DNA of 64,000 bases from Gemmatimonadota bacterium (GCA_028875345.1 JAPPEG010000101.1:1-64000); one strand, 5' to 3'. Numbered from the stretch's first letter, positions 1 through 64,000 are shown. Notes: generated by a model from the letters alone, not told the origin. Made by a program: numbers and translations.

Positions 1-622
1 GCATCACCCCAACTCGACCACGACTCACCCGCCGGACGTGACCGGCTGATGCGCCACTCGTAGTGCTCGTGAGAGTTCGGCGTCTGACGCGACGATGACC
101 AGCCCGAAGGCACCCCACTGGCCGACGCGGTGAACGACGGGGCTGTCGTACCCGACGTGTGCAGACGGAACGCCGTCTGGCGCTCGGTGTATTTAGACAC
201 TACCGTGGCATCTCCCCAACTGGACCACGACTCGCCCGCCGGACGTGACCGGCTGATCCGCCACTCGTAGTGCTCGTGAGGGTTGGGCGTCTGACGCGAC
301 GATGACCAGCCCGAAGGCACCCCACTGGCCGACGCGGTGAACGATGGGGCCGTCGTGCCCGACGTGTGCAACCGATACGCATACTCCGTCTCGGTGTATT
401 TAGACACCACCGTGGCACTGCCCCAATTGGACCACGAGCCACCCGCCGGACGCGTGCGGCTGATCCGCCATTCGTAGGGCGCCGTCGAGGTCGGCGTCTG
501 ACGCGATGAATACCAGCCGGTGGGTACCGTGCTCGACGACGCGCTAAACGACGGAGCCGTCGTGCCCGACGTGTGCAACCGATACGCATGCTCCGTCTCG
601 GGCGGCTCGCTGGTTGTTCCTG
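1..622 (-). repeat. Tandem 207-bp (69-aa) coding repeats, about three copies
   Basis: The unit EWRISRSRPAGESWSSWGDATVVSKYTE...YRLHTSGTTAPSFTASASGVPSGWSSSRQTP recurs with equivalent bases at 1, 208 and 415. More diverged copies lie near 1130 and 1330. Confidence 0.85.
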
Positions 623-3600
623 TCGTCTCAACCCAGCCGCTGTTTCCCGCGCTGTTTTCGGCGCGCACGCGGAACTGGTAGAGTGCGTCGGCACGAGAAA
701 GTATGAGCGACGCATTCGTCAGGGTAGGCGTCGCCCCCAACAGCCAGCTACCGCTTGAGAAGCGGTACTCCACGCGGTAGCCAGTTGGAGTGCCTCCACT
801 GGTAGGGGCGTCCCAGTCTAAGTCGATGCTGCCAGGAGTCAAAGGCGAGCCTGTGTCGGCGGCGAAGTTGCGCGGGAGACCTGGTGCTGTTCCGCTTGTA
901 GGCGGCGTTTCCTGCGTTGGTGCTGTGAAGATCCATTGTGTATCGCCTGCGGCTCGGTTCGCCGTGGTAGTCCATACGCCTTGAGTGGCCGTAGCCGTCG
1001 GCTGGGTCGTCTGCCAATCACCTGGCGTAGAGATAGTCACGCCCGGCTGCGTGGCAGGCGTCGAAGGAGTGCTGCTAGCACGCAGGTAGAAGGTTGCCGA
1101 CGCCGCGGGTCGCTCGCTGTATTTCTCCAGATTGCCCCACGCACTCCAAGTGCCGCCCGAGGAGGGTCTGGTGCGTTCGATCCGCCACACTCTGGGGGCT
1201 GCGTCTGTCCAGGTAAGCTCACTGGACGACCAATTATCGGGCGTACCGGAGGCGACTGCGTCAAACAGCGGCGCAGTCTGAGAAGCCCGATACGCATACT
1301 CTATCTCGACTTGGTATTTTGACACGACCACGGCATTACTCCAAGGGGACCACGACCCGCCACCAACCCGCGACCGACTGATCTGCCATTCGTAGCGCGC
1401 CGTCGAGGTCGGCGTCTGCCGCGACGACGACCAGCCGGTGGGAACCGTGCTCGCCGACGCGGTGAACGTCGGTGCCGTCGTGCCCGAGGTGTGCAACCGA
1501 TACGCATACTCCGTCTCAATGAGAGACGTGACCGTTATATAGACGGTCAGGTCGTCGGTGCCCTGCGGGTTGCGGGCGCGCCAGATGAACTCGTCCTTAC
1601 CCACATGCGGGTTCTCCGGCTGAATGGCTATAGCACGGGTGGTCGTGTTGACCTCGACATACCCTGGGACGGTGCCGGATGTCTCATAGCTACCGGCTCC
1701 CTCCGCCGAAGGTAAGGTGGCAGAAAAGGTGGAACCGGCCTGAACCGAATAGGATACGCGATCCTCGGAAAACATCGGCGGCCCCTGCGGCGTGGCCGTA
1801 TCTGAGGCCGGTTCACCATCCCCCACGCCGTTGACCGCCCGCACCGCAAACTCATACTCCGTGCCATTGAGCAGACCCGTAACCGTACTGTCGCGTGCCG
1901 TGCGACCCCCTGACACAGCAGCCCAATCCGGCCAGCCATGACCCGACTGGGCTACCCGCCACCGAACCTCATACCGCTTAATTAGCGAACCGTTGGCATC
2001 GGCCGCCTCCCACCCCAACACCACCTGACCATCCCCAGCAGATGGCATAAAATCCGGCGGTACGCCCGGCAACCCCGCTGGCGTGGCCGTCGCCGGGTGG
2101 GACGCGCCCACCACAGTACCCCCGCTGTTCACCGCCTGCACTTCAAACTGATAGGTTACGCCGTTGGTCAGACCCGCAATCGTCGTGTCGCGCGCCGTGC
2201 TACCCCCCGACACGACAGACCAACTCGACCAGTCCTGACCCGAATCGGACACCCGCTGCCGAACCTCATACCGCGCAATCGGCGGGGCATTGGCCGGGAT
2301 CTTCCACTCCAACGCCACCTGACCATCCCCCCGAGACGCGGTAAGCCACAACGGGACCGGCCCCCCCGGCGTAGCCGTATCCGAGGCCGGTTCACCGGCT
2401 CCCACGCCGTTGACCGCCCGCACGGCAAACTCATACTCCGTGCCATCGGTCAGCTCCATGATCATCGCATAGCGCGCGGTGCCGCCGCCCGACACAGCAA
2501 TCCAAGTCCGCTCCGGCCAAGCCTGCTCCGAATTGGCCTCATTGGCCTCATTGGCCTCTCGCCACTGCATCTCATACCGCGTAATCGGCGAGCCGTTGGC
2601 GGCGGCGGCTTCCCACCGCAAGACCACATGACGCCTCCCCGAAGACACCATAAAATCCGGCGGCACGCCCGGCACTCCCACCACCGCCTCGGTCGCATCG
2701 CTTGCGACGGTCTGATCGGTGCCCGACGCGTCGTCATATTCGACCGTCGCCTGCAACTGATCGCCCAGATCGCCCCGCTGCGGCGTGTAGATGGAAATCG
2801 ACGGCTGGGGCTGCGAGGAGGTGCCCGCCGCGTTGATCCACGCGTCCGTCGGACTCGACCGACGCTGCCACTGCCACGTCGTGTTGGTGATGCCTCCATC
2901 TTGGTCGGTCAACTCGGCCGTCAGTTGGGTGCCCTCCTGCGGCGACTGCGACGACAGGGTCACCGTGCCGGGATCATCCGCATTCGTCACCGTCACTGTC
3001 ACGTCTAGCGCCGCCGACTGCTGCCCGGCACTGGCCTGTACGGTCACTTGGTAGGTATTGTTTTCGCCTAGATCTGTCGGAGGGTCTTGGCCCGGCGGAT
3101 GATTCCGGTCCGTCGGCTCCTCAAAGTCTGGATCGATCTGGAAGGTCAACTGGCCGCTCGGACTCAGGAGGAAATCATCTGCATCCGTACCCGCCAGCGA
3201 CCACTCAATCGCGTCGTTCTCTGGATCGGTCGCCGTGTAGTTCGCCACCGTACGGCGGCCGGACTCGGGGGCGACGACCTCGGGAAACTCCGCTATCTCG
3301 GTCGGGCCTTCCAGCACGAAGGGGCTTACCCAGTCGCTGGAACCTACGGGGTTGACTGCCCGCACCTCAAAGGCGTAGTCCGTACCAGTGACCAGCCCAT
3401 CTATCATCTGGCTTCTGGCAGTGGTACTCCCCATCTCCACCGCTATCTCATCCCCCCAAGTCCCGTCGGTGCTCTGCCGGTACTCGTAGCTGGGTGGGGG
3501 TGGTTGGGGACCAGAGTCGGAAGGGGCAGGAGGACGCCACCTCAGCGTCGCCTGCCCATTGCTCACTACCGCCGTCACATTGGCCGGTGGGCCCGGCGGG

Positions 3601-5339
3601 GCCATATGGATGTCCACCGTTATCATATCGGTGGCACGATTGTAGGTTATGTTGGTAAGCGCTAGGTTGAAGGAAGTACGGTCCCGGTTTAAGCCCGAGG
3701 TCCCTTGGCGCAAACCTTCCCTTGGGGTCAGACTGTTGATCGCCGACACATTGTCTTGGTCGAATTCTGTACGGCCTCCTCTGGGATCTCTTATGAGACC
3801 CACCGCAAAGGGATCGGAGAGCATGTCGTGGTATTCGGGGATGCGGGGGTTCCTATCTCGATCCCGGGAGTCGCGGTAGCGCCGCTCATCGGCGACGATG
3901 AGGAGGGGTAATTCGCTTCCGAAAGTGCGTCGCCAGATCATCAGGCCCTGCCGGGGGTCATCTTCGTTGGTATGGGCGGCATAGTCATAGAAGGAAACAT
4001 AGCGCCCGCCAAACGGCTCTAGGGTGCGGCGGTTCAGCAGAAATTCGACACCCCCCGGCAGATCAATCAAATGCGTCGTTCCAGGTGCGATGGAGTAATT
4101 GTCGCGAGGGCCCCTGATCTCGGTCGGCGTGAGCCAACCCAGATCGCGTAGGTAGAAGGGGTTGATCGGATTGGGACAGGAGCGGTAGGCTATGTAATAG
4201 CCGTTGGGGGTGTAGCCTGCGTCCATGATTGGCCCTTGATCACCGCCGCCCTGCATCAACGTCCACCCCAGTTGGTTAGCATCCCCACTCAATGCGTAAT
4301 TAGGATTAGCCGTGTTGCCGTACCGATCGCGTCGGCGCTCTGCGCCGTACCGGTTCGGGTCGGTCCAAGCCCCCCCGCCATGATTGAGACCGAGTAGATG
4401 GCCGATTTCATGGGCGTGCATGCCAATGCCAGCGAACTCGTCAACGCCATGACTGTTGTCGCCGAACCCCTGACGCTCTCCCATCACGTAGCGGTAGCCG
4501 ACATCTCCGGAAAACGCTGCCCTTGGATTGGGCAATGTAGTCATATCCGCTTGCGGATGCAGCAGGCCTGCAGGGCTTCGGGCAGTATAGGTGGCCCCAG
4601 AATACAAATAGAGCACCTTATGACGCAAGCGGCGAGCGGTATCATATGTGTCGTTGGGGAGGTCGGCTATGGAGTAATCTGTTATGTTCGCGTTCCAAGA
4701 CTGTACTGAATCCCACGCCGCCGTATAAGCGTCGTCCCAGAACCAGTTTTCAACGAGTCTGGTTGAGTCATCTGGCCGAGTTCCTGGAGCGTTTATTTCA
4801 ATATCAGCATAGTGTGCCTTGGTTCGCGGCAATTCGACCCAGCGGGGATAGCCTCGACCATCGTCAGGATTGATTATCCGCGCGTGCAGTTGGAAGGCCC
4901 CATTGGACACCGAGTCGAAGTAGGCCCGCACACTGCCGAACACCTCCGGCAGCGTATCGCGATTGGTCATCCGATTGCCCACCGTGACCGTGTCGCCTAC
5001 AAAATCCGGCAGGCCGTTATAGCCTCCGCTGAACAGCCGCTCAAAATCGCGCCGTGTGTACCGATCTCGCATATCCTGCCCCGGGTTGGTGCCATAGGGT
5101 CGGTCGTGCTCGTGATAGTCACATGCTTGAGGGTTTCTGGTACTACCGCAGTCCGTGCGGCTCATGGGCGGGGGTGCGGTCGCATTGAGAAAAGTGACCA
5201 GCACTACATCCAGCGTGCAAGGAAATGCCGTTGCGGTAAGAGACGCTCTGCCGGTAATAGCCGAACCGCGGGCACCCGCGATAGACGCGCAGAGCGTCTG
5301 TATCAGGATGACAGCGAGGAGTGCGTATCTAGCGTGCAT
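1..5339 (-). CDS. Giant secreted metalloprotease (metzincin-type zinc motif) with fibronectin-III, cadherin-like and tandem 69-aa Trp/Ser-rich repeats; C-terminus beyond window edge
   Basis: Manual reverse-strand translation from ATG at 5339: MHARYALLAVILIQTLCASIAGARGSAITG... (signal-peptide-like), HEIGHLLGLNH at about 4380-4412, then FN3/cadherin-like modules and terminal repeats. I read 3481-5339 line by line and spot-checked lines near 2040-2100, 1561-1620, 961-1020 and 1-60. All are in the same frame with no stop. Not in the ORF track because the stop lies beyond base 1. Confidence 0.88.
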   Translation of the reverse strand, partial: MHARYALLAVILIQTLCASIAGARGSAITGRASLTATAFPCTLDVVLVTFLNATAPPPMSRTDCGSTRNPQACDYHEHDRPYGTNPGQDMRDRYTRRDFERLFSGGYNGLPDFVGDTVTVGNRMTNRDTLPEVFGSVRAYFDSVSNGAFQLHARIINPDDGRGYPRWVELPRTKAHYADIEINAPGTRPDDSTRLVENWFWDDAYTAAWDSVQSWNANITDYSIADLPNDTYDTARRLRHKVLYLYSGATYTARSPAGLLHPQADMTTLPNPRAAFSGDVGYRYVMGERQGFGDNSHGVDEFAGIGMHAHEIGHLLGLNHGGGAWTDPNRYGAERRRDRYGNTANPNYALSGDANQLGWTLMQGGGDQGPIMDAGYTPNGYYIAYRSCPNPINPFYLRDLGWLTPTEIRGPRDNYSIAPGTTHLIDLPGGVEFLLNRRTLEPFGGRYVSFYDYAAHTNEDDPRQGLMIWRRTFGSELPLLIVADERRYRDSRDRDRNPRIPEYHDMLSDPFAVGLIRDPRGGRTEFDQDNVSAINSLTPREGLRQGTSGLNRDRTSFNLALTNITYNRATDMITVDIHMAPPGPPANVTAVVSNGQATLRWRPPAPSDSGPQPPPPSYEYRQSTDGTWGDEIAVEMGSTTARSQMIDGLVTGTDYAFEVRAVNPVGSSDWVSPFVLEGPTEIAEFPEVVAPESGRRTVANYTATDPENDAIEWSLAGTDADDFLLSPSGQLTFQIDPDFEEPTDRNHPPGQDPPTDLGENNTYQVTVQASAGQQSAALDVTVTVTNADDPGTVTLSSQSPQEGTQLTAELTDQDGGITNTTWQWQRRSSPTDAWINAAGTSSQPQPSISIYTPQRGDLGDQLQATVEYDDASGTDQTVASDATEAVVGVPGVPPDFMVSSGRRHVVLRWEAAAANGSPITRYEMQWREANEANEANSEQAWPERTWIAVSGGGTARYAMIMELTDGTEYEFAVRAVNGVGAGEPASDTATPGGPVPLWLTASRGDGQVALEWKIPANAPPIARYEVRQRVSDSGQDWSSWSVVSGGSTARDTTIAGLTNGVTYQFEVQAVNSGGTVVGASHPATATPAGLPGVPPDFMPSAGDGQVVLGWEAADANGSLIKRYEVRWRVAQSGHGWPDWAAVSGGRTARDSTVTGLLNGTEYEFAVRAVNGVGDGEPASDTATPQGPPMFSEDRVSYSVQAGSTFSATLPSAEGAGSYETSGTVPGYVEVNTTTRAIAIQPENPHVGKDEFIWRARNPQGTDDLTVYITVTSLIETEYAYRLHTSGTTAPTFTASASTVPTGWSSSRQTPTSTARYEWQISRSRVGGGSWSPWSNAVVVSKYQVEIEYAYRASQTAPLFDAVASGTPDNWSSSELTWTDAAPRVWRIERTRPSSGGTWSAWGNLEKYSERPAASATFYLRASSTPSTPATQPGVTISTPGDWQTTQPTATATQGVWTTTANRAAGDTQWIFTAPTQETPPTSGTAPGLPRNFAADTGSPLTPGSIDLDWDAPTSGGTPTGYRVEYRFSSGSWLLGATPTLTNASLILSRADALYQFRVRAENSAGNSGWVETTGTTSEPPETEHAYRLHTSGTTAPSFSASSSTVPTGWYSSRQTPTSTAPYEWRISRTRPAGGSWSNWGSATVVSKYTETEYAYRLHTSGTTAPSFTASASGVPSGWSSSRQTPNPHEHYEWRISRSRPAGESWSSWGDATVVSKYTERQTAFRLHTSGTTAPSFTASASGVPSGWSSSRQTPNSHEHYEWRISRSRPAGESWSSWGD

Positions 5340-5713
5340 CACTGAACCTCCTTTTTGACCTGACCCCATGACGACGACGAGGTGTTCGTGGGCGTCAACA
5401 GGTCTTCATACTTTACCGTGCGGCCCCCTAAGACCGCCCGGAGCTTCACCCTGATAGTGAAGATGGGGAGACTGGGGTAATGGGAAGATTCATCGAAGGT
5501 CGGCCATTGATAGTACGCGGGATACAGGGCGGTACCGCTGTCATGAAGAGCATCAATGCCCTGGTCATAGTAGTCGTGGCCGTACGTCCACGAGTTACCC
5601 ACGGCCAGCGGCAGATAATCCGCCGCTTGGTAGTCCGCAGCGGCGGCTGGCAGCACCCCGTTCAAGCTGAGCAGTGCCGCCAAGATCAAGCGAATCCTCT
5701 TATTTGTTTTCAC
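5339..5713 (-). CDS. Short secreted protein, internally deleted paralogue of the 6209-7015 product
   Basis: GTG start MKTNKRIRLILAALLSLNGVLPAAAADYQAADYLPLAVGNSWTYGHDYYDQGIDALHDSG...; N- and C-termini match the 6209-7015 product but lack a 447-bp (149-codon) middle. Its TGA overlaps the ATG of the metalloprotease (TGATG). Confidence 0.6.
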   Translation of the reverse strand: MKTNKRIRLILAALLSLNGVLPAAAADYQAADYLPLAVGNSWTYGHDYYDQGIDALHDSGTALYPAYYQWPTFDESSHYPSLPIFTIRVKLRAVLGGRTVKYEDLLTPTNTSSSSWGQVKKEVQ

Positions 5714-5908
5714 GATACGTCTCCTTTTATTGATCGAATAGCATCGTGCGGATGGCCTGCCGACGCTCGGCGTCCAGCCACACGACATATAGCTCACTGC
5801 TTGATGTCTTGACCTTGAGCATCGCGTCCGTCCTAGGTGTGAAGTGAATTCCGAGGAACGAACGACGCCATTGAATGCGGCCTCCTTTTCCGCATCGGCT
5901 TGGACTAT

Positions 5909-5926
5909 ATGCACATTTCGTGCCAG
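5909..5926 (-). promoter_or_regulatory. Candidate sigma54 (-24/-12) promoter upstream of 5713/5339 genes
   Basis: Minus strand CTGGCACGAAATGTGCAT; GG-N10-GC spacing; one mismatch to TGGCACG-N4-TTGCA. Confidence 0.7.
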
Positions 5927-5941
5927 CTATTCGATCACGCA

Positions 5942-5974
5942 CAAAAAAACCCTTTAGGATTACCCTAAAGGGTT
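5942..5974 (-). terminator. Intrinsic terminator (minus strand)
   Basis: Minus strand AACCCTTTAGG-gtaat-CCTAAAGGGTT followed by TTTTTTG; perfect 11-bp stem. Confidence 0.8.
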
Positions 5975-6048
5975 GAAAAATATGAGTTTAAAAATGTAAA
6001 GGAAGCTTTTCTATGATTCGCAGTTCACCCGTCGTTGCTCATCTTGTT

Positions 6049-6106
6049 GAATAATTTTTTGTTCGTGTTGAACAACTTTTTATTTACTTGAACAACTTTC
6101 TGTTCA
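6049..6106. promoter_or_regulatory. Array of three 18-bp operator/UAS-like sites at 20-bp spacing (copy A)
   Basis: TGAATAATTTTTTGTTCG (6049), TGAACAACTTTTTATTTA (6069), TGAACAACTTTCTGTTCA (6089). Confidence 0.7.
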
Positions 6107-6209
6107 TCTCATAGGCATCTCTTTTAATAGCCGAACCGCGGGCACCCGCGATAGACGCGCAGAGCGTCTGTATCAGGATGACAGCGAGGAGTGCGTATCT
6201 AGCGTGCAT
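6084..6209 (-). pseudogene. Orphan 5' fragment of the metalloprotease gene (41 codons)
   Basis: MHARYALLAVILIQTLCASIAGARGSAI is identical to the start of the 5339 gene, then diverges to KRDAYEMNRKLFK* at the duplication breakpoint. Confidence 0.8.
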
Positions 6210-6313
6210 CACTGAACCTCCTTTTTGACCTGACCCCATGACGACGACGAGGTGTTCGTGGGCGTCAACAGGTCTTCATACTTTACCGTGCGGCCCCCTA
6301 AGACCGCCCGGAG
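6125..6313. repeat. 189-bp direct repeat of 5255-5443
   Basis: By eye, identical over 189 bp; spans the 3' end of the small secreted gene plus the 5' end of the metalloprotease gene. Confidence 0.9.
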
Positions 6314-7015
6314 GAGGATTACGTCATTTTCGAATGTTTTCTCATCATCCCGGACCATCCCCCAACCACATGAGATGCAGCCATAGTTCTCGACAAACCC
6401 ACATCCCCGACTGCCTGGCTCACTGCCATAAAAGGAAAACGAATAAAAACCCACAGGGTCTGAATACACCGCTGCCTTAACCAAGTTTCCCCCCCCGTAG
6501 GTCAAAGTGAAGGCACTTTTGACGATGGAGCCGTCTGCATAGTCGGTGAGATCAATTCCGCTGGTCGAGATGGTGTAGCCGGCATCGTTAGCCCCGTCAA
6601 AGCGAAATACAGATCGCTCGCCATCAGCGGTGCGCTCCATAAGGTGCGTACCCTCCCAGCGTAGCTTCTTGCCGGCGATAAAATGCGGCGGGGCTGGTGG
6701 CCAGCCCGCCGACATGTCGCTGAGCACGTAATACGTCTTGCCGTCGATGACCTCCGTGCGCTTCACCGTGATAGTGAAAATGGGGAGACTGGGGTAATGG
6801 GAAGATTCATCGAAGGTCGGCCATTGATAGTACGCGGGATACAGGGCGGTACCGCTGTCATGAAGAGCATCAATGCCCTGGTCATAGTAGTCGTGGCCGT
6901 ACGTCCACGAGTTACCCACGGCCAGCGGCAGATAGTCCGCAGCGGCGGCTGGCAGCACCTCACTCAGGCTGAACAGCACCGCCAAGAGCAAGCAAGTCCT
7001 CTTCTTCGTTTCCAT
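6209..7015 (-). CDS. Secreted protein of unknown function (full-length copy)
   Basis: METKKRTCLLLAVLFSLSEVLPAAAADYLPLAVGNSWTYGHDYYDQG...; signal peptide; start reassigned from 7213 to ATG at 7015. Confidence 0.75.
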   Translation of the reverse strand: METKKRTCLLLAVLFSLSEVLPAAAADYLPLAVGNSWTYGHDYYDQGIDALHDSGTALYPAYYQWPTFDESSHYPSLPIFTITVKRTEVIDGKTYYVLSDMSAGWPPAPPHFIAGKKLRWEGTHLMERTADGERSVFRFDGANDAGYTISTSGIDLTDYADGSIVKSAFTLTYGGGNLVKAAVYSDPVGFYSFSFYGSEPGSRGCGFVENYGCISCGWGMVRDDEKTFENDVILLRAVLGGRTVKYEDLLTPTNTSSSSWGQVKKEVQ

Positions 7016-7548
7016 GATACGTTTCCTTCTTGAGAGATGAGAAATCCGTTCCAGCAGCCAGCGGCCGACCAGAAACGGAAGGTGAAGGGTAATCAACGAC
7101 CAATATACCCACTGCGGCTTCCTATTCCGCACCGGCTTCGACTGCGATGGGCTATACGCATATGCGCGCTGACGCCTCCACCGGGTTGCCACATACCACA
7201 CCCCAAGTCGCAATTTGGCTTAGGCATCTGTAGGCAACCAGGCTCGCATCGCCCTATCAAGCGGGTGCCCACCAACCGCAGAGTAGGCATGCTACGATGT
7301 TCGGGGAGCGCTAGTCCGAGAAATCGACGTGGGCTGCGGGTCAGTACCCGACGAGCACCAGCGCTGCCCACTGGGATGGCCGCGATCAAAGAGGTCAGCC
7401 CAGATCATTCAAAGTGCCTATGCGTTTCATCTCACTCTCCTTGTATGCAGGGCACGCCCAGATCATGTTGGTTTTACAGCAGGCCCATTCCCGCTGCCGG
7501 CCAAGGGCCGACGACCCAGATACCCCTTATTATAACAAACGTGTGTAT

Positions 7549-8610
7549 TTACGACGACGGCTTAGGCCGTTGTATCCCATACTTGCGCATCCGATAGCGC
7601 AGTGTCTGATGACTCATACCCAACAAACGAGCCGCGCCCCGATCCCCCGAGACCATCCAGTTCGTCTGCTCCAGCGCCGCCACAATCCGCTGCTTCTCAG
7701 CCTCGCCCGCAGCACTCGACTGCTTCCCCTCTCGGCCCTCAGCCGCTGGTGCAACCGGTGACGCAGATGGCGAAGACGACAACGCCCCATCGGCTATCGC
7801 CAACACATCCGCCATCTCAATGTGCTCCCCCTCGCACACAATCACCAACCGCTGCATCCAATGGGCTAACTCCCGCACATTCCCCGGCCAAGCATACCCC
7901 TGCAAATGCGCCAACACCCCTTCGCTCAACACCGGCACTGGACGCTGGAACTGCTGAGCATACTGGTGCACAAAATGCGTCGCCAACAGCGGAATGTCCT
8001 CTCGCCGCTCCCGCAACGGCGGCACCATCAGCGGAAACACGCTCAAACGGTAGTATAGATCCTCCCGGAACGTCCCCTCTCGGATGGCCTTGCGCAGATC
8101 GCGGTTCGTCGCCGCAATGATCCGCACATCCACCCGAATCGACGCCTTGCCGCCCACGCGCGTCAGGCGATCCTCTTCCAAGATATGCAGCAACACCCGT
8201 TGGGCTTCCAGCGGCAAGTCGCCGATCTCATCGAGGAACAGCGTGCCCCTATGCGCCTGTTCAAAAAAGCCGATGCGCCGCCCCACCGCGCCGGTGAAGG
8301 CACCCCTCTCGTGGCCGAATAATTCGCTTTCGACCAAGCCGGCGGGCAGTGCACCGCAATTGACGGCGATGAAGGCTTGCTTGTGGCGCGTGCTCATGGT
8401 GTGGATGGTTCGGGCGAGCAAGCCCTTGCCCACGCCGGTCTCACCCAACACCAACATCCCGGTATCCGTCGCGGCGACCTGCTCCACTTTTGTCAGGAGT
8501 TCGGCGAGGGTTGCACTGTGACGGAACAGGCCGGCAGGCGGCGGCTTGTTGGGATCGTCGGCGACCACTCTTAGCCTTGCCTCCCCCGACACCCACTTAC
8601 GATCAAACAC
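7549..8610 (-). CDS. Sigma54-dependent AAA+ activator with Fis-type HTH, lacking a sensor domain
   Basis: GETGVGKG (Walker A), ELFGHERGAFTGA, GGTLFLDEIGDLP-like Walker B, C-terminal HQTLRYRMRKYGIQRP. N-terminus ARLRVVADDPNKPP aligns with the linker after the Y_Y_Y domain of the neighbouring gene. Confidence 0.92.
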   Translation of the reverse strand: MFDRKWVSGEARLRVVADDPNKPPPAGLFRHSATLAELLTKVEQVAATDTGMLVLGETGVGKGLLARTIHTMSTRHKQAFIAVNCGALPAGLVESELFGHERGAFTGAVGRRIGFFEQAHRGTLFLDEIGDLPLEAQRVLLHILEEDRLTRVGGKASIRVDVRIIAATNRDLRKAIREGTFREDLYYRLSVFPLMVPPLRERREDIPLLATHFVHQYAQQFQRPVPVLSEGVLAHLQGYAWPGNVRELAHWMQRLVIVCEGEHIEMADVLAIADGALSSSPSASPVAPAAEGREGKQSSAAGEAEKQRIVAALEQTNWMVSGDRGAARLLGMSHQTLRYRMRKYGIQRPKPSS

Positions 8611-8672
8611 ATCTTCTTCTTAGTTCCCATGTGATCGGTCTTCCTTCCTGAGGATGACCACCCACCGCAGGT

Positions 8673-8690
8673 ATGCACATTCCGTGCCAA
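8673..8690 (-). promoter_or_regulatory. Candidate sigma54 (-24/-12) promoter upstream of 8610 gene
   Basis: Minus strand TTGGCACGGAATGTGCAT; GG-N10-GC. Confidence 0.75.
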
Positions 8691-8703
8691 CGAGCAGGCC
8701 GCG

Positions 8704-8738
8704 CACAAAAAAATCCTCCAGGATGGCCCTAAAGGATT
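8704..8738 (-). terminator. Intrinsic terminator (minus strand)
   Basis: Minus strand AATCCTTTAGG-gccat-CCTGGAGGATT followed by TTTTTTG; two G.U wobble pairs. Confidence 0.65.
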
Positions 8739-8811
8739 GAAAAACAAGAATCTTAAAATTGTAGGAGGGATTTTTCTACGCTTCGCCGCTCAGCTATTGT
8801 TGCTCGTCACT

Positions 8812-8869
8812 TGCACAACTTTTTGTTCATTTGAACAACTTTTTATTTATATGAACAAATATTTGTTCA
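8812..8869. promoter_or_regulatory. Array of three 18-bp operator/UAS-like sites at 20-bp spacing (copy B)
   Basis: TGCACAACTTTTTGTTCA (8812), TGAACAACTTTTTATTTA (8832), TGAACAAATATTTGTTCA (8852, perfect palindrome). Confidence 0.75.
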
Positions 8870-8906
8870 TCGGGCCAAACTCCTGTTGCCGTGATAACGT
8901 GTGCAT

Positions 8907-11900
8907 TTACGACGACTTCTTGGGCCGTTGTATCCCATACTTGCGCATCCGATAGCGCAGCGTCTGTGCACTCATGCCCAACAAGCGAGCAGCACCCCTT
9001 TCGCCAGAAACTACCCAATTCGTCCGCTGCAGCGCCTCGACAATTCGCTGCTTCTCATCCTCGTCCTCATCCTCCTGTTCAACCGGCGACTCAGATGCGG
9101 GCCGCGACTCCGCCGCTCCCGCCGACAGCACATCTATCACCTTGATGCGCTTTCCCTCACACACAATCACCGCCCGCTGCATCCGATGCGCCAACTCCCG
9201 CACATTCCCCGGCCAAGCGTGCGCCTGCAAATATTCCATAACCTCATCACTCAACGTCGGCTCTGGACGCTTAAACCGCTGGGCATACTGACGCACAAAA
9301 TGCGCCGCCAACACCGGAATGTCCTCCCGCCGCTCCCGTAGCGGCGGCACCACCAGCGGAAACACGGTCAAACGGTAGTACAGATCCGCTCGGAACGTCC
9401 CTTCCCGAACCGCCCGTTGCAAATCGTGGTTGGTCGCCGCAATGATCCGCACATCCACCAAGATCGACGCCTTACCCCCGACGCGCGTCAGGCGATCTTC
9501 CTCTAGGACATTCAGCAACACCCGTTGGGCTTCCAACGGCAAGTCGCCGATCTCATCGAGGAACAGCGTGCCCCCATGCGCCCGTTCAAAAAAGCCTATT
9601 CGCTGCTCAATCGCGTTCGTAAAGGCCCCCTCCTCGTGGCCGAACAGTTCGCTTTCGACAAGCCCAAGGGGCAGTGCGCCGCAATTGACGGCGATGAAGG
9701 CTTGCTCGCGGCGCATGCTCATGGTGTGGATGGTTCGGGCGAGCAAGCCCTTGCCCACGCCGGTCTCACCCAACACCAACACCCCCGTGTTCGTCGCGGC
9801 CACCTGCTCCACCCTTTTCAGGAGTTGGGCCATGACCGGATTTTGGCTGAGTATATGCGGAGTCCGTCGCTTGTCTGGGTCATCGGCGACCACCCGCACC
9901 TCCAAGCTAGCCACCTCCGACTCCAACCCATCCTGATCTTGAGTCTTCACCTCAAAGCGATATTCACCGGCCGGCACGCCTCGGTACGACACCTTATTGT
10001 CGAGCGAAGGCGCACTCCACTCGGCTGCCGGACCATAGCCGACCAGCCGATAACGGTAGCGCATCGGCGCTACCGCAATTCCGAAACGGATGCCCTGGAA
10101 ATGAATCACTATCTCATCCGTGCCCTCTATATAGGACGCGGCTTGGGACGACTCCACAAGGCGCCCCTCCACAACCGGACGGATCACGATACCTAGCGGT
10201 CCATTGCGAGGCTGGTACGCGACCAACCCCACCTTCGTCCCAAACCACAGCCGACCTTGGCTGTCGCACAGAATCGCTTCAATCGTGTTCATTGGTGCTG
10301 ATTTTCCCAGACGGATGGGGTGAAAGGTCCGGCCATCGTAATTCAAGACGCCCCCGCCGTTGGTCCCAATCCACAGCCTCCCCTGCCGGTCAACTCCCAA
10401 CGCCAGAATCCCATTGGCCGAAAGCCCACCTTCCTCCACTGTAAACTGACGCACCTGCTTGGAGTGGAAGTCAAAAGCAAAAAGGCCCTGCGCCGTCCCC
10501 ACCCAAAGCGTGCCCTCATGCTCGTACAAGACGTTCACATAAGAAACCGCTTCTAACCCGGCTATATCCAATGCCCGGAAAAGGCCAGCCTTATAAGAAT
10601 ACAACGCCGGCCTTTTTCCATGCGTACCGATCCAGAACACGCCTTCTTCATCCTGCAGCACGGCGCGGCAAGGGTAAGAAAACAACTCCTTGAATGCGGT
10701 GAAGCGATCTTCTTTAATCCATCCGAAGCGCCCTTCGGACGTACAGACGCTCATGCGCCCTATCCGGTCTATGAACAGCCCCGCGATTTCTTCGTGGCGG
10801 CCCTCGGCCACCTCGATCACTTGGGTTTCTTGGCCCGTTCCCTTGAAGACCTGTCCGTCGGGACCACCACTCCAGAGTTGCCCTTGTTGATCGACCACCA
10901 GCGCCGAGACCGCCCGACCCGTTGCCACCGGGCGAATCCGGGCGTCCTCCAAGCAGGCCAAACCGCCTGCCGTGCCAATCCAGATCCGGCCCTCGCGGTC
11001 TTCTGCCAAACACCGAACCTCCCGGTCGGGCAACCCATCGGCTTCCGCGTAGCGCTGGACGCGGACTGGATCGCAAAAAACCAGCCCACCACCCCATAGT
11101 CCTATCCAGATGTTCCCCTCGCGATCCTCATAGGTCAGGCGCGTGTCCGCAAAGGGGAACCACGGCAAGCCGACCGAAAACGAACGCCAGTCCTGCCCAT
11201 CGTACACCAGCACGCCCTTGCGAGCCACCCACAGCCAGCCCCGCTCGTCCAAGCGCACATCCCGCATTCCGTGCCGCACTACCTCCCCGTCTTCAAGCTC
11301 GCTCCCCACATCAATTAAGTCGAACTGCTGTTGCTGTGGATCGTAGCGGCCGATCACAGCTTCGCTGCCTATGTAATGGAAGGCAATCCACAGATAGCCA
11401 GCGGCGTCGCCAGCGAACTTCCAAGTCCAATGCCCTTTGCCGGATCCCACGCGGAAGTCCATGCTCATGCGCCGACCATCCAAGCTAATAACGCCCCACT
11501 TCAACGTCGCCAGCCACGTCGTCCCCACCGCGTCGGTGGCCATATCGTACACCTGCCCGATAGGCCGATCCCCAATCGCCGTCAAGAACTCGACGACCCG
11601 CCCCTTGGAAAACCAGCCAACCCCGTTGCCGGTCAGAATCCGCATCGTGCCGTCCGACTGCTTCTGCAAGCCCAAGATGTCGTTGCAGGGCAGGCCGTCC
11701 TCAATGGTATATACCTGAAAACTCCGTCCGTCGTAGGCGGCTAGCCCGCCGCCGAGCGTCCCAAAGAGCAACCGCCCATCCTCGTCCTCGGCGATGGCCA
11801 TCACCGTCAGGTGGGGAATCCCGTCCACTCGGCCAAAGGTATCAAAACGAGTCCCGTCGAATCGACTGATCCCACCATCGGCGGTGGCGATCCAGAGTAG

Positions 11901-12035
11901 CCCTTGGCGGTCTTGGTAGATTGCTTCTACCTGCATCCCGGCCAACCCATCAGCAACGGTGTACCGATGCCCTAGTACATGCTCCAAGGACTTCTTATGT
12001 TTTGGGATTTCTGAGACTTCGCTCCCGTCGTCCAT
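8907..12035 (-). CDS. One-component hybrid regulator: Reg_prop beta-propeller + Y_Y_Y domain fused to sigma54 AAA+ and Fis-type HTH
   Basis: Repeated propeller motifs (GLLWIATADGGISRFDG, GRIWIGTAGGLACLED, GRLWIGTNGGGVLNYDG); Y_Y_Y-like YRYRLVGYGPAAEWSAPSLDNKVSYRGVPAGEYRFEVKTQDQDG; GETGVGKG, GAFTNA, GGTLFLDEIGDLP; C-terminal AQTLRYRMRKYGIQRPKKSS. Confidence 0.93.
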   Translation of the reverse strand: MDDGSEVSEIPKHKKSLEHVLGHRYTVADGLAGMQVEAIYQDRQGLLWIATADGGISRFDGTRFDTFGRVDGIPHLTVMAIAEDEDGRLLFGTLGGGLAAYDGRSFQVYTIEDGLPCNDILGLQKQSDGTMRILTGNGVGWFSKGRVVEFLTAIGDRPIGQVYDMATDAVGTTWLATLKWGVISLDGRRMSMDFRVGSGKGHWTWKFAGDAAGYLWIAFHYIGSEAVIGRYDPQQQQFDLIDVGSELEDGEVVRHGMRDVRLDERGWLWVARKGVLVYDGQDWRSFSVGLPWFPFADTRLTYEDREGNIWIGLWGGGLVFCDPVRVQRYAEADGLPDREVRCLAEDREGRIWIGTAGGLACLEDARIRPVATGRAVSALVVDQQGQLWSGGPDGQVFKGTGQETQVIEVAEGRHEEIAGLFIDRIGRMSVCTSEGRFGWIKEDRFTAFKELFSYPCRAVLQDEEGVFWIGTHGKRPALYSYKAGLFRALDIAGLEAVSYVNVLYEHEGTLWVGTAQGLFAFDFHSKQVRQFTVEEGGLSANGILALGVDRQGRLWIGTNGGGVLNYDGRTFHPIRLGKSAPMNTIEAILCDSQGRLWFGTKVGLVAYQPRNGPLGIVIRPVVEGRLVESSQAASYIEGTDEIVIHFQGIRFGIAVAPMRYRYRLVGYGPAAEWSAPSLDNKVSYRGVPAGEYRFEVKTQDQDGLESEVASLEVRVVADDPDKRRTPHILSQNPVMAQLLKRVEQVAATNTGVLVLGETGVGKGLLARTIHTMSMRREQAFIAVNCGALPLGLVESELFGHEEGAFTNAIEQRIGFFERAHGGTLFLDEIGDLPLEAQRVLLNVLEEDRLTRVGGKASILVDVRIIAATNHDLQRAVREGTFRADLYYRLTVFPLVVPPLRERREDIPVLAAHFVRQYAQRFKRPEPTLSDEVMEYLQAHAWPGNVRELAHRMQRAVIVCEGKRIKVIDVLSAGAAESRPASESPVEQEDEDEDEKQRIVEALQRTNWVVSGERGAARLLGMSAQTLRYRMRKYGIQRPKKSS

Positions 12036-12070
12036 CCCTACCGGTCCTAATTTTAATTCACTAGTTTAAT

Positions 12071-12169
12071 TTAATGTGAGTTCGGGTTAAGCGACCTTTA
12101 AGCTGTATGGTGTGCAAACCTAAGTTTAGCCCAAAAGGAGTCCCTCGCCTTAACCCGAACTCACGTTAA
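12071..12169. mobile_element. MITE-like element of about 99 bp with terminal inverted repeats
   Basis: TTAATGTGAGTTCGGGTTAAG (left) and CTTAACCCGAACTCACGTTAA (right) are inverted copies with one mismatch, about 57 bp apart; no ORF inside. Confidence 0.5.
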
Positions 12170-12178
12170 CATGGGCTA

Positions 12179-12808
12179 CTACACCCGCTCGGCCTGGGGT
12201 TCGGCCAGTCCGTGAGTATGATCCCACAAATGCCCCCGCCGCTTCTGGCCTTCTAGCGTCGTTTCAAAGTACACCCCCTGCACTGGCTCGTGCACCAACG
12301 GCATATCGTGATGATGCCCCATGCCCGTGGCAAGGCAGTCGCCCGGCTTCATTTCGTACGCCTTGCCCTCAGAAACGGCGCGAGCCTGACCTTCCAAGAT
12401 GACCCAATACTCGTCGCAGTCGTGAAAGTGGCTATCGAAATTGGTCCACTTCTCGTACGGGACCGAATCGCCCTTATCTTCGGGCTGGGGACTATTGTCC
12501 ATGTTGAAGATGCCCGAGCCGCCCGTCTCCGCCCCCCAACGTCCGCAAAAGCGCACCAACATAGCCGCCTCTTCTACCTCCAACACCTCAAAAGAACCCG
12601 GCCCAGTCAAATCCAGATTGGCACCCGTGGCGGCTTCCACCTCCTCGGCACCCACCCGCAACCGACAACGTCCCCCTCCGACGATCAGCTTCTCCACCTC
12701 GCCGCGACGCGCAAAGCAGTGTTCATCGCCTGCGTCGAGCCGCACGACCTCAAAGTGCTCCAACTCGCACCAATCGGGGTACTGATCTTCACTTCTGAAC
12801 ATCGGCAT
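12179..12808 (-). CDS. Cupin-domain protein (bicupin-like)
   Basis: FDSHFHDCDEYWVILEGQARAVSEGKAYEMKPGDCLATGMGHHHDMP cupin signature. Confidence 0.75.
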   Translation of the reverse strand: MPMFRSEDQYPDWCELEHFEVVRLDAGDEHCFARRGEVEKLIVGGGRCRLRVGAEEVEAATGANLDLTGPGSFEVLEVEEAAMLVRFCGRWGAETGGSGIFNMDNSPQPEDKGDSVPYEKWTNFDSHFHDCDEYWVILEGQARAVSEGKAYEMKPGDCLATGMGHHHDMPLVHEPVQGVYFETTLEGQKRRGHLWDHTHGLAEPQAERV

Positions 12809-12941
12809 AACTTTCTTCCTTCTCTCCGTGTTTAAAAGGTTTTAGAATATCAGGACCCAGCAGATTTGCACAAATCAACTGACACTGAAATGCACAAACC
12901 ATGAACGTTGTAGAAACCCTTTTTCATCTGCTTCGGGATAT

Positions 12942-13673
12942 GTGATGGGTCAACGGGATTACAATGCTGTCGTCAGGCGTGCGGAAGCGGTGTCTGGTAT
13001 TGATGTGCAGATATTGGGCGAGGTTGAAGGGTTGCCGATTTTGTGTGCGTCTGCTGGCAGGGGAGACGCGCCTGTTGTTTATATCAATGGAGGGACGCAC
13101 GGCGATGAACCGGCTGGGGTAGAAGCCGCGCTCGCTTTTTTGGAAGGGGAGTGGGAGCGCTGGGCGGATAGAGTGCGTTTTGAAGTTATTCCGTGTTTGT
13201 GTCCGTGGAGCTATGCTCACAATGTCCGATTCAATGCACAGGGGGTGGATGTGAATTGGGCGTTTTTGCGCGATGATGTGCCCGAGATTGAGATTTTGAA
13301 GGGTTTTTTGGCGGGAAGAGTTTTTGCGGGTGTGATCGATTTGCACGAGGATTGGGAGAGTCCGGGATTTTATCTGTACGAGATGTTTGGAGACCGGGGA
13401 TCTCTGGGACGGGAGATGGTGAAGCGGGTGGCACGGGTTTGTCCGATTAACGAGAGTGCCGAGATTGAGGGCGAGGTTGCGGTCAATGGGGTGATTCATC
13501 CCAATATGGAGGTGGCAAGGCGGAAGTACGGGGAAGGCATACCTATCGCTTTGTTCCAGCGAGGCCATACGGGACATCTGGTGACGTCAGAAACCCCAAC
13601 GGCACAGCCGATGGATGTGCGCGTTGCAGCGCATCTGGCAGCTATTGAGGTGATGGTGGAGGCTAATGTTTAA
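12942..13673 (+). CDS. Zinc carboxypeptidase M14 / succinylglutamate desuccinylase-aspartoacylase-like
   Basis: YINGGTHGDEPAGVEAALAFLEG, GVDVNWAF, GVIDLHEDWES motifs. Confidence 0.75.
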   Translation: MMGQRDYNAVVRRAEAVSGIDVQILGEVEGLPILCASAGRGDAPVVYINGGTHGDEPAGVEAALAFLEGEWERWADRVRFEVIPCLCPWSYAHNVRFNAQGVDVNWAFLRDDVPEIEILKGFLAGRVFAGVIDLHEDWESPGFYLYEMFGDRGSLGREMVKRVARVCPINESAEIEGEVAVNGVIHPNMEVARRKYGEGIPIALFQRGHTGHLVTSETPTAQPMDVRVAAHLAAIEVMVEANV

Positions 13674-13682
13674 ATCAATTCG

Positions 13683-15602
13683 CTACATATGCGTCAGCAC
13701 GCGCCCCTTTTCCGCAGTCAGCGCATAGATCGCACCCCATATCCCCGACACGGACACCTCGCCCAAAATCAATCCCAAAAAGAACGGCTTGGCGTTCTGG
13801 AACAGGCGCACGCCGCCAAAGCGCAGGATGACCAGCTTCAACAGCCAAGCAATCATTGCCGAGAACCAGATCTGACTCGTCAGCCAGCCCACGGCAATAG
13901 CAAAGCCGATCGGGTGAAAGGGCCACCAAAACCACCGGTGCTGCGCCCACATTAGAAAGCCCTCCACGGCCGCGCCGATCCCCTTGAAGAGCCAGCCGCG
14001 CATATCGGCCTCGGGCATGTTGAGAATGGTCGGGCCGATATAAGGCCAGCCGTGGGCACCAGCCCAATTGATCAGCGACAGATTAACCGCTCCATGGGTA
14101 TAAGCCAGCTTCAAGGTCATGTAAGCCGCGGCCAAAAGGCTGCACACCAGAGCCAGCATCAGGCCCCAAAACAGTCGCGTCTTGGGGCCGGGAATCAACT
14201 CGGCGAGTTTGAGGCCATTGGCGCACGCGACCATCGGCGAAGTGCGCGATTCGCCCTGCCAGATAAAGGTGAAATTGAGGGCGACCAAGCCCTTGGCCCC
14301 GAGGACTGAAGTGCCTAAACCCGAAATGATAAAGTACGCCGGGACAATGGGGCTGCGGGCGGTGGCCACGCCGCCGGTAGCCACCACGCGCGCGACCAAG
14401 ATGAAGAACAGCAAGCTGACGATGAGTAGAACCGGAAGCACCGCAATCGGCACCCCCGAACGCCAGAGCCACACGGCGACGAAGAGCAGGCTGCCCAAAA
14501 AGCCGACAACGGCCGTGCGATAGCGGAGTACCTCCTCGCTGTCATCGACGCCACCGCGCGGGTCCCAGAGTTTGCGCCAGACCTCTTTGAGATGAGGGCG
14601 GGCAGTCCACAGGCCAAAGAGCACCAACACAATGACCGCGCCGGTAGCTTGATGGGTCAGGTCGGCCGGCTGCGAGTACTCGTACGCGCTCAAGCGCTCG
14701 GTGCTGGCAATGCCGAGCGTCTTGAAGACCCCTTCCTCCACCTTGGAGAACACGTAGAAGAACCAGATGCTAAACGTGATCTCGAGATTGACCAAGTAGA
14801 AGAAGCCGACCCAAGCCAAGTTGAGTGCAACCGGCAAGTGCAAGGTATGGTTGAAGAAAGAAAAACTGCCACTGGGGCGGTATACAGGCACGATTGGGAA
14901 GTAGTGGTTGAGGGCGTTGAGACTGAGCAGGATGCAGGGCACGGCAAACCCCAGCCACATCCGCTGATCCTTAAAGAAAGGAGCCACGCGCATCTGGGCA
15001 TCCTTCTCAATCATATTCTGCGGCAGCTGAACCATCGGATAGGTCAGCCGCTCGTGCTCCGACCACTGGCGGTGGAGGATGGCGCTCATGCAGATCAACA
15101 TGAAGCTCATGGCCACGATCAACGCCAGCCAGTAGGCCATCGGTTCCACCCAGACGCCCCACGGGATGGACTCACCCTTCGGTAGGCCCTCGTAGTAATT
15201 CTTGATCGCCTCGAAGTCCTGCGGCGCAATCCACGAAGGGATAAAGTCGTAGAACAGCTCGGCGTAGTCGTTTTCCGGGGTGGCGTAGTAGAAGGGATAG
15301 ACGATGGTGCCAATGAGGAAGAACATAAGGCCCCAAGTCGGCACCGTGACCGCCATCATCAACATGCAGTAAATCAGCACCAGATCGGCTTTGGCCAGGG
15401 CGAAATGGCGGCCGAGCAGAGCCACAAATCCATTGACGGCAAAGGTCAGGACAAAAAAGAGAAAGAGCGCACCCGGCGAAGAAGGATTGAAGCCGACCCA
15501 GTAGTAATTGAACACGACCCCGTACGGCGCGAGCAGGCCCACCGCTAGGGAAAGGGCAATGCCGGTTAGCAGTCCCTTGATGCTGAAAAGCGATTTGGGC
15601 AT
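13683..15602 (-). CDS. Polytopic membrane protein, DUF6785/DUF6784-like
   Basis: 639 aa with many hydrophobic segments; family recalled from marine bacterial annotations, not searched. Confidence 0.65.
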   Translation of the reverse strand: MPKSLFSIKGLLTGIALSLAVGLLAPYGVVFNYYWVGFNPSSPGALFLFFVLTFAVNGFVALLGRHFALAKADLVLIYCMLMMAVTVPTWGLMFFLIGTIVYPFYYATPENDYAELFYDFIPSWIAPQDFEAIKNYYEGLPKGESIPWGVWVEPMAYWLALIVAMSFMLICMSAILHRQWSEHERLTYPMVQLPQNMIEKDAQMRVAPFFKDQRMWLGFAVPCILLSLNALNHYFPIVPVYRPSGSFSFFNHTLHLPVALNLAWVGFFYLVNLEITFSIWFFYVFSKVEEGVFKTLGIASTERLSAYEYSQPADLTHQATGAVIVLVLFGLWTARPHLKEVWRKLWDPRGGVDDSEEVLRYRTAVVGFLGSLLFVAVWLWRSGVPIAVLPVLLIVSLLFFILVARVVATGGVATARSPIVPAYFIISGLGTSVLGAKGLVALNFTFIWQGESRTSPMVACANGLKLAELIPGPKTRLFWGLMLALVCSLLAAAYMTLKLAYTHGAVNLSLINWAGAHGWPYIGPTILNMPEADMRGWLFKGIGAAVEGFLMWAQHRWFWWPFHPIGFAIAVGWLTSQIWFSAMIAWLLKLVILRFGGVRLFQNAKPFFLGLILGEVSVSGIWGAIYALTAEKGRVLTHM

Positions 15603-15631
15603 GTGTGGGCCGACGAGTTCCGTCGATGATC

Positions 15632-16417
15632 CTACCCAGCGGCCGAGGCGGCCAAAAGCCCCCCATCCACCGGCAGGGACGCCCCGGTGATGCAGCCGGC
15701 AGCCGGCGAGCAGAGGAAGACCACAGCCCGGCCAATGTCTTCGGGGGTTCCTGGACGACGCAGGGGAACTATGTCGTGGAGTCGTTCTTCGATAATGCCC
15801 AATGCCGGAGGCGGTTCATTGAAGACGTGATCGGTGTCCATGTATCCGGGCATGATGGCGTTGCAGCGGATGCCGTGTTCGCCCAAGTCAACGGCCATGC
15901 TTTCGGTCAGGCGCAAGACGCCGGCTTTGGCGGCCCCGTACGCCGTGTCGGTCTTCCACGCCCGGCGTCCGTGCACCGAAGAGGTGCTGACGATGGCCCC
16001 TCCGTCGCCCTGCGCCACCATGGCGCGCGCCGCTTGCTGCGAGCACAGAAAAAAACCCTTGAGGCCCACGTCGAGATTTTGGTCCCAATTCTCCTCGCTG
16101 AGTTCGAGGAAGGGCTCGCCCTTACCGCCGTAGGGGTTGTTGACCAAGATGTCAATGCGGCCGAACCGTTCGAGAAACGCCGCAAACATCGCCTCGACTT
16201 GGGCGCTATCAGAAATATCGCCTTGAAAAAACTCGGCCTCGCGGCCCATGGCACGGATCAGGTCCAGGGTTTTGCCGGCATCGTCGTCCTCGTGCAGGTC
16301 GTTGATCCCCACGTCGCAGCCAGCCTCGGCTAAAGCTAGGGCAATGCCGCGGCCAATGCGGCGCTTGCCGCCGGTGACGAAGGCTTTCTTTCCGCTTAGC
16401 AAATATCGATCGGACAT
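15632..16417 (-). CDS. Short-chain dehydrogenase/reductase
   Basis: KKAFVTGGKRRIGRGIALALAEAG, DILVNNPYG, STSSVHGRRAWKTDTAYGAAKAG. Confidence 0.92.
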   Translation of the reverse strand: MSDRYLLSGKKAFVTGGKRRIGRGIALALAEAGCDVGINDLHEDDDAGKTLDLIRAMGREAEFFQGDISDSAQVEAMFAAFLERFGRIDILVNNPYGGKGEPFLELSEENWDQNLDVGLKGFFLCSQQAARAMVAQGDGGAIVSTSSVHGRRAWKTDTAYGAAKAGVLRLTESMAVDLGEHGIRCNAIMPGYMDTDHVFNEPPPALGIIEERLHDIVPLRRPGTPEDIGRAVVFLCSPAAGCITGASLPVDGGLLAASAAG

Positions 16418-16432
16418 GGTGTAGCTCCTTAT

Positions 16433-17167
16433 CTAAACGATCTCGGGGTGTTCGTGAATAGAGGGGGTAGCCATGATGCGCTTTTGGCGTTCGGTTAGCT
16501 CGCCGTACTCTTCGAGGTTGTAAAACTCCTTGGCCCACGTCGAGTACCCGGGACTGTATTTGTAGAGCAACGTGCGGCGCTGGTGCTCGGCGCGCCACGG
16601 CATGGTACCGTGGATGAGAGCCTCGGTAAAGAACAACGCATCCCCGGCCTTGGCCGTCGGTTGAACCACGTAATGCGCGTCGCGCTCAAAGTGCCTGACG
16701 TCTTGGGGCAGGTTGCGGGGGTAATTGGTCTTGTGACTGCCCGGCACACAGGCAAAACCGCCGTCGCCCTCATTGGCATCGGCGAGAAAAAAGGTCACCA
16801 CGCTCAGGCCATTGCGCATTTGGCCGTCGCGGTAGCTGAACCAGTGGTCGGTATCTTGGCTCGGGCCACCGTGGAGACCGCCACGGGTGTCGCCGCGATC
16901 CATGATGATGGCGTAGTCGTGGTCGATGCGGACCTTGGGTCCGATGAGTTCGACCAAGTAGGGCAAGATTTTGGGGTGGTCGATCAGATTTTTGGTAGCC
17001 TGACCCCAGCTACTGACCTTGTTCAGGTCGTTGCGGGGATGATTGTCCCAGCCGTCGATGTACCGGTCCATCAGCGCGTTGAGATCGTCCAGTTCCTGCG
17101 AGCTGAGGACGTCTTTGATGACCAGATAGCCCTCCAAGTCAAAGACAAATTTTTCTTCTTCGGTCAT
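16433..17167 (-). CDS. Phytanoyl-CoA dioxygenase (PhyH) superfamily protein
   Basis: MTEEEKFVFDLEGYLVIKDVLSSQELDDLN; LHGGPSQDTDHWFSY; GGFACVPGSHKTNYP; distal ALIHGTMPWR. Start reassigned from 17431 to ATG at 17167. Confidence 0.88.
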   Translation of the reverse strand: MTEEEKFVFDLEGYLVIKDVLSSQELDDLNALMDRYIDGWDNHPRNDLNKVSSWGQATKNLIDHPKILPYLVELIGPKVRIDHDYAIIMDRGDTRGGLHGGPSQDTDHWFSYRDGQMRNGLSVVTFFLADANEGDGGFACVPGSHKTNYPRNLPQDVRHFERDAHYVVQPTAKAGDALFFTEALIHGTMPWRAEHQRRTLLYKYSPGYSTWAKEFYNLEEYGELTERQKRIMATPSIHEHPEIV

Positions 17168-17180
17168 GGCGTGCTCCTTT

Positions 17181-18725
17181 TTATTCCGCGTAGATGTCCT
17201 GCATCTGATAGGCGTCGAGCGAGACCAGTTCGGCGCTCTGGCCCTGTGCGCGCAGCGAGACCCCAACGCTGTCGGCGCGGTAGGGATAGACTCGTGCGGC
17301 CACGCATTGCTGGCCGTTGGCAAAGACCTCGACAACGCTCTTATCGACAAAAATCCGCAGCTTGAGCGTCTCGCCCGGAGTGAGGATGACCGGAGCGGTT
17401 TCTGGAGCGCGGGAGAGCACGTCGGGCGCAACAGAAGAATACGAGGTGTCGAGCGAGATCAGACTCTGGTGGTGGTCGCTGCCAAAGACGCGGTTGCGGA
17501 AGCCCCGATTTTTAAAAAAGGCAATGCGCGTGTACTCTTCCTTGCCGGGAGCGCGCAGGACATTGAGCTCGACCATGGGCGCGTCTTGCGGATCGATTTC
17601 AGCGACGATTTCCACGGCGTTGCCTTGGACTGAATCGAGGACGAGCTCTTCGTTGGCGGCGAGGGTAGTTTTGCCGACGCGCTGATGGTCCCGCCGGAGC
17701 GACTCGAGGTCGCCGGCCGGCTCCATGGCCAGATCGTCGCCGACGACGGTCAGCCGGCGGGGCAAGGTCATAATCTGGTTCCAATTCTTGGTCGGTTTGC
17801 CGGGGTTCATGTTGAAGATGACCAAGACGCCGCCTTGGCCGTCGGGAGTCGCCGAAGGGGCGTGGACGCCCGAGGGCGAGGCCGCGCCAAAGTTGAATTT
17901 GGCCCCGTAGGTCACGACGAACTTGTCGCGCTCGGTGTCGTAGTCGCCGAGCAGGTACTGACCACCGCTTCTATGGCTGAAGAAAAGGAGGATGTGGCGG
18001 TCGCCGATCGGCCAGAAATAGGGACAGGCCCCGTCGTCGCCGACTAGCGTGTACCCGTCGTCCTCCGCGAAGGGATGGAGGTACTCCCAGTGTTCGAGAT
18101 CGCTCGACCTGAAGAGGAAGTTGGCGCGCACGGGCTTGCCGGCCGGGCCTTCGGGTTTGGTGCCCGCCGACAGCGAGTAGTACGCGTCGCCCTGCTTCCA
18201 GATGCAGGGATCGAAGACTCGGTAGGGCGCGTCGGCGCGAATGGGGATCACGGCCTTGTTGGCGACCTTTTCCCAGTTGAGCAACAGCGGATCCGAAGAA
18301 GTGGCGACCATGTTGCCGACCTCAGTGCCGTGATACATGGCAATGACGCGGTCTTCCTCGACTAGCGCAGCACCCGAAAAACAGCAGCGCTCCGGGTTCG
18401 GATAAATGCAGTACGGCAGGTCGCGCCAGTGGACGAGATCGTCGCTGATGGCGTGGCCCCAGTGCTGGCGGGTATCCTCCGGTGGATAGGCTTGGTAGAA
18501 GAGATGGTAGCGGCCCTGCCAGAAGCACAGTCCGTTGGGGTCGTTGAGATTGGCTTCGGGATTGATGTAGTGGTAGATGGGGCGGTGTGGGTCTCCGGCG
18601 TACGAGCGGCGCGCTTCAAGCAGGCGCTGCATCAGCGGATTGGTGGCCAGTGATTCCTCTTGTTCGGCCAAGGTGTCGGGGAAGGTGTAGTAGGGGACCT
18701 TTGACGTGTAGTCAGGCGCGGACAT
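17181..18725 (-). CDS. Glycoside hydrolase family 32-like (levanase/invertase type)
   Basis: YHYINPEANLNDPNGLCFWQGRYHLFYQ; VFDPCIWKQGDAYY; C-terminal beta-sandwich LRIFVDKSVVEVFANGQ. Confidence 0.93.
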   Translation of the reverse strand: MSAPDYTSKVPYYTFPDTLAEQEESLATNPLMQRLLEARRSYAGDPHRPIYHYINPEANLNDPNGLCFWQGRYHLFYQAYPPEDTRQHWGHAISDDLVHWRDLPYCIYPNPERCCFSGAALVEEDRVIAMYHGTEVGNMVATSSDPLLLNWEKVANKAVIPIRADAPYRVFDPCIWKQGDAYYSLSAGTKPEGPAGKPVRANFLFRSSDLEHWEYLHPFAEDDGYTLVGDDGACPYFWPIGDRHILLFFSHRSGGQYLLGDYDTERDKFVVTYGAKFNFGAASPSGVHAPSATPDGQGGVLVIFNMNPGKPTKNWNQIMTLPRRLTVVGDDLAMEPAGDLESLRRDHQRVGKTTLAANEELVLDSVQGNAVEIVAEIDPQDAPMVELNVLRAPGKEEYTRIAFFKNRGFRNRVFGSDHHQSLISLDTSYSSVAPDVLSRAPETAPVILTPGETLKLRIFVDKSVVEVFANGQQCVAARVYPYRADSVGVSLRAQGQSAELVSLDAYQMQDIYAE

Positions 18726-18795
18726 GATCTTAGTTCTCCGTCGTTAAGGGTTGGATGATCGAATTAGGTCTATGCAATGCACAATTTCATGTCGC

Positions 18796-21678
18796 CTAAT
18801 CAAGTCTACTCTCTTGTGGCCTGCAATCCGCCGCTGCGAGATCGACCCGGCCGTTTGGATGCTTGAACCGCGTACTTTTGGAAGCAAGTATACTATCAGC
18901 CACCTCGACCAGACCATTGTAAGCCTCATGGCGACTTTTTCTGTCAAAGCTAGGCACCGGCGCGGATGTAACTTGGGACATTAGCCACTCGGCGAGGAAT
19001 GGTGGATTCTCTGAAACCTTTCCCTTAGTGGTAGCAAATAGTGGGACGAACTCCTCAGTCAACGCCTTCCCTTGGTCGTTCTGCCAGCGTAGCTTAAATG
19101 CGGCAAGTACCCCTCGCTCTCCCACAGTCGATACGACCGAGGCGTACAGACCATCAAATGGTTGTGATTGTGCCAACTCAATCAAATGCTGAAAAAACTT
19201 CGTCTCAAAATCGAGTAATACGACATTATTTTGAAGTCGATGTGCAAGCCGTCGATTCGTTGTAACTCTCACTACCGTTCGTCGACCAAACTCAGGAAAC
19301 TTGCCTTGCATGTCTTTGGGTAGGCGGATTTCCAAAACTTCGCCATCGTATAGAGTTGCTTGCAGGTCAATGTCAGTGATCGGCAACACCTTGCGAATGA
19401 ACAGATCGACGTGTTGCATAGTGAAGCCAATGGTGCCCCCTAAAGCATTCGGGTCGTAACCTGCAACGTAAGTAAAAACTTCATCCTGCAATTTTTTAGC
19501 CTCTTGAGCCCGTTTCAGTGCTTTGTCGATATCTTCTTGTGTGCGTTTAATGTTCATATCCGTTGCCGATCTCAGAATTGAGGATAGATCCATATTTTCC
19601 AAAATTTCGCCTAAAATTTCGGCATCAAGTCTTTCATTGTACTCCTCGCCTACAGGTGCCATGTCCTGTACGATGTTGGTTATCCGTTGAAGCATCAAAT
19701 CAATCGCAGAGTTATCGAAACTGTCGCGAGCGTGTAGATTAAAGACAACGACTTTTTTCTTTTGACCATAGCGGTATAATCGGCCAATACGCTGGACCAA
19801 TCGAGACGGATTCCATGGCAAATCGTAATTTACCATCACGTAACACGACTCATGTAGATTGATGCCCTCGCCGCCAGCTTCCGTTGAAACCATAAATTGT
19901 GCCGACTCGTTGAAGGCACTAATGGCCTCCAGTTTCTCATCCAATCCCATTGAGCCATTTAGCAGCTCGATTTCGCCTACTTCGGGAAACTGATCCTCAA
20001 GTGCTTCCTTAAGGTAGATTTGCGTTCCCCGGTATTCCGTAAAGACCAAGAGTTTCTCGCCTTTCTCAACAAGCGGTGCAACGACTTCATTGAGAAACAT
20101 TTGTAGCTTTTCGTCGTTCTGATACACGGCCTTTGCTGCCTCAAGCAAGCCTTCGATCATTTCCCCTTCGTGAGCGAAAAATTCCTTAGCCCCAGTGCTC
20201 GATATACTCATTGCAAGATCGTCTTGATCATCTCCGCCCTCGGATAGATCGTCTAGCGTCAATTCCCTCTCTAGACCATCCTCTTTGTATTCATTCAACT
20301 CGCCAGATAATTTTTCTAGCCGCAACTGGAGGGAGCGTTCGATGGCTGCAATGCTAGATGAGGCGAGTTTTCGGTATGTTGTCATAACGAAGCCGATGGC
20401 ACGACCGGTACTTCCTCCCTTTTCCCCCGATCTATAACCGTGTCGCAGATACTCGTCTAGTAATTTCTGGAATTTGAGCGTTTCCCTTGATGGCCTTACC
20501 GGGATCCGATGTATATCTTGTCCTTTGAAAATGAACTGACCATCGGCATCAGTAACCTCGCTTTTGCGATTTCTTAAGATCAGGTCACTCACTATTTCTG
20601 GATTGAATCTAAGTGTGTGTATCTGCCGTCTAAGATCAGGCCGTACGAGCTCCAATATCGATATAAACCGGTCTACATAACCTTGATGAGGGGTACCACT
20701 TAAAAGAAAAAAACCATCGGACATCGGCCGTAGCATTTCTGCCAATTTATAGCGATCCGCTCGCTCGCCACTGGCATGCCGAGTGAGCTTGTGACCCTCG
20801 TCGAATACAACGATGTCCCATCCACCAGCCTGCCGAAATACCTCCATGTGATTTTCCCGTTTGGCAAGGTCAATGGAGGCAATTACATGGTCGTAGCGTT
20901 TCCAGTGTTCATGATCGTGAATACTGAAATCACGTCCGTATATCATAAACTCTTGGTCAAACTTGTGCTTGAGTTCGTCTTGCCATTGTCGAGTTAGACC
21001 AGCCGGTGAAACTACCAGCACACGACGTGCTTGCCCTTTGCGCTTGAGAGCTGCAAGAAGCAATCCAACCTCGATGGTTTTGCCTAGTCCGACATCATCG
21101 GCAATTAACCAGTTGTAGTTTCCAGAACTCAGAATCCGATGAACGAGCTGAATCTGATGCGGTAGCGGATCGACGTCTAAACGATCTAGCGAACCAGTCA
21201 GATGGTTCCAGTTTTCGAGTGCGTGTGCCAAGAGACGAAGACGGAATCTTTCGGCGTGGTCTTCGACGCTCGTTTCGGTACGCTCGTAACGCATTTTCAC
21301 TGTCTTGATTCGACGTAGATTCTCGTATGGTAACCAAACCGAACTGCCGTCTTCATCGAATTGCACAAGGCACTGATCGCGTTGGGCTAGTTTGCGTTGG
21401 CCGATGATCGTCCCTCGTCCTAGAGGCTTGCGCGTTGCCGAAATCGGTACATCCTGAACGGCCCATCCTCTTTGGAAACCAGACTCTAAGTCGCCAATGT
21501 CTAGCCACTCTTGCCAAGAGCGGTTAGGTGTCCACCAAGTAACCTTAACCTTTAGAGAGCCTACTTTTCGATCCACTACTTGTCCCAACGGCTCTTTATT
21601 ACCGCGCCGTTGGACCCAACAATCTTCGACCGGAATTAAAACGTCTATTGTCATCGTCGTTTTCCTTTTCCTCGCCAT
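18796..21678 (-). CDS. SNF2/RapA-like DEAD/DEAH helicase, possible defence protein
   Basis: IADDVGLGKTIEVGLLLAAL, VVFDEGHKLTRH, LLSGTPHQG, LLVFTEYRGT, RLVQRIGRLYRYGQKKKVVVFN. Confidence 0.9.
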   Translation of the reverse strand: MARKRKTTMTIDVLIPVEDCWVQRRGNKEPLGQVVDRKVGSLKVKVTWWTPNRSWQEWLDIGDLESGFQRGWAVQDVPISATRKPLGRGTIIGQRKLAQRDQCLVQFDEDGSSVWLPYENLRRIKTVKMRYERTETSVEDHAERFRLRLLAHALENWNHLTGSLDRLDVDPLPHQIQLVHRILSSGNYNWLIADDVGLGKTIEVGLLLAALKRKGQARRVLVVSPAGLTRQWQDELKHKFDQEFMIYGRDFSIHDHEHWKRYDHVIASIDLAKRENHMEVFRQAGGWDIVVFDEGHKLTRHASGERADRYKLAEMLRPMSDGFFLLSGTPHQGYVDRFISILELVRPDLRRQIHTLRFNPEIVSDLILRNRKSEVTDADGQFIFKGQDIHRIPVRPSRETLKFQKLLDEYLRHGYRSGEKGGSTGRAIGFVMTTYRKLASSSIAAIERSLQLRLEKLSGELNEYKEDGLERELTLDDLSEGGDDQDDLAMSISSTGAKEFFAHEGEMIEGLLEAAKAVYQNDEKLQMFLNEVVAPLVEKGEKLLVFTEYRGTQIYLKEALEDQFPEVGEIELLNGSMGLDEKLEAISAFNESAQFMVSTEAGGEGINLHESCYVMVNYDLPWNPSRLVQRIGRLYRYGQKKKVVVFNLHARDSFDNSAIDLMLQRITNIVQDMAPVGEEYNERLDAEILGEILENMDLSSILRSATDMNIKRTQEDIDKALKRAQEAKKLQDEVFTYVAGYDPNALGGTIGFTMQHVDLFIRKVLPITDIDLQATLYDGEVLEIRLPKDMQGKFPEFGRRTVVRVTTNRRLAHRLQNNVVLLDFETKFFQHLIELAQSQPFDGLYASVVSTVGERGVLAAFKLRWQNDQGKALTEEFVPLFATTKGKVSENPPFLAEWLMSQVTSAPVPSFDRKSRHEAYNGLVEVADSILASKSTRFKHPNGRVDLAAADCRPQESRLD

Positions 21679-22874
21679 AGGTCTATTTGTGGAACTGAGT
21701 GGGCCGCAGTCGCAGTAGTACGCTCAAACGCATCGGGCCTTTTCTCACATTGCCCCCGCTGACTCAAGCCATAGTCCAAAAGTTCGGTATCGAGATTTTG
21801 TATTTTCACGTCGATATAGGAGGAGAAACTCATGTAGTAATCATGGGAGGACCAAGGCGGCAACCTCAGCCATTCGTCGAGCCAATCGTCATCGATCATC
21901 ATTTCTGGGGGGTAATCCTTCCGCTCCAGACACACGCGATGTGCAACAACCCACGTAAAAGCCGTCGCGCCGTTGGAAAGCCGTCTGACTCTGTACCTCC
22001 GAGAATAACGTCCTTTCCACCAGTCCATTCGCTGTCTCCAGATACTCCGTAACTCCACCATCGCCTTCAGGGTCTCAAAATCCAGTCCATCCGATGCTAT
22101 TCTTTTTATTGCTTGAAAAGTACTTGAATGAGAATAGTCCGGATGGTCAAATAAATCTGTCAAATAGGTCAGAGCTATCTCCTGATCATCGCGGCCCGTC
22201 AGATAGAGTAAACTCGTTATGTCCGCTGCCTTATCACGGGCGCGCCGAATCGACGGCCCTTCTTCTTCAGCTTCAGTCTCCCATAGCTTCTGCTGAGCAT
22301 CCCCATCAAATTCGGGGATGTCGTCGAAGAGGAGGTCTGAATCCTCGTGTGCCGAATCATCAGAATCACTGTATTCAAATCCATCGTCTTCTGTCTCATA
22401 GAGCAGACCAGCATCAAGCCAATCTTGGTCTGACGAAAAACTATCATCATCCGCCGACTCCATTGTCTCAACATCGGCACAGAGCATGTCCTCTGTCGCC
22501 TTTTCAAGGGCATTCCTATCCTCCTTGTCTTCAGACACCATCGGAGTGGTGCTATCCACCGTGGACGCTCGTTCTGTTTCGATTTTGTCTTCGCTTGTGA
22601 GTGTATCTTGTGGCTCATCAGACTCTAACGAGCTCGTTTCGTCAGGTGCAAAATCACGGACACTGCCCTCCGCAGGTACGCTCTTGGGTCCATCCAGCGT
22701 ACTGAGCCCGCTCTCCACGCTTTTTTCTTTCTTTAGCCCTATATTTTCGTCTGATCCCGTCGTGTCTTCGGGATCCCACGGATCGAAGACTTTTTCGTCC
22801 TCTACCTCAGTTCGATGATGATCCGACGCCTCCCAGTATGAATTGGGAGAGGGAATAGGAGGGGACTTCATCAA
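21651..22874 (-). CDS. Acidic, low-complexity protein of unknown function, overlapping the helicase gene
   Basis: 407 aa; Asp/Glu/Ser-rich first about 200 aa, then a Trp/Tyr-rich domain (WRQRMDWWKGRYSRRYRVRRLSNGATAFTWVVAHRVCLE); 28-bp overlap with the helicase start. Confidence 0.75.
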   Translation of the reverse strand: MMKSPPIPSPNSYWEASDHHRTEVEDEKVFDPWDPEDTTGSDENIGLKKEKSVESGLSTLDGPKSVPAEGSVRDFAPDETSSLESDEPQDTLTSEDKIETERASTVDSTTPMVSEDKEDRNALEKATEDMLCADVETMESADDDSFSSDQDWLDAGLLYETEDDGFEYSDSDDSAHEDSDLLFDDIPEFDGDAQQKLWETEAEEEGPSIRRARDKAADITSLLYLTGRDDQEIALTYLTDLFDHPDYSHSSTFQAIKRIASDGLDFETLKAMVELRSIWRQRMDWWKGRYSRRYRVRRLSNGATAFTWVVAHRVCLERKDYPPEMMIDDDWLDEWLRLPPWSSHDYYMSFSSYIDVKIQNLDTELLDYGLSQRGQCEKRPDAFERTTATAAHSVPQIDLWRGKGKRR

Positions 22875-23138
22875 TTCAGTAGGTTAGCAGCCAAGGCCGC
22901 TGCCTGTTCCAGGGTAGGGTCGGATACGTTAGGGACCTTTGATATGTAAGCGGATGATGAGATCATGGGATGAGCCTCCAGTTCGATAAATGGTCGTTAG
23001 CGCGGCGAGAAAGTATAGGTCTTACGCGGGCGTCAATCCAGTCTTGAGCAGAAGACAACGCGCCGCTGCCTGTGCAGTACGGTTTGACAATCACCGTGCG
23101 AATACGCTCTATTCCCTTTAATTACATTCCAACAAGTC

Positions 23139-24116
23139 ATGCGCATAGACTGCCAGACCCATATTTTCCCCGTCGAGTACGCGGAAGTTTTGACCCAAAA
23201 CCCCGAGTGGCCGCAAACCGTGCTAGAAGCCGACCAGTTCGTTCTCACCTATAAAGATGCTCAGACATTTGTCATGGGGCGGGAGGCTTACGGAGTCGAG
23301 CGCAAGCTGAGTGCCATGGACGCAGCCAGCATTGACATCAGCGCCCTCAGCGTGAATATGCCCGGGCCGGAAAACCTCGCACCAGAGCTAGCGGTGCCCG
23401 CCGCCCGCGCTGGCAACGACGCTTTGGCCGAAGCTGTGGCACAGCATCCAGGCCGCTTCGTCGGCTTGGCCTGCTTGCCTTGGCAGAACACTGAGGATGC
23501 GCTGGCGGAGTTGGAGCGCGCCGTCGGCACCCTCGGCCACCGAGGGGTGATGCTCTATTCGCACATTGTGGGCGTCGAGGTGGACGACGTGGCGTTGGAT
23601 CCGCTGTATCGGCGCATCGCCGAGTTGGGCGTCCCGGTCGTCCTGCATCCGAGCGTGCCACCTTGGGGCGAGGCCATCAAGCACCACTCCATGATCCCCA
23701 TGGCAGGTTTGATGGTGCATCAGAGTTTTGCCACCTTGCAGTTGATTTTGGGCGGCGTCCTCGAACGCCATCCCCAGCTCAAGGTCGTGCAGCCGCACTG
23801 CGGAGGTGTGTTGCCGTATCTGTGGGGACGCGTCGAGCATCAGACCGAGACCTTGCGCCGAGGCCGGGCGCAGATCAGCCAACCTGTCGGCAGGTACTAT
23901 AAACGAGTTTATTTAGACGTGGTTTCCCCGTGGCCGCCAGCACTGAAGCTCGCTTATGAGTTTGCCGGCAGCGACCGGCTGCTCTTTGCCAGCGACCATC
24001 CGTGGGTGGAGATCGACGTGTTGAGTCGGCTGGTGGAGGACATGGACATTCCCGCCGAGGACAAAGACGCCATCTTCGGGCGTAATGCCTGTGCGTTGTT
24101 CGGAATCGGCGGCTAA
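23139..24116 (+). CDS. Amidohydrolase 2 family (ACMSD-like)
   Basis: MRIDCQTHIFP, PVVLHPSVPPWG, QPHCGGVLPYLWGR, LLFASDHPWVE. Confidence 0.88.
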   Translation: MRIDCQTHIFPVEYAEVLTQNPEWPQTVLEADQFVLTYKDAQTFVMGREAYGVERKLSAMDAASIDISALSVNMPGPENLAPELAVPAARAGNDALAEAVAQHPGRFVGLACLPWQNTEDALAELERAVGTLGHRGVMLYSHIVGVEVDDVALDPLYRRIAELGVPVVLHPSVPPWGEAIKHHSMIPMAGLMVHQSFATLQLILGGVLERHPQLKVVQPHCGGVLPYLWGRVEHQTETLRRGRAQISQPVGRYYKRVYLDVVSPWPPALKLAYEFAGSDRLLFASDHPWVEIDVLSRLVEDMDIPAEDKDAIFGRNACALFGIGG

Positions 24117-24147
24117 TCGCGCAATCGCAAAAAGGAGCAAAACTTCT

Positions 24148-24810
24148 ATGGTCAAACCCGAAGTACTAGCAGCCTTTAAGGAATTCGACTCGCCGACGAT
24201 TTTCAACGCCATCGTGTTAAAGTGCGGCCTGCCCAACGAAGAGTACACCGACCACCGGATTCGCTACCTGCTACCGGAATTGGGACCAGTCATCGGCTAT
24301 GCAGTGACCGCGGAAGTAACGACCAACGACCCGGACTCCGTAGCAGTCCCTTGGGACGGGTACTACGAGGCAATCGACGCCACGGAGGGACCCGTGTTCG
24401 CGGTAATGAAGGACGTGGACTCGCGTCCCGGACGCGGAGCCAGTTTTGGCGACGGCATGGCACGGCTGCACCAGCGGCTAGGCGCGGTGGGAGCCGTTGT
24501 CGATGGAACAGTGCGCGACTTGGAGGGGATCCGCCGGGTCGGGCTGCCGATCTTCGCTTGGGGGACGGTGCCAGGGCACGGCGTATTCAACGCGACGCGA
24601 GTCAACGCGCCAATTACCGTAGGGTCGGTGCGGATTCGGCCGGGAGACCTGATCTTTGGCGACGGCGACGGCTGCGTGCGCATCCCGCTGGAGCACGCCG
24701 AGGAAGTGTTGGAATTGGCCGCAGAAGTGCGGGACAAGGAAGCCGAGATTTTTGCGCTGTACGATTCAGACGACTTTTCCCTCGCCAAGTGGCGAGAGTC
24801 GCGCCGGTAG
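24148..24810 (+). CDS. RraA-like / 4-hydroxy-4-methyl-2-oxoglutarate aldolase family
   Basis: FDSPTIFNAIV, GDGMARLHQRLGAVGAVVDGTVRDLEGIRRVGLPIFAWG, VRIRPGDLIFGDGDGCVRIP. Start reassigned to ATG at 24148 after an AAGGAGC site. Confidence 0.9.
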   Translation: MVKPEVLAAFKEFDSPTIFNAIVLKCGLPNEEYTDHRIRYLLPELGPVIGYAVTAEVTTNDPDSVAVPWDGYYEAIDATEGPVFAVMKDVDSRPGRGASFGDGMARLHQRLGAVGAVVDGTVRDLEGIRRVGLPIFAWGTVPGHGVFNATRVNAPITVGSVRIRPGDLIFGDGDGCVRIPLEHAEEVLELAAEVRDKEAEIFALYDSDDFSLAKWRESRR

Positions 24811-24856
24811 GGGCAACCTTGTAGGTTGCCCTCATCGCCGCCCAAAGGAGGACACT

Positions 24857-25732
24857 ATGGAGACCACCACGGTAAAAATTGATCCCAAAGAAGAAATCGG
24901 CTTTATGACGGTCGATGAGACTGATTTTGCCGCTTTCTCCTTAAGCCAGCAGATCCGCCATCTCGAAATGGAGGGCTACGTGCTCATGCCAGACGTGCTT
25001 GACGCCGAGCACATTGCAGCGCTAAAGGCCGAGCTAAAAGACCTGCCGATGGGACAAAAGGACTACAGCGAGGCTCAAACCTTCCACCACGAGCCCCAAT
25101 GCGCGAGCCGGTTGGTAGCCGAGTTGATCGGCTATCCGCCGATCGCGGAATTCCTCAAAGCGCTCATGGGGCCGGACATCGTCTTCACGCACGGGCTTTT
25201 TACCCGCACCCTCTCCGGCTCGCCGGGCATTTCAATGCACACCGACGGCCAGCCATTCGGCTCGTCGATCTTTGGCTTCGAAGGCTCTTCGCCGCGCCTT
25301 TTGCGGGTGCTCTACTACCTCGACGACCTGTCGCCCGAGCGCGCGCCCTTCCGGCTCATCCCGCGCTCCCATCTCTCGTTCCACGCCCAAGCCAACCCGT
25401 ACGTGCGCTATGTCTCGCACCCGCAGGAAATCACGCTCTGTGCCAAGGCCGGTTCGGTAGTAATGATCCCCGCCCTCCTCTTCCACGGCACCCATCCCAA
25501 CAGGGACTTGGCCCCTCGGGAACTGATCCAGTTCGGCTACCGGCCAGCTTGGGCGGGGCCAGTTCAGCCGATGGACGAGTGGGATTCGGAATGGGTGGAA
25601 AACGCGCCGGCCGTGGCCAAACCTTTTCTCCAAAGCCGCAACACCACCGGCAAGGAGTGGAAACAAGTCCACAAACCCCAGGGCATGCAGCACGACGCAC
25701 CGGGCATCAATCCAGACCGCTGGGGGGACTAA
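24857..25732 (+). CDS. PhyH-superfamily dioxygenase
   Basis: SGSPGISMHTDGQPFGSS (HxD), LRVLYYLDDLSPERAPFRLIPRSH, LFHGTHPNRD. Start at ATG 24857. Confidence 0.88.
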   Translation: METTTVKIDPKEEIGFMTVDETDFAAFSLSQQIRHLEMEGYVLMPDVLDAEHIAALKAELKDLPMGQKDYSEAQTFHHEPQCASRLVAELIGYPPIAEFLKALMGPDIVFTHGLFTRTLSGSPGISMHTDGQPFGSSIFGFEGSSPRLLRVLYYLDDLSPERAPFRLIPRSHLSFHAQANPYVRYVSHPQEITLCAKAGSVVMIPALLFHGTHPNRDLAPRELIQFGYRPAWAGPVQPMDEWDSEWVENAPAVAKPFLQSRNTTGKEWKQVHKPQGMQHDAPGINPDRWGD

Positions 25733-25734
25733 TC

Positions 25735-26472
25735 GTGAAACTAGCTGAACTCACTTGGCCCGATCTAGAGCAGGTATCCAGAGACGACACGGTAGTCGTA
25801 TATCCCATCGCGGCATTTGAGCAGCACGGGCCGCATCTGCCGTTTATAACGGACACCGCCGAGGTCGCCGCCATCGTCGATCGCCTCGACGCGGAAATTC
25901 CCGATCAGGTCCTCTGTCTCCCGGCGCAATGGCTGGGCTACTCTCCGCACCACCTGCGGTTTAAGGGCACGATAACAGCCCGATCAGAGACCCACATCAA
26001 CATGATCGTCGATACCGTCAGCAGCATGGTCCACGCCGACTTCGACAAAATCCTCATCGTCAACGGCCACGGCGGCAACGTTCCCAATATGAACGTCTCC
26101 CTCCAGCGCCTGATGGAGAAGTGCCCCGACGCGAGAATCTATGGAACCTCTTGGTTTGCCTACGACGAGCTAGGCGAGATCAGAGAGGCGGGGCCCCACG
26201 GTTGGGGGCACGCGGGCGAGATGGAAACTTCGCTGATGATGGCCCTGCATCCCGAGTGGGTCAAAGCAGATCGCCTGCAAAAGGACGGCCATCCGCCGCA
26301 ATCCGAGCGCGCCGGCCAAGTCTCCCGCTACCGCTGGATCCACCAATCGACCGACCAAGGCACCTACGGCGATCCCACTTATGGGTCTGCCGAAAAAGGA
26401 GAGCGCTTCATCAGCGCTGCAGTCGAGGTGTTGGTCCGCATCGTCGAGGACATAAGGAAAGGTCACTTGTAA
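25735..26472 (+). CDS. Creatininase family amidohydrolase
   Basis: FEQHGPHLPFITDT, LPAQWLGYSPHHLRFKGTIT, ILIVNGHGGN, GWGHAGEMETSLM. GTG start at 25735; the longer ORF from 25099 overlaps the preceding gene. Confidence 0.9.
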   Translation: MKLAELTWPDLEQVSRDDTVVVYPIAAFEQHGPHLPFITDTAEVAAIVDRLDAEIPDQVLCLPAQWLGYSPHHLRFKGTITARSETHINMIVDTVSSMVHADFDKILIVNGHGGNVPNMNVSLQRLMEKCPDARIYGTSWFAYDELGEIREAGPHGWGHAGEMETSLMMALHPEWVKADRLQKDGHPPQSERAGQVSRYRWIHQSTDQGTYGDPTYGSAEKGERFISAAVEVLVRIVEDIRKGHL

Positions 26473-26546
26473 GTCCGTGAATACAACTTGCCCGGCCAGC
26501 ACCAAATTGCGACCGTAAGGCTAGCTTTTTTAGAGGAGGACGTCCC

Positions 26547-27560
26547 ATGGAAATGACAAAAAACCAGCGCAAAATAAACTGGTATCGGTGTCCCCTGCCG
26601 CGCGAGACGCTCGCTGCGCTCAACCAGCGCAGCGACTTTTGGGGGTTACTGCAAACGCTGGGGCATTTGGGTCTGCTGGCGGCGACGGGCGCAGGGGCTT
26701 GGTACGCGGCGGAGCACTTGGCCCTGCCGTGGCTGCTGCTGATCCTCTTTTTCCACGGCACGTTCTACGCCTTTTTGCTCAACGGCTTCCACGAATTGTG
26801 TCACTCCACAGTCTTCAAGAGCAAGTTCCTCAACTACTTCTTCCTGCGCGTGTTCAGCTTTCTCGGCGGGTATAACCACATCCACTTCTGGACCAGTCAC
26901 GCCGAGCACCACAAGTACACTCTACACCCGCCCGACGATCTCGAAGTGGTCCTGCCGGCCCGATTGCGATTCGTGGATTTTCTCAAGAGTGCCATTGTAA
27001 ATCCGTGGGGCTTGTACGCCCGCTACAAGGCGACTTGGCGGCGGGCACGCGGGAAATTAGAGGGCGAATGGGAGCTGGCGATCTTCCCCGAGTCGGACCC
27101 AGACAAGCGGCGACGGCTCATCCGCTGGGATCGCTTCTTGCTGGTGGGGCACGCCCTAATCGTAGTAGTATCCTTGTACTTCGGCCTGTGGATGGTGCCA
27201 GTGCTCGTTACGCTCGCGCCTTTTTACGGCGGCTGGTTGCTGTTTCTGTGCAACAACACCCAGCACATCGGCTTGCAGGACGACGTGCCGGACTTCCGGC
27301 TCTGCACCCGCACGGTCATCTTGAATCCGTTCTTCCGCTTCCTCTACTGGCACATGAACTACCACATCGAACACCACATGTACGCCGGCGTGCCGTGCTA
27401 CCGGCTCGGCAAGCTGCACGCGGCCATCAAAAGCGACCTCCCGCACTGTCCGCAGGGATTGTATGCAGCGTGGACGGAGATCGCCGCCATCCTCGAACGA
27501 CAAAAGGCCGAGCCAGACTACGAATACGTGCCGGAATTGCCCACGCCCGTCGCGGCTTGA
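26547..27560 (+). CDS. Membrane fatty acid desaturase
   Basis: Histidine boxes FHELCHS, TSHAEHHKY, NYHIEHHMY. Confidence 0.92.
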   Translation: MEMTKNQRKINWYRCPLPRETLAALNQRSDFWGLLQTLGHLGLLAATGAGAWYAAEHLALPWLLLILFFHGTFYAFLLNGFHELCHSTVFKSKFLNYFFLRVFSFLGGYNHIHFWTSHAEHHKYTLHPPDDLEVVLPARLRFVDFLKSAIVNPWGLYARYKATWRRARGKLEGEWELAIFPESDPDKRRRLIRWDRFLLVGHALIVVVSLYFGLWMVPVLVTLAPFYGGWLLFLCNNTQHIGLQDDVPDFRLCTRTVILNPFFRFLYWHMNYHIEHHMYAGVPCYRLGKLHAAIKSDLPHCPQGLYAAWTEIAAILERQKAEPDYEYVPELPTPVAA

Positions 27561-28244
27561 TCACCACTGCTGCCCCAGCGGCGTCAGCACCAGTTCATCG
27601 ACATTGACCCCGCGCGGCTGCGCCAGCACAAAGCACACAGCGTCGGCAACCTCATCGCGGCTCAAGCGACAACGCCGGCCGCCTTCATCCAACGACACCG
27701 GATTGGGGCTAGCCACTGAGCCTAAGGTGATTAAGCCGACGTGGACTCCCTGCTCCGCTGCCTCCCAGCGCAAACTCTCGCACAGCCCACGCACCGCAGA
27801 CTCAACCGCCGCGTAGAGCACCGGCGGCCGCGCGCGGATCAACCCCTGCAAGCCGTTGATATGCAGCATCCGTCCGCCGCTTTGCATTAGCATCGGCAGG
27901 GCGGCGCGCGTAATCTGCAACGCGCCGCTTACATCCGTATCGACAAAGGCGCGCAGGTCCTCGTAGCTGACCTCGGCAAGCGGCCCCTCCACCCAAGTGC
28001 CGGCCGCATTGACCAGCGCGTCGAGACTCCCAAACGCCTCCACCGACTCCCGCACCGCAGCTTCGCAATCCGCAACAATCCCCACATCGCCCGGCACCGC
28101 TACCGCGCCGTCCAACTCAACGGCGAGAGCCTGCACCCTCTCCACACGCCGCGCCATCAGCGCAACTCGGTGCCCAGCCGCAGCTAGCCGTCGAGCGATG
28201 GTCTCACCAATGCCAGAACTGGCACCTGTAATAAGTGCATTCAC
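27561..28244 (-). CDS. Short-chain dehydrogenase/reductase
   Basis: MNALITGASSGIGETIARRLAAAGHRVALMARR; LVNAAGTWVEGPL; converges with the desaturase stop. Confidence 0.92.
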   Translation of the reverse strand: MNALITGASSGIGETIARRLAAAGHRVALMARRVERVQALAVELDGAVAVPGDVGIVADCEAAVRESVEAFGSLDALVNAAGTWVEGPLAEVSYEDLRAFVDTDVSGALQITRAALPMLMQSGGRMLHINGLQGLIRARPPVLYAAVESAVRGLCESLRWEAAEQGVHVGLITLGSVASPNPVSLDEGGRRCRLSRDEVADAVCFVLAQPRGVNVDELVLTPLGQQW

Positions 28245-28268
28245 TGCGAGGTATCTCCTGATAATCTG

Positions 28269-28562
28269 TCAACCATTCAGATAAATATATATGGTCTCCG
28301 TCGCCTGACGAGACTCGACGTGCCGCTTCAAATCGGCCCATCGCTCGAAGCCATATTCGCGGGCAATGACCAGTTGGGCGTTTCTCAAGGAGAACTTGGT
28401 TTGAAAAATCTCGTCGTCCGTCCGCTCGGACAAATGCGACAAGGTTTGCCTGAGCCGCTGCGCGCTGGCGGGATCAGCGGATCGGTGGCCCTTCAGCAGG
28501 CTTTTGGCTTGCTTCTTGAGTTGCTCTAGGTTGGGATTGGGCGGAAGCGCAGCCGGGGACAT
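28269..28562 (-). CDS. Small protein resembling the N-terminal module of some ankyrin-type proteins
   Basis: PPNPNLEQLKKQAKSLLKGHRSADPASAQRLR...FSLRNAQLVIAREYGFERWADLKRHVE; start reassigned to 28562. Confidence 0.55.
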   Translation of the reverse strand: MSPAALPPNPNLEQLKKQAKSLLKGHRSADPASAQRLRQTLSHLSERTDDEIFQTKFSLRNAQLVIAREYGFERWADLKRHVESRQATETIYIYLNG

Positions 28563-28588
28563 ACACACTCCTTTCGCAGTGCCTGACG

Positions 28589-29599
28589 CTACTCTTCTAT
28601 ACTCCGGGGAATCGGCAAGTTCGCGAGCAACTGGGTAATTTTCCAATCCCCTGACCTGCGACTCAATCCCCAAAATACATATCGCTTCATACTGTGGATC
28701 GCCGAGCCTTTTTCGTGGGAGACAGAGACCGTCTCCTCGGTCAAGGCCAAGGCTGTCAACCCGTTTTCACCTAGATTGGTGTAAATCACGCGCCGATCGA
28801 TGGTATAGTTCGCATACGTCAATCGCTTTTTCAGCCAAGCCTCAAATTCCTCGGCGTCGCTGAATGCAATGCGCCACTTAGTTCGGTCCATCAGGTGATA
28901 GGCGTCGTAGGCGACGAAGTCCTCATCAACGGCCGCCACTATGGCCCCGATGTCTTTGTTTTGCCAAGCCTCGGCTTCTCGCTCCAATATGGCCGCGATG
29001 TACGTCGCGCTCGCCGCGGAAGCAGGTGCTATAGCCGTGGTATCTGCGATATTTTGGAAGACGCTGGCGGCGAGCCATTGGTCATCGTCTTTGGTAAAGG
29101 TCCACAGGCGATACATGTCGAGGGACTGGCTAGTACCGCTTTGCCTATCGATGACCAAACCAGAGTCCTGAGTAGCGACGATGGCTTTGTCGTTGCGGGC
29201 GAGAATAAACAACACCGTGCGGTTGAGATCGTAGCGCCGATGCTCGAAATCAGCGGCTAAGGCTCGAGCTAAGACCGCTCGGTTTTCGCGGAGCACGGTC
29301 CACCCTCGTGGATCCGCCGAATGATGCCCTTCATAGACGACGGCATGATCGGCATAGGCTTGGATGGCTACGTCTGCATTTCCCCGACGGTGGCCGGATT
29401 TTTCAGTGCTCAAAACCTGGCGGATCAAGACCGTCTCGGGCGTTTCCGCAGCCCAGGCGATACTCCCTAAAAAATTCAGTGCGACGAGGTAGGCGATGAA
29501 TCGGTTTTTTCTTACTGCCGCTCCGTTCTCTGCGGAGGCGGAGATGAAACGGGTGAGGATAGGGCTTGCAGCAGGATGAATCCGAGAATATCGCTGCAT
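28589..29599 (-). CDS. Secreted protein with two NTF2/SnoaL-like (DUF4440-type) domains
   Basis: Two similar halves (AIQAYADHAVVYEGHHSADPRGWTVLRENRAV and AIVAAVDEDFVAYDAYHLMDRTKWRIAFSDAEEF) with a signal-peptide-like N-terminus. Confidence 0.6.
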   Translation of the reverse strand: MQRYSRIHPAASPILTRFISASAENGAAVRKNRFIAYLVALNFLGSIAWAAETPETVLIRQVLSTEKSGHRRGNADVAIQAYADHAVVYEGHHSADPRGWTVLRENRAVLARALAADFEHRRYDLNRTVLFILARNDKAIVATQDSGLVIDRQSGTSQSLDMYRLWTFTKDDDQWLAASVFQNIADTTAIAPASAASATYIAAILEREAEAWQNKDIGAIVAAVDEDFVAYDAYHLMDRTKWRIAFSDAEEFEAWLKKRLTYANYTIDRRVIYTNLGENGLTALALTEETVSVSHEKGSAIHSMKRYVFWGLSRRSGDWKITQLLANLPIPRSIEE

Positions 29600-29785
29600 G
29601 TGATCTCCCTTCGTTGCGCCTGATGTCCGCGTAGATCAGGCAGAAAAGAGTACACAGCAGGAGATATTCCGAGAGAGGTGGGCTTGGCCCTTTTGGCGGA
29701 CTAGGGGGCTCCCTTAAAGCACCTATTCCGCAATCAAAAAGAGCAGTACAACCATGTCAAGAATACTTTTCGGTGCGACAGAAAC

Positions 29786-30775
29786 TTAGATAAATCTAGA
29801 CGTGATTTGCCCCACGGGGGCCTCGCCCCGAGCGTAGCGGTCGAGATTGTCCGCAGCCAGACGCGCTCGCTTGCGCGAGGTGCCGTCGGTCGAACCAGCG
29901 GTGTGGGGCATGACAAACACATTGGGCAATTGGAAAACAGGGGCCGTAGCGTCGGGCGGCTCCTGAGCGAACACATCGAGCCCGGCCCCACTCAAGCGAC
30001 CGTCCACGAGCGCTTGGTAAAGAGCGTCCTCATCGACGAGCGCCCCTCGCGCCACGTTGATCAAGCACGCGGTTTCCTTCATCAGGCCGATGCGCCGCGC
30101 GTCAATGGTATGCCGGGTCTCCGGCGTCAGGTGCAGGTGCAGCGACAGGTAGTCGCTCTCGGCCACCACGCGGTCGACGTCCTCGGGTCCGCCGAGAAAT
30201 TCGGGCTGGATCTCGGCGAGGATTTCCTCTTCAATGGGGCGGATGTCGATGGCCAAGATCCGCAGGCCAAAGGGCTTGGCTCGGCGCGCCAAATCTTGGG
30301 CGCTCGCACCAAAACCGATCAGGCCGAGCGTCAGGCCCTCCAACTCGACACCCGTAGGCACGTACATCTTGCGAGCGTCGAAATTCCGCCGCGCCTCTCC
30401 GTAGCGGTGGGCGTGCATGAGGATGAACATCATCGCACTCTGAGCCAACGCCACGCTGCTGAGCTGCCCAGGGCAATGGGCTAGCAACAATCCAGTACTG
30501 AGAATTCCCTCGACATCGACGTGGTCGAGGCCGGTAGTCTGGACCTGGAGGAATTTGACGCCAGCGTCGGTTGCAGCGGCCAGCAGGTCCGGACTGATAT
30601 TGCCCCCTAAATCGACGATAGCTTCAATGCCCGCCATTTGCGGCGCGGCTGGCTGGGTGCGGTCGAAGACGCGGAGATTGTGTCGGGCACTTACGGCCTC
30701 AATCACGTCGGTCGTCCAAGGCGAGGCAATTGCGGCGACCGGGTGGGGCAGAAAGAGAACCTCAAGCCGTCGCAT
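29786..30775 (-). CDS. D-isomer-specific 2-hydroxyacid dehydrogenase
   Basis: LTLGLIGFGASAQDLARRAKPFGLRILAID; LINVARGALVDEDALYQAL; GAGLDVFAQEP. Confidence 0.92.
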   Translation of the reverse strand: MRRLEVLFLPHPVAAIASPWTTDVIEAVSARHNLRVFDRTQPAAPQMAGIEAIVDLGGNISPDLLAAATDAGVKFLQVQTTGLDHVDVEGILSTGLLLAHCPGQLSSVALAQSAMMFILMHAHRYGEARRNFDARKMYVPTGVELEGLTLGLIGFGASAQDLARRAKPFGLRILAIDIRPIEEEILAEIQPEFLGGPEDVDRVVAESDYLSLHLHLTPETRHTIDARRIGLMKETACLINVARGALVDEDALYQALVDGRLSGAGLDVFAQEPPDATAPVFQLPNVFVMPHTAGSTDGTSRKRARLAADNLDRYARGEAPVGQITSRFI

Positions 30776-30778
30776 GCG

Positions 30779-31555
30779 CTAGTACCCCAAGTCGGCGCGG
30801 ACACGCGCCATCTGTTCGCAGCCAGCCGCGAGAAACGGCTCATCGCCGCCAGCGAGAATCAGCGAGAAGCCGTCGTCCATGGCGCGTTGGATTGACTGCG
30901 GGTCGCTAGCCGGGCGATAGACCCCAATACCGGCGGGCTTGCCAGCGCGGCGAGCGGCCGCGGCGAGCTCGGCCTGGGCGTCTTGGAAAACAGACCCCTC
31001 GTAGTCAAAGGGCACCCCCAGCGAGATCGACAGATCGACCGGGCCGATGACGAACGTATCGACGCCCTCGACGGCGAGGATTTCGTCGATATTGGCGACC
31101 GCCTCGGCCGTTTCAATCAGCGCGATGAATATCACCAAGTCGTTTATCTCCGCGAAGTACTCGTCAGTGCGCAACCCGTACTGGGCCGCCCGATGCGGTC
31201 CAAAACCGCGAATGCCAACCGGAGGATAGCGGCAGGCGCGCGCGCCTTCTGCGGCTTGGTCAGCGGTGTTGACGAACGGGGCGAGGATGCCCAGTGCGCC
31301 CATGTCGAGGTAGAGGCGGATCTGCTCCTCGTCGATGCGCGGCAGGCGGACGATGGGCATGGCTGGGGTATTGCCGATGGCCTGCAATTGCGCCTGGATG
31401 CCAGTGGGGGTCTGCGGCGCGTGTTCCGAGTCGATGACGAGAAAGTCAAAGCCCGAGTGGCCGCAGAGTTCGGCAATGGCCGGAGAGCCAAAGCGGAGCT
31501 GGGTACCAAAAGCGGGCCTTCCCGCGGCGAATTGGTCTTTGATGCGGTTGTGCAT
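30779..31555 (-). CDS. HpcH/HpaI aldolase/citrate lyase family
   Basis: GTQLRFGSPAIAELCGHSGFDFLVIDSEHAPQT; ALIETAEAVANIDEILAVEGVDTFVIGPVDLSISLG. Confidence 0.9.
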   Translation of the reverse strand: MHNRIKDQFAAGRPAFGTQLRFGSPAIAELCGHSGFDFLVIDSEHAPQTPTGIQAQLQAIGNTPAMPIVRLPRIDEEQIRLYLDMGALGILAPFVNTADQAAEGARACRYPPVGIRGFGPHRAAQYGLRTDEYFAEINDLVIFIALIETAEAVANIDEILAVEGVDTFVIGPVDLSISLGVPFDYEGSVFQDAQAELAAAARRAGKPAGIGVYRPASDPQSIQRAMDDGFSLILAGGDEPFLAAGCEQMARVRADLGY

Positions 31556-31563
31556 GTAGTCTC

Positions 31564-33459
31564 CTAACTCCACGGCAGGGCGTACGAGGGCTTATTGACG
31601 AAGCGCTCCATCCCCAAGTCGAGCCGAATCGCCGATCCAGGCTGAAGACAGACGGTGAAGTGTCGGTCCTGTACGGCGACCGTTTTGTCCTCCAGTTGCC
31701 CCTGAACGTTCTGCTGATATTGGGTGGCGTGTGAGTGTCCCGCACCGGCTTCCTCAGCCGAGAGGGGCCGTCGCTGCTGGTAGGCAACGCGAGTGAAGCT
31801 GTGCTCGCCAAAAGCGCCGGCCTGCACCAAGACCTCGCGCTCTTCCGTCGGGTGCAGGTTGACCAAGTGCAGAACGGCCCGCTCGTCTGCCAGCGATTCC
31901 ACCAAGGCGGCCACGTCTAGCGGCAAGCCCGGTCGGCGGCGTTGCGGGTCGAAGTAGCGCAGGCGGGCCATGAGCAGGCCGCCATTGTACATGAAGAGCG
32001 GGGCTCCCATCGTCAGTTGCACCAAGCCCTCGACAGTGATGGGATTGCGCACTTGCAGATACCAGTCGCCGTAGGTAGCAGGATCTTGCTGGTCGTCGCG
32101 CATGAAGGCCAAGCGCTGATATACTTGCGCGTGGTTGTGCCGCAGGATATCCACCGGGTACTCCAGGTATTCGCCTTCAAGATACGCGGTCCAAGCCGCT
32201 TCGTGGCCGCCGCCGTGCTTGGAAGAGTGCGAGCTTACCTGCCGCCAATTGTCGCTGTCGTGGTTGCGCTGCTGTTGGAGCCGCGCCATGTCCTCTTGCT
32301 GCATGCTCATGCACCAGAGGTGGGTCGTGGGATGGGCCTGCATGGGACTGTACCCGTCCCAGCCTTTGTCGTGGTAGAAGTGCGGCGCGTATAGCGTCTG
32401 TCCCCGCATTTCCCCCTGCTGCATCAGCACGTCGATTTGCGAGCGCGGAAAGTCCATGTAGCGCAAGTCGCCGGAGAGCAACGCCGCGTTTTCCGCGGCC
32501 GCAATGCAGGCGTCGCTCAGGTGGTGCCAGCCGTGCGGCCACGTCCAGCCGTAGTACCCGCCGTACCACTTGCCGTCGATGTATTCGCCGATCTGCCCCG
32601 ACAGGCCGACGTTGTCGGGTAGGATGCCGTTGTTTTGCCGGGTGCGCTCGATCCACGCGTTGGTGTATTCCTCGACCCAAGCTCGGTACTTGTCGTCGCC
32701 GCTGCACAGATAGGCGTTGGTCACCATGCTGGTAGCGGCGAGGTTGCAGGCCACATCGCCGCGGCTCATGCGCTCGACGAGGGTTTGGCCCATCTTCTCT
32801 TCCATGCCTGGCTTTTGCAAATCCTCGACTGTCTCAATGCCGGGAATGTCGTGAAAGGGCAAGGGCCAAGGTTTCCACTGGGCGTAGCGATAGACCGTGT
32901 AGTGCTTTTCGAAGTTGCGGTGTGCTGGTCCCATACTGCCGTTGTGGGCGCAGCGGATGAGCTTTTTCTCCGCGTCGTAATTGGGGGCCTCGGGGTCTTC
33001 GTTGAGATAAAAGCCCGCATAGCGCTTGGCGCGCTCGACGTTCTTTTTAGTTGGATCAGCGAGACATAGCAAATAGAAAAACAAGTATCCCTCGCCTTGG
33101 TGCATCCAGTCGTACCCTTGCTCGTATTCTTTGACGACCATGGGGTGGCCGTGGCCGGTGTCGTAGCGGGTGAACTGTCGGGTGATGCCCTCCCAAGTGC
33201 GGTGGGAATATTCGAGCACGTGCTCGCCGCCACCCATCAAGTAAAAAAGCGGCCAGTTGTGGAAGCTCTCGTACGCATCGTCGAGGCCGTCGATGCTGCT
33301 AAAGTCCTCTGTGGGCGGCCACAGCACCGAGCCGTCCGGGCGCACGTAGCGCTCCATGAGCGGATGGACGGACGCGTCCATCAGGTCGATTAGGCTGCGT
33401 TCGAGAACGGCCCATTGGGGCGGCTCGACAAACGGTATGTTCCCTTCAACTCTTACCAC
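31564..33459 (-). CDS. Large protein of unknown function, probable alpha/alpha-toroid (glycan-active?)
   Basis: GTG start VVRVEGNIPFVEPPQWAVLERSLIDLMDASV; Trp/His-rich (WYGGYYGWTWPHGWHHLSDACIAAAENAALLSGD). Start reassigned from 33684. Confidence 0.6.
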   Translation of the reverse strand: MVRVEGNIPFVEPPQWAVLERSLIDLMDASVHPLMERYVRPDGSVLWPPTEDFSSIDGLDDAYESFHNWPLFYLMGGGEHVLEYSHRTWEGITRQFTRYDTGHGHPMVVKEYEQGYDWMHQGEGYLFFYLLCLADPTKKNVERAKRYAGFYLNEDPEAPNYDAEKKLIRCAHNGSMGPAHRNFEKHYTVYRYAQWKPWPLPFHDIPGIETVEDLQKPGMEEKMGQTLVERMSRGDVACNLAATSMVTNAYLCSGDDKYRAWVEEYTNAWIERTRQNNGILPDNVGLSGQIGEYIDGKWYGGYYGWTWPHGWHHLSDACIAAAENAALLSGDLRYMDFPRSQIDVLMQQGEMRGQTLYAPHFYHDKGWDGYSPMQAHPTTHLWCMSMQQEDMARLQQQRNHDSDNWRQVSSHSSKHGGGHEAAWTAYLEGEYLEYPVDILRHNHAQVYQRLAFMRDDQQDPATYGDWYLQVRNPITVEGLVQLTMGAPLFMYNGGLLMARLRYFDPQRRRPGLPLDVAALVESLADERAVLHLVNLHPTEEREVLVQAGAFGEHSFTRVAYQQRRPLSAEEAGAGHSHATQYQQNVQGQLEDKTVAVQDRHFTVCLQPGSAIRLDLGMERFVNKPSYALPWS

Positions 33460-33469
33460 TTTAGTCTCC

Positions 33470-35173
33470 TCATGTGTTGCGGACGAGGGCCTCCACCTGC
33501 GCGCGGAAGACCTCGATTTGCGCCGCGTATTCGTGGCGCAATTGGATGATGAATTGCCCAAAGAGCCGCTCCTGCTTTTGGCGGCGCACCAATGCTCGAG
33601 CGCGGCGCTCGGCCTGTGCAAAAGGCCTCGGTGCGGCGTTGATCGTCGAATCGAGCAAGCGGAAAATGGCGTAGTACGGGCCACTGATCGGTTCGGAGCT
33701 TAGCACCTCAGCGGTCGCGACCTCCAAGGCAATCGGACCGATGAATGCGCCGATTTTTTGCCCTTGTGCCGCCTCAAAGAGCGGGACGAACTGTTGCTTC
33801 TCCCAAGGATGCAGGTGAAACTCGCCCTGATTGGCTTTGCCGCGCCGGCGCAGGGTGTGCTCGGCGGCCAGCGCGCCCAAGTCGCCGCCGCGTTCCACTT
33901 CCTCGCGCAGCGCCAGCGCCTCCTCCTCGGTGCGAACTAAAATTTCCTGCACGCCGATCGATTCGAGGGGACGGAAAAGGTTGGAGTGGCGGTCGTAGAA
34001 CTCACGGGCTTCTTCGCGGCTGGCAAAGACGCCATCGACCACGTCCCGGCGCATGGCCACCAGCAGGTTCGATAGCTGCCGCTCTTGGAACCAAGCGACC
34101 ACTGCTTCTTCGCGGTCAACGCCCGCCGTGTACGCGCCGGCCAACAGCAGCGCGCGCGGCTCGACGATGTCTCGGACGAACCAGTCGAACTGCTCGGGCG
34201 CGTCCTCTGGAAAGCCAACGCCTAGCTCGCGAGCAAAATCGAGCAGATCGCCAATGGTAAATGTGCCGCTCTCGTGTTCATAGATCGGCTGCTCGCGCTC
34301 CTCCGCAGAAAACGCCTTGGCACCCTGCCCGATGCGGCCGCGCACGCGCTCCAAGGCTTGGTCGTGAACCACAAAGTCGAGTTCCTGCCGCAAGCGGGCC
34401 GACAGCGCCTGTACGGCCGGCGGCAGCTTCTCCTTGAGCAGCTCGGCCTCGATGACCGACTGCACGACCGAGAGCTTGACCGGCACTTCGGCTGTCACCT
34501 CGTACACGCCGAACTGGTCGTTAAAGAGCACCGGCTCCGAGAACTGGCCCGGTGCCAGCGGAAAGACCTTCTCCTGCAAGATGCGTGGGTACAGCTCGTC
34601 CTTGATCAGGTAGCGGCCCCCCTCTAGCTGGGTCGCGTCGAGCAAGTTGTGGCTGGCCCATACGTCGAAATCGTCACCGCCCTCCAAGGCCGCCTTGATT
34701 GCTCGCGCCTCTCCTACTGTGGCAACTACGATGCGCCGCACCTGCACGGCGCGGTCGCGGCCCGTCTCTCGCTGATGGGCCAGCATCTCCTCTTGTGTGT
34801 GGACGATCTTGTCGTACACCTCCAACTGCAAAAAGCGCCGCAAGACGCGGTCGTTATGCAGCTTGTCCATCTTGCGGCGGAAGTCGGCGCGCTGGTCGAG
34901 GCCCCGCTTCTTGGCCTCCAGGACCATGAGCTCCTTGTCGATTATGGTCTGCAAGTAGTCGAAATAGGCGTCAGCACCCGTCTTTTTACTCCGCAGATCG
35001 GGGTGTAGCCTTTCTTCAAACTCCAGCAATTGAGGGGCGTCGATTTCCACCTCGCCGACTCGGGCCACCACCAAGTCCTCGGTGGGGGTGCCGCAGCTCC
35101 AGCAAACGAGGAGCCACAGCCAATATACCGCGTGCTTCGCTCTACTCACTAAGCCCTGCTTGTACTGTGACAA
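33470..35173 (-). CDS. Lipoprotein parvulin-type peptidyl-prolyl isomerase/chaperone (SurA/PpiC-like)
   Basis: Lipobox LLVCWSC; IGVQEILVRTEEEALALREEVERGGDLGALAAEHT...RRRGKANQGEF; overlaps the next gene by 32 bp. Confidence 0.75.
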   Translation of the reverse strand: MSQYKQGLVSRAKHAVYWLWLLVCWSCGTPTEDLVVARVGEVEIDAPQLLEFEERLHPDLRSKKTGADAYFDYLQTIIDKELMVLEAKKRGLDQRADFRRKMDKLHNDRVLRRFLQLEVYDKIVHTQEEMLAHQRETGRDRAVQVRRIVVATVGEARAIKAALEGGDDFDVWASHNLLDATQLEGGRYLIKDELYPRILQEKVFPLAPGQFSEPVLFNDQFGVYEVTAEVPVKLSVVQSVIEAELLKEKLPPAVQALSARLRQELDFVVHDQALERVRGRIGQGAKAFSAEEREQPIYEHESGTFTIGDLLDFARELGVGFPEDAPEQFDWFVRDIVEPRALLLAGAYTAGVDREEAVVAWFQERQLSNLLVAMRRDVVDGVFASREEAREFYDRHSNLFRPLESIGVQEILVRTEEEALALREEVERGGDLGALAAEHTLRRRGKANQGEFHLHPWEKQQFVPLFEAAQGQKIGAFIGPIALEVATAEVLSSEPISGPYYAIFRLLDSTINAAPRPFAQAERRARALVRRQKQERLFGQFIIQLRHEYAAQIEVFRAQVEALVRNT

Positions 35174-38000
35174 AGGTCAATCCACTGGTTTCGGTGCGGG
35201 CCTTCTCCTCCGCGAGCTCTATCCGCCGCTTGTCAATGCGCAGCCCCACTTGGGACATGAGCTTATAGCCCAAGTACGAGGTCGTATTGGATAATTGCAC
35301 GGCAAAGGACGTCTCGTTGTAATCCCCGGTGGTATCACCTGCATTGACGGTGGCCTCGTCCACGACCATGTCGCGGAAACGCAAGTACTCCGTGCCGAAC
35401 TGTACGACCGAGCGCTTCATAAAGGGCACCTTTACCAATACCGAGGCCAGCGCGCTCCAATCGCGCCGCTCGGCCGTGGGGGTGCCTAGCTGCCGCTCGA
35501 TATTGAACGGAGTGTCGTCCATGAACAACTCGTGCTTGAGGCGCGGCAGCGCGGTTATGCGGCCCAGATGCACCGGGTACTCGGCCTTGTTGATCAGCCC
35601 AAAGCGCCGCGCATTGCGCTGCAAGAGGCGGCCAGCGCGGTCAACGGCATCCTCACGCCGTTGCTGCATGAATTCATACAGCAGCTTGCTCTCGCTCTGG
35701 AGGCCATCGCGGCCGCGGCGCTCAGCGCCTATCCACAGCTTGTTGACCAAGGCGTCGCCCATGCCCAGCGGGTCGCGGATGGCGGTCATGCCGCCGGGGG
35801 AATTGCTCGGGCGGCCCAGTACGGGGCGCAGTTGGATCCACTGCACCAAGTCTTCGGCGATCTCATCGGCAGCCCACTTGAACGAATTATACGCCGTCAG
35901 CGTGCCCAACCCGGCAAAGCTCTGTTCGTACGCCAGCAGGGCATAGTACGTGCGGTTGCGCGCACCCGTCGTCGGCTTGTGCTCCCACACCTGCCCAGTC
36001 GTCAGCTTGAGTTCAGGTCGGAGTTCCGCACTTAAATAGGCGTTGTACCCGCGCCGGTCGCGCTTATAGGGGTAATCGGGCTCGTCGTCGTTTTCAAAGC
36101 GGTCGCCCCAGCCATTGTTGTTCAAATCGAGGGCAAAGAGATACTCGGGCCGATCGACATTGTAGCGGAGAAAAGGCTCTTCGTAGTCGGGCAAGAAATT
36201 GGGACGCTCGCGCAGATCGTTTTGATTGAAGTCGGAAATGAAGTCGTTGTTCTCGTCGAGGCCCGGGAAGACCGCGTCGTCGGCAAAACCCTCAAAGGTG
36301 CGCGCGCGGCCCTGGCGCTGCTCACCGATGCGGCCGTCGTCAAAGCGGCGCTTTTGGTCGTTGATGCGGTCGTTGTCGTCGTTGTCATCGACAAAGTCGT
36401 ACACGTGTCGCGACCGCGCTTCGTCGTCGTTGGACCAATCCACCCGACCGCCGCTATCGACAAAGCGCGGGCTCGTGTCGTACTCGGCGTCTAGGCCAAA
36501 TGCCTCGCCAAAAAAGTAAAACGGCGCAAAGCGGCGCGAGACATTGAACATCCAGCCGAGGGCCGCGCGATCTCCGCCAATGCCCGAGGACGCCTTGTGC
36601 GTATCCCGAGTCCGCGTCGGGTACTGGGTGAACTGGTGGTTGACGTTGAATTCGCCGTACACGCGGAAACCAGCCCAATCGTCGGCCTGGAGCGTCAGCC
36701 CAGCTACCTGCGTCGCCGTCGGCAGTCCGTAGTCAAAGACCACCGTCCGCTGGTTGGAGTTGTCCCAGACGTTGCCCTCGGCCCGGGCGACCGTGCGAAA
36801 CTGCGGCTGCTCGCCGCTGGGACTGTTGTCGGTCTGGCGGTTGGACGTAACCTCTACCTTGTAGTCGTTGCCCAACACCAAGCGGAAGCGCACCCGGCTG
36901 ATTTGGTTGACCAAGTCCGCGCTCGGCACTACGGATTCTAGGTCCATAACCGCCGGATCGTCGTCGGAAAACACGTATTCGAGCAAGATCTGGCTCGCCT
37001 CGCCCCGCCCTTCGGCCGTCAGAAAACCGCCCCGCTCGATTCCACCGACGATGCGCGGCGCAAAGCCAATCTCGCTGCCAATCAGCAGGGTGTCGCGGTC
37101 GCCGATCCGCGTCTCAATCTCAATATCGCTGCCAAAAAGCACGGCTCCACCGCCCTCGTCTTCGGGCGAATCGTCGGTCAGCCGCACCACGATGCGGTCG
37201 ATGCGACCGTCTAGCTGGCCACTCGTCAGCTTGCCCTTGAGCGGGTGGCCCTCAAAGCGGTCGGAGGCCGTCCGGCCGTTGTGCGCGTTGAGAAAAGTGC
37301 CGCCGATCCGCGTCGTAGCGCCCAAGTCCAAGACCACGCGCCCGCCGATGAGGTTGGTGAAATTGTCCTCTGTCACGGGAAAGGGATCCGTGCGGAACAG
37401 CGGCAGGTTGATCCGCGACATGAGCACGGTGGCCGTCAGGCGGTCGGCCGCGTAGTTGAACATAACTCCGTTGTACGCGGTCTTGCGAAAGGTCATGGGC
37501 GTCAGCATGGCGAAAATTTCGTCGCCGATGAGCACCGAGAAGTAGTGCTGGCCCTTGGTGTCGCCGGCAATGACCAAGTTGCGGAACCACGAGCCGTATT
37601 GGCCAGCCTGCAAAATGCCCGAACCACCCGATCCGGTCGGCTGGACCTGACGCCAGTCGTAGATCAACCAGCCCTTGTTCAAGAAGCGCCCGTAGAGGTC
37701 GTAGAAGTACCCGCCCTCCAATCCCGGGTCGAGATAGCGCCGGTATGGGTCCCGCGCGTAGTTGGTGTAGGCCCACTGTCGGCGGTACTCGCCGGCGATT
37801 TCCTGCGGCAGATACCACTTCTGCAACGAGGGATAGACAGCCTCCATGCGCAGTCCGGTGCCGGCCGAATAGTAGATCGGCTGGCCCGTTTCGATGCGGC
37901 CCAAACGGCTGCCGTAATCCTCGCGCTGGGCGTCGAGCGGCGCGGCCCCAAGCAGGGCGACCCAACAGAGAGCGCCGACGCGGCGCAAACTGGCGTTCAT
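35142..38000 (-). CDS. Giant outer-membrane/surface protein, paralogue 1
   Basis: Signal-peptide-like N-terminus; shared motifs DENNDFISDFNQND...PDYEEPFLRYNVDRPEYLFALDLNNNGWGDRFENDDEPDYPYKRDRRGYN; C-terminal barrel-like repeats ending FVTVQAGLSE. Confidence 0.6.
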   Translation of the reverse strand: MNASLRRVGALCWVALLGAAPLDAQREDYGSRLGRIETGQPIYYSAGTGLRMEAVYPSLQKWYLPQEIAGEYRRQWAYTNYARDPYRRYLDPGLEGGYFYDLYGRFLNKGWLIYDWRQVQPTGSGGSGILQAGQYGSWFRNLVIAGDTKGQHYFSVLIGDEIFAMLTPMTFRKTAYNGVMFNYAADRLTATVLMSRINLPLFRTDPFPVTEDNFTNLIGGRVVLDLGATTRIGGTFLNAHNGRTASDRFEGHPLKGKLTSGQLDGRIDRIVVRLTDDSPEDEGGGAVLFGSDIEIETRIGDRDTLLIGSEIGFAPRIVGGIERGGFLTAEGRGEASQILLEYVFSDDDPAVMDLESVVPSADLVNQISRVRFRLVLGNDYKVEVTSNRQTDNSPSGEQPQFRTVARAEGNVWDNSNQRTVVFDYGLPTATQVAGLTLQADDWAGFRVYGEFNVNHQFTQYPTRTRDTHKASSGIGGDRAALGWMFNVSRRFAPFYFFGEAFGLDAEYDTSPRFVDSGGRVDWSNDDEARSRHVYDFVDDNDDNDRINDQKRRFDDGRIGEQRQGRARTFEGFADDAVFPGLDENNDFISDFNQNDLRERPNFLPDYEEPFLRYNVDRPEYLFALDLNNNGWGDRFENDDEPDYPYKRDRRGYNAYLSAELRPELKLTTGQVWEHKPTTGARNRTYYALLAYEQSFAGLGTLTAYNSFKWAADEIAEDLVQWIQLRPVLGRPSNSPGGMTAIRDPLGMGDALVNKLWIGAERRGRDGLQSESKLLYEFMQQRREDAVDRAGRLLQRNARRFGLINKAEYPVHLGRITALPRLKHELFMDDTPFNIERQLGTPTAERRDWSALASVLVKVPFMKRSVVQFGTEYLRFRDMVVDEATVNAGDTTGDYNETSFAVQLSNTTSYLGYKLMSQVGLRIDKRRIELAEEKARTETSGLTFVTVQAGLSE

Positions 38001-38004
38001 GCCG

Positions 38005-40761
38005 CTACTCCAGCCCCGCGTACACGGTTATGAAGCTGGTGCTAAAGGCGCTGACTTCGTTGGTCCGCTCCAAGTCTTCGCTGCCAATAATTACCCGCTC
38101 CTCCCACAAGCGCGTATAACTAAAGCCAAACTGCGTTGTCAGCCGGTAGCCCAAGTAGGACCCGGCGCTGGACCATTGCAGGGCCAACACCAAGTTGCGG
38201 AAATCGCCCGTAGGCCCAGCCGGACCGTTGGCGAGTTGCTCATCCTCGTCGAGGACCAAGTCCCGGAACAGGGAAAACTCAACGCCCGTTTCTACCAGCG
38301 ACTGGCTCAATAGCGGATGGCTCAGCAGCACGATGCCCGTGCCGACCCACTCTTTGCGGTCCTCAGCGCGCGCTTCGAGCGCAGTTTGGTTTAGATACTC
38401 GCTCTTGACCTTGGGCTGCAACTTGAAGCCAGCCAAGCCGAAGGTGTAATCCGCTTTGTTGATCAACCCAACCAAGTGGCTGCCTTGGTTGAGCGCCGGG
38501 CCTTTGACGCGGCTTTTGAACGCGCTGCCTTGCTGCCAAAAGCGTTCGTACTTGAACTTGTTGATCGCATTTAGGTTGTCGAGTGGCTGGTAGTCGAGCT
38601 GTAAATAGGTCGTGTTGATCCACGTATCCCGCGCCGGCAGAATGTCGCGCACCAGCGCGAGCGAGTTGACTTCGAGGTGCGGCGTCATCTCGCGCCGGTC
38701 GTCGGCAATATCGTCTTCCACGCGCCGCAGCATCTCAAAGGCCCGCACCCGGCCCCAAGTGAAGTCGCGGTCGTAGGTCAGCAGGCCATACTCAGCGCGG
38801 TTGCGCCCGTCGGAGGCTAGGCTCTTTTCATTCAGCCTACCCAACGTCAGCCGCGTGTGCGGGTCGAGGAAAATGCCGGCGTACAGGTTGTAGCCCCGGC
38901 GATCGACCTTGTAGGGGTAGTCGGGCAAGTCGTCGTTTTCAAAGCGGTCGATCCAACCATTGTTGTTCAGGTCGATGCCGAACAAAAATTCCGGGCGATC
39001 GGCCGCATAGCGGAAGAAGGGTTCTTCGTAATCTGGGATGCGGTTGTTGAGGATGCGGTTGTCGTTTTGGTTGAAGTCGGAGACAAAGTCGTTGTTCTCG
39101 TCCCACCCCGGAAAGACGGCCACATCGCCGCCGCCCTGCGAGAAGCGGAACCAATCGGCCGAGCGGTCTTGGTCGTCGTTGTCGTCAACCAACTCGTACA
39201 GGGACGTGCGCGGATTGTCGTAGGTAATGTCCCCGCCGTCATCGACGATAAACGAGCTCGTCGAGTAATCCGGGTCCATGCTGTATGCCTCGCCGAAAAA
39301 GTAAAACGGCGCGGCCACCTTTGAGGCGTTGACCATCCAAGCCTCAGCGTCGCGGGCGTGCGTGGCCAGCGAGAGATCGGCTGCTTGGCGCGCCGGGTTG
39401 GGGTATTGACTGTACGCGCGGCTGACGTCGAATTCCGCGTATAGGTCCACGCCCTTGATATCCGTGGCTTCTACAGTGAAGCCGTAGATCAAGCGGGACG
39501 ACGGCAAGCCGTAGTCAAAGACGACCCGCTGCTGGTTGGAATTGTCCTGCACATTGCCCTCGGCGCTGAGGATGTCGAACAACGCCGGGGACTGATCTTC
39601 AATGTCTTGGCCCGTCAGCGGCAAGACCGGCAGCACACGGCTGCCCGTCTGCCGGTCGGACCAAACTTGCACCTTATAGTCATTGGCCAAGACTAAGTCG
39701 AATTGCACGGCGACGAGCTCCGAGGGACGCGGCCCGGTGTAGGCGATATCCGTGAAGTCGTAGTTGATGACGATCTTCTCGTCGCCGTCGGCCGCTAAGG
39801 CCCCTTCCTTGGGTGCCCCGCCCGAGACCACGGGCCACCGCGCCGGATCGGAGACCACGTCGCGGAGCCTAAACTGCTCGCGCTCCCCCGTCTCTGGATC
39901 CTCGCTCGTCAAGAGGATGTCGTGCGAAAACAAGGTCGCCCCGCCCCGACCGTCCTCGGGCGAGTCGTCGCTGAGGACTAGGGCAAGGCCCGAGACCGGC
40001 AGGCTGCCCTGATTGGCCGCGAGAGTGCCGACGAAGGGATTGCGCTCAAACGCGTCGGCCACTGTGGTGGAGTTGCGCGCATTGACTAAATTGGCCCCCA
40101 CGGCCACGAAATCGCCGATCTGCACCACGGCGCGGCCAGCCATCAGGTTGGTGGCATTGGTGATGCCAGTGGGGGCACTGGGCGTGCTGCCGATGACCGG
40201 GCGGCTCACCCGCGAAAAGAGCAGGGTGCCCTCGTATTTGTCCGCAGCAAAGTCCATCTGCACGCCGCTGAAGGCCGGCTTGGAGAAGGTGAGCGGGGTC
40301 AGGGTCGTGCGGATTCGATCGCCCACTGTGATTGCATAGTAGAACTGCCCCTGCGAGTCCGAGCTAATGGTGACCGCGTTGAACCAGTTGTTAAAGCGCG
40401 GATCCTTGAAGATGGACGAACCAAATTGCACGGGCTGGTTCTGGGTCCAGTCGTAGATGAGCCAGCCGCGCGTCAAGTAGTTGCCGTACAGGTCGTAAAA
40501 CGGAGAGCCTTCAATCGTGGTGCTGACGTAGCGCTCGTACGCGTCGCGCGCGTAGTTGGTGTACTGCCACTGCTGCCAACCGTAATCGGCAAACAACTCC
40601 TGCGGCACGTACCAGCGCTTGATCGTTGGATCCAAGGCGTCGAAGAGCACGCCCGGCCCCCGAGGCTCATAGGTGATGTCCGCACCCCAGCGCCGGCCTT
40701 GGGCGTGGGCACTTAGCGCCGCGACGAGCAAGGCGGCGAGTATCCACCGTAGGTCTCGCAT
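38005..40761 (-). CDS. Giant outer-membrane/surface protein, paralogue 2
   Basis: DENNDFVSDFNQNDNRILNNRIPDYEEPFFRYAADRPEFLFGIDLNNNGWIDRFENDDLPDYPYKVDRRGYN aligns with paralogue 1; ends FITVYAGLE. Confidence 0.6.
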   Translation of the reverse strand: MRDLRWILAALLVAALSAHAQGRRWGADITYEPRGPGVLFDALDPTIKRWYVPQELFADYGWQQWQYTNYARDAYERYVSTTIEGSPFYDLYGNYLTRGWLIYDWTQNQPVQFGSSIFKDPRFNNWFNAVTISSDSQGQFYYAITVGDRIRTTLTPLTFSKPAFSGVQMDFAADKYEGTLLFSRVSRPVIGSTPSAPTGITNATNLMAGRAVVQIGDFVAVGANLVNARNSTTVADAFERNPFVGTLAANQGSLPVSGLALVLSDDSPEDGRGGATLFSHDILLTSEDPETGEREQFRLRDVVSDPARWPVVSGGAPKEGALAADGDEKIVINYDFTDIAYTGPRPSELVAVQFDLVLANDYKVQVWSDRQTGSRVLPVLPLTGQDIEDQSPALFDILSAEGNVQDNSNQQRVVFDYGLPSSRLIYGFTVEATDIKGVDLYAEFDVSRAYSQYPNPARQAADLSLATHARDAEAWMVNASKVAAPFYFFGEAYSMDPDYSTSSFIVDDGGDITYDNPRTSLYELVDDNDDQDRSADWFRFSQGGGDVAVFPGWDENNDFVSDFNQNDNRILNNRIPDYEEPFFRYAADRPEFLFGIDLNNNGWIDRFENDDLPDYPYKVDRRGYNLYAGIFLDPHTRLTLGRLNEKSLASDGRNRAEYGLLTYDRDFTWGRVRAFEMLRRVEDDIADDRREMTPHLEVNSLALVRDILPARDTWINTTYLQLDYQPLDNLNAINKFKYERFWQQGSAFKSRVKGPALNQGSHLVGLINKADYTFGLAGFKLQPKVKSEYLNQTALEARAEDRKEWVGTGIVLLSHPLLSQSLVETGVEFSLFRDLVLDEDEQLANGPAGPTGDFRNLVLALQWSSAGSYLGYRLTTQFGFSYTRLWEERVIIGSEDLERTNEVSAFSTSFITVYAGLE

Positions 40762-40775
40762 TAGACCCTCCCTAA

Positions 40776-42941
40776 TTAGTACGCTAATTCGATAGCTCTA
40801 ACCGCGCTTTCGCCGCCTGTATCGCTGGCTAGCGTTACGCGCACTAAGTAAATGCCCGGCGGCAGCGCGGCCCCGTTCGCATCCGCGCCGTCCCAAGGCA
40901 TGGCGTACGAGCCGCCGCCCTGGAGGCCGGAAAATAGTTGGCGCACCCGGCGTCCGGCCAAATCGACGATGTCCACATCAACCGGGGACGGGCTGACCAA
41001 ACGGCTCAGATCGTAGTACACCTGCGTCGCGTCGTTGACTCCATCGCCATTGGGGCTGAAGGGCCGGGGGTCGGCGCGCACGTTGATCAGCAGGGCGCTG
41101 CCGCCGGCTAGCGGCACATCCACCGAAAGGCCCCGGTTCGTCTCTGTGCCAACCGCCACAATATCGTCGTCGCCGGGAGCCAGCGCGGCCACGTTGCCAG
41201 CGACGACCTCCTGCCCCACATCCCCCTCGGCGCTGTTGAAGGCAAAACCGGCAAACTTGGTACCGTAGCGCAACACGCGGCTGCGAAAGCGAATTTTTAG
41301 CTGGGCCGTCCGTCCGGTCGCCAGCTCGCTTTCGGCAATGAGGGGGAAGCGCACGCGAAAGCGGCGCGCATCGACTGACTCAATGGCAAAGCGTCCGGTC
41401 TCGTCAGTAGCTGGCAGCGCGGCAAGATCGGCCATTGAAAAGTCCGCGGTCTCGACCTGCCCATCGGCATCGACGACTTCAATGGACTCAATAACCTCTA
41501 CTCGCACCGGCGTAGCGATCTCAAAACCATCAAAGCCCGTATCTACGCCTGGCCGAATGGAAGTCGGCATCACCGCATAGACGAAATCCACCGGCTTACC
41601 CAAATCGACTTGACGCGGAAAGATCTCGCCGAGAATCTGCGCAGCCGGCGGCGGCGAGGCCACGGTAAAGGCCAGCGGGCCGATGCCTGTGGCCGCCTCC
41701 AAATCCTCGCTGAGAAAGTCGATGCGAAACTGGATGTATCGCCTCGGCCCAGGCGATACAATCGGCACGCCCAATTGGCTATCCTCGATCTCTGCCTCGG
41801 TCAACTGGGTCCCCAATTCGTAGGGCGAGGACCACGGGCTCCAAGCGTCTAGGTCGGCGACCACATTGCCCCGCTCGGCACCCAAGCCCTTGTAGTCGTC
41901 CGACGACAGCGAGATGGCGTTGCGCTCCTCCAGCGGCAGCGCGCCAAAGAGCACACGCGCACGCGCTAAGTCGGCTTGGTCGAGATTGACCTCGCCGTCC
42001 TCAGTCGCAACCGTGGCGTTCTTTTGCCACGGCACCTCGACTTGGACCCCCTCGAAGAAGAAGCGCCGGGTATAGACCAAGGGAGTGTCGTCCAAGCCGG
42101 TGCGGGTGCGCACGCGTGCGTTGGCGAAACCAGCCGGGCCGACGCTTTCTTCCACCCAGCGAATGGTCCCCCACAAGCCCAAATCTGGGCCGAGGTCGAA
42201 TATGTTGGATATGTATTCGGCCGTGGGCACGAAGCCCGTGCCAAAGACGCGGAACTCGGCAATCTCAAAACCGTTGCTGGTGCGCGACTGCAAGCGGATG
42301 AAGCGCACAAATTGCGGGGGAATGCTCAGATCGACTAGCGCGTCTTGGTTGGCAGCATTCAACCGAAACGAGCGCCATTCCGGGCCGCCCGCGCCTTGCG
42401 TCTCCTCGCTGCCGTCGTTGAAAAACAGCTCGTAGCCGCGGATGAAGTCCTCTTGGAACGGGTCTGCGGGAAAATCCGGGTGGCCATTGCGCGGGAAGAA
42501 CTGGACGCGATTGACCCCAAAGCGCGCGCCTAGGTCGAAGTCCATGGCCATGCCGCGGATGACGGCCACGTTCTTGCGCTCCAAGGCCGTTGCGCCGTCG
42601 CCGTCGATCATCGTCTCTAGCTGCGACTCAATGCCTGCTTCGAGGACCGTCGGCGAGGTGACCGAACCGCCGCGCCCGAGTATGCCGAGCGCTAGATTGG
42701 TTCCCTCGACGACGTTCTGCGGAAAAATCCAACCCTCCCGACCCTCGGGATCGAAATCGATCACGCCACCCGGGGTGTTCCCGCTCTCGACCGCTCTGGC
42801 CCCGGTCGGGAAAATCGCCTGTATCTGGCCGCCGCCGTCTTGCCACGACGATCCGCTCGCGCCGCCGATGGCAATGCTCCGCGTCTCGGCCGTGCCTTGC
42901 AGTGCCGCTAACAACAGCAGCGCGGTCGGCAACCAGTACAT
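40776..42941 (-). CDS. Secreted discoidin-like protein with C-terminal FlgD-Ig domain, paralogue 1
   Basis: RPFSPNGDGVNDATQVYYDLSRL...VDIVDLAGRRVRQLF...PWDGADANGAALPPGIYLVRV; start reassigned to ATG 42941. Confidence 0.7.
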   Translation of the reverse strand: MYWLPTALLLLAALQGTAETRSIAIGGASGSSWQDGGGQIQAIFPTGARAVESGNTPGGVIDFDPEGREGWIFPQNVVEGTNLALGILGRGGSVTSPTVLEAGIESQLETMIDGDGATALERKNVAVIRGMAMDFDLGARFGVNRVQFFPRNGHPDFPADPFQEDFIRGYELFFNDGSEETQGAGGPEWRSFRLNAANQDALVDLSIPPQFVRFIRLQSRTSNGFEIAEFRVFGTGFVPTAEYISNIFDLGPDLGLWGTIRWVEESVGPAGFANARVRTRTGLDDTPLVYTRRFFFEGVQVEVPWQKNATVATEDGEVNLDQADLARARVLFGALPLEERNAISLSSDDYKGLGAERGNVVADLDAWSPWSSPYELGTQLTEAEIEDSQLGVPIVSPGPRRYIQFRIDFLSEDLEAATGIGPLAFTVASPPPAAQILGEIFPRQVDLGKPVDFVYAVMPTSIRPGVDTGFDGFEIATPVRVEVIESIEVVDADGQVETADFSMADLAALPATDETGRFAIESVDARRFRVRFPLIAESELATGRTAQLKIRFRSRVLRYGTKFAGFAFNSAEGDVGQEVVAGNVAALAPGDDDIVAVGTETNRGLSVDVPLAGGSALLINVRADPRPFSPNGDGVNDATQVYYDLSRLVSPSPVDVDIVDLAGRRVRQLFSGLQGGGSYAMPWDGADANGAALPPGIYLVRVTLASDTGGESAVRAIELAY

Positions 42942-42952
42942 TGCAACCTCCC

Positions 42953-45445
42953 TCAATACACCACGTGAACGAGGCGGTGCCGCGCGGTGCGCTCCACGCG
43001 CGAGTCGTCGTTGGGCACCACTTCTACCTCTAGCAGATACAGTCCGGGGGCGACCAACGCGCCGGATTGATCCTCGCACGACCAGCGCAGGGCGTACTCA
43101 CCGCTGATCAAGGGCCGCGTCTCCTGCCAGTGCCGCACCATCCGGCCGGCTAGGTCGTAAATCCGCACGTGGAGCGGCTGGGTGCCAGTCAGCTTAGTGA
43201 CCGCGAATGAGAACGCCAACTCGTCGTTGATCCCGTCCCCATTCGGCGTCGCAACCCCACTGCCAATGCTCAAGTCGCCCAGCACGTGGCGGCCGCCTTC
43301 TGGGCCTACCAACAGCATCCCCTGCCCGGTCGCCAACTCCGTTGCATCCGCTGGATCAACCCGCTGCCAAGAGTCCTCAAGGGCCGAATGCCCCAACGAC
43401 GCCTTGAACACGGCACCGGGCAAGTAGAGGGCGGTGGCGAATTGAACCTCAATCAGATCGGCTGCCGACGGGGCGACGACCTCGCTCAACCGCACCCACA
43501 AAGAGTCTGGGGCAGTCGCCACTACTTCTGCTGAGGCCACCAGTTCCGCACTGTCCCATTGGGCCTCGCGCCCCAGCCGCAGGCCCCGGAACTCCAGTAC
43601 CATGTTATCCGGTGCCCTTATCTGCACCTCGTCAAACCCCGCGCTTTGAGCAGCAAACCTTGGTTTGATGAAAAGCGAAAGCTCCTGCTCCTTGCCCAAT
43701 GCGCCCACCACACCGGGTTCGATCTCGCCTAAAAGCTGGTTGGCCAGCGGCTCGACGAAGTTGAGCCGAATGGAGCGCAGCTCGGCCGCGCGCTGCGGGT
43801 CGTCCGAGACCAAGCGGGCCTTGAGTTCCAGAAATTGGCGCGGGCTCGGAGAAGTAATCGCCGCGCCCGACGCCTCGTAGGGCAAGCTCCACGCGCTCCA
43901 GTCGCCTCCAGGGACTTCCGTCGTGTCGACCGGCCCCTTGCTGAAAAAGCCCAAGCCTGCGTATGCCTCGGCCGACACTTCGGCACCGCCGCTGTTGAAA
44001 TAGCGATACTCTTCGACCAGCTCGCTGCCCGTGCGCGTCTGAATTTCGATAAAGGTTCCCAAGTCGGTGTCGCCATCCCACTCAACCGAGACCAAGTTTT
44101 TCGAGCCGCCCAAGCGGATGAGCGGCGAAACCAACTCGACTTCCGGCTGGAATCCCTCGCCGTAGAACTGCACCTCGCGCGGCTTGAACTGACCGCCTCC
44201 CCAGAACAAAATTCGCGCATAGCGCGTCCGCGTCGGCGCGAACGTATCCACGTCGTACACGTCTCCGGTATAGTGGCCAGACGTGGCGCGATTGCGATGC
44301 GAGGCCTGCGTCGTCCACACCAGCGAGCCGTCCGCAGCCAGCGAGCCGTCCGAAGTCTGCAAGTCGTAATTGGGGAAGCGGCTGCGCTGGCGGTCGTAGT
44401 AAATCTGGTGTCGGTCGATCCAGAAGGAAGAGCCTAAGTCGAAGAATAATTCCCGTATCTCGTCGGTGCTGGTAAAGGCCAAGGATGTCTCAAAGATGCC
44501 GTCGAAGAAGGCGGTCGCGGGCGCGTTGTCCAAGAAGGTGAGCAGTGCGACGCCTCTGCGCTCCACCAAGCCCAGCGAGATGTTTTCCCCGAGCGTCTGG
44601 ACCTCCAGCTCGGCCAACCGCGGCCGCTCGCGGCGGTAGCGGCGGATCTCACCGCGCAACGCAGAGTCAACCACCTCGTACGTAGCCTCACTCACCTGCA
44701 CTTGGCCCGCGCCGGCCTTTTTGTAAAAATCCACTGCGCCTTGATCCGCAGCCGCTAGCTGGTCGTATTGTTCAGCCGATACCTCGGCGGCTCGCGTGCT
44801 ATCCGTGTCGGTGATCGTCATGCGCACGAAGCGGATGTAGTCGCTCACCATGCGCCCTTCTCTGTCAAGGCGCGAGGGGCTCAGCTCGATTTCAAATTCT
44901 CGCTGGTCCTTGTTCGACTTCAAGGTGCGAAATACTTGGTTGAATCTGCGCTGACCTTTTGTGACCTCGGCTCCGTCCGAGGTCAAAACCACGAATTGCA
45001 GGAAAGGGTCGCCTAGCTCCTCGCCGACGAATGTGAGCCGGATATGGGTGGCTGCTACCAGCCGCCCCAAATCGACCTCAAACCACCATTGGCGCACTGG
45101 GCTCGCCGGATCGGGTTCCCAATAGGTGCTCAAGTCCCCGTCGAGAAGGTGGGCCAAATCCGCGGCCCGAGTGCCCGCAGTGAGGGCGTCGCGCAGGGTC
45201 GCGTCCTCCGAACCCTTGCCGCGCTTGATAAACGCCCCGATGTCTGACGTTGCCAGTATGTTCTTGGGCACGAAGTGAGGACGCACGGCCCCGGTCTCGT
45301 CGATGTCGAGCGTACCGCCGGGAAAAGTCCACTGCTGCCAGTGCGCCTGCCGCTCGACGACGACCCTGTTCCCGGCGATGGTATGGCCCTGTCCCCAGGC
45401 GGCGACAACGCCCAACACACTCAGTAACAACGCAGCATTCAACAT
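42953..45445 (-). CDS. Secreted discoidin-like protein with C-terminal FlgD-Ig domain, paralogue 2
   Basis: LLDGDLSTYWEPDPASPVRQWWFEVDLGRLVAATHIRLTFVG (F5/8 type C-like); GVATPNGDGINDELAFSFAVTKL...RIYDLAGRMVRHW. Confidence 0.72.
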   Translation of the reverse strand: MLNAALLLSVLGVVAAWGQGHTIAGNRVVVERQAHWQQWTFPGGTLDIDETGAVRPHFVPKNILATSDIGAFIKRGKGSEDATLRDALTAGTRAADLAHLLDGDLSTYWEPDPASPVRQWWFEVDLGRLVAATHIRLTFVGEELGDPFLQFVVLTSDGAEVTKGQRRFNQVFRTLKSNKDQREFEIELSPSRLDREGRMVSDYIRFVRMTITDTDSTRAAEVSAEQYDQLAAADQGAVDFYKKAGAGQVQVSEATYEVVDSALRGEIRRYRRERPRLAELEVQTLGENISLGLVERRGVALLTFLDNAPATAFFDGIFETSLAFTSTDEIRELFFDLGSSFWIDRHQIYYDRQRSRFPNYDLQTSDGSLAADGSLVWTTQASHRNRATSGHYTGDVYDVDTFAPTRTRYARILFWGGGQFKPREVQFYGEGFQPEVELVSPLIRLGGSKNLVSVEWDGDTDLGTFIEIQTRTGSELVEEYRYFNSGGAEVSAEAYAGLGFFSKGPVDTTEVPGGDWSAWSLPYEASGAAITSPSPRQFLELKARLVSDDPQRAAELRSIRLNFVEPLANQLLGEIEPGVVGALGKEQELSLFIKPRFAAQSAGFDEVQIRAPDNMVLEFRGLRLGREAQWDSAELVASAEVVATAPDSLWVRLSEVVAPSAADLIEVQFATALYLPGAVFKASLGHSALEDSWQRVDPADATELATGQGMLLVGPEGGRHVLGDLSIGSGVATPNGDGINDELAFSFAVTKLTGTQPLHVRIYDLAGRMVRHWQETRPLISGEYALRWSCEDQSGALVAPGLYLLEVEVVPNDDSRVERTARHRLVHVVY

Positions 45446-45457
45446 GGCCCCTGCTCC

Positions 45458-47407
45458 TCAATAGGCGACGGCAATGGGCCGCATTTGCACTTGGCGCTGT
45501 CCGCCGCTCTCGACCTCGACTTGGCAGATGTACAGACCGGGGGCCACCTGCTGGCCGGCCTCGTCTCGCCCGTCCCACTGATGCGGATGTCGGCCCGCGC
45601 CATCGACGTCTGCGTACACGCGCCGCACCAAGCGGCCGCTCAAATCCCGCACCAGCACCTCCACCGGCACCGGCTCGGTCACCTTGAGCAGTTCGTAGGC
45701 AATCTCCACTTGGTCGTTGATCTGGTCGCCGTTGGGCGTAAACGCCTCGGTGCTCAGCGACACAGCGCCTAAGACCTTATCGTCTAGGGTCATCGCCTGC
45801 ACCAAAAGTTGGTTGCCATCTACCAATTCGTTGGCCTCGCCAGCAGCCACGATCTGCCCGATCTCCCCCGGCGCGGTGCTGTCGATCACCCGGCCTTCAA
45901 AAATTGCGCCAAAGCGGAAAATTTCCGCGCGCACATCCACTTCGAGCAATTCGCCGCTGCGCTCGACATCCAGCCGTGGGAAACCCAAAACTACGCCCGC
46001 ATCCTCGGCCACGGCGCTGAAATCCGCCACGGGTTCACCACTGAGGCGCACGGCCTCCACGCCGACGATCCGGCCGCCGACCAAGCGCAGGTCCAAACCG
46101 TCAAACCCTTGGTCGGCGGGTTCAATCGTCGGGCGCACTGCATAGGTGAACGTGCGTTCCTCAGCCACAGCCGCTTGCCAAGGATCGATCTCGCCGACTA
46201 AGCCGGTCACCAAGCGCGGGGAAGCGGCGAATTCGAGATAGCCGAGCTGGCCGCCGGCTTGGCCGAAGGAACTAAATGCTATCCTGAACTGCACATAGCG
46301 GTGAGAGCGCGTCGCCCGCAGCGCCACGCCCGCGCTGTCGGCGAATTCGTACGGCGACGACCACAACTCCCATTGGGCGGTGTCGTCGGTGATGGCTCCG
46401 CGCATGATCGGCCCCAAGCGGCCATAGGTTTTGCGGGTCAGCAGCTTGCCGTCCTCGCCGAAGGGCACCTGCTCGTCGCCGCGGAAGGTATTGCGCCAGT
46501 ACACCAGCGGCGTCTCGTCGCCGCCGGCGCGGGAGCGAATCTCCACTTGCGCCCCTTCGTCCTGCCGCCCTCCCCAGCGCACCCAGCCCAAATTGGCGAA
46601 TTCGCCTATATCGAGAACATTGGACTGGTACGAGGCCGAGCCTTGGAAACCGCCGCCGTACACCTCCAACTCAGCCAGGTCCCATATCTTATCTTGGGGC
46701 ATTACGTGAATCATCAAATAGCGGATCGGCGTTCCGTCTAGCTCGATGTCGAGTTGCGGATTTTTGTTTTCCAAAATTTCCGCGACCACCTTTAGCTCAA
46801 TGCCCTTCTTGCTGTCGGCCTCTCTCAACGACCGATTGAGCGCACTCGCTCCAACGAATTCAATCTGATCAACGCCGCCCCCGGCATCGGTCTGCGCGGC
46901 GACGATGACGTGGGCGACAGAGCGTTCGCTGCCCACCTTTGGGACGAAGCGGACCAACCGCGTCGCAAAGTCGCCGCCGAGATCAAAGAAAAGAGCCGTG
47001 CCGCGGAAGGTATGGGCGTGTTCCCTCGGACGGGTCTCCAAGAAAAACGTCGTCGGGTCCCCGTCGATCACCAAGCTCAACTCGTCGCCGACATCTTCAA
47101 AACCATTGTACGCGCCGTGCTGAAAATTGCCGCTGACCCCGCTCAAGGTCGTCGCCATATTATCGCCCTCGTTGTAGAAGAACGGCGTGATCTGCTCGGT
47201 GAGCGCGAGCCCAAAGCTCTCGCCGCCGAGATCTTTATCTAAGTCGGCCCAGCTCAACTGGCGAAATTCAGCACCGGCGTCCACCTCGGCCGGAGGCGGC
47301 AAGCTCTCGCCGCCGATGCGATAGATGACCAAGGCCGAGCTTGGCTGGACGCCGAGCAAAGCCAACAAGGCCGCGATGAGCCACGTCGTGCGCTGCAATT
47401 TTTTCAT
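45458..47407 (-). CDS. Secreted discoidin-like protein with C-terminal FlgD-Ig domain, paralogue 3
   Basis: VIDGDPTTFFLETRPREH...FFDLGGDFATRLVRFVP; AFTPNGDQINDQVEIAYELLKV...VLVRDLSGRLVRRVY. Confidence 0.72.
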   Translation of the reverse strand: MKKLQRTTWLIAALLALLGVQPSSALVIYRIGGESLPPPAEVDAGAEFRQLSWADLDKDLGGESFGLALTEQITPFFYNEGDNMATTLSGVSGNFQHGAYNGFEDVGDELSLVIDGDPTTFFLETRPREHAHTFRGTALFFDLGGDFATRLVRFVPKVGSERSVAHVIVAAQTDAGGGVDQIEFVGASALNRSLREADSKKGIELKVVAEILENKNPQLDIELDGTPIRYLMIHVMPQDKIWDLAELEVYGGGFQGSASYQSNVLDIGEFANLGWVRWGGRQDEGAQVEIRSRAGGDETPLVYWRNTFRGDEQVPFGEDGKLLTRKTYGRLGPIMRGAITDDTAQWELWSSPYEFADSAGVALRATRSHRYVQFRIAFSSFGQAGGQLGYLEFAASPRLVTGLVGEIDPWQAAVAEERTFTYAVRPTIEPADQGFDGLDLRLVGGRIVGVEAVRLSGEPVADFSAVAEDAGVVLGFPRLDVERSGELLEVDVRAEIFRFGAIFEGRVIDSTAPGEIGQIVAAGEANELVDGNQLLVQAMTLDDKVLGAVSLSTEAFTPNGDQINDQVEIAYELLKVTEPVPVEVLVRDLSGRLVRRVYADVDGAGRHPHQWDGRDEAGQQVAPGLYICQVEVESGGQRQVQMRPIAVAY

Positions 47408-47482
47408 AACGGCACCTCCAAGAAGAAGAGGGGATGGGACTAGCCCATCCCCCCTCGTTCTTGCATCCTAAATACTGCCTGC

Positions 47483-48433
47483 TTACTGGACGTAGGCAGA
47501 CTTGATGCGACCCCAGCTATTCTCCTCGACCGCGCTCTCGATCGCACTGAAATCGACGCGCGGATCAAGGGGTGCCAGCAGGAAATCCGTGGCCGAAGCC
47601 GTGGTTTTCCACACGTCGGTGGCACCCGAAAGAGACCACTGGCCGGAGTGCTCGGCATCCTGACCAACGCCGCCGTCGGCACCGGCTACATCGCTGTCGA
47701 AGACCGCCCAGCCCAAGCCGGTGATATCGCCCTCGTTGTAGTCGTGGATGACGCTGCCTTCCGGGTCGTTGAAGAGAAAGTCGTCCCAAGCTTGGCGCCG
47801 CACCTCGATAAAGGCCGTGGCCTCGCCGCCACCGATTTCGCCGTCCAAGCGGAAGCCGTGGTCGGCGTAGGGCAGCTCGTCGTGCCACTGCGCTTGGGTC
47901 ATCCAAAACCACGACCAACTCTCCTGGCCGTCGGGACCGAGATTCGGGAAGCGGGTGTGGTAGGACTGCGACCAGCGGCCTTGGGCCAAGGCGCGCTCTT
48001 CCTCGTTCTCTATGTCGGCGGTCCCGAAGCGCATCTGATCGCCGCTGTGGTCTCCATCGACGTGCATTTCCCAGCTATCGTCGCCGCCGGCCACGCCGCC
48101 TTGGGCGTCGCGGTCGTAGAAGTCGTCAAAGCGCTCCATCATGAAATAGAGACTGTTGGTCGATTCGCTCCAGCCGACGATAGAGCGGAAGTTCAAGTCG
48201 CCGAAATCGGCCGGCTTTTCGCCGTTGAACTCGGTGTGCTCGGCAAAGGAAATCAAGTAGTCCTCGGGCACGATCGACCATTCGGACAGATCGCCGTCCA
48301 GCGTTGGCTCAAGGCCCGCCGGCCACTGGAAAGCCGTGCGCACAGCGCCCTCGGGCACGTGCGCCGTAGCCGGAGCGACGACGGCCACGCACAGGGCCAG
48401 TGCGAGCAAAACAGTGATTTTTTTCAAAACCAT
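47483..48433 (-). CDS. Secreted CBM9-like carbohydrate-binding protein
   Basis: Signal peptide; PTLDGDLSEWS and DDSWEMHVDGDHSGD motifs. Confidence 0.65.
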   Translation of the reverse strand: MVLKKITVLLALALCVAVVAPATAHVPEGAVRTAFQWPAGLEPTLDGDLSEWSIVPEDYLISFAEHTEFNGEKPADFGDLNFRSIVGWSESTNSLYFMMERFDDFYDRDAQGGVAGGDDSWEMHVDGDHSGDQMRFGTADIENEEERALAQGRWSQSYHTRFPNLGPDGQESWSWFWMTQAQWHDELPYADHGFRLDGEIGGGEATAFIEVRRQAWDDFLFNDPEGSVIHDYNEGDITGLGWAVFDSDVAGADGGVGQDAEHSGQWSLSGATDVWKTTASATDFLLAPLDPRVDFSAIESAVEENSWGRIKSAYVQ

Positions 48434-48552
48434 CCTCCTTGGTTTTAGTTAAAACGCCCGCTACAGTGGGGCATATTAGGAGCTTATTATAAAACAAACG
48501 CTTCCGTTTTACTACTCTTACTTCGGCAATACCCTCCTTTCTCGGTTGTAAC

Positions 48553-50076
48553 CTATTGCGGTGTTTGCAAATGCTCAATGCGGCTCTGAGCCGCCGCTAG
48601 CACCTTCTCGTCGCCGCGCCAGTGCCGGACGAAGGCCCCGTACGCGAGGCGCGCTGCCGCGGCCTCGCCCTGTTTTTCGTAGGCTTGGCCCAGCGCGTAG
48701 TGGGAGCGCGCATGAGTGGAATCGCGCCGCACGACCTCCTCGAACTGGGCGATGGCCTCCGCCAAGGACTCGCGCCGGGCCAAAGCCATGCCCAATCCGT
48801 AGTACGCATCGCTCAGCTCAGCGTCGCAGGCGAGGGCGGCCCGATAGGCGCTGATGGCTTTTTCCAAGTCGCCCTGCAGGGCATGCACATTGCCCAAGGC
48901 ATTGTGTGCCTTGGCGTAGCAGGCGTCGATGTCCAAGGCGCGGGCAAACGCGGCCTCGGCCTCGGCCCACCGCTGCTTTTGCGCGTGGGCAAAGCCCATG
49001 GTAAAGTGCGCTTCGGGCGCGCGCCGGCCACGCGGCTCGTGTGCAGCAATTTTGCCAGCCAAGTGCGCGGCGCGCTCGACATCGCCCTGCCGCAGGTGGA
49101 TTTGCACCACTGCGGCCAGCGCGTCAACGTGCTCGGGCTCGCGGCTGAGCACTTCCTTGTACGTGCTCAGCGCATCTGCGTATTGCCCTAGGCGCATCTG
49201 CGCTCGGCCCAGCGCCAACCGCGCCTCCACATCGCCGGGCTCCCTCTCCAGCACCTTTTCCAAGGTCTCTTCCCGCTCTGACAAGTCGAGCAGGCCCTCT
49301 AGGCGCGCGAGCATGGCTTCGGCTTCGTCGTAGCGGCCTTGGGCCGAGTACAAATTCGCCAAGTCGTGGTACGCCTCGCCGTAGTTGGCGTCGAGCGCCA
49401 CGGCCCGGTTGAGCGCCTGCGCGGCCTCATCGTACCGCTTCTCGTTCAGGTAGAGCCGTCCCATGTCCCGCCATATCTCTTTGCGCTTTGGTGCCAACTC
49501 GGCCGCTTCCACCAAAACCTCTTCCGCGCGCGCATTGCGGCCCTGCCGGCTATAGAGCAAGGCTAGGGCTTGCCGCGCTTCCACGTCTTTTGGCGCGATG
49601 TAAAGCGCCCTCAGCAGGGCTTCTTCGGCGCGCTCGTATTGCCCCTGCTCCTTGTGCAAAAAGGCCAACAAGCGATACGAGCTAGGCGATTGAGGGTCAA
49701 AGCGCAGCGCGGTTTCCGCCGCCTTTACGGCCTGCGGGTAGCGGCCTGCTTCGAGGTGGGCGATGGCCAAGTTGTGATAGGAGGGAATGTACGTCGAATC
49801 CAGCGCAATGGCCCGCGCAAAGTGCTCGGCCGCCGCCGTGCTCTTGCGCTGCAAATGCGCCAAGCCTAAGTAGAAGTGCGCGTCGCGGGACAGCGAATCG
49901 CGGCTCACAGCCTCTTGGTACACGTCCACTGCTTGGTCATACTGCCCCTGATCCAAATAAGCCCTTCCCACTGCGAGCAGTGAATTGTCCGCTGGCGGCT
50001 CCTGCCGCACTTCGCCGCATCCTCCGATTGAGAGGAGGGCGAGTACGGCAATGCAATCCACGGGCGAGCGAGGCAT
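48553..50076 (-). CDS. TPR-repeat lipoprotein
   Basis: Lipobox ALLSIGGC; many TPR units (YDQAVDVYQEAVSRDSLSRDAHFYLGLAHLQ, YDEAAQALNRAVALDANYGEAYHDLANLYSAQGRYDEAEAML). Confidence 0.93.
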   Translation of the reverse strand: MPRSPVDCIAVLALLSIGGCGEVRQEPPADNSLLAVGRAYLDQGQYDQAVDVYQEAVSRDSLSRDAHFYLGLAHLQRKSTAAAEHFARAIALDSTYIPSYHNLAIAHLEAGRYPQAVKAAETALRFDPQSPSSYRLLAFLHKEQGQYERAEEALLRALYIAPKDVEARQALALLYSRQGRNARAEEVLVEAAELAPKRKEIWRDMGRLYLNEKRYDEAAQALNRAVALDANYGEAYHDLANLYSAQGRYDEAEAMLARLEGLLDLSEREETLEKVLEREPGDVEARLALGRAQMRLGQYADALSTYKEVLSREPEHVDALAAVVQIHLRQGDVERAAHLAGKIAAHEPRGRRAPEAHFTMGFAHAQKQRWAEAEAAFARALDIDACYAKAHNALGNVHALQGDLEKAISAYRAALACDAELSDAYYGLGMALARRESLAEAIAQFEEVVRRDSTHARSHYALGQAYEKQGEAAAARLAYGAFVRHWRGDEKVLAAAQSRIEHLQTPQ

Positions 50077-50174
50077 GTCGTAGATTCTCTCCGGAACCAG
50101 AACGGCGACTAAAAATGTTGCAAGTGCTTGTTGTTAAAGTAATTATAGATTAAAATTTTGGATATCATATATAT

Positions 50175-51356
50175 ATGTATTTAAAACCTAAGTCAAGAAA
50201 TAAAGTGTTCCGCAGGTTGGCGTTTTTCGCACTCTGTCTGCTCTCTGTAGGCTGCGACCCCCCGCCCCCACAACCCCAAGCGGACGCTGCGTATCACGTC
50301 TATCCAGGCGACGACATCCAAGCGGCTCTCGAAGCAGCAGCCCGCGACTCAATCCACAAGACCGTCAAAGTCCACGCAGGGACCTACCGGCCGCAGCAAC
50401 CTAGCCAAGCAATGCTCTTCTTCGCGGCCCGCCACGACGGCATCGCGCTTGAAGCGGTGGGGCGTGTGGTCCTGACGGCCGCTCACCCCGAGCAAGCCGA
50501 CCCCGACGCGGCGAGTTATCCGGCCATCGTCAACCACGTGGTCTTTTTCGGCGACGGCATCTCCCGGCGCACCGTCCTACGCGGTTTCACCATCACCGGT
50601 GCCAACAACTTTGCCAGCCGCAGCGAAGGCCCCGAGCCAATCCAGCCGGATTCCTCCAACGGCGTGCGCTGGGAAAAGGGGCTGTTTTTCTACGCCGACG
50701 GCGGCGGCATCAAGGTATTTGGCCGTTCCTATCCAACCCTCGAAGGGTTAGAACTCCACGACAACTACGCCAGCCCCTGCGGCGGCGGCATCTCCATCGA
50801 GCATCGGGGATTCGACGCCGAGGCCGTGCTGATCAAAGACTCCGTCTTCCGCAACAATAGCTGCCAAATCACCGGCGCGGCCGTCGATGTGCTGCCCGGC
50901 AGCGCGGCCGTACTCGACAACTGCCTCTTCGTCGGCAATGTCGCCAATCTCGGTCCCGACTACGTGGGCCGCCGTGGCGGCGTCGAATACAACAAGGCCC
51001 ACGGCTCAGGTGCGTTGACAGTCTTTCCCGGCGCGCGCGTCGAAGTGCGCAACTGCACCTTCACGGACAACTGGAACGGCATTGACGACAAAGGGCGCGG
51101 TAGTTCATACCGCAATACCATCTTCTGGATGAACGTGCGCGGCGGCGGCATCGCCCCCGGCAGCCGCTACGAAGTCGATCTGCTCGACAGCCGCCGCTTC
51201 AGCGGCTGCTTTATCCGCGGCCAAATCGACGACCTGCGCGGCACCTTGGACCCAGAGCGCAATGTACTCCAAGCACCCGACCCGCAATTCGACGAGCACT
51301 ACCGACCCCAAACCCCTGCTTATGCTGGAGTGGGCTACCAGCCGCCGGAGGAATAG
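50175..51356 (+). CDS. Parallel beta-helix lipoprotein
   Basis: Lipobox LLSVGC; beta-helix features (LRGFTITGANN, DGGGIKVFGRSYPTLEGLELHDNYASPCGGGISIEH, VRNCTFTDNW). Confidence 0.8.
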   Translation: MYLKPKSRNKVFRRLAFFALCLLSVGCDPPPPQPQADAAYHVYPGDDIQAALEAAARDSIHKTVKVHAGTYRPQQPSQAMLFFAARHDGIALEAVGRVVLTAAHPEQADPDAASYPAIVNHVVFFGDGISRRTVLRGFTITGANNFASRSEGPEPIQPDSSNGVRWEKGLFFYADGGGIKVFGRSYPTLEGLELHDNYASPCGGGISIEHRGFDAEAVLIKDSVFRNNSCQITGAAVDVLPGSAAVLDNCLFVGNVANLGPDYVGRRGGVEYNKAHGSGALTVFPGARVEVRNCTFTDNWNGIDDKGRGSSYRNTIFWMNVRGGGIAPGSRYEVDLLDSRRFSGCFIRGQIDDLRGTLDPERNVLQAPDPQFDEHYRPQTPAYAGVGYQPPEE

Positions 51357-51371
51357 GTTATCATTCCACCT

Positions 51372-53579
51372 ATGCTAAAACTGCTCTCAACTCTCGCCGT
51401 CCTCTCACTGGCGTCATCGCATCATGCCGGGGCACAGGGTACCGCTGCTATCCGCCAACAGCGGCTCGAACTAGACCGCACGGTCTGGTCCGACGAGCGG
51501 CGCGCCCAGCAGTACGAGACCGTCTTTGTCGCCTTATGGGACCGACTGCGCGCTGCCCAAGAAGCGCGGCCGGTGCTGGCCGCTTTTCCCTTTGATCAAC
51601 TGCTACTCGGCTCTCCACAGGATAGCATCAAGCACGACTGGGACATCGTCGAAACGCACTATGGCGACCCGCCGCGCACGCTCGATCACGGGCAGTGGTC
51701 GGCCTTGCTCAAACAATGGGAAAATGAGGGTTTCGTTCTCGAACAATCCGAATGGCACCACAAGCAATTCATCCCGACCAAGGACGGCCCGGTCCGCTCT
51801 TTAATAGACCTGAAACTGCACATCAAAAACCACAATAAACGTCTAATCGTCAGCGGCGATCTATCCGTCACCTGGAGCGAGCAACAAAACGAGGCCGGAC
51901 ACTATATCCCCGCCATCATCGCCGCCGCGAATCTGACCCTGACCGAACGCCGAGGCACACCCACTTTTACCTCTTCAGCCGTCTTGGCAGACGACACCGC
52001 GCTCTCGCCCCTCATCGCCGCCGACCTCGACGGCGACGGTCTCGACGACTTGCTCGCACTCGGAGCCAACCTACTCTACCGCAACCAAGGCGGACGCTTT
52101 GCGCCCGAGCCGCTTTTGGCCTATCCACCTCCGGTCGGTCGCATCGAAGTGGCGCTCTTGGCCGATTTTACCGGCGATGGCGCGCCCGATCTAATCGTCG
52201 GCGGCCCCGGGCAACTGCTGGGCCTCTACGAGGGCGGCAAGAGCTTCGACCAACCCGGCTTGGCCATTGCAACGCGGCCCCTGCAATACCCCGAAGCCAT
52301 GAGCGCGGGCGACATAGACGGCGACGGCGACCTCGACCTGTGGGTCGGCCAGTACCGGCTGCCCTACCGCGAGGGCCAGATGCCCACGCCGTACTACGAT
52401 GCCAACGACGGCTATCCCGCTTACCTGCTGAGCAACGACGGCAACGGGCGCTTCACCGACATCACGGCCCGCGCGGGCCTCGAAGCCAAGCGCAAGCGGC
52501 GCACCTACAGCGGCTCCTTGGCCGATCTCGACGGCGACGACGACCTCGACCTATTGGTCGTCAGCGACTTCGCCGGCATCGACCTATACTACAACGATGG
52601 CACCGGAACCTTTGCCGACGTCACCTCCCGCACCGTCAGCGAGGCATCGACCTTTGGCATGTCCCACGTCTTTGGCGACTACAACGGCGACGATCGCCTC
52701 GACATGTACGTAGTAGGCATGAGTTCGACCACGGCGCGCCGCCTCGACTACCTCAATCTCGGCCGCGAAGAGTACCCCGAGCACCACCAACAGCGCCGAG
52801 CCATGGGCTTTGGCAACCGGCTTTACCTCGGGCGCGAAGACGCCCAGTTCAGCATCGCCCCAAGCACGGAGCAAGTAGCGCGCACCGGGTGGTCTTGGGG
52901 CGTGGCCTCCGCGGACTTCGACAACGATGGCGACGACGAAATCTACGTGGCCAACGGCCATCTCAGCGGCGAAACCGCCCAGGACTACTGCACCACCTTC
53001 TGGACGCACGACATCTACACCGGCGGCTCGGAACCCGACCCGCAAATAGCCGCATTTTTCGACGAGGCGATTGCGGAGTGGCACAACGCGGGCATCTCGT
53101 GGAACGGCTTTGAACACAACAAGCTCTATCTGAGCGGAGAGGGCCGCTCCTTTGTCGAGATCGGCTATCTGATGGGCGTGGCTTTTGAATTCGATGCGCG
53201 CACCGTGCTCGACATGGACATCGACGCCGACGGCCGCATGGACCTATTAGTCAGCGAGTGGTCCGGTACCCCGCGCCGCGAGCGAGTCCACGTCTTGCGC
53301 AATGTCTGGCCCGGCGACAACAACTGGCTCGGCGTGCGCCTCCAAGGCGCGGCCGGCGTTTCTCCCATCGGCGCACGTATCACCCTGCGCTCGTCCCAAG
53401 GCACCAAGACGCAGTGGGTCTATACCGGCGAATCCTTCGACGCCCAACGCTCACCCACCCGCCTTTTCGGCTTGGGCCCAGTCGAACAAGTCGAACAAGT
53501 CGAAGTACAGTGGCCCGATGGGCAGGTCACTATCCTATCCAATCCAGAGCTAAACAGCTACCACGAACTGACGCCCTAG
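51372..53579 (+). CDS. FG-GAP/VCBS repeat protein with ASPIC/UnbV C-terminus (CRTAC1-like)
   Basis: ADLDGDGLDDLLALG, GDIDGDGDLDLWVGQ, ADLDGDDDLDLLVV repeats; GARITLRSSQGTKTQWVYTGESFDAQRSPTRLFGLG. Confidence 0.9.
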   Translation: MLKLLSTLAVLSLASSHHAGAQGTAAIRQQRLELDRTVWSDERRAQQYETVFVALWDRLRAAQEARPVLAAFPFDQLLLGSPQDSIKHDWDIVETHYGDPPRTLDHGQWSALLKQWENEGFVLEQSEWHHKQFIPTKDGPVRSLIDLKLHIKNHNKRLIVSGDLSVTWSEQQNEAGHYIPAIIAAANLTLTERRGTPTFTSSAVLADDTALSPLIAADLDGDGLDDLLALGANLLYRNQGGRFAPEPLLAYPPPVGRIEVALLADFTGDGAPDLIVGGPGQLLGLYEGGKSFDQPGLAIATRPLQYPEAMSAGDIDGDGDLDLWVGQYRLPYREGQMPTPYYDANDGYPAYLLSNDGNGRFTDITARAGLEAKRKRRTYSGSLADLDGDDDLDLLVVSDFAGIDLYYNDGTGTFADVTSRTVSEASTFGMSHVFGDYNGDDRLDMYVVGMSSTTARRLDYLNLGREEYPEHHQQRRAMGFGNRLYLGREDAQFSIAPSTEQVARTGWSWGVASADFDNDGDDEIYVANGHLSGETAQDYCTTFWTHDIYTGGSEPDPQIAAFFDEAIAEWHNAGISWNGFEHNKLYLSGEGRSFVEIGYLMGVAFEFDARTVLDMDIDADGRMDLLVSEWSGTPRRERVHVLRNVWPGDNNWLGVRLQGAAGVSPIGARITLRSSQGTKTQWVYTGESFDAQRSPTRLFGLGPVEQVEQVEVQWPDGQVTILSNPELNSYHELTP

Positions 53580-53730
53580 CAAAGGCTGGGGATGGTCTTA
53601 CACAACAATGCTTGCTATTTACCAAGACACGGCTTATCGCCTAGTCAATAGCAGCCTGCAGGGAGGCCCTATCGGGTGCGACCTATGCGTGGGACCTAAT
53701 CAGCGGCTAACTACCAACCACATGGTGCTA

Positions 53731-54663
53731 TTAGATGTTCTGAAGAGGGGAAGATTTTCCACTAAGACGGTTCATATGTTCCGCTAAATCTGAAATATGA
53801 CCGTGCAATGTGCGTAATTCATCGACTGAATCAACCATAGATTCAAACTCGGAACCATCGCTGTACGTCACCTGATACAAATAACTTTCTGTGGGATCAT
53901 CCATCGAAAAAGTAGGATTCTCCAGAAACTCCGTCGCCGCCATGATTACTTCAAAAACGACAGGTGCGGAGTCCTGTCTCAAAACGAGGCGGATTTGCTG
54001 AGGAAGAGCACTAAGTTTAGAGCGGACTCGATCTGTATATGAGTCCACAGTGGCTTTGCCCAGTAATTCAACAAGAGAACGAGCGACATCGTCTTTTTTT
54101 TCTTTTGAAAAATTTGCTTCAAACTCGAGAACTATTTGTTCTTTATGACTTTCGTCTATTTTGTCTGGATAGTCGACGATCAGATCATTTTCGGCAAAGG
54201 CAGCGACGACTTTCTTTTTAGGTACGTAGAACAAGTCTATTCCATGACTCAAGACTAGCTCTCTAGCCGGTTTTGTAAAATCTCCTACTGCTAAAATGCC
54301 TAAAAAACGTGCTGTAGGATATGTGATGCGCATTGGCCTCAGTTTTCCACTGTCGTCGCGGGCTTTATCTTTGGAGTGTCGCGCACCACGCCGCCAGAAA
54401 CATTCGACAAAAGCCACGGGAACCCCCCGCTCTTCATCGCTCCCACCTAATTCGAGGACAAAATCATAATCTACCACGTTGCCATCTATGTCTCGCCAGA
54501 TGACTTTTTCCCCACCACGCGAAGGGCGTGATACGAAACGGTTGTCTAAGTAAAGTTCTAGCTCATCCGCTACTTGGCGAAGCAGAGGCAACGAGAAATA
54601 CTGTTCGGACCAGTCTCCGACTAACTGACCGAGTTTGTGTCCGGATGAAGCTCGTACCGCCAT
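53731..54663 (-). CDS. Putative Type II restriction endonuclease (PD-(D/E)xK-like)
   Basis: Adjacent to and co-oriented with a DNA methyltransferase; GNVVDYDFVLELGG...VAFVECFWRRGARHSKDKARDD resembles a nuclease core. Confidence 0.5.
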   Translation of the reverse strand: MAVRASSGHKLGQLVGDWSEQYFSLPLLRQVADELELYLDNRFVSRPSRGGEKVIWRDIDGNVVDYDFVLELGGSDEERGVPVAFVECFWRRGARHSKDKARDDSGKLRPMRITYPTARFLGILAVGDFTKPARELVLSHGIDLFYVPKKKVVAAFAENDLIVDYPDKIDESHKEQIVLEFEANFSKEKKDDVARSLVELLGKATVDSYTDRVRSKLSALPQQIRLVLRQDSAPVVFEVIMAATEFLENPTFSMDDPTESYLYQVTYSDGSEFESMVDSVDELRTLHGHISDLAEHMNRLSGKSSPLQNI

Positions 54664-54675
54664 AGTCTACTCTAA

Positions 54676-55971
54676 TTACCCTCTCACCCACAATCGCCCT
54701 TCGTGCAAGGGCACTCTGTGTTTTCTATTTTTCCATTTCACATTTCGATCCCGCAATTTTTCAAAATGGAAGCATTTGAAACCGGCTGCGACCGCCAGTT
54801 GACCAAGCCATTGATCAATGGGCACATATACTCCGTATGGTGCCGAATCTCCGACGATAAAACACGCCGTTGCTCCTTCCCGACAAATTCGCCTCAATTC
54901 GTGCCAAACCTTGGCCATATCGACAAAATAGGCAGCTATCATAGTATGATAATGTTTTTTTCCACCGTGCAGCAGACGTTCTTCTGATAATTTGTTGCAC
55001 ACTTTCGCCAACTCGGTGACAATAGGCTCAATAGCCTTTTCACTCAACAAATCATTCAGTTCCAATTTTTCTTTTGACGCATGCTGAGAAGACGATCTTA
55101 TTAGGTACTTCCTCACTGACTCATGAAGATCTCCCCAAGAAGAAATTTCCTTCCAAAAGGACATTTCAAATCGAGTCGCATCCGCGTAGTCGTAATTGTT
55201 GGCATAAGGAGGTGAGGTAATGATCAAATCTACACTCCTGTCTTGCACCTGCGGAAAATCCCTCGCGTCTCCGCATAGCAAGTTGGCCTGGGAACAGTCT
55301 ACCTTTCGCTGATATTCCTCCATATCGGCACTCATAAGGGCGATTTGATTTGCGAAAGCGACAAAGGGCTCGGTAGTAGACTTTTTTCTTTTATTGGGGA
55401 GGATATACTGCCATTGCGCCGTACCGGCTGAAGAAGATGGGCGCAGAATTGCCGTGAGAGCCAACCAAACCAGTTTAGCAGCGGAACTTCCATCGTCGAT
55501 AGCTTGCCAACTGCTCTTCAATCTGTCTAAACTATTTAGCGTATTTTCGTCGAAGCACTTATAAATTAGCTGCGGATATTTGATCGAAGACTTCTTCCCT
55601 TTGTGTGCTCTCTCCATCATTTCGTTACCTTTGTCGCGTAGTTGGGTAGCGGAAGTATGCCATAGCAATTTGCTAGCGGCGATCCGTGCGACAAAAGGAT
55701 GGGCCTCTACTCCCCAACTAGGTATCCCCATGCCATCAGCTACCAATAAAGTAGTACCTGAGCCAGCAAAAGGATCACATATAGCCACTTCGCCCTTCTC
55801 AGCTATATGATCGGCTAGCACACTTTCTACCCACTGCGCAGAAAAACCGGCTGAATATTTGAACCACCGGTGGATAGGCAGTTTCATATTATCTACAAAC
55901 GTGCCAGATCGTTCGTTTTTTTCTACGGTGGAAGTGGACCGCAAATCGGGAAAAAGGGGTAGTGTAGTCAT
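54676..55971 (-). CDS. DNA methyltransferase (N4-cytosine/N6-adenine type)
   Basis: AICDPFAGSGTTLLVADGMG (motif I) and VDLIITSPPYANNYDYADATRFE (motif IV). Confidence 0.9.
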   Translation of the reverse strand: MTTLPLFPDLRSTSTVEKNERSGTFVDNMKLPIHRWFKYSAGFSAQWVESVLADHIAEKGEVAICDPFAGSGTTLLVADGMGIPSWGVEAHPFVARIAASKLLWHTSATQLRDKGNEMMERAHKGKKSSIKYPQLIYKCFDENTLNSLDRLKSSWQAIDDGSSAAKLVWLALTAILRPSSSAGTAQWQYILPNKRKKSTTEPFVAFANQIALMSADMEEYQRKVDCSQANLLCGDARDFPQVQDRSVDLIITSPPYANNYDYADATRFEMSFWKEISSWGDLHESVRKYLIRSSSQHASKEKLELNDLLSEKAIEPIVTELAKVCNKLSEERLLHGGKKHYHTMIAAYFVDMAKVWHELRRICREGATACFIVGDSAPYGVYVPIDQWLGQLAVAAGFKCFHFEKLRDRNVKWKNRKHRVPLHEGRLWVRG

Positions 55972-56276
55972 TTATTTTGTTATATGGAAGCAAATTTTAT
56001 GCCCATGTATCATTGCCGAGTAGTATAGATCGAGATATGAATGATGTTTATGCTACTGTTTCTAAAAGCTGGGATGTTACCTATACTACACAGGAGTGTT
56101 TCCCAGAGGACAAATCATAAACGAAGCCTAATCACGCACTACTCGCAAGTGGGCTCTAGGGCTACGACGAAAGTAGGCGCTATCGCTCTGCAAATCAAGA
56201 ACACGCCACCTGAACCTGCTTCCACTCGGCTAGGCTTTCTGGCGATTGCTATAAGAAATGCAAGATAAAGATCCCT

Positions 56277-58172
56277 ATGCGCTACGCTACCCGCTTTAAC
56301 GGCATCCCCTTGTCCGTTACCCTCGCAGCGGACCCGGCGTTGGACGACCGGCAACTCGACGCCCCCGGCACCTATGCGGATGACCACTACGAGTTCTCCT
56401 GCACCCAAACGCCGCTCAGCTCCAAAAGTCTGCTGCTAAAATTGCAATTGCGCCGGGTAGATGGCAGCCCATTCAAAGTCACCACATTCAAAGCAGAAGC
56501 CGCAGTCCCCGGCCTAGACCTGCACCGCGTCTTCGTGCCCGTGCTGCACGAGGCCATCGGCAAGCGCGACCTGATCAGCCTACCATGGGGCGTCGAGGAG
56601 CGCACCTTTACTTCTTGGTCCTTCCCCTTCGTCGCCGCGCTAAACCGCTTTGACCAGAACCGCTTCTGCATGGGCTTTATGGATCACGTCCATGCGGCGG
56701 ATACCCGTCATAGCTGCTACGACGAAGACGCCAACATGTCCTTGCAGCGCCTCTTCGATCCCGCCCCCCGCGAGACGAGCGTCTGGGAAGAAACGCTCTA
56801 CCTGTCCTGCGAGGACCGCCCCGTCTTCGACGAGGTGCGCGCCTTCTCGCGTGCCTACGACGAGCTGCACCAGGTCGCCCTGCCGCCAGCGCCGCCCTCG
56901 GTGTGGGAGCCGGTCTGGTGCTCCTGGTACGGCATCAAAAACGATGTCGATGCCGACTATATCCGCTCTATGGTGCCCCTGCTCAAAGAATGGGGCATTG
57001 GCAGTATCATCGTCGATGCGGGCTGGTTCAAAGGCGACGGCTTCGACCCCAACACCGGCCACTACATTCCCGACACAAGCAAATTCCCCGACCTCAAGGG
57101 CCTCGTCGCAGAGGTTCAGTCTCAGGGCTTGACCATCCTGCTGTGGTGCGCGCCGCTGTTCAACATCAGCGAGCTGGCCGACGTGCCCTTCATACAAAAG
57201 CACCGATTCCAAGCCGCAGGCTCCGACGAAGCGAACAACTTCCTCTGTCCCCGCTGCCCCGCGGTGCGCCAATACGCTTGGCGCACGGTCAAACACCTGA
57301 TGCAGACCTACGGCTGCAACGGCCTCAAAATCGACTTCATCGACCCACTGCGAGACCGCGCCAGCCTGCCCTGCATCGCCGACCACGAGCACGATATCGC
57401 CGACTACGGCGAGGCCGTGTACGACTTGCTCCAAGGCATCTACCGTGTCGCCACGCAAGTGCGCGCCGACGCCCTGCTCGAATACCGCATGAACTACTCG
57501 ACTCTCGTCACCCGGCCCTTTGCCACCAGCCACCGCGCCCAAGACGCACCCTTCGACCCCGACCACATCCGCCGCATGTGTACTCGGCTCAAAAGCTATA
57601 TCCTCAACCCGGAAGCCGGCCGCGAGGGCAACGTGGCCGTACACACGGACCCAGCCTATTGGCTACCCGAGGAAAGCCCCGCAAACGTCGCCCGCTTTAT
57701 GGCCAGCCTCATCACAAGTGCCGTGCCCATGCTCTCGATGGACCTGCGCGCTTTGCCCCCAGAGCACCAGCGCATCACCCGCGCTTGGCTCGCCTTTTAC
57801 CGCCAGCACCGCGACTTGTTGCTCTTCGGCCACCAGCAACTCCTCAGCGCCGATTCGCACCACTCGCTCTTCTCCGTGCATCTCGGTGGCGAAGCCCTCT
57901 GGGGCGCTTTCACTCCCACCTTCCCCGGCGTACTCACAGTACCATCGGAGAATGTCCGCCGTATGTGGATCCTCAACGGCGGTGCCCAAGAGCGCCTCTA
58001 TACCCGTCTAGAAGGCGTCGAAGGCGAATGCCTCCAAGTCCAGGTTTACGACCGTGGGCTAGAAAAGTCCGCTATCCTCAAATTACCAGTGGAAGACCGT
58101 ACCGTTATCCTAGATCTTCCGGTGGAAATCGGTGGTGCCCTTGAACTACAGTCAGGTAGTGAATGTCTCTAA
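56277..58172 (+). CDS. Alpha-galactosidase-like glycoside hydrolase (GH36/GH-D clan)
   Basis: VWCSWYGIKNDVDADYI, GIGSIIVDAGWFKGDG, ILLWCAPLFN, GCNGLKIDFIDPL. Confidence 0.85.
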   Translation: MRYATRFNGIPLSVTLAADPALDDRQLDAPGTYADDHYEFSCTQTPLSSKSLLLKLQLRRVDGSPFKVTTFKAEAAVPGLDLHRVFVPVLHEAIGKRDLISLPWGVEERTFTSWSFPFVAALNRFDQNRFCMGFMDHVHAADTRHSCYDEDANMSLQRLFDPAPRETSVWEETLYLSCEDRPVFDEVRAFSRAYDELHQVALPPAPPSVWEPVWCSWYGIKNDVDADYIRSMVPLLKEWGIGSIIVDAGWFKGDGFDPNTGHYIPDTSKFPDLKGLVAEVQSQGLTILLWCAPLFNISELADVPFIQKHRFQAAGSDEANNFLCPRCPAVRQYAWRTVKHLMQTYGCNGLKIDFIDPLRDRASLPCIADHEHDIADYGEAVYDLLQGIYRVATQVRADALLEYRMNYSTLVTRPFATSHRAQDAPFDPDHIRRMCTRLKSYILNPEAGREGNVAVHTDPAYWLPEESPANVARFMASLITSAVPMLSMDLRALPPEHQRITRAWLAFYRQHRDLLLFGHQQLLSADSHHSLFSVHLGGEALWGAFTPTFPGVLTVPSENVRRMWILNGGAQERLYTRLEGVEGECLQVQVYDRGLEKSAILKLPVEDRTVILDLPVEIGGALELQSGSECL

Positions 58173-60079
58173 TTCTAACTCTCTTGTTTTTGTCGGCGGC
58201 GATCCAAGTCGGAGCAACCGATTCGCCCACTGATGTCGGCGTCCCCCCGGAAGTACTGGATCCCCCTTGGCTGGAGACCCGTCGCCAAGCCCAAGTAGCC
58301 GCGGCCGCAGGCTATGCGGTCTTCTGCGATTTCAGCTTCGCCGACCGCCAGCCCACCAGCGGCATCGCCTTCTACCACCGCATCGTCGATGACTCGGGGC
58401 GGCACTACCGGCCCAATCACTACGACCACGGCAATGGAATTGCCTTAGCGGATGTCGATGGCGACGGGCGCACGGACCTTTACTTCGTCAACCAAACCGG
58501 GCCAAACGGGCTGTGGCACAACATGGGCGACGGCCAATTCGCCGACATCACCGCGCAGGGCGGCGTGGCACTCGCAGACCGCATCGGTGTGACCGCTTCC
58601 TTCGCCGACCTAGACAACGACGGAGCACCCGACCTGTACGTCACCAACGTGCGCGTGGGCAATGTCCTCTTTCGCAACCAAGGCGACGGGCGCTTTGCGG
58701 ATATCTCGCAAGCGTCTGGTCTCGGTCACCAAGGGCATTCTTCGGCGGCCCTCTTCTTCGACTACGACCGCGACGGACAACTCGACCTCTTTTTGACCAA
58801 TGTTGGTCAGTACACCGAGCGCGGCGACCCAATCGCGGTTATCGGCTTTGCGCCCGAAGAACAACCAGAGCATTACTACTACGTCGGCTTCAAAGACGCC
58901 TTTGCCGGACACCTCAAGCCCGAGCGCACCGAGCAAAGTCTGCTCTTCCGCAATCTGGGCGACAATCGCTTTGTCGATGTGACCGAGGAGGTTGGAATCA
59001 AGGCCGCTGGTTGGTCCGGCGACGCCATGCCGCTAGACGCCAACGAAGACGGTTGGCCCGACCTGTACGTGCTCAACATGCAGGGGCACGATCAATACTA
59101 CGAAAACGACCAAGGCCAGCGCTTTATCGACAAGAGCCTAGCAGTCTTCCCGCGCACACCGTGGGGGGCCATGTCGGCCCAGATCCTCGACTTTGACAAC
59201 GACGGCCACCAAGACCTCTACATCACCGACATGCACTCGGACATGAGCGAGGACATTGGGCCGGAGCGCGAAAAGCTCAAGTCGCGCATGCAGTGGACCG
59301 AGAGCTTTCTCCGCTCGGGCGGGCGCAGCATCTACGGCAACGCCTTCTACCACCGCCAAACCGACGGCACGTACGCCGAGGTCTCCGACTCCATCGGCGC
59401 AGAAAACTACTGGCCTTGGGGGCTGAGCGCGGGCGACCTCAACGCCGACGGGTACGAAGATGTCTTTATCACCGCCAGCATGAACTACGCCTTCCGTTAC
59501 GCAGTCAACTCCCTGCTGCTCAACGACCGGGGCAAGGGCTTCCTCGACGCTGAATTTGCCCTTGGTGTCGAGCCTCGGCGCGAGGGACACACGGCCATGC
59601 CGTGGTTTGCCTTAGATTGCGCGGGGGAATATGCAACCCATCCCGACTGCGAGGGGCGCAACGGCCCGCACGTCTTCTGGGGTGCGCTGGGATCGCGCGC
59701 GTCGGCCCTCGCCGACCTAGACGACGACGGCGACCTAGACATCGTCACCAATGAATTCAATGCGCCGCCGCTGCTGTTAATCAGCGATCTGAGCGACCAA
59801 AAAGCGGATCTCAACTTTCTCAAGCTCCGCCTGATCGGCACCCGCTCCAACCGCGATGGCCTCGGCGCAGTGATCAGCGTCCATACCCATACCCAAACCT
59901 ACACCCGAGTACACGACGGCAAGTCCGGCTATCTCTCGCAAAGCCTTTTGCCGCTCTACTTCGGACTCGGGCCAACCAACACCGTCGAGCGCATCGAAGT
60001 GCAGTGGCCTTCTGGCACCGCGCAGACCGTCGCCGGTCCCATCGACAGCAACCAACTCGTCGAAATCAAGGAGCAGTAG
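58163..60079 (+). CDS. FG-GAP/VCBS repeat protein with ASPIC/UnbV C-terminus (CRTAC1-like)
   Basis: NGIALADVDGDGRTDLYFVNQTGPNGLWHNMGDGQF; ADLDNDGAPDLYVTN; GLGAVISVHTHTQTYTRVHDGKSGYLSQSLLPLYFGLG; overlaps the GH36 end by 10 bp. Confidence 0.92.
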   Translation: MSLILTLLFLSAAIQVGATDSPTDVGVPPEVLDPPWLETRRQAQVAAAAGYAVFCDFSFADRQPTSGIAFYHRIVDDSGRHYRPNHYDHGNGIALADVDGDGRTDLYFVNQTGPNGLWHNMGDGQFADITAQGGVALADRIGVTASFADLDNDGAPDLYVTNVRVGNVLFRNQGDGRFADISQASGLGHQGHSSAALFFDYDRDGQLDLFLTNVGQYTERGDPIAVIGFAPEEQPEHYYYVGFKDAFAGHLKPERTEQSLLFRNLGDNRFVDVTEEVGIKAAGWSGDAMPLDANEDGWPDLYVLNMQGHDQYYENDQGQRFIDKSLAVFPRTPWGAMSAQILDFDNDGHQDLYITDMHSDMSEDIGPEREKLKSRMQWTESFLRSGGRSIYGNAFYHRQTDGTYAEVSDSIGAENYWPWGLSAGDLNADGYEDVFITASMNYAFRYAVNSLLLNDRGKGFLDAEFALGVEPRREGHTAMPWFALDCAGEYATHPDCEGRNGPHVFWGALGSRASALADLDDDGDLDIVTNEFNAPPLLLISDLSDQKADLNFLKLRLIGTRSNRDGLGAVISVHTHTQTYTRVHDGKSGYLSQSLLPLYFGLGPTNTVERIEVQWPSGTAQTVAGPIDSNQLVEIKEQ

Positions 60080-62579
60080 CGCGTCCGCGCAGTTGTTTGA
60101 GGCCGCGCAGTGCGCCGCGCTCTCCGGGGTCTATTTCCCGCGCCCGCGCAAAGTCCGCTGCCGCTCGCTCCCCATCCTTTTCGAGCAGGGCAATCGTCCC
60201 GAGCACAGTGTGCCGCCGGGCGGCCAAGCGCCGTTCGAGTGTTTCGACAATCTCCGTGGGAATGTCTGCCGAGAGGTACGGTCGCGGATTGACGACTAAG
60301 TGCTCGACCAAGCTCTTGAGCGCAGGTAAGCCGCCGCTGGTGCCACGGCGACGGCGGTCGGTAAAGCTGATGTAGGGGCGGTCGTCCGTATTGATCGGCC
60401 CGCTGCCCGCGTAGGCGGCTAGCTCCTTTTCGCCCAAGACCAAGGCGCTCAAAAAAGAGGGCGAATCGCCCAAATCCACCGAGCGCAAATTCGCCCGTAC
60501 CTCCGGCTGCCCTAGCGTGCGTTCAAGCGCCGCGTAGTCTATGTGCAGTGCGCCCGGCGTGCCCAATAGGATCGAGTACTGGTGGGTCAGCCACAGCGAA
60601 GCGTGCGGATACACGGCCCGAAAGGTCCGCAGAATCATCTTGTAGTCCTCCACCGACAGCCCGTGCAGCGGCAGCCACTGCGCGACTAGCCCGTCCGGGC
60701 CGACGCGGCCGCGGCAGAGCCGGTAGAACTCCTCCGTATAAAGCACCCAGCTATCGGCCGTGCCCGGATGTGTGGCGTCGCAGATGATGGCGTCGTATTG
60801 ACGCTGTGTGCGCAGCACGTGGTTGCGGCCGTCTTCAGCGACCAGTTCGATGGGGGCTTGGTCGAGGCGCGTGGCGATCTGGCGGTTGTAGCGGGCAAAA
60901 TAGGGCGCAGCGCGCGGGACGCCCGGCACCAACTCGGCGCAATCGAGTCGCTCCGGCTGGTGCAATTCGGCTGCGGACAGGGTGATGCCGCCGCCAAAAG
61001 CAATGACCAGCACTTCGGCTGGATCGGGGTGCAAAACCAGCGGCAAGTGCCCCAGCAGGCGGAAGGTCTGCAGTGAGGCATAGTCAGTGGGAACCTCGCC
61101 ACCGCCGTTGACCTTGAGGATTCGCACGCCGTCCTGTTTCTGGTGGACCGAAACCGTGGCGCCAGTTCCCTCGTCCCAGTAGAGCAAACGGCTTTTTGGC
61201 TCAGACCAATGGAACAGCTCGACGAAGAGACCAGCCGGTAAAAGCAGCATCAGGACCAACCCCAACGCCAAGCCGCCGACCGTGCGCACGGCCTTTCTGC
61301 GCAACTCCGCCGCCGGGTCCAGCGCCAAAATCACCGCGCCGATGGCGATATTGACCCACGCCAACACCTGGATGCTCCGATAGGTGCCCAGCAAAGGCAG
61401 CAGCACAAACCCGGCGACCAGTGCACCGGCAATGGCTCCCAGCGTATTGGCGGCGTACACCGTGCCGACACCGCGCCCTAGCTGCTCAATACGCGGGATG
61501 CACACCTTGGCCGCAATCGGAAAGAGCAGTCCCATCAGCAGTGTCGCCGGGAGCATTACGACGAACGCGACGACGAACAGCTTGGACAGATGACCCTCCC
61601 ACGAGAGCGCACCGCCCCATGCCTCAACGATATAGGGTATGCTGCCAAAGGCGGCAATCGAGCTTAGGCCGCACAGCCCAATGAGCAATTCCACCGCGCC
61701 AAACGCGGCCAGCGGCGTGCGCCAGCGATCGATCAAGCGCGCCCCAAGCGCGGCCCCACCGGCCAATCCCAGCAGGAAGGCGACGAGGATCGTACTCAGG
61801 GTTTGGGCGGTGGCACTTTGTAGGAGCATTGCCAAAAGCCGCGTCCACAGCACCTCGTAGCCGAGGGCCACAAACCCCGAGAGCGCAAATCCCCCCAGGA
61901 CCAACCGGCCCTCTAACGTGGTGGGCACCGCATCCCGTCCTACGCCCGTCTGCTCCTGCTGGCCATCGCGGCTCCAGCGATAGGCGACCAAGGCGATGAT
62001 CAGGTTGCCCGCCGCCGCCGCGTACGTAGTGCCGCTGACACCCAGATATTCGAGCGCGAAAAAGGCCGCCACCGCACATCCTGTGGCCGCGCCCAGGGTA
62101 TTGGCCGCATACAGGCGTCCCATGTCCCCGCCGACTCGCTCCAAGCGGTGCGCCACAGCCTTGCTCAGCGTCGGCAGGGTGGCACCCATGAGGGTAGTCG
62201 GCACCAGCAGCAGCGCGAACGCGAGCACCAAGCGGACGAGCACAAAGGCCCCGTCTATACCTTGCAAAGAGCCGTATAGCGCCGTGTACACCTCGTCTAA
62301 ACCCGCAAGCAAAAGCGGGAATATCAAAGCGAAGACGCCGATGCCCAGTTCCAACAGCGCGTAGAGCCGCAGACCGTTGCCTCGGCGATCGGCTACCCGT
62401 CCGCACCAATAGCTACCCAAAGCGAGACCGGCCATAAAGGCGGCCAAGACAATGCTGACGGCAAAGGTGCTGACGCCGAATACCGGCATCAACATGCGCA
62501 CCCAGACGACCTGATAGACGAGGGAGCAGGCCCCGGAAAAAAAGAACAGGACCAGCAGGGCTAGGGGGATTTTGCTCAA
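60066..62579 (-). CDS. Fused MFS-like transporter / spermidine synthase-like protein
   Basis: Polytopic N-terminus (FMAGLALGSYWCGRVADRRG, LMGATLPTLSKAV); C-terminal EVLVIAFGGGITLSAAELHQPERLDCAELVPGV, YDAIICDATHPG. Confidence 0.88.
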   Translation of the reverse strand: MSKIPLALLVLFFFSGACSLVYQVVWVRMLMPVFGVSTFAVSIVLAAFMAGLALGSYWCGRVADRRGNGLRLYALLELGIGVFALIFPLLLAGLDEVYTALYGSLQGIDGAFVLVRLVLAFALLLVPTTLMGATLPTLSKAVAHRLERVGGDMGRLYAANTLGAATGCAVAAFFALEYLGVSGTTYAAAAGNLIIALVAYRWSRDGQQEQTGVGRDAVPTTLEGRLVLGGFALSGFVALGYEVLWTRLLAMLLQSATAQTLSTILVAFLLGLAGGAALGARLIDRWRTPLAAFGAVELLIGLCGLSSIAAFGSIPYIVEAWGGALSWEGHLSKLFVVAFVVMLPATLLMGLLFPIAAKVCIPRIEQLGRGVGTVYAANTLGAIAGALVAGFVLLPLLGTYRSIQVLAWVNIAIGAVILALDPAAELRRKAVRTVGGLALGLVLMLLLPAGLFVELFHWSEPKSRLLYWDEGTGATVSVHQKQDGVRILKVNGGGEVPTDYASLQTFRLLGHLPLVLHPDPAEVLVIAFGGGITLSAAELHQPERLDCAELVPGVPRAAPYFARYNRQIATRLDQAPIELVAEDGRNHVLRTQRQYDAIICDATHPGTADSWVLYTEEFYRLCRGRVGPDGLVAQWLPLHGLSVEDYKMILRTFRAVYPHASLWLTHQYSILLGTPGALHIDYAALERTLGQPEVRANLRSVDLGDSPSFLSALVLGEKELAAYAGSGPINTDDRPYISFTDRRRRGTSGGLPALKSLVEHLVVNPRPYLSADIPTEIVETLERRLAARRHTVLGTIALLEKDGERAAADFARAREIDPGERGALRGLKQLRGRATAP

Positions 62580-62625
62580 GGCCGATCCTTTATGTAAAAC
62601 GCGACCCGATTAATCGCAACAATCG

Positions 62626-63018
62626 CTATCCGGCGTTTTCAATCGGCTGGTGGAAGTAGTAGCAAAGCCCGTCAGGGGCGACTACAAAGAAAACCTGGTA
62701 TTTCTTTCCATCGAGCTCGTCCACGCGCCAATTGCCCGTCTCGACCCCATTCGCCTCTATCTCGTCGCGGGCCTTGTGGATGTCATTCACCAAAATAGCC
62801 GCGCCTTCTTGGCTGGCATCGCCGCCATTGACCGCAAACCCGATCTGCACACCATCGCGTTCGAGAATGACCGTCGGCACGGGGTCATCGCGCCTTTCGA
62901 CCTCCACGAGTCCAAAGGCCGCGTCGTACCACTTTGCGGTTTGATCGAGGTCTTCCACCGGCAAGGCGAGGACGTCCTCGGCATACGGAAAAGCAGCTTC
63001 GTATAGTTTCTCTGTCAC
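62626..63018 (-). CDS. VOC/glyoxalase-family protein
   Basis: VLALPVEDLDQTAKWYDAAFGLVEVERRDDPVPTVILERDGVQIGFAVNGGDASQEGAAILVNDI; start reassigned to GTG 63018. Confidence 0.8.
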   Translation of the reverse strand: MTEKLYEAAFPYAEDVLALPVEDLDQTAKWYDAAFGLVEVERRDDPVPTVILERDGVQIGFAVNGGDASQEGAAILVNDIHKARDEIEANGVETGNWRVDELDGKKYQVFFVVAPDGLCYYFHQPIENAG

Positions 63019-63303
63019 GTCTTGTTCCTCCGACAATAAAAAAGTAAAACGGAATTCTTCCAAAACGATTATTCGATGAGAATTATTGTTACCACGTGGG
63101 CTACAGCAAGAAAAATAGTTACAGCTCAATAAAAAAATCCGTAATCTGCCGTACAATTTGGATAAAAGCGACTATCGCGGGCTATGTAACTAGCACTCGA
63201 CGAGAGCCGGCCAATGATCGGAAAAACGCTTGACAGAAGGGCGGGAGGTCGAGATTGTTGGCTACCTAATGGTACAGTCGCGAGCCATGAGAAGGAAAGA
63301 AAA

Positions 63304-64000
63304 ATGACTCAAGAAGAAACCTGGTACTTCCGCCACAATGGTTTCCACCGCGTAGCTCGTCCCCTGCCGGGAAAGCTGGTGGCTCGCCTGAACGCGGTCA
63401 CGGACGAACAAATCGCGACCCTAGCGGAGCCTGTCGTGTGGGAAACCAGCACCACCTCGCGCACGCCCGAGGACGTGCGTCGCCTGTCGAAAATCCTAGC
63501 GCGTGATCCAGTGTATCTCGAAGCAGCGACCCATCCGATCGTACTCAATGCTCTCGCAGGCGTACTCGGCGACAACATCGAACTGCTGACCAACAAGCAC
63601 AACCACATCATGGTGCGGCCACCCAACTCGGCCCCGGTGCCGTGGCACGCCGGAGAGGAATTGTACGAGCCGACCTTGATCACGGCACTCATTTATTTAG
63701 AGGAATCGACCATCGACAACGGCTGTGTGCACCTCGTCCCGGGTAGTCATTTGCGGCCCTTTGCAAAGCCGCGCCGCCCCAGAGGCGACTTCCGGCGCAA
63801 CCCGCTATACCAGCGCTCGCTGCCCGTGCCCATGCCAGCAGGTGGCGTGCTGCTATTCAACGACTGCTGCTTCCACGGAGCCGACGTCAACCACAGCAAT
63901 GGCTCGCGGCGCAGCATGACCCTTGGCTATCGCGCGCACGACTCGCACGACGTATTGAAGGACGATCCAGAAAAAATCCTCGTGCGCGGCGAACGCACCT
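63304..64000 (+). CDS. PhyH-superfamily protein (3' end beyond window), HxG variant
   Basis: MTQEETWYFRHNGFHRVARPLPGKLVARLN...MVRPPNSAPVPWHAGEELYEPTLITALIYLEESTIDNGCVHLVPGSHLRPF...FNDCCFHGADVNHSNGSRRSMTLGYRAHDSHD; open to the window end, so missing from the ORF track. Confidence 0.85.
   Translation, partial: MTQEETWYFRHNGFHRVARPLPGKLVARLNAVTDEQIATLAEPVVWETSTTSRTPEDVRRLSKILARDPVYLEAATHPIVLNALAGVLGDNIELLTNKHNHIMVRPPNSAPVPWHAGEELYEPTLITALIYLEESTIDNGCVHLVPGSHLRPFAKPRRPRGDFRRNPLYQRSLPVPMPAGGVLLFNDCCFHGADVNHSNGSRRSMTLGYRAHDSHDVLKDDPEKILVRGERT

Follow-up and report, generated by a model that had tools for sequence, protein, structure and literature searches.

Two described systems of Bacteroidota come closest to the locus analysed here. 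SusCD polysaccharide-utilisation loci (PULs) and outer-membrane utilisomes are found as many dispersed loci per genome, in which a large barrel is combined with surface binding proteins and with locus-specific transporters and enzymes (PMC7618045). In type IX secretion, type B cargo with Ig-like C-terminal tails is held by a co-encoded, cognate PorP-like barrel, and the translocon is likewise associated with a peptidyl-prolyl isomerase (PMC9143113). For Latescibacteria, a paper on their metabolism holds non-specific porins responsible for uptake, and searching its text for relevant terms gave no mention of a cassette like the one presented below (PMC4454575); no published description of this cassette was found in the library searched.

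The window (the whole stretch of DNA that was analysed, 64,000 nucleotides) carries on its minus strand the eight genes that a sequence-only reading had proposed as an envelope or secretion cluster, and all eight open reading frames were recovered at or close to the proposed boundaries. In the order of transcription, they encode a TPR-repeat lipoprotein of 507 aa (48553..50076), a CBM9-like secreted protein of 316 aa (C9, 47483..48433), three surface proteins with FlgD-Ig tails, namely D1 (649 aa, 45458..47407, with discoidin and Ig-like domains), D2 (830 aa, 42953..45445, with two discoidin domains and an Ig-like domain) and D3 (721 aa, 40776..42941, discoidin-like, the start being most likely at 42941 rather than at 43079), a tandem pair of predicted outer-membrane barrels, Ga (918 aa, 38005..40761) and Gb (952 aa, 35142..38000), and a parvulin-type peptidyl-prolyl isomerase (PPI, 33470..35173, start codon uncertain). 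From 33470 to 47407 the genes are separated by −32, 4, 14, 11 and 12 bp, followed by 75 bp before the C9 gene and 119 bp before the TPR gene. The tight spacing proposed for this run is thus real (−32 to 14 bp), whereas its proposed end at 33470 is wrong: three further minus-strand genes, spaced 10, −10 and 3 bp, continue the operon down to 29786. These encode an enzyme-like protein of 631 aa (31564..33459), assigned to the operon by its position 10 bp after PPI and without a match in Pfam, NCBIfam or, by sequence, the PDB, an HpcH/HpaI-type aldolase (30779..31573; PF03328, E 1.9e-34) and a D-2-hydroxyacid dehydrogenase (29786..30775; PF02826, E 4.1e-49). The order of these three genes is kept in four related genomes (G001, G006, G007 and G010), in which the window's locus is found with 91-98% identity in Gb. 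G003, a single-contig genome of the same genus, has no copy of the window's locus (best match 59%) and carries other barrel loci, which indicates that the locus is accessory and the system is not.

Ga and Gb are 39% identical and form one family by alignment (G hereafter); they are paralogues, as had been proposed, although 'giant' was too strong a word for proteins of 918 and 952 aa. Neither was matched by sequence in Pfam, NCBIfam or the PDB, and a PDB search with a profile of 70 G sequences retrieved no relatives. Structure prediction, suggested earlier as a check for a beta-barrel, did return one: the AlphaFold model of Gb, built on the 70-sequence alignment, is an outer-membrane barrel of about 24-26 long strands (pLDDT 76.4, pTM 0.76), with an inserted domain at about residues 250-410 and an acidic insertion at about 505-648 (27% D+E vs. 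12% elsewhere). The acidic region is well conserved by alignment, and a strict regular expression for it matched 11 of the 70 sequences, for which reason calcium binding by this insertion is a guess. Foldseek with the Gb model found solely large outer-membrane barrels (MtrB, LptD, SlpA, TonB receptors, an usher and SprA), at low TM-scores (query TM at most about 0.24). The best of these matches, MtrB, LptD and SlpA, have TM-scores of 0.15-0.33 and identities under 10%, a likeness of broad fold only, and neither multihaem cytochromes nor an LptE-like partner were seen. Three assignments to named families were considered and rejected: a TonB receptor or SusC, as there is no plug and no Pfam match in Ga or Gb; a paralogue of SprA, the SprA model matching just the SprA genes and two sub-threshold fragments; and a member of PorP/SprF, given that no TIGR03519 match over the cut-off and no NCBIfam match was obtained. 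A predicted barrel fold combined with the lack of a sequence-family match suggests that G is an outer-membrane barrel of a family that appears undescribed as far as the tools used show. Within the family, the first-position copies, including Ga, form a clade of their own, so that the tandem barrels fall into two parallel clades, which makes a single origin of the pair, with joint retention ever since, probable. Three divergent clusters of 2-3 barrels in G003 (L111, L118 and L127, at about 392-400 kb, 1236-1246 kb and 3447-3456 kb) mostly lack the typical PPI and C9 partners and possibly represent an older or differently used branch.

The three D proteins are full-length paralogues in profile comparison, in agreement with the sequence-only reading: the homology of D2 with D1 and with D3 spans about 525 columns, and hhalign of D3 against D1 gives E 1e-128. 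Pfam assigns FlgD_ig above the cut-off to two of the three (D1 and D3) and F5/8-type C (F5_F8_type_C) to D2, in which profile search detected a second discoidin-like region; CHU_C stays below the Pfam cut-off in D1, D2 and D3, and TIGR04131 and TIGR04183 are likewise below theirs. With the AlphaFold model of D1 (pLDDT 87.5), Foldseek matched galactose oxidase, C5a peptidase and PorU, and also S-layer, pilin and biofilm proteins. By both sequence and fold, the front of D1 corresponds to a discoidin domain of the galactose oxidase/CBM32 type and the back to FlgD, the Fn/Ig part of C5a peptidase and PorU, and the D tail matches the end of PorU. The discoidin-plus-Ig arrangement is common to the D proteins and galactose oxidase/CBM32-type proteins, but no oxidase domain was seen in the D proteins and a FlgD-Ig tail is added. 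The last residue of the D alignments is a Tyr that varies hardly or not at all, in most cases within VAY or VVY, and most D proteins bear a TPNGDGxND-type motif like that of CHU_C/type B tails. For C9, no Pfam match was found, and the CBM9-like label given to it earlier is backed by a weak profile match to the CBM9 of xylanase A (1i82, E 0.026). The PPI matches PF13145 in two stretches (E 8.3e-14) and so classifies as a PPIC-type rotamase; of the earlier term 'parvulin lipoprotein', the first word holds, and for the second no clear lipobox was seen in the window's PPI. The TPR protein, in turn, has both Pfam TPR families and a clear lipobox (IGGC), as expected of the lipoprotein it had been called.

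With the G profile, the genome from which the window comes yielded 48 matches; the 56 obtained in G003 merge into about 47 genes in 30 loci. Across the phylum Latescibacterota, G is present in 39 of 64 genomes, all of them metagenome-assembled (MAGs) with an estimated contamination of up to 10%: in 25/25 genomes of the window's family, in 0/22 genomes representing another three families of the class, and in most genomes from further families. Conservation beyond the source genome, on which the sequence-only reading had made its proposal depend, thus extends across the phylum. Scanning about 85,000 species genomes revealed at least 147 G relatives, of which the best, among the matches listed, carry the names Latescibacterota, Handelsmanbacteria, Gemmatimonadetes and a few others. 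Several MAGs labelled Gemmatimonadetes, Bryobacterales, Gemmatimonas phototrophica or Woeseia (e.g., L031, L048, L092) bear G and are probably misnamed or contaminated by Latescibacterota.

The other parts accompany the barrel. Using a home-made gene caller on 31 stretches of 20 kb from G003, a cut that undercounts parts, we identified D1 in 28, D2 in 25, D3 in 28, PPI in 25 and C9 in 16; the same caller, applied to 41 long loci of Latescibacterota records other than G003, gave counts of 35, 38, 41, 34 and 30, respectively. The D proteins fall into three separate tree groups, usually represented by one member each per locus, and most loci share the parts list, with a single parvulin and as a rule a single C9, despite shuffled gene order and strand. 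In G003, 27 of the 30 strong PPI genes lie no more than 12 kb from a barrel (chance mean 3.9), as do 27 of the 34 C9 genes (chance mean 4.45), the rare high values of the null stemming from near-zero shifts; for TonB plug domains, 0/28 are located within 12 kb of G. In the barrel-free genome G026, the PPI family and D1 gave weak matches and C9 none. Mirror-tree correlations for all 15 pairs of parts range from 0.60 to 0.94, each above all 500 shuffles, and denote co-inheritance, not contact. By both the proximity and the mirror-tree shuffles, the parts co-occur far beyond chance, and the existence of a repeated surface cassette is near certain. At least 150 D matches were counted in G003 overall, and D1/D2 pairs also occur away from barrels, next to MFS transporter, sulfatase, lactonase, MR_MLE and PhyH genes, so that D1 and D2 do not strictly need G; examples of this barrel-free expansion are L175, L180, L182, L183, L187 and L188. 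Strong D3 matches stayed with barrels in the regions sampled, with none in the non-barrel regions sampled.

We further tested for enrichment by a Pfam tally of the flanks of barrel loci in G003 against 20 control regions, with catabolic and transport genes additionally named locus by locus. Three families stand out in the tally: TPR families were found in 16/104 flank proteins vs. 2/106 in controls, DUF6785 in 10/104 vs. 2/106, and UnbV_ASPIC in 11/104, the latter being outside the controls' 25 commonest families (lowest count 2); glycoside hydrolases do not stand out in this tally. The window contains both recurrent neighbours, a DUF6785/DUF6784 membrane protein that is a putative inner-membrane transporter (13683..15602, minus strand) and an FG-GAP/ASPIC-UnbV protein (51372..53579, plus strand); on DUF6785, no paper was found in the library searched. 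The gene after PPI varies even within the tandem-pair subclass: in the window it is the 631-aa protein, followed by the aldolase and the dehydrogenase, and in relatives it is an MR_MLE enolase (L029, L119) or DUF6785 (L035, L146). At four loci (L048, L051, L052 and L109), PPI shares 4 bp with a permease-type gene (ABC sugar permease), after which L109 continues with another permease gene and the gene of a binding protein. Barrel loci other than the window's carry MR_MLE, ABC sugar permease, binding protein, sulfatase and DUF6785 genes, and the window additionally bears a GH32 gene, a melibiase-like gene and an amidohydrolase gene. Locus-specific catabolic enzymes together with inner-membrane transporters, by which PULs are recognised, were accordingly present at the window and at other loci.

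Further features of the window lie outside the operon. The gene at 8907-11936 joins, in an unusual pairing, a sensor of Reg_prop and Y_Y_Y domains to a sigma-54 activator domain and a Fis-type HTH; the sensor resembles the sensor half of the hybrid PUL regulators of Bacteroidota. Between the ASPIC and melibiase-like genes lies a 2.7-kb insert of low GC (46%; 53580-56276) with a 310-aa gene (53731-54663) and a DNA methylase gene (54676-55971); its flanks are joined directly in G007 and G010, and the insert has the look of a small, restriction-modification-like island acquired not long ago. A second low-GC stretch (49%; 18796-22874) contains ORFs of 960 and 407 aa, and at the window's edge (3-5072) a protein of 1690 aa with several fibronectin type III domains is encoded.

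The sequence-only reading had recommended a search for type IX components elsewhere in the genome, and this search was productive. SprA (TIGR04189) reached summed scores above 600 bits in G000, G003, G006, G023 and G026 and 581 bits in G044, and the PorV family (NF033709) was over the cut-off in four genomes of four; in the same number of genomes, no PorP/SprF (TIGR03519) exceeded its cut-off. The GldM model gave no match in either the test or the control genomes, so that this search is uninformative. SprA has been reported to be restricted to the FCB superphylum (PMC12611786), within which the NCBI taxonomy places Latescibacterota, and its presence is therefore not in itself new. The SprA and PorV-family genes are single or few and are encoded away from the cassette, which is itself repeated about 30 times per genome; by copy number and the location of SprA, we reject the cluster as the type IX machine, and the proposal that it constitutes the secretion apparatus itself is not supported. 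The separate location of SprA and PorV leaves the D proteins as possible cargo of that system, which they may be. By analogy, the pairing of G and D looks like the arrangement of type B cargo and PorP-like barrel, with a different barrel: at about 950 aa, G is far larger than the 14-stranded PorP/SprF proteins, there are three cargo paralogues per barrel locus, and the D tail is nearer to FlgD_ig than to CHU_C.

Comparison with the SusCD systems likewise shows differences. The cassette is without a TonB plug and without SusD, of which no match was found in the cluster proteins in Pfam or NCBIfam, and its barrel is unrelated by sequence; three discoidin/FlgD-Ig paralogues and a dedicated parvulin stand in place of SusD-type lipoproteins, and glycoside hydrolases do not stand out among its neighbours. 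With a barrel lacking the plug and with SusD absent, the cassette is not a Sus system. The earlier statements that the cluster is a dedicated surface apparatus, and one without a match to a known named system, are both borne out, the former by a multi-protein set with a co-encoded folding factor that is conserved across the phylum.

Our preferred reading, to which we assign a probability of about 0.58, is that the Latescibacterota cassette functions like a PUL built from different proteins. The D1-D3 proteins, with discoidin/CBM32-type domains at the N-terminus and FlgD-Ig/CHU_C-like tails, would be secreted, probably via the type IX translocon encoded elsewhere (SprA, PorV), and their cognate barrel, here the Ga/Gb pair, would both anchor them on the cell and form the large outer-membrane component of a complex. 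The parvulin, and probably also the TPR lipoprotein, would help these large clients to fold or assemble in the periplasm. A ligand of glycan type would be captured by C9 and the D proteins; the barrel, we propose, passes it inward either as such or as products, and locus-specific transporters and enzymes, in the window the aldolase and 2-hydroxyacid dehydrogenase of the same operon, would complete the work. Substrate-specific capture or uptake agrees better than a secretion apparatus with how often the cassette is repeated, with its domains of sugar-binding type, and with the transporters and sugar-acid enzymes at many loci, and a constant core for capture joined to catabolic genes that differ between loci follows the logic of PULs. 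Conversely, the lack of a TonB plug in G and of SusD means that uptake would have no known energy source, which counts against this reading, as do the sub-threshold CHU_C scores of the D proteins, the occurrence of D1 and D2 without G, and a Pfam tally in which glycoside hydrolases are inconspicuous. A more specific version, a new class of outer-membrane machine in which Ga and Gb form a TonB-independent, heteromeric pair for the import of large substrates, these being captured by three paralogous binding proteins on type IX display, with about 30 substrate-specific cassettes per genome making up the main foraging apparatus of the phylum, we regard as doubtful.

The presence of SprA and the PorV family without PorP/SprF over the cut-off, together with the type B-like tails of the D proteins, could also mean that G plays the part of PorP/SprF, taking over D proteins from SprA and retaining them at the surface, as co-encoded PorP-like barrels bind type B cargo in Bacteroidota (PMC9143113), to serve in adhesion, gliding or matrix formation; uptake would then not be the job of G, and the neighbouring enzymes would be incidental. 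G is, however, nearly three times the size of PorP/SprF and has no sequence relation to it, D1 and D2 also occur without G, and about 30 cassettes, several with ABC permeases or sugar-acid enzymes, suggest substrate specificity, so that we consider such a pure anchoring role unlikely. Dispersed loci with their own PPI and often their own transporter or enzyme genes count against a structural, S-layer-like layer of G, D and C9, the repeats of which would provide antigenic or phage-evading variety. This is an idea to which the Foldseek matches of G to the trimeric SlpA/SDBC barrel of the Deinococcus S-layer and of D1 to S-layer, pilin and biofilm proteins give some substance, as does a copy number high enough to serve variation; yet barrel positions are well conserved (mean column identity 46%), unlike those of hypervariable coats, and we judge it improbable.

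Finally, there may be no complex at all, and large porins and secreted adhesins may have been duplicated in blocks by chance. The orphan D1/D2 pairs show that parts can live apart; duplication in blocks alone, however, would keep the gene order, whereas the parts list outlasts extensive reordering and strand changes between loci, and the strong PPI genes stay beside G in 27 of 30 cases. We therefore hold coincidence to be very improbable.

These results bear on the passage of large nutrients through the outer membrane outside Bacteroidota: most genomes of this candidate phylum carry a co-evolving surface kit, with dozens of copies in the window's family. Even if G were an anchor only, the cassette would represent an undescribed pairing of cargo and barrel on a large scale. 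If the PUL-like reading of capture and uptake is true, the cassette would constitute a second, independent PUL-like paradigm, it would suggest that type IX export and the capture of nutrients are linked in bacteria other than Bacteroidota, and the genes beside each copy would predict the diet of uncultured Latescibacterota.
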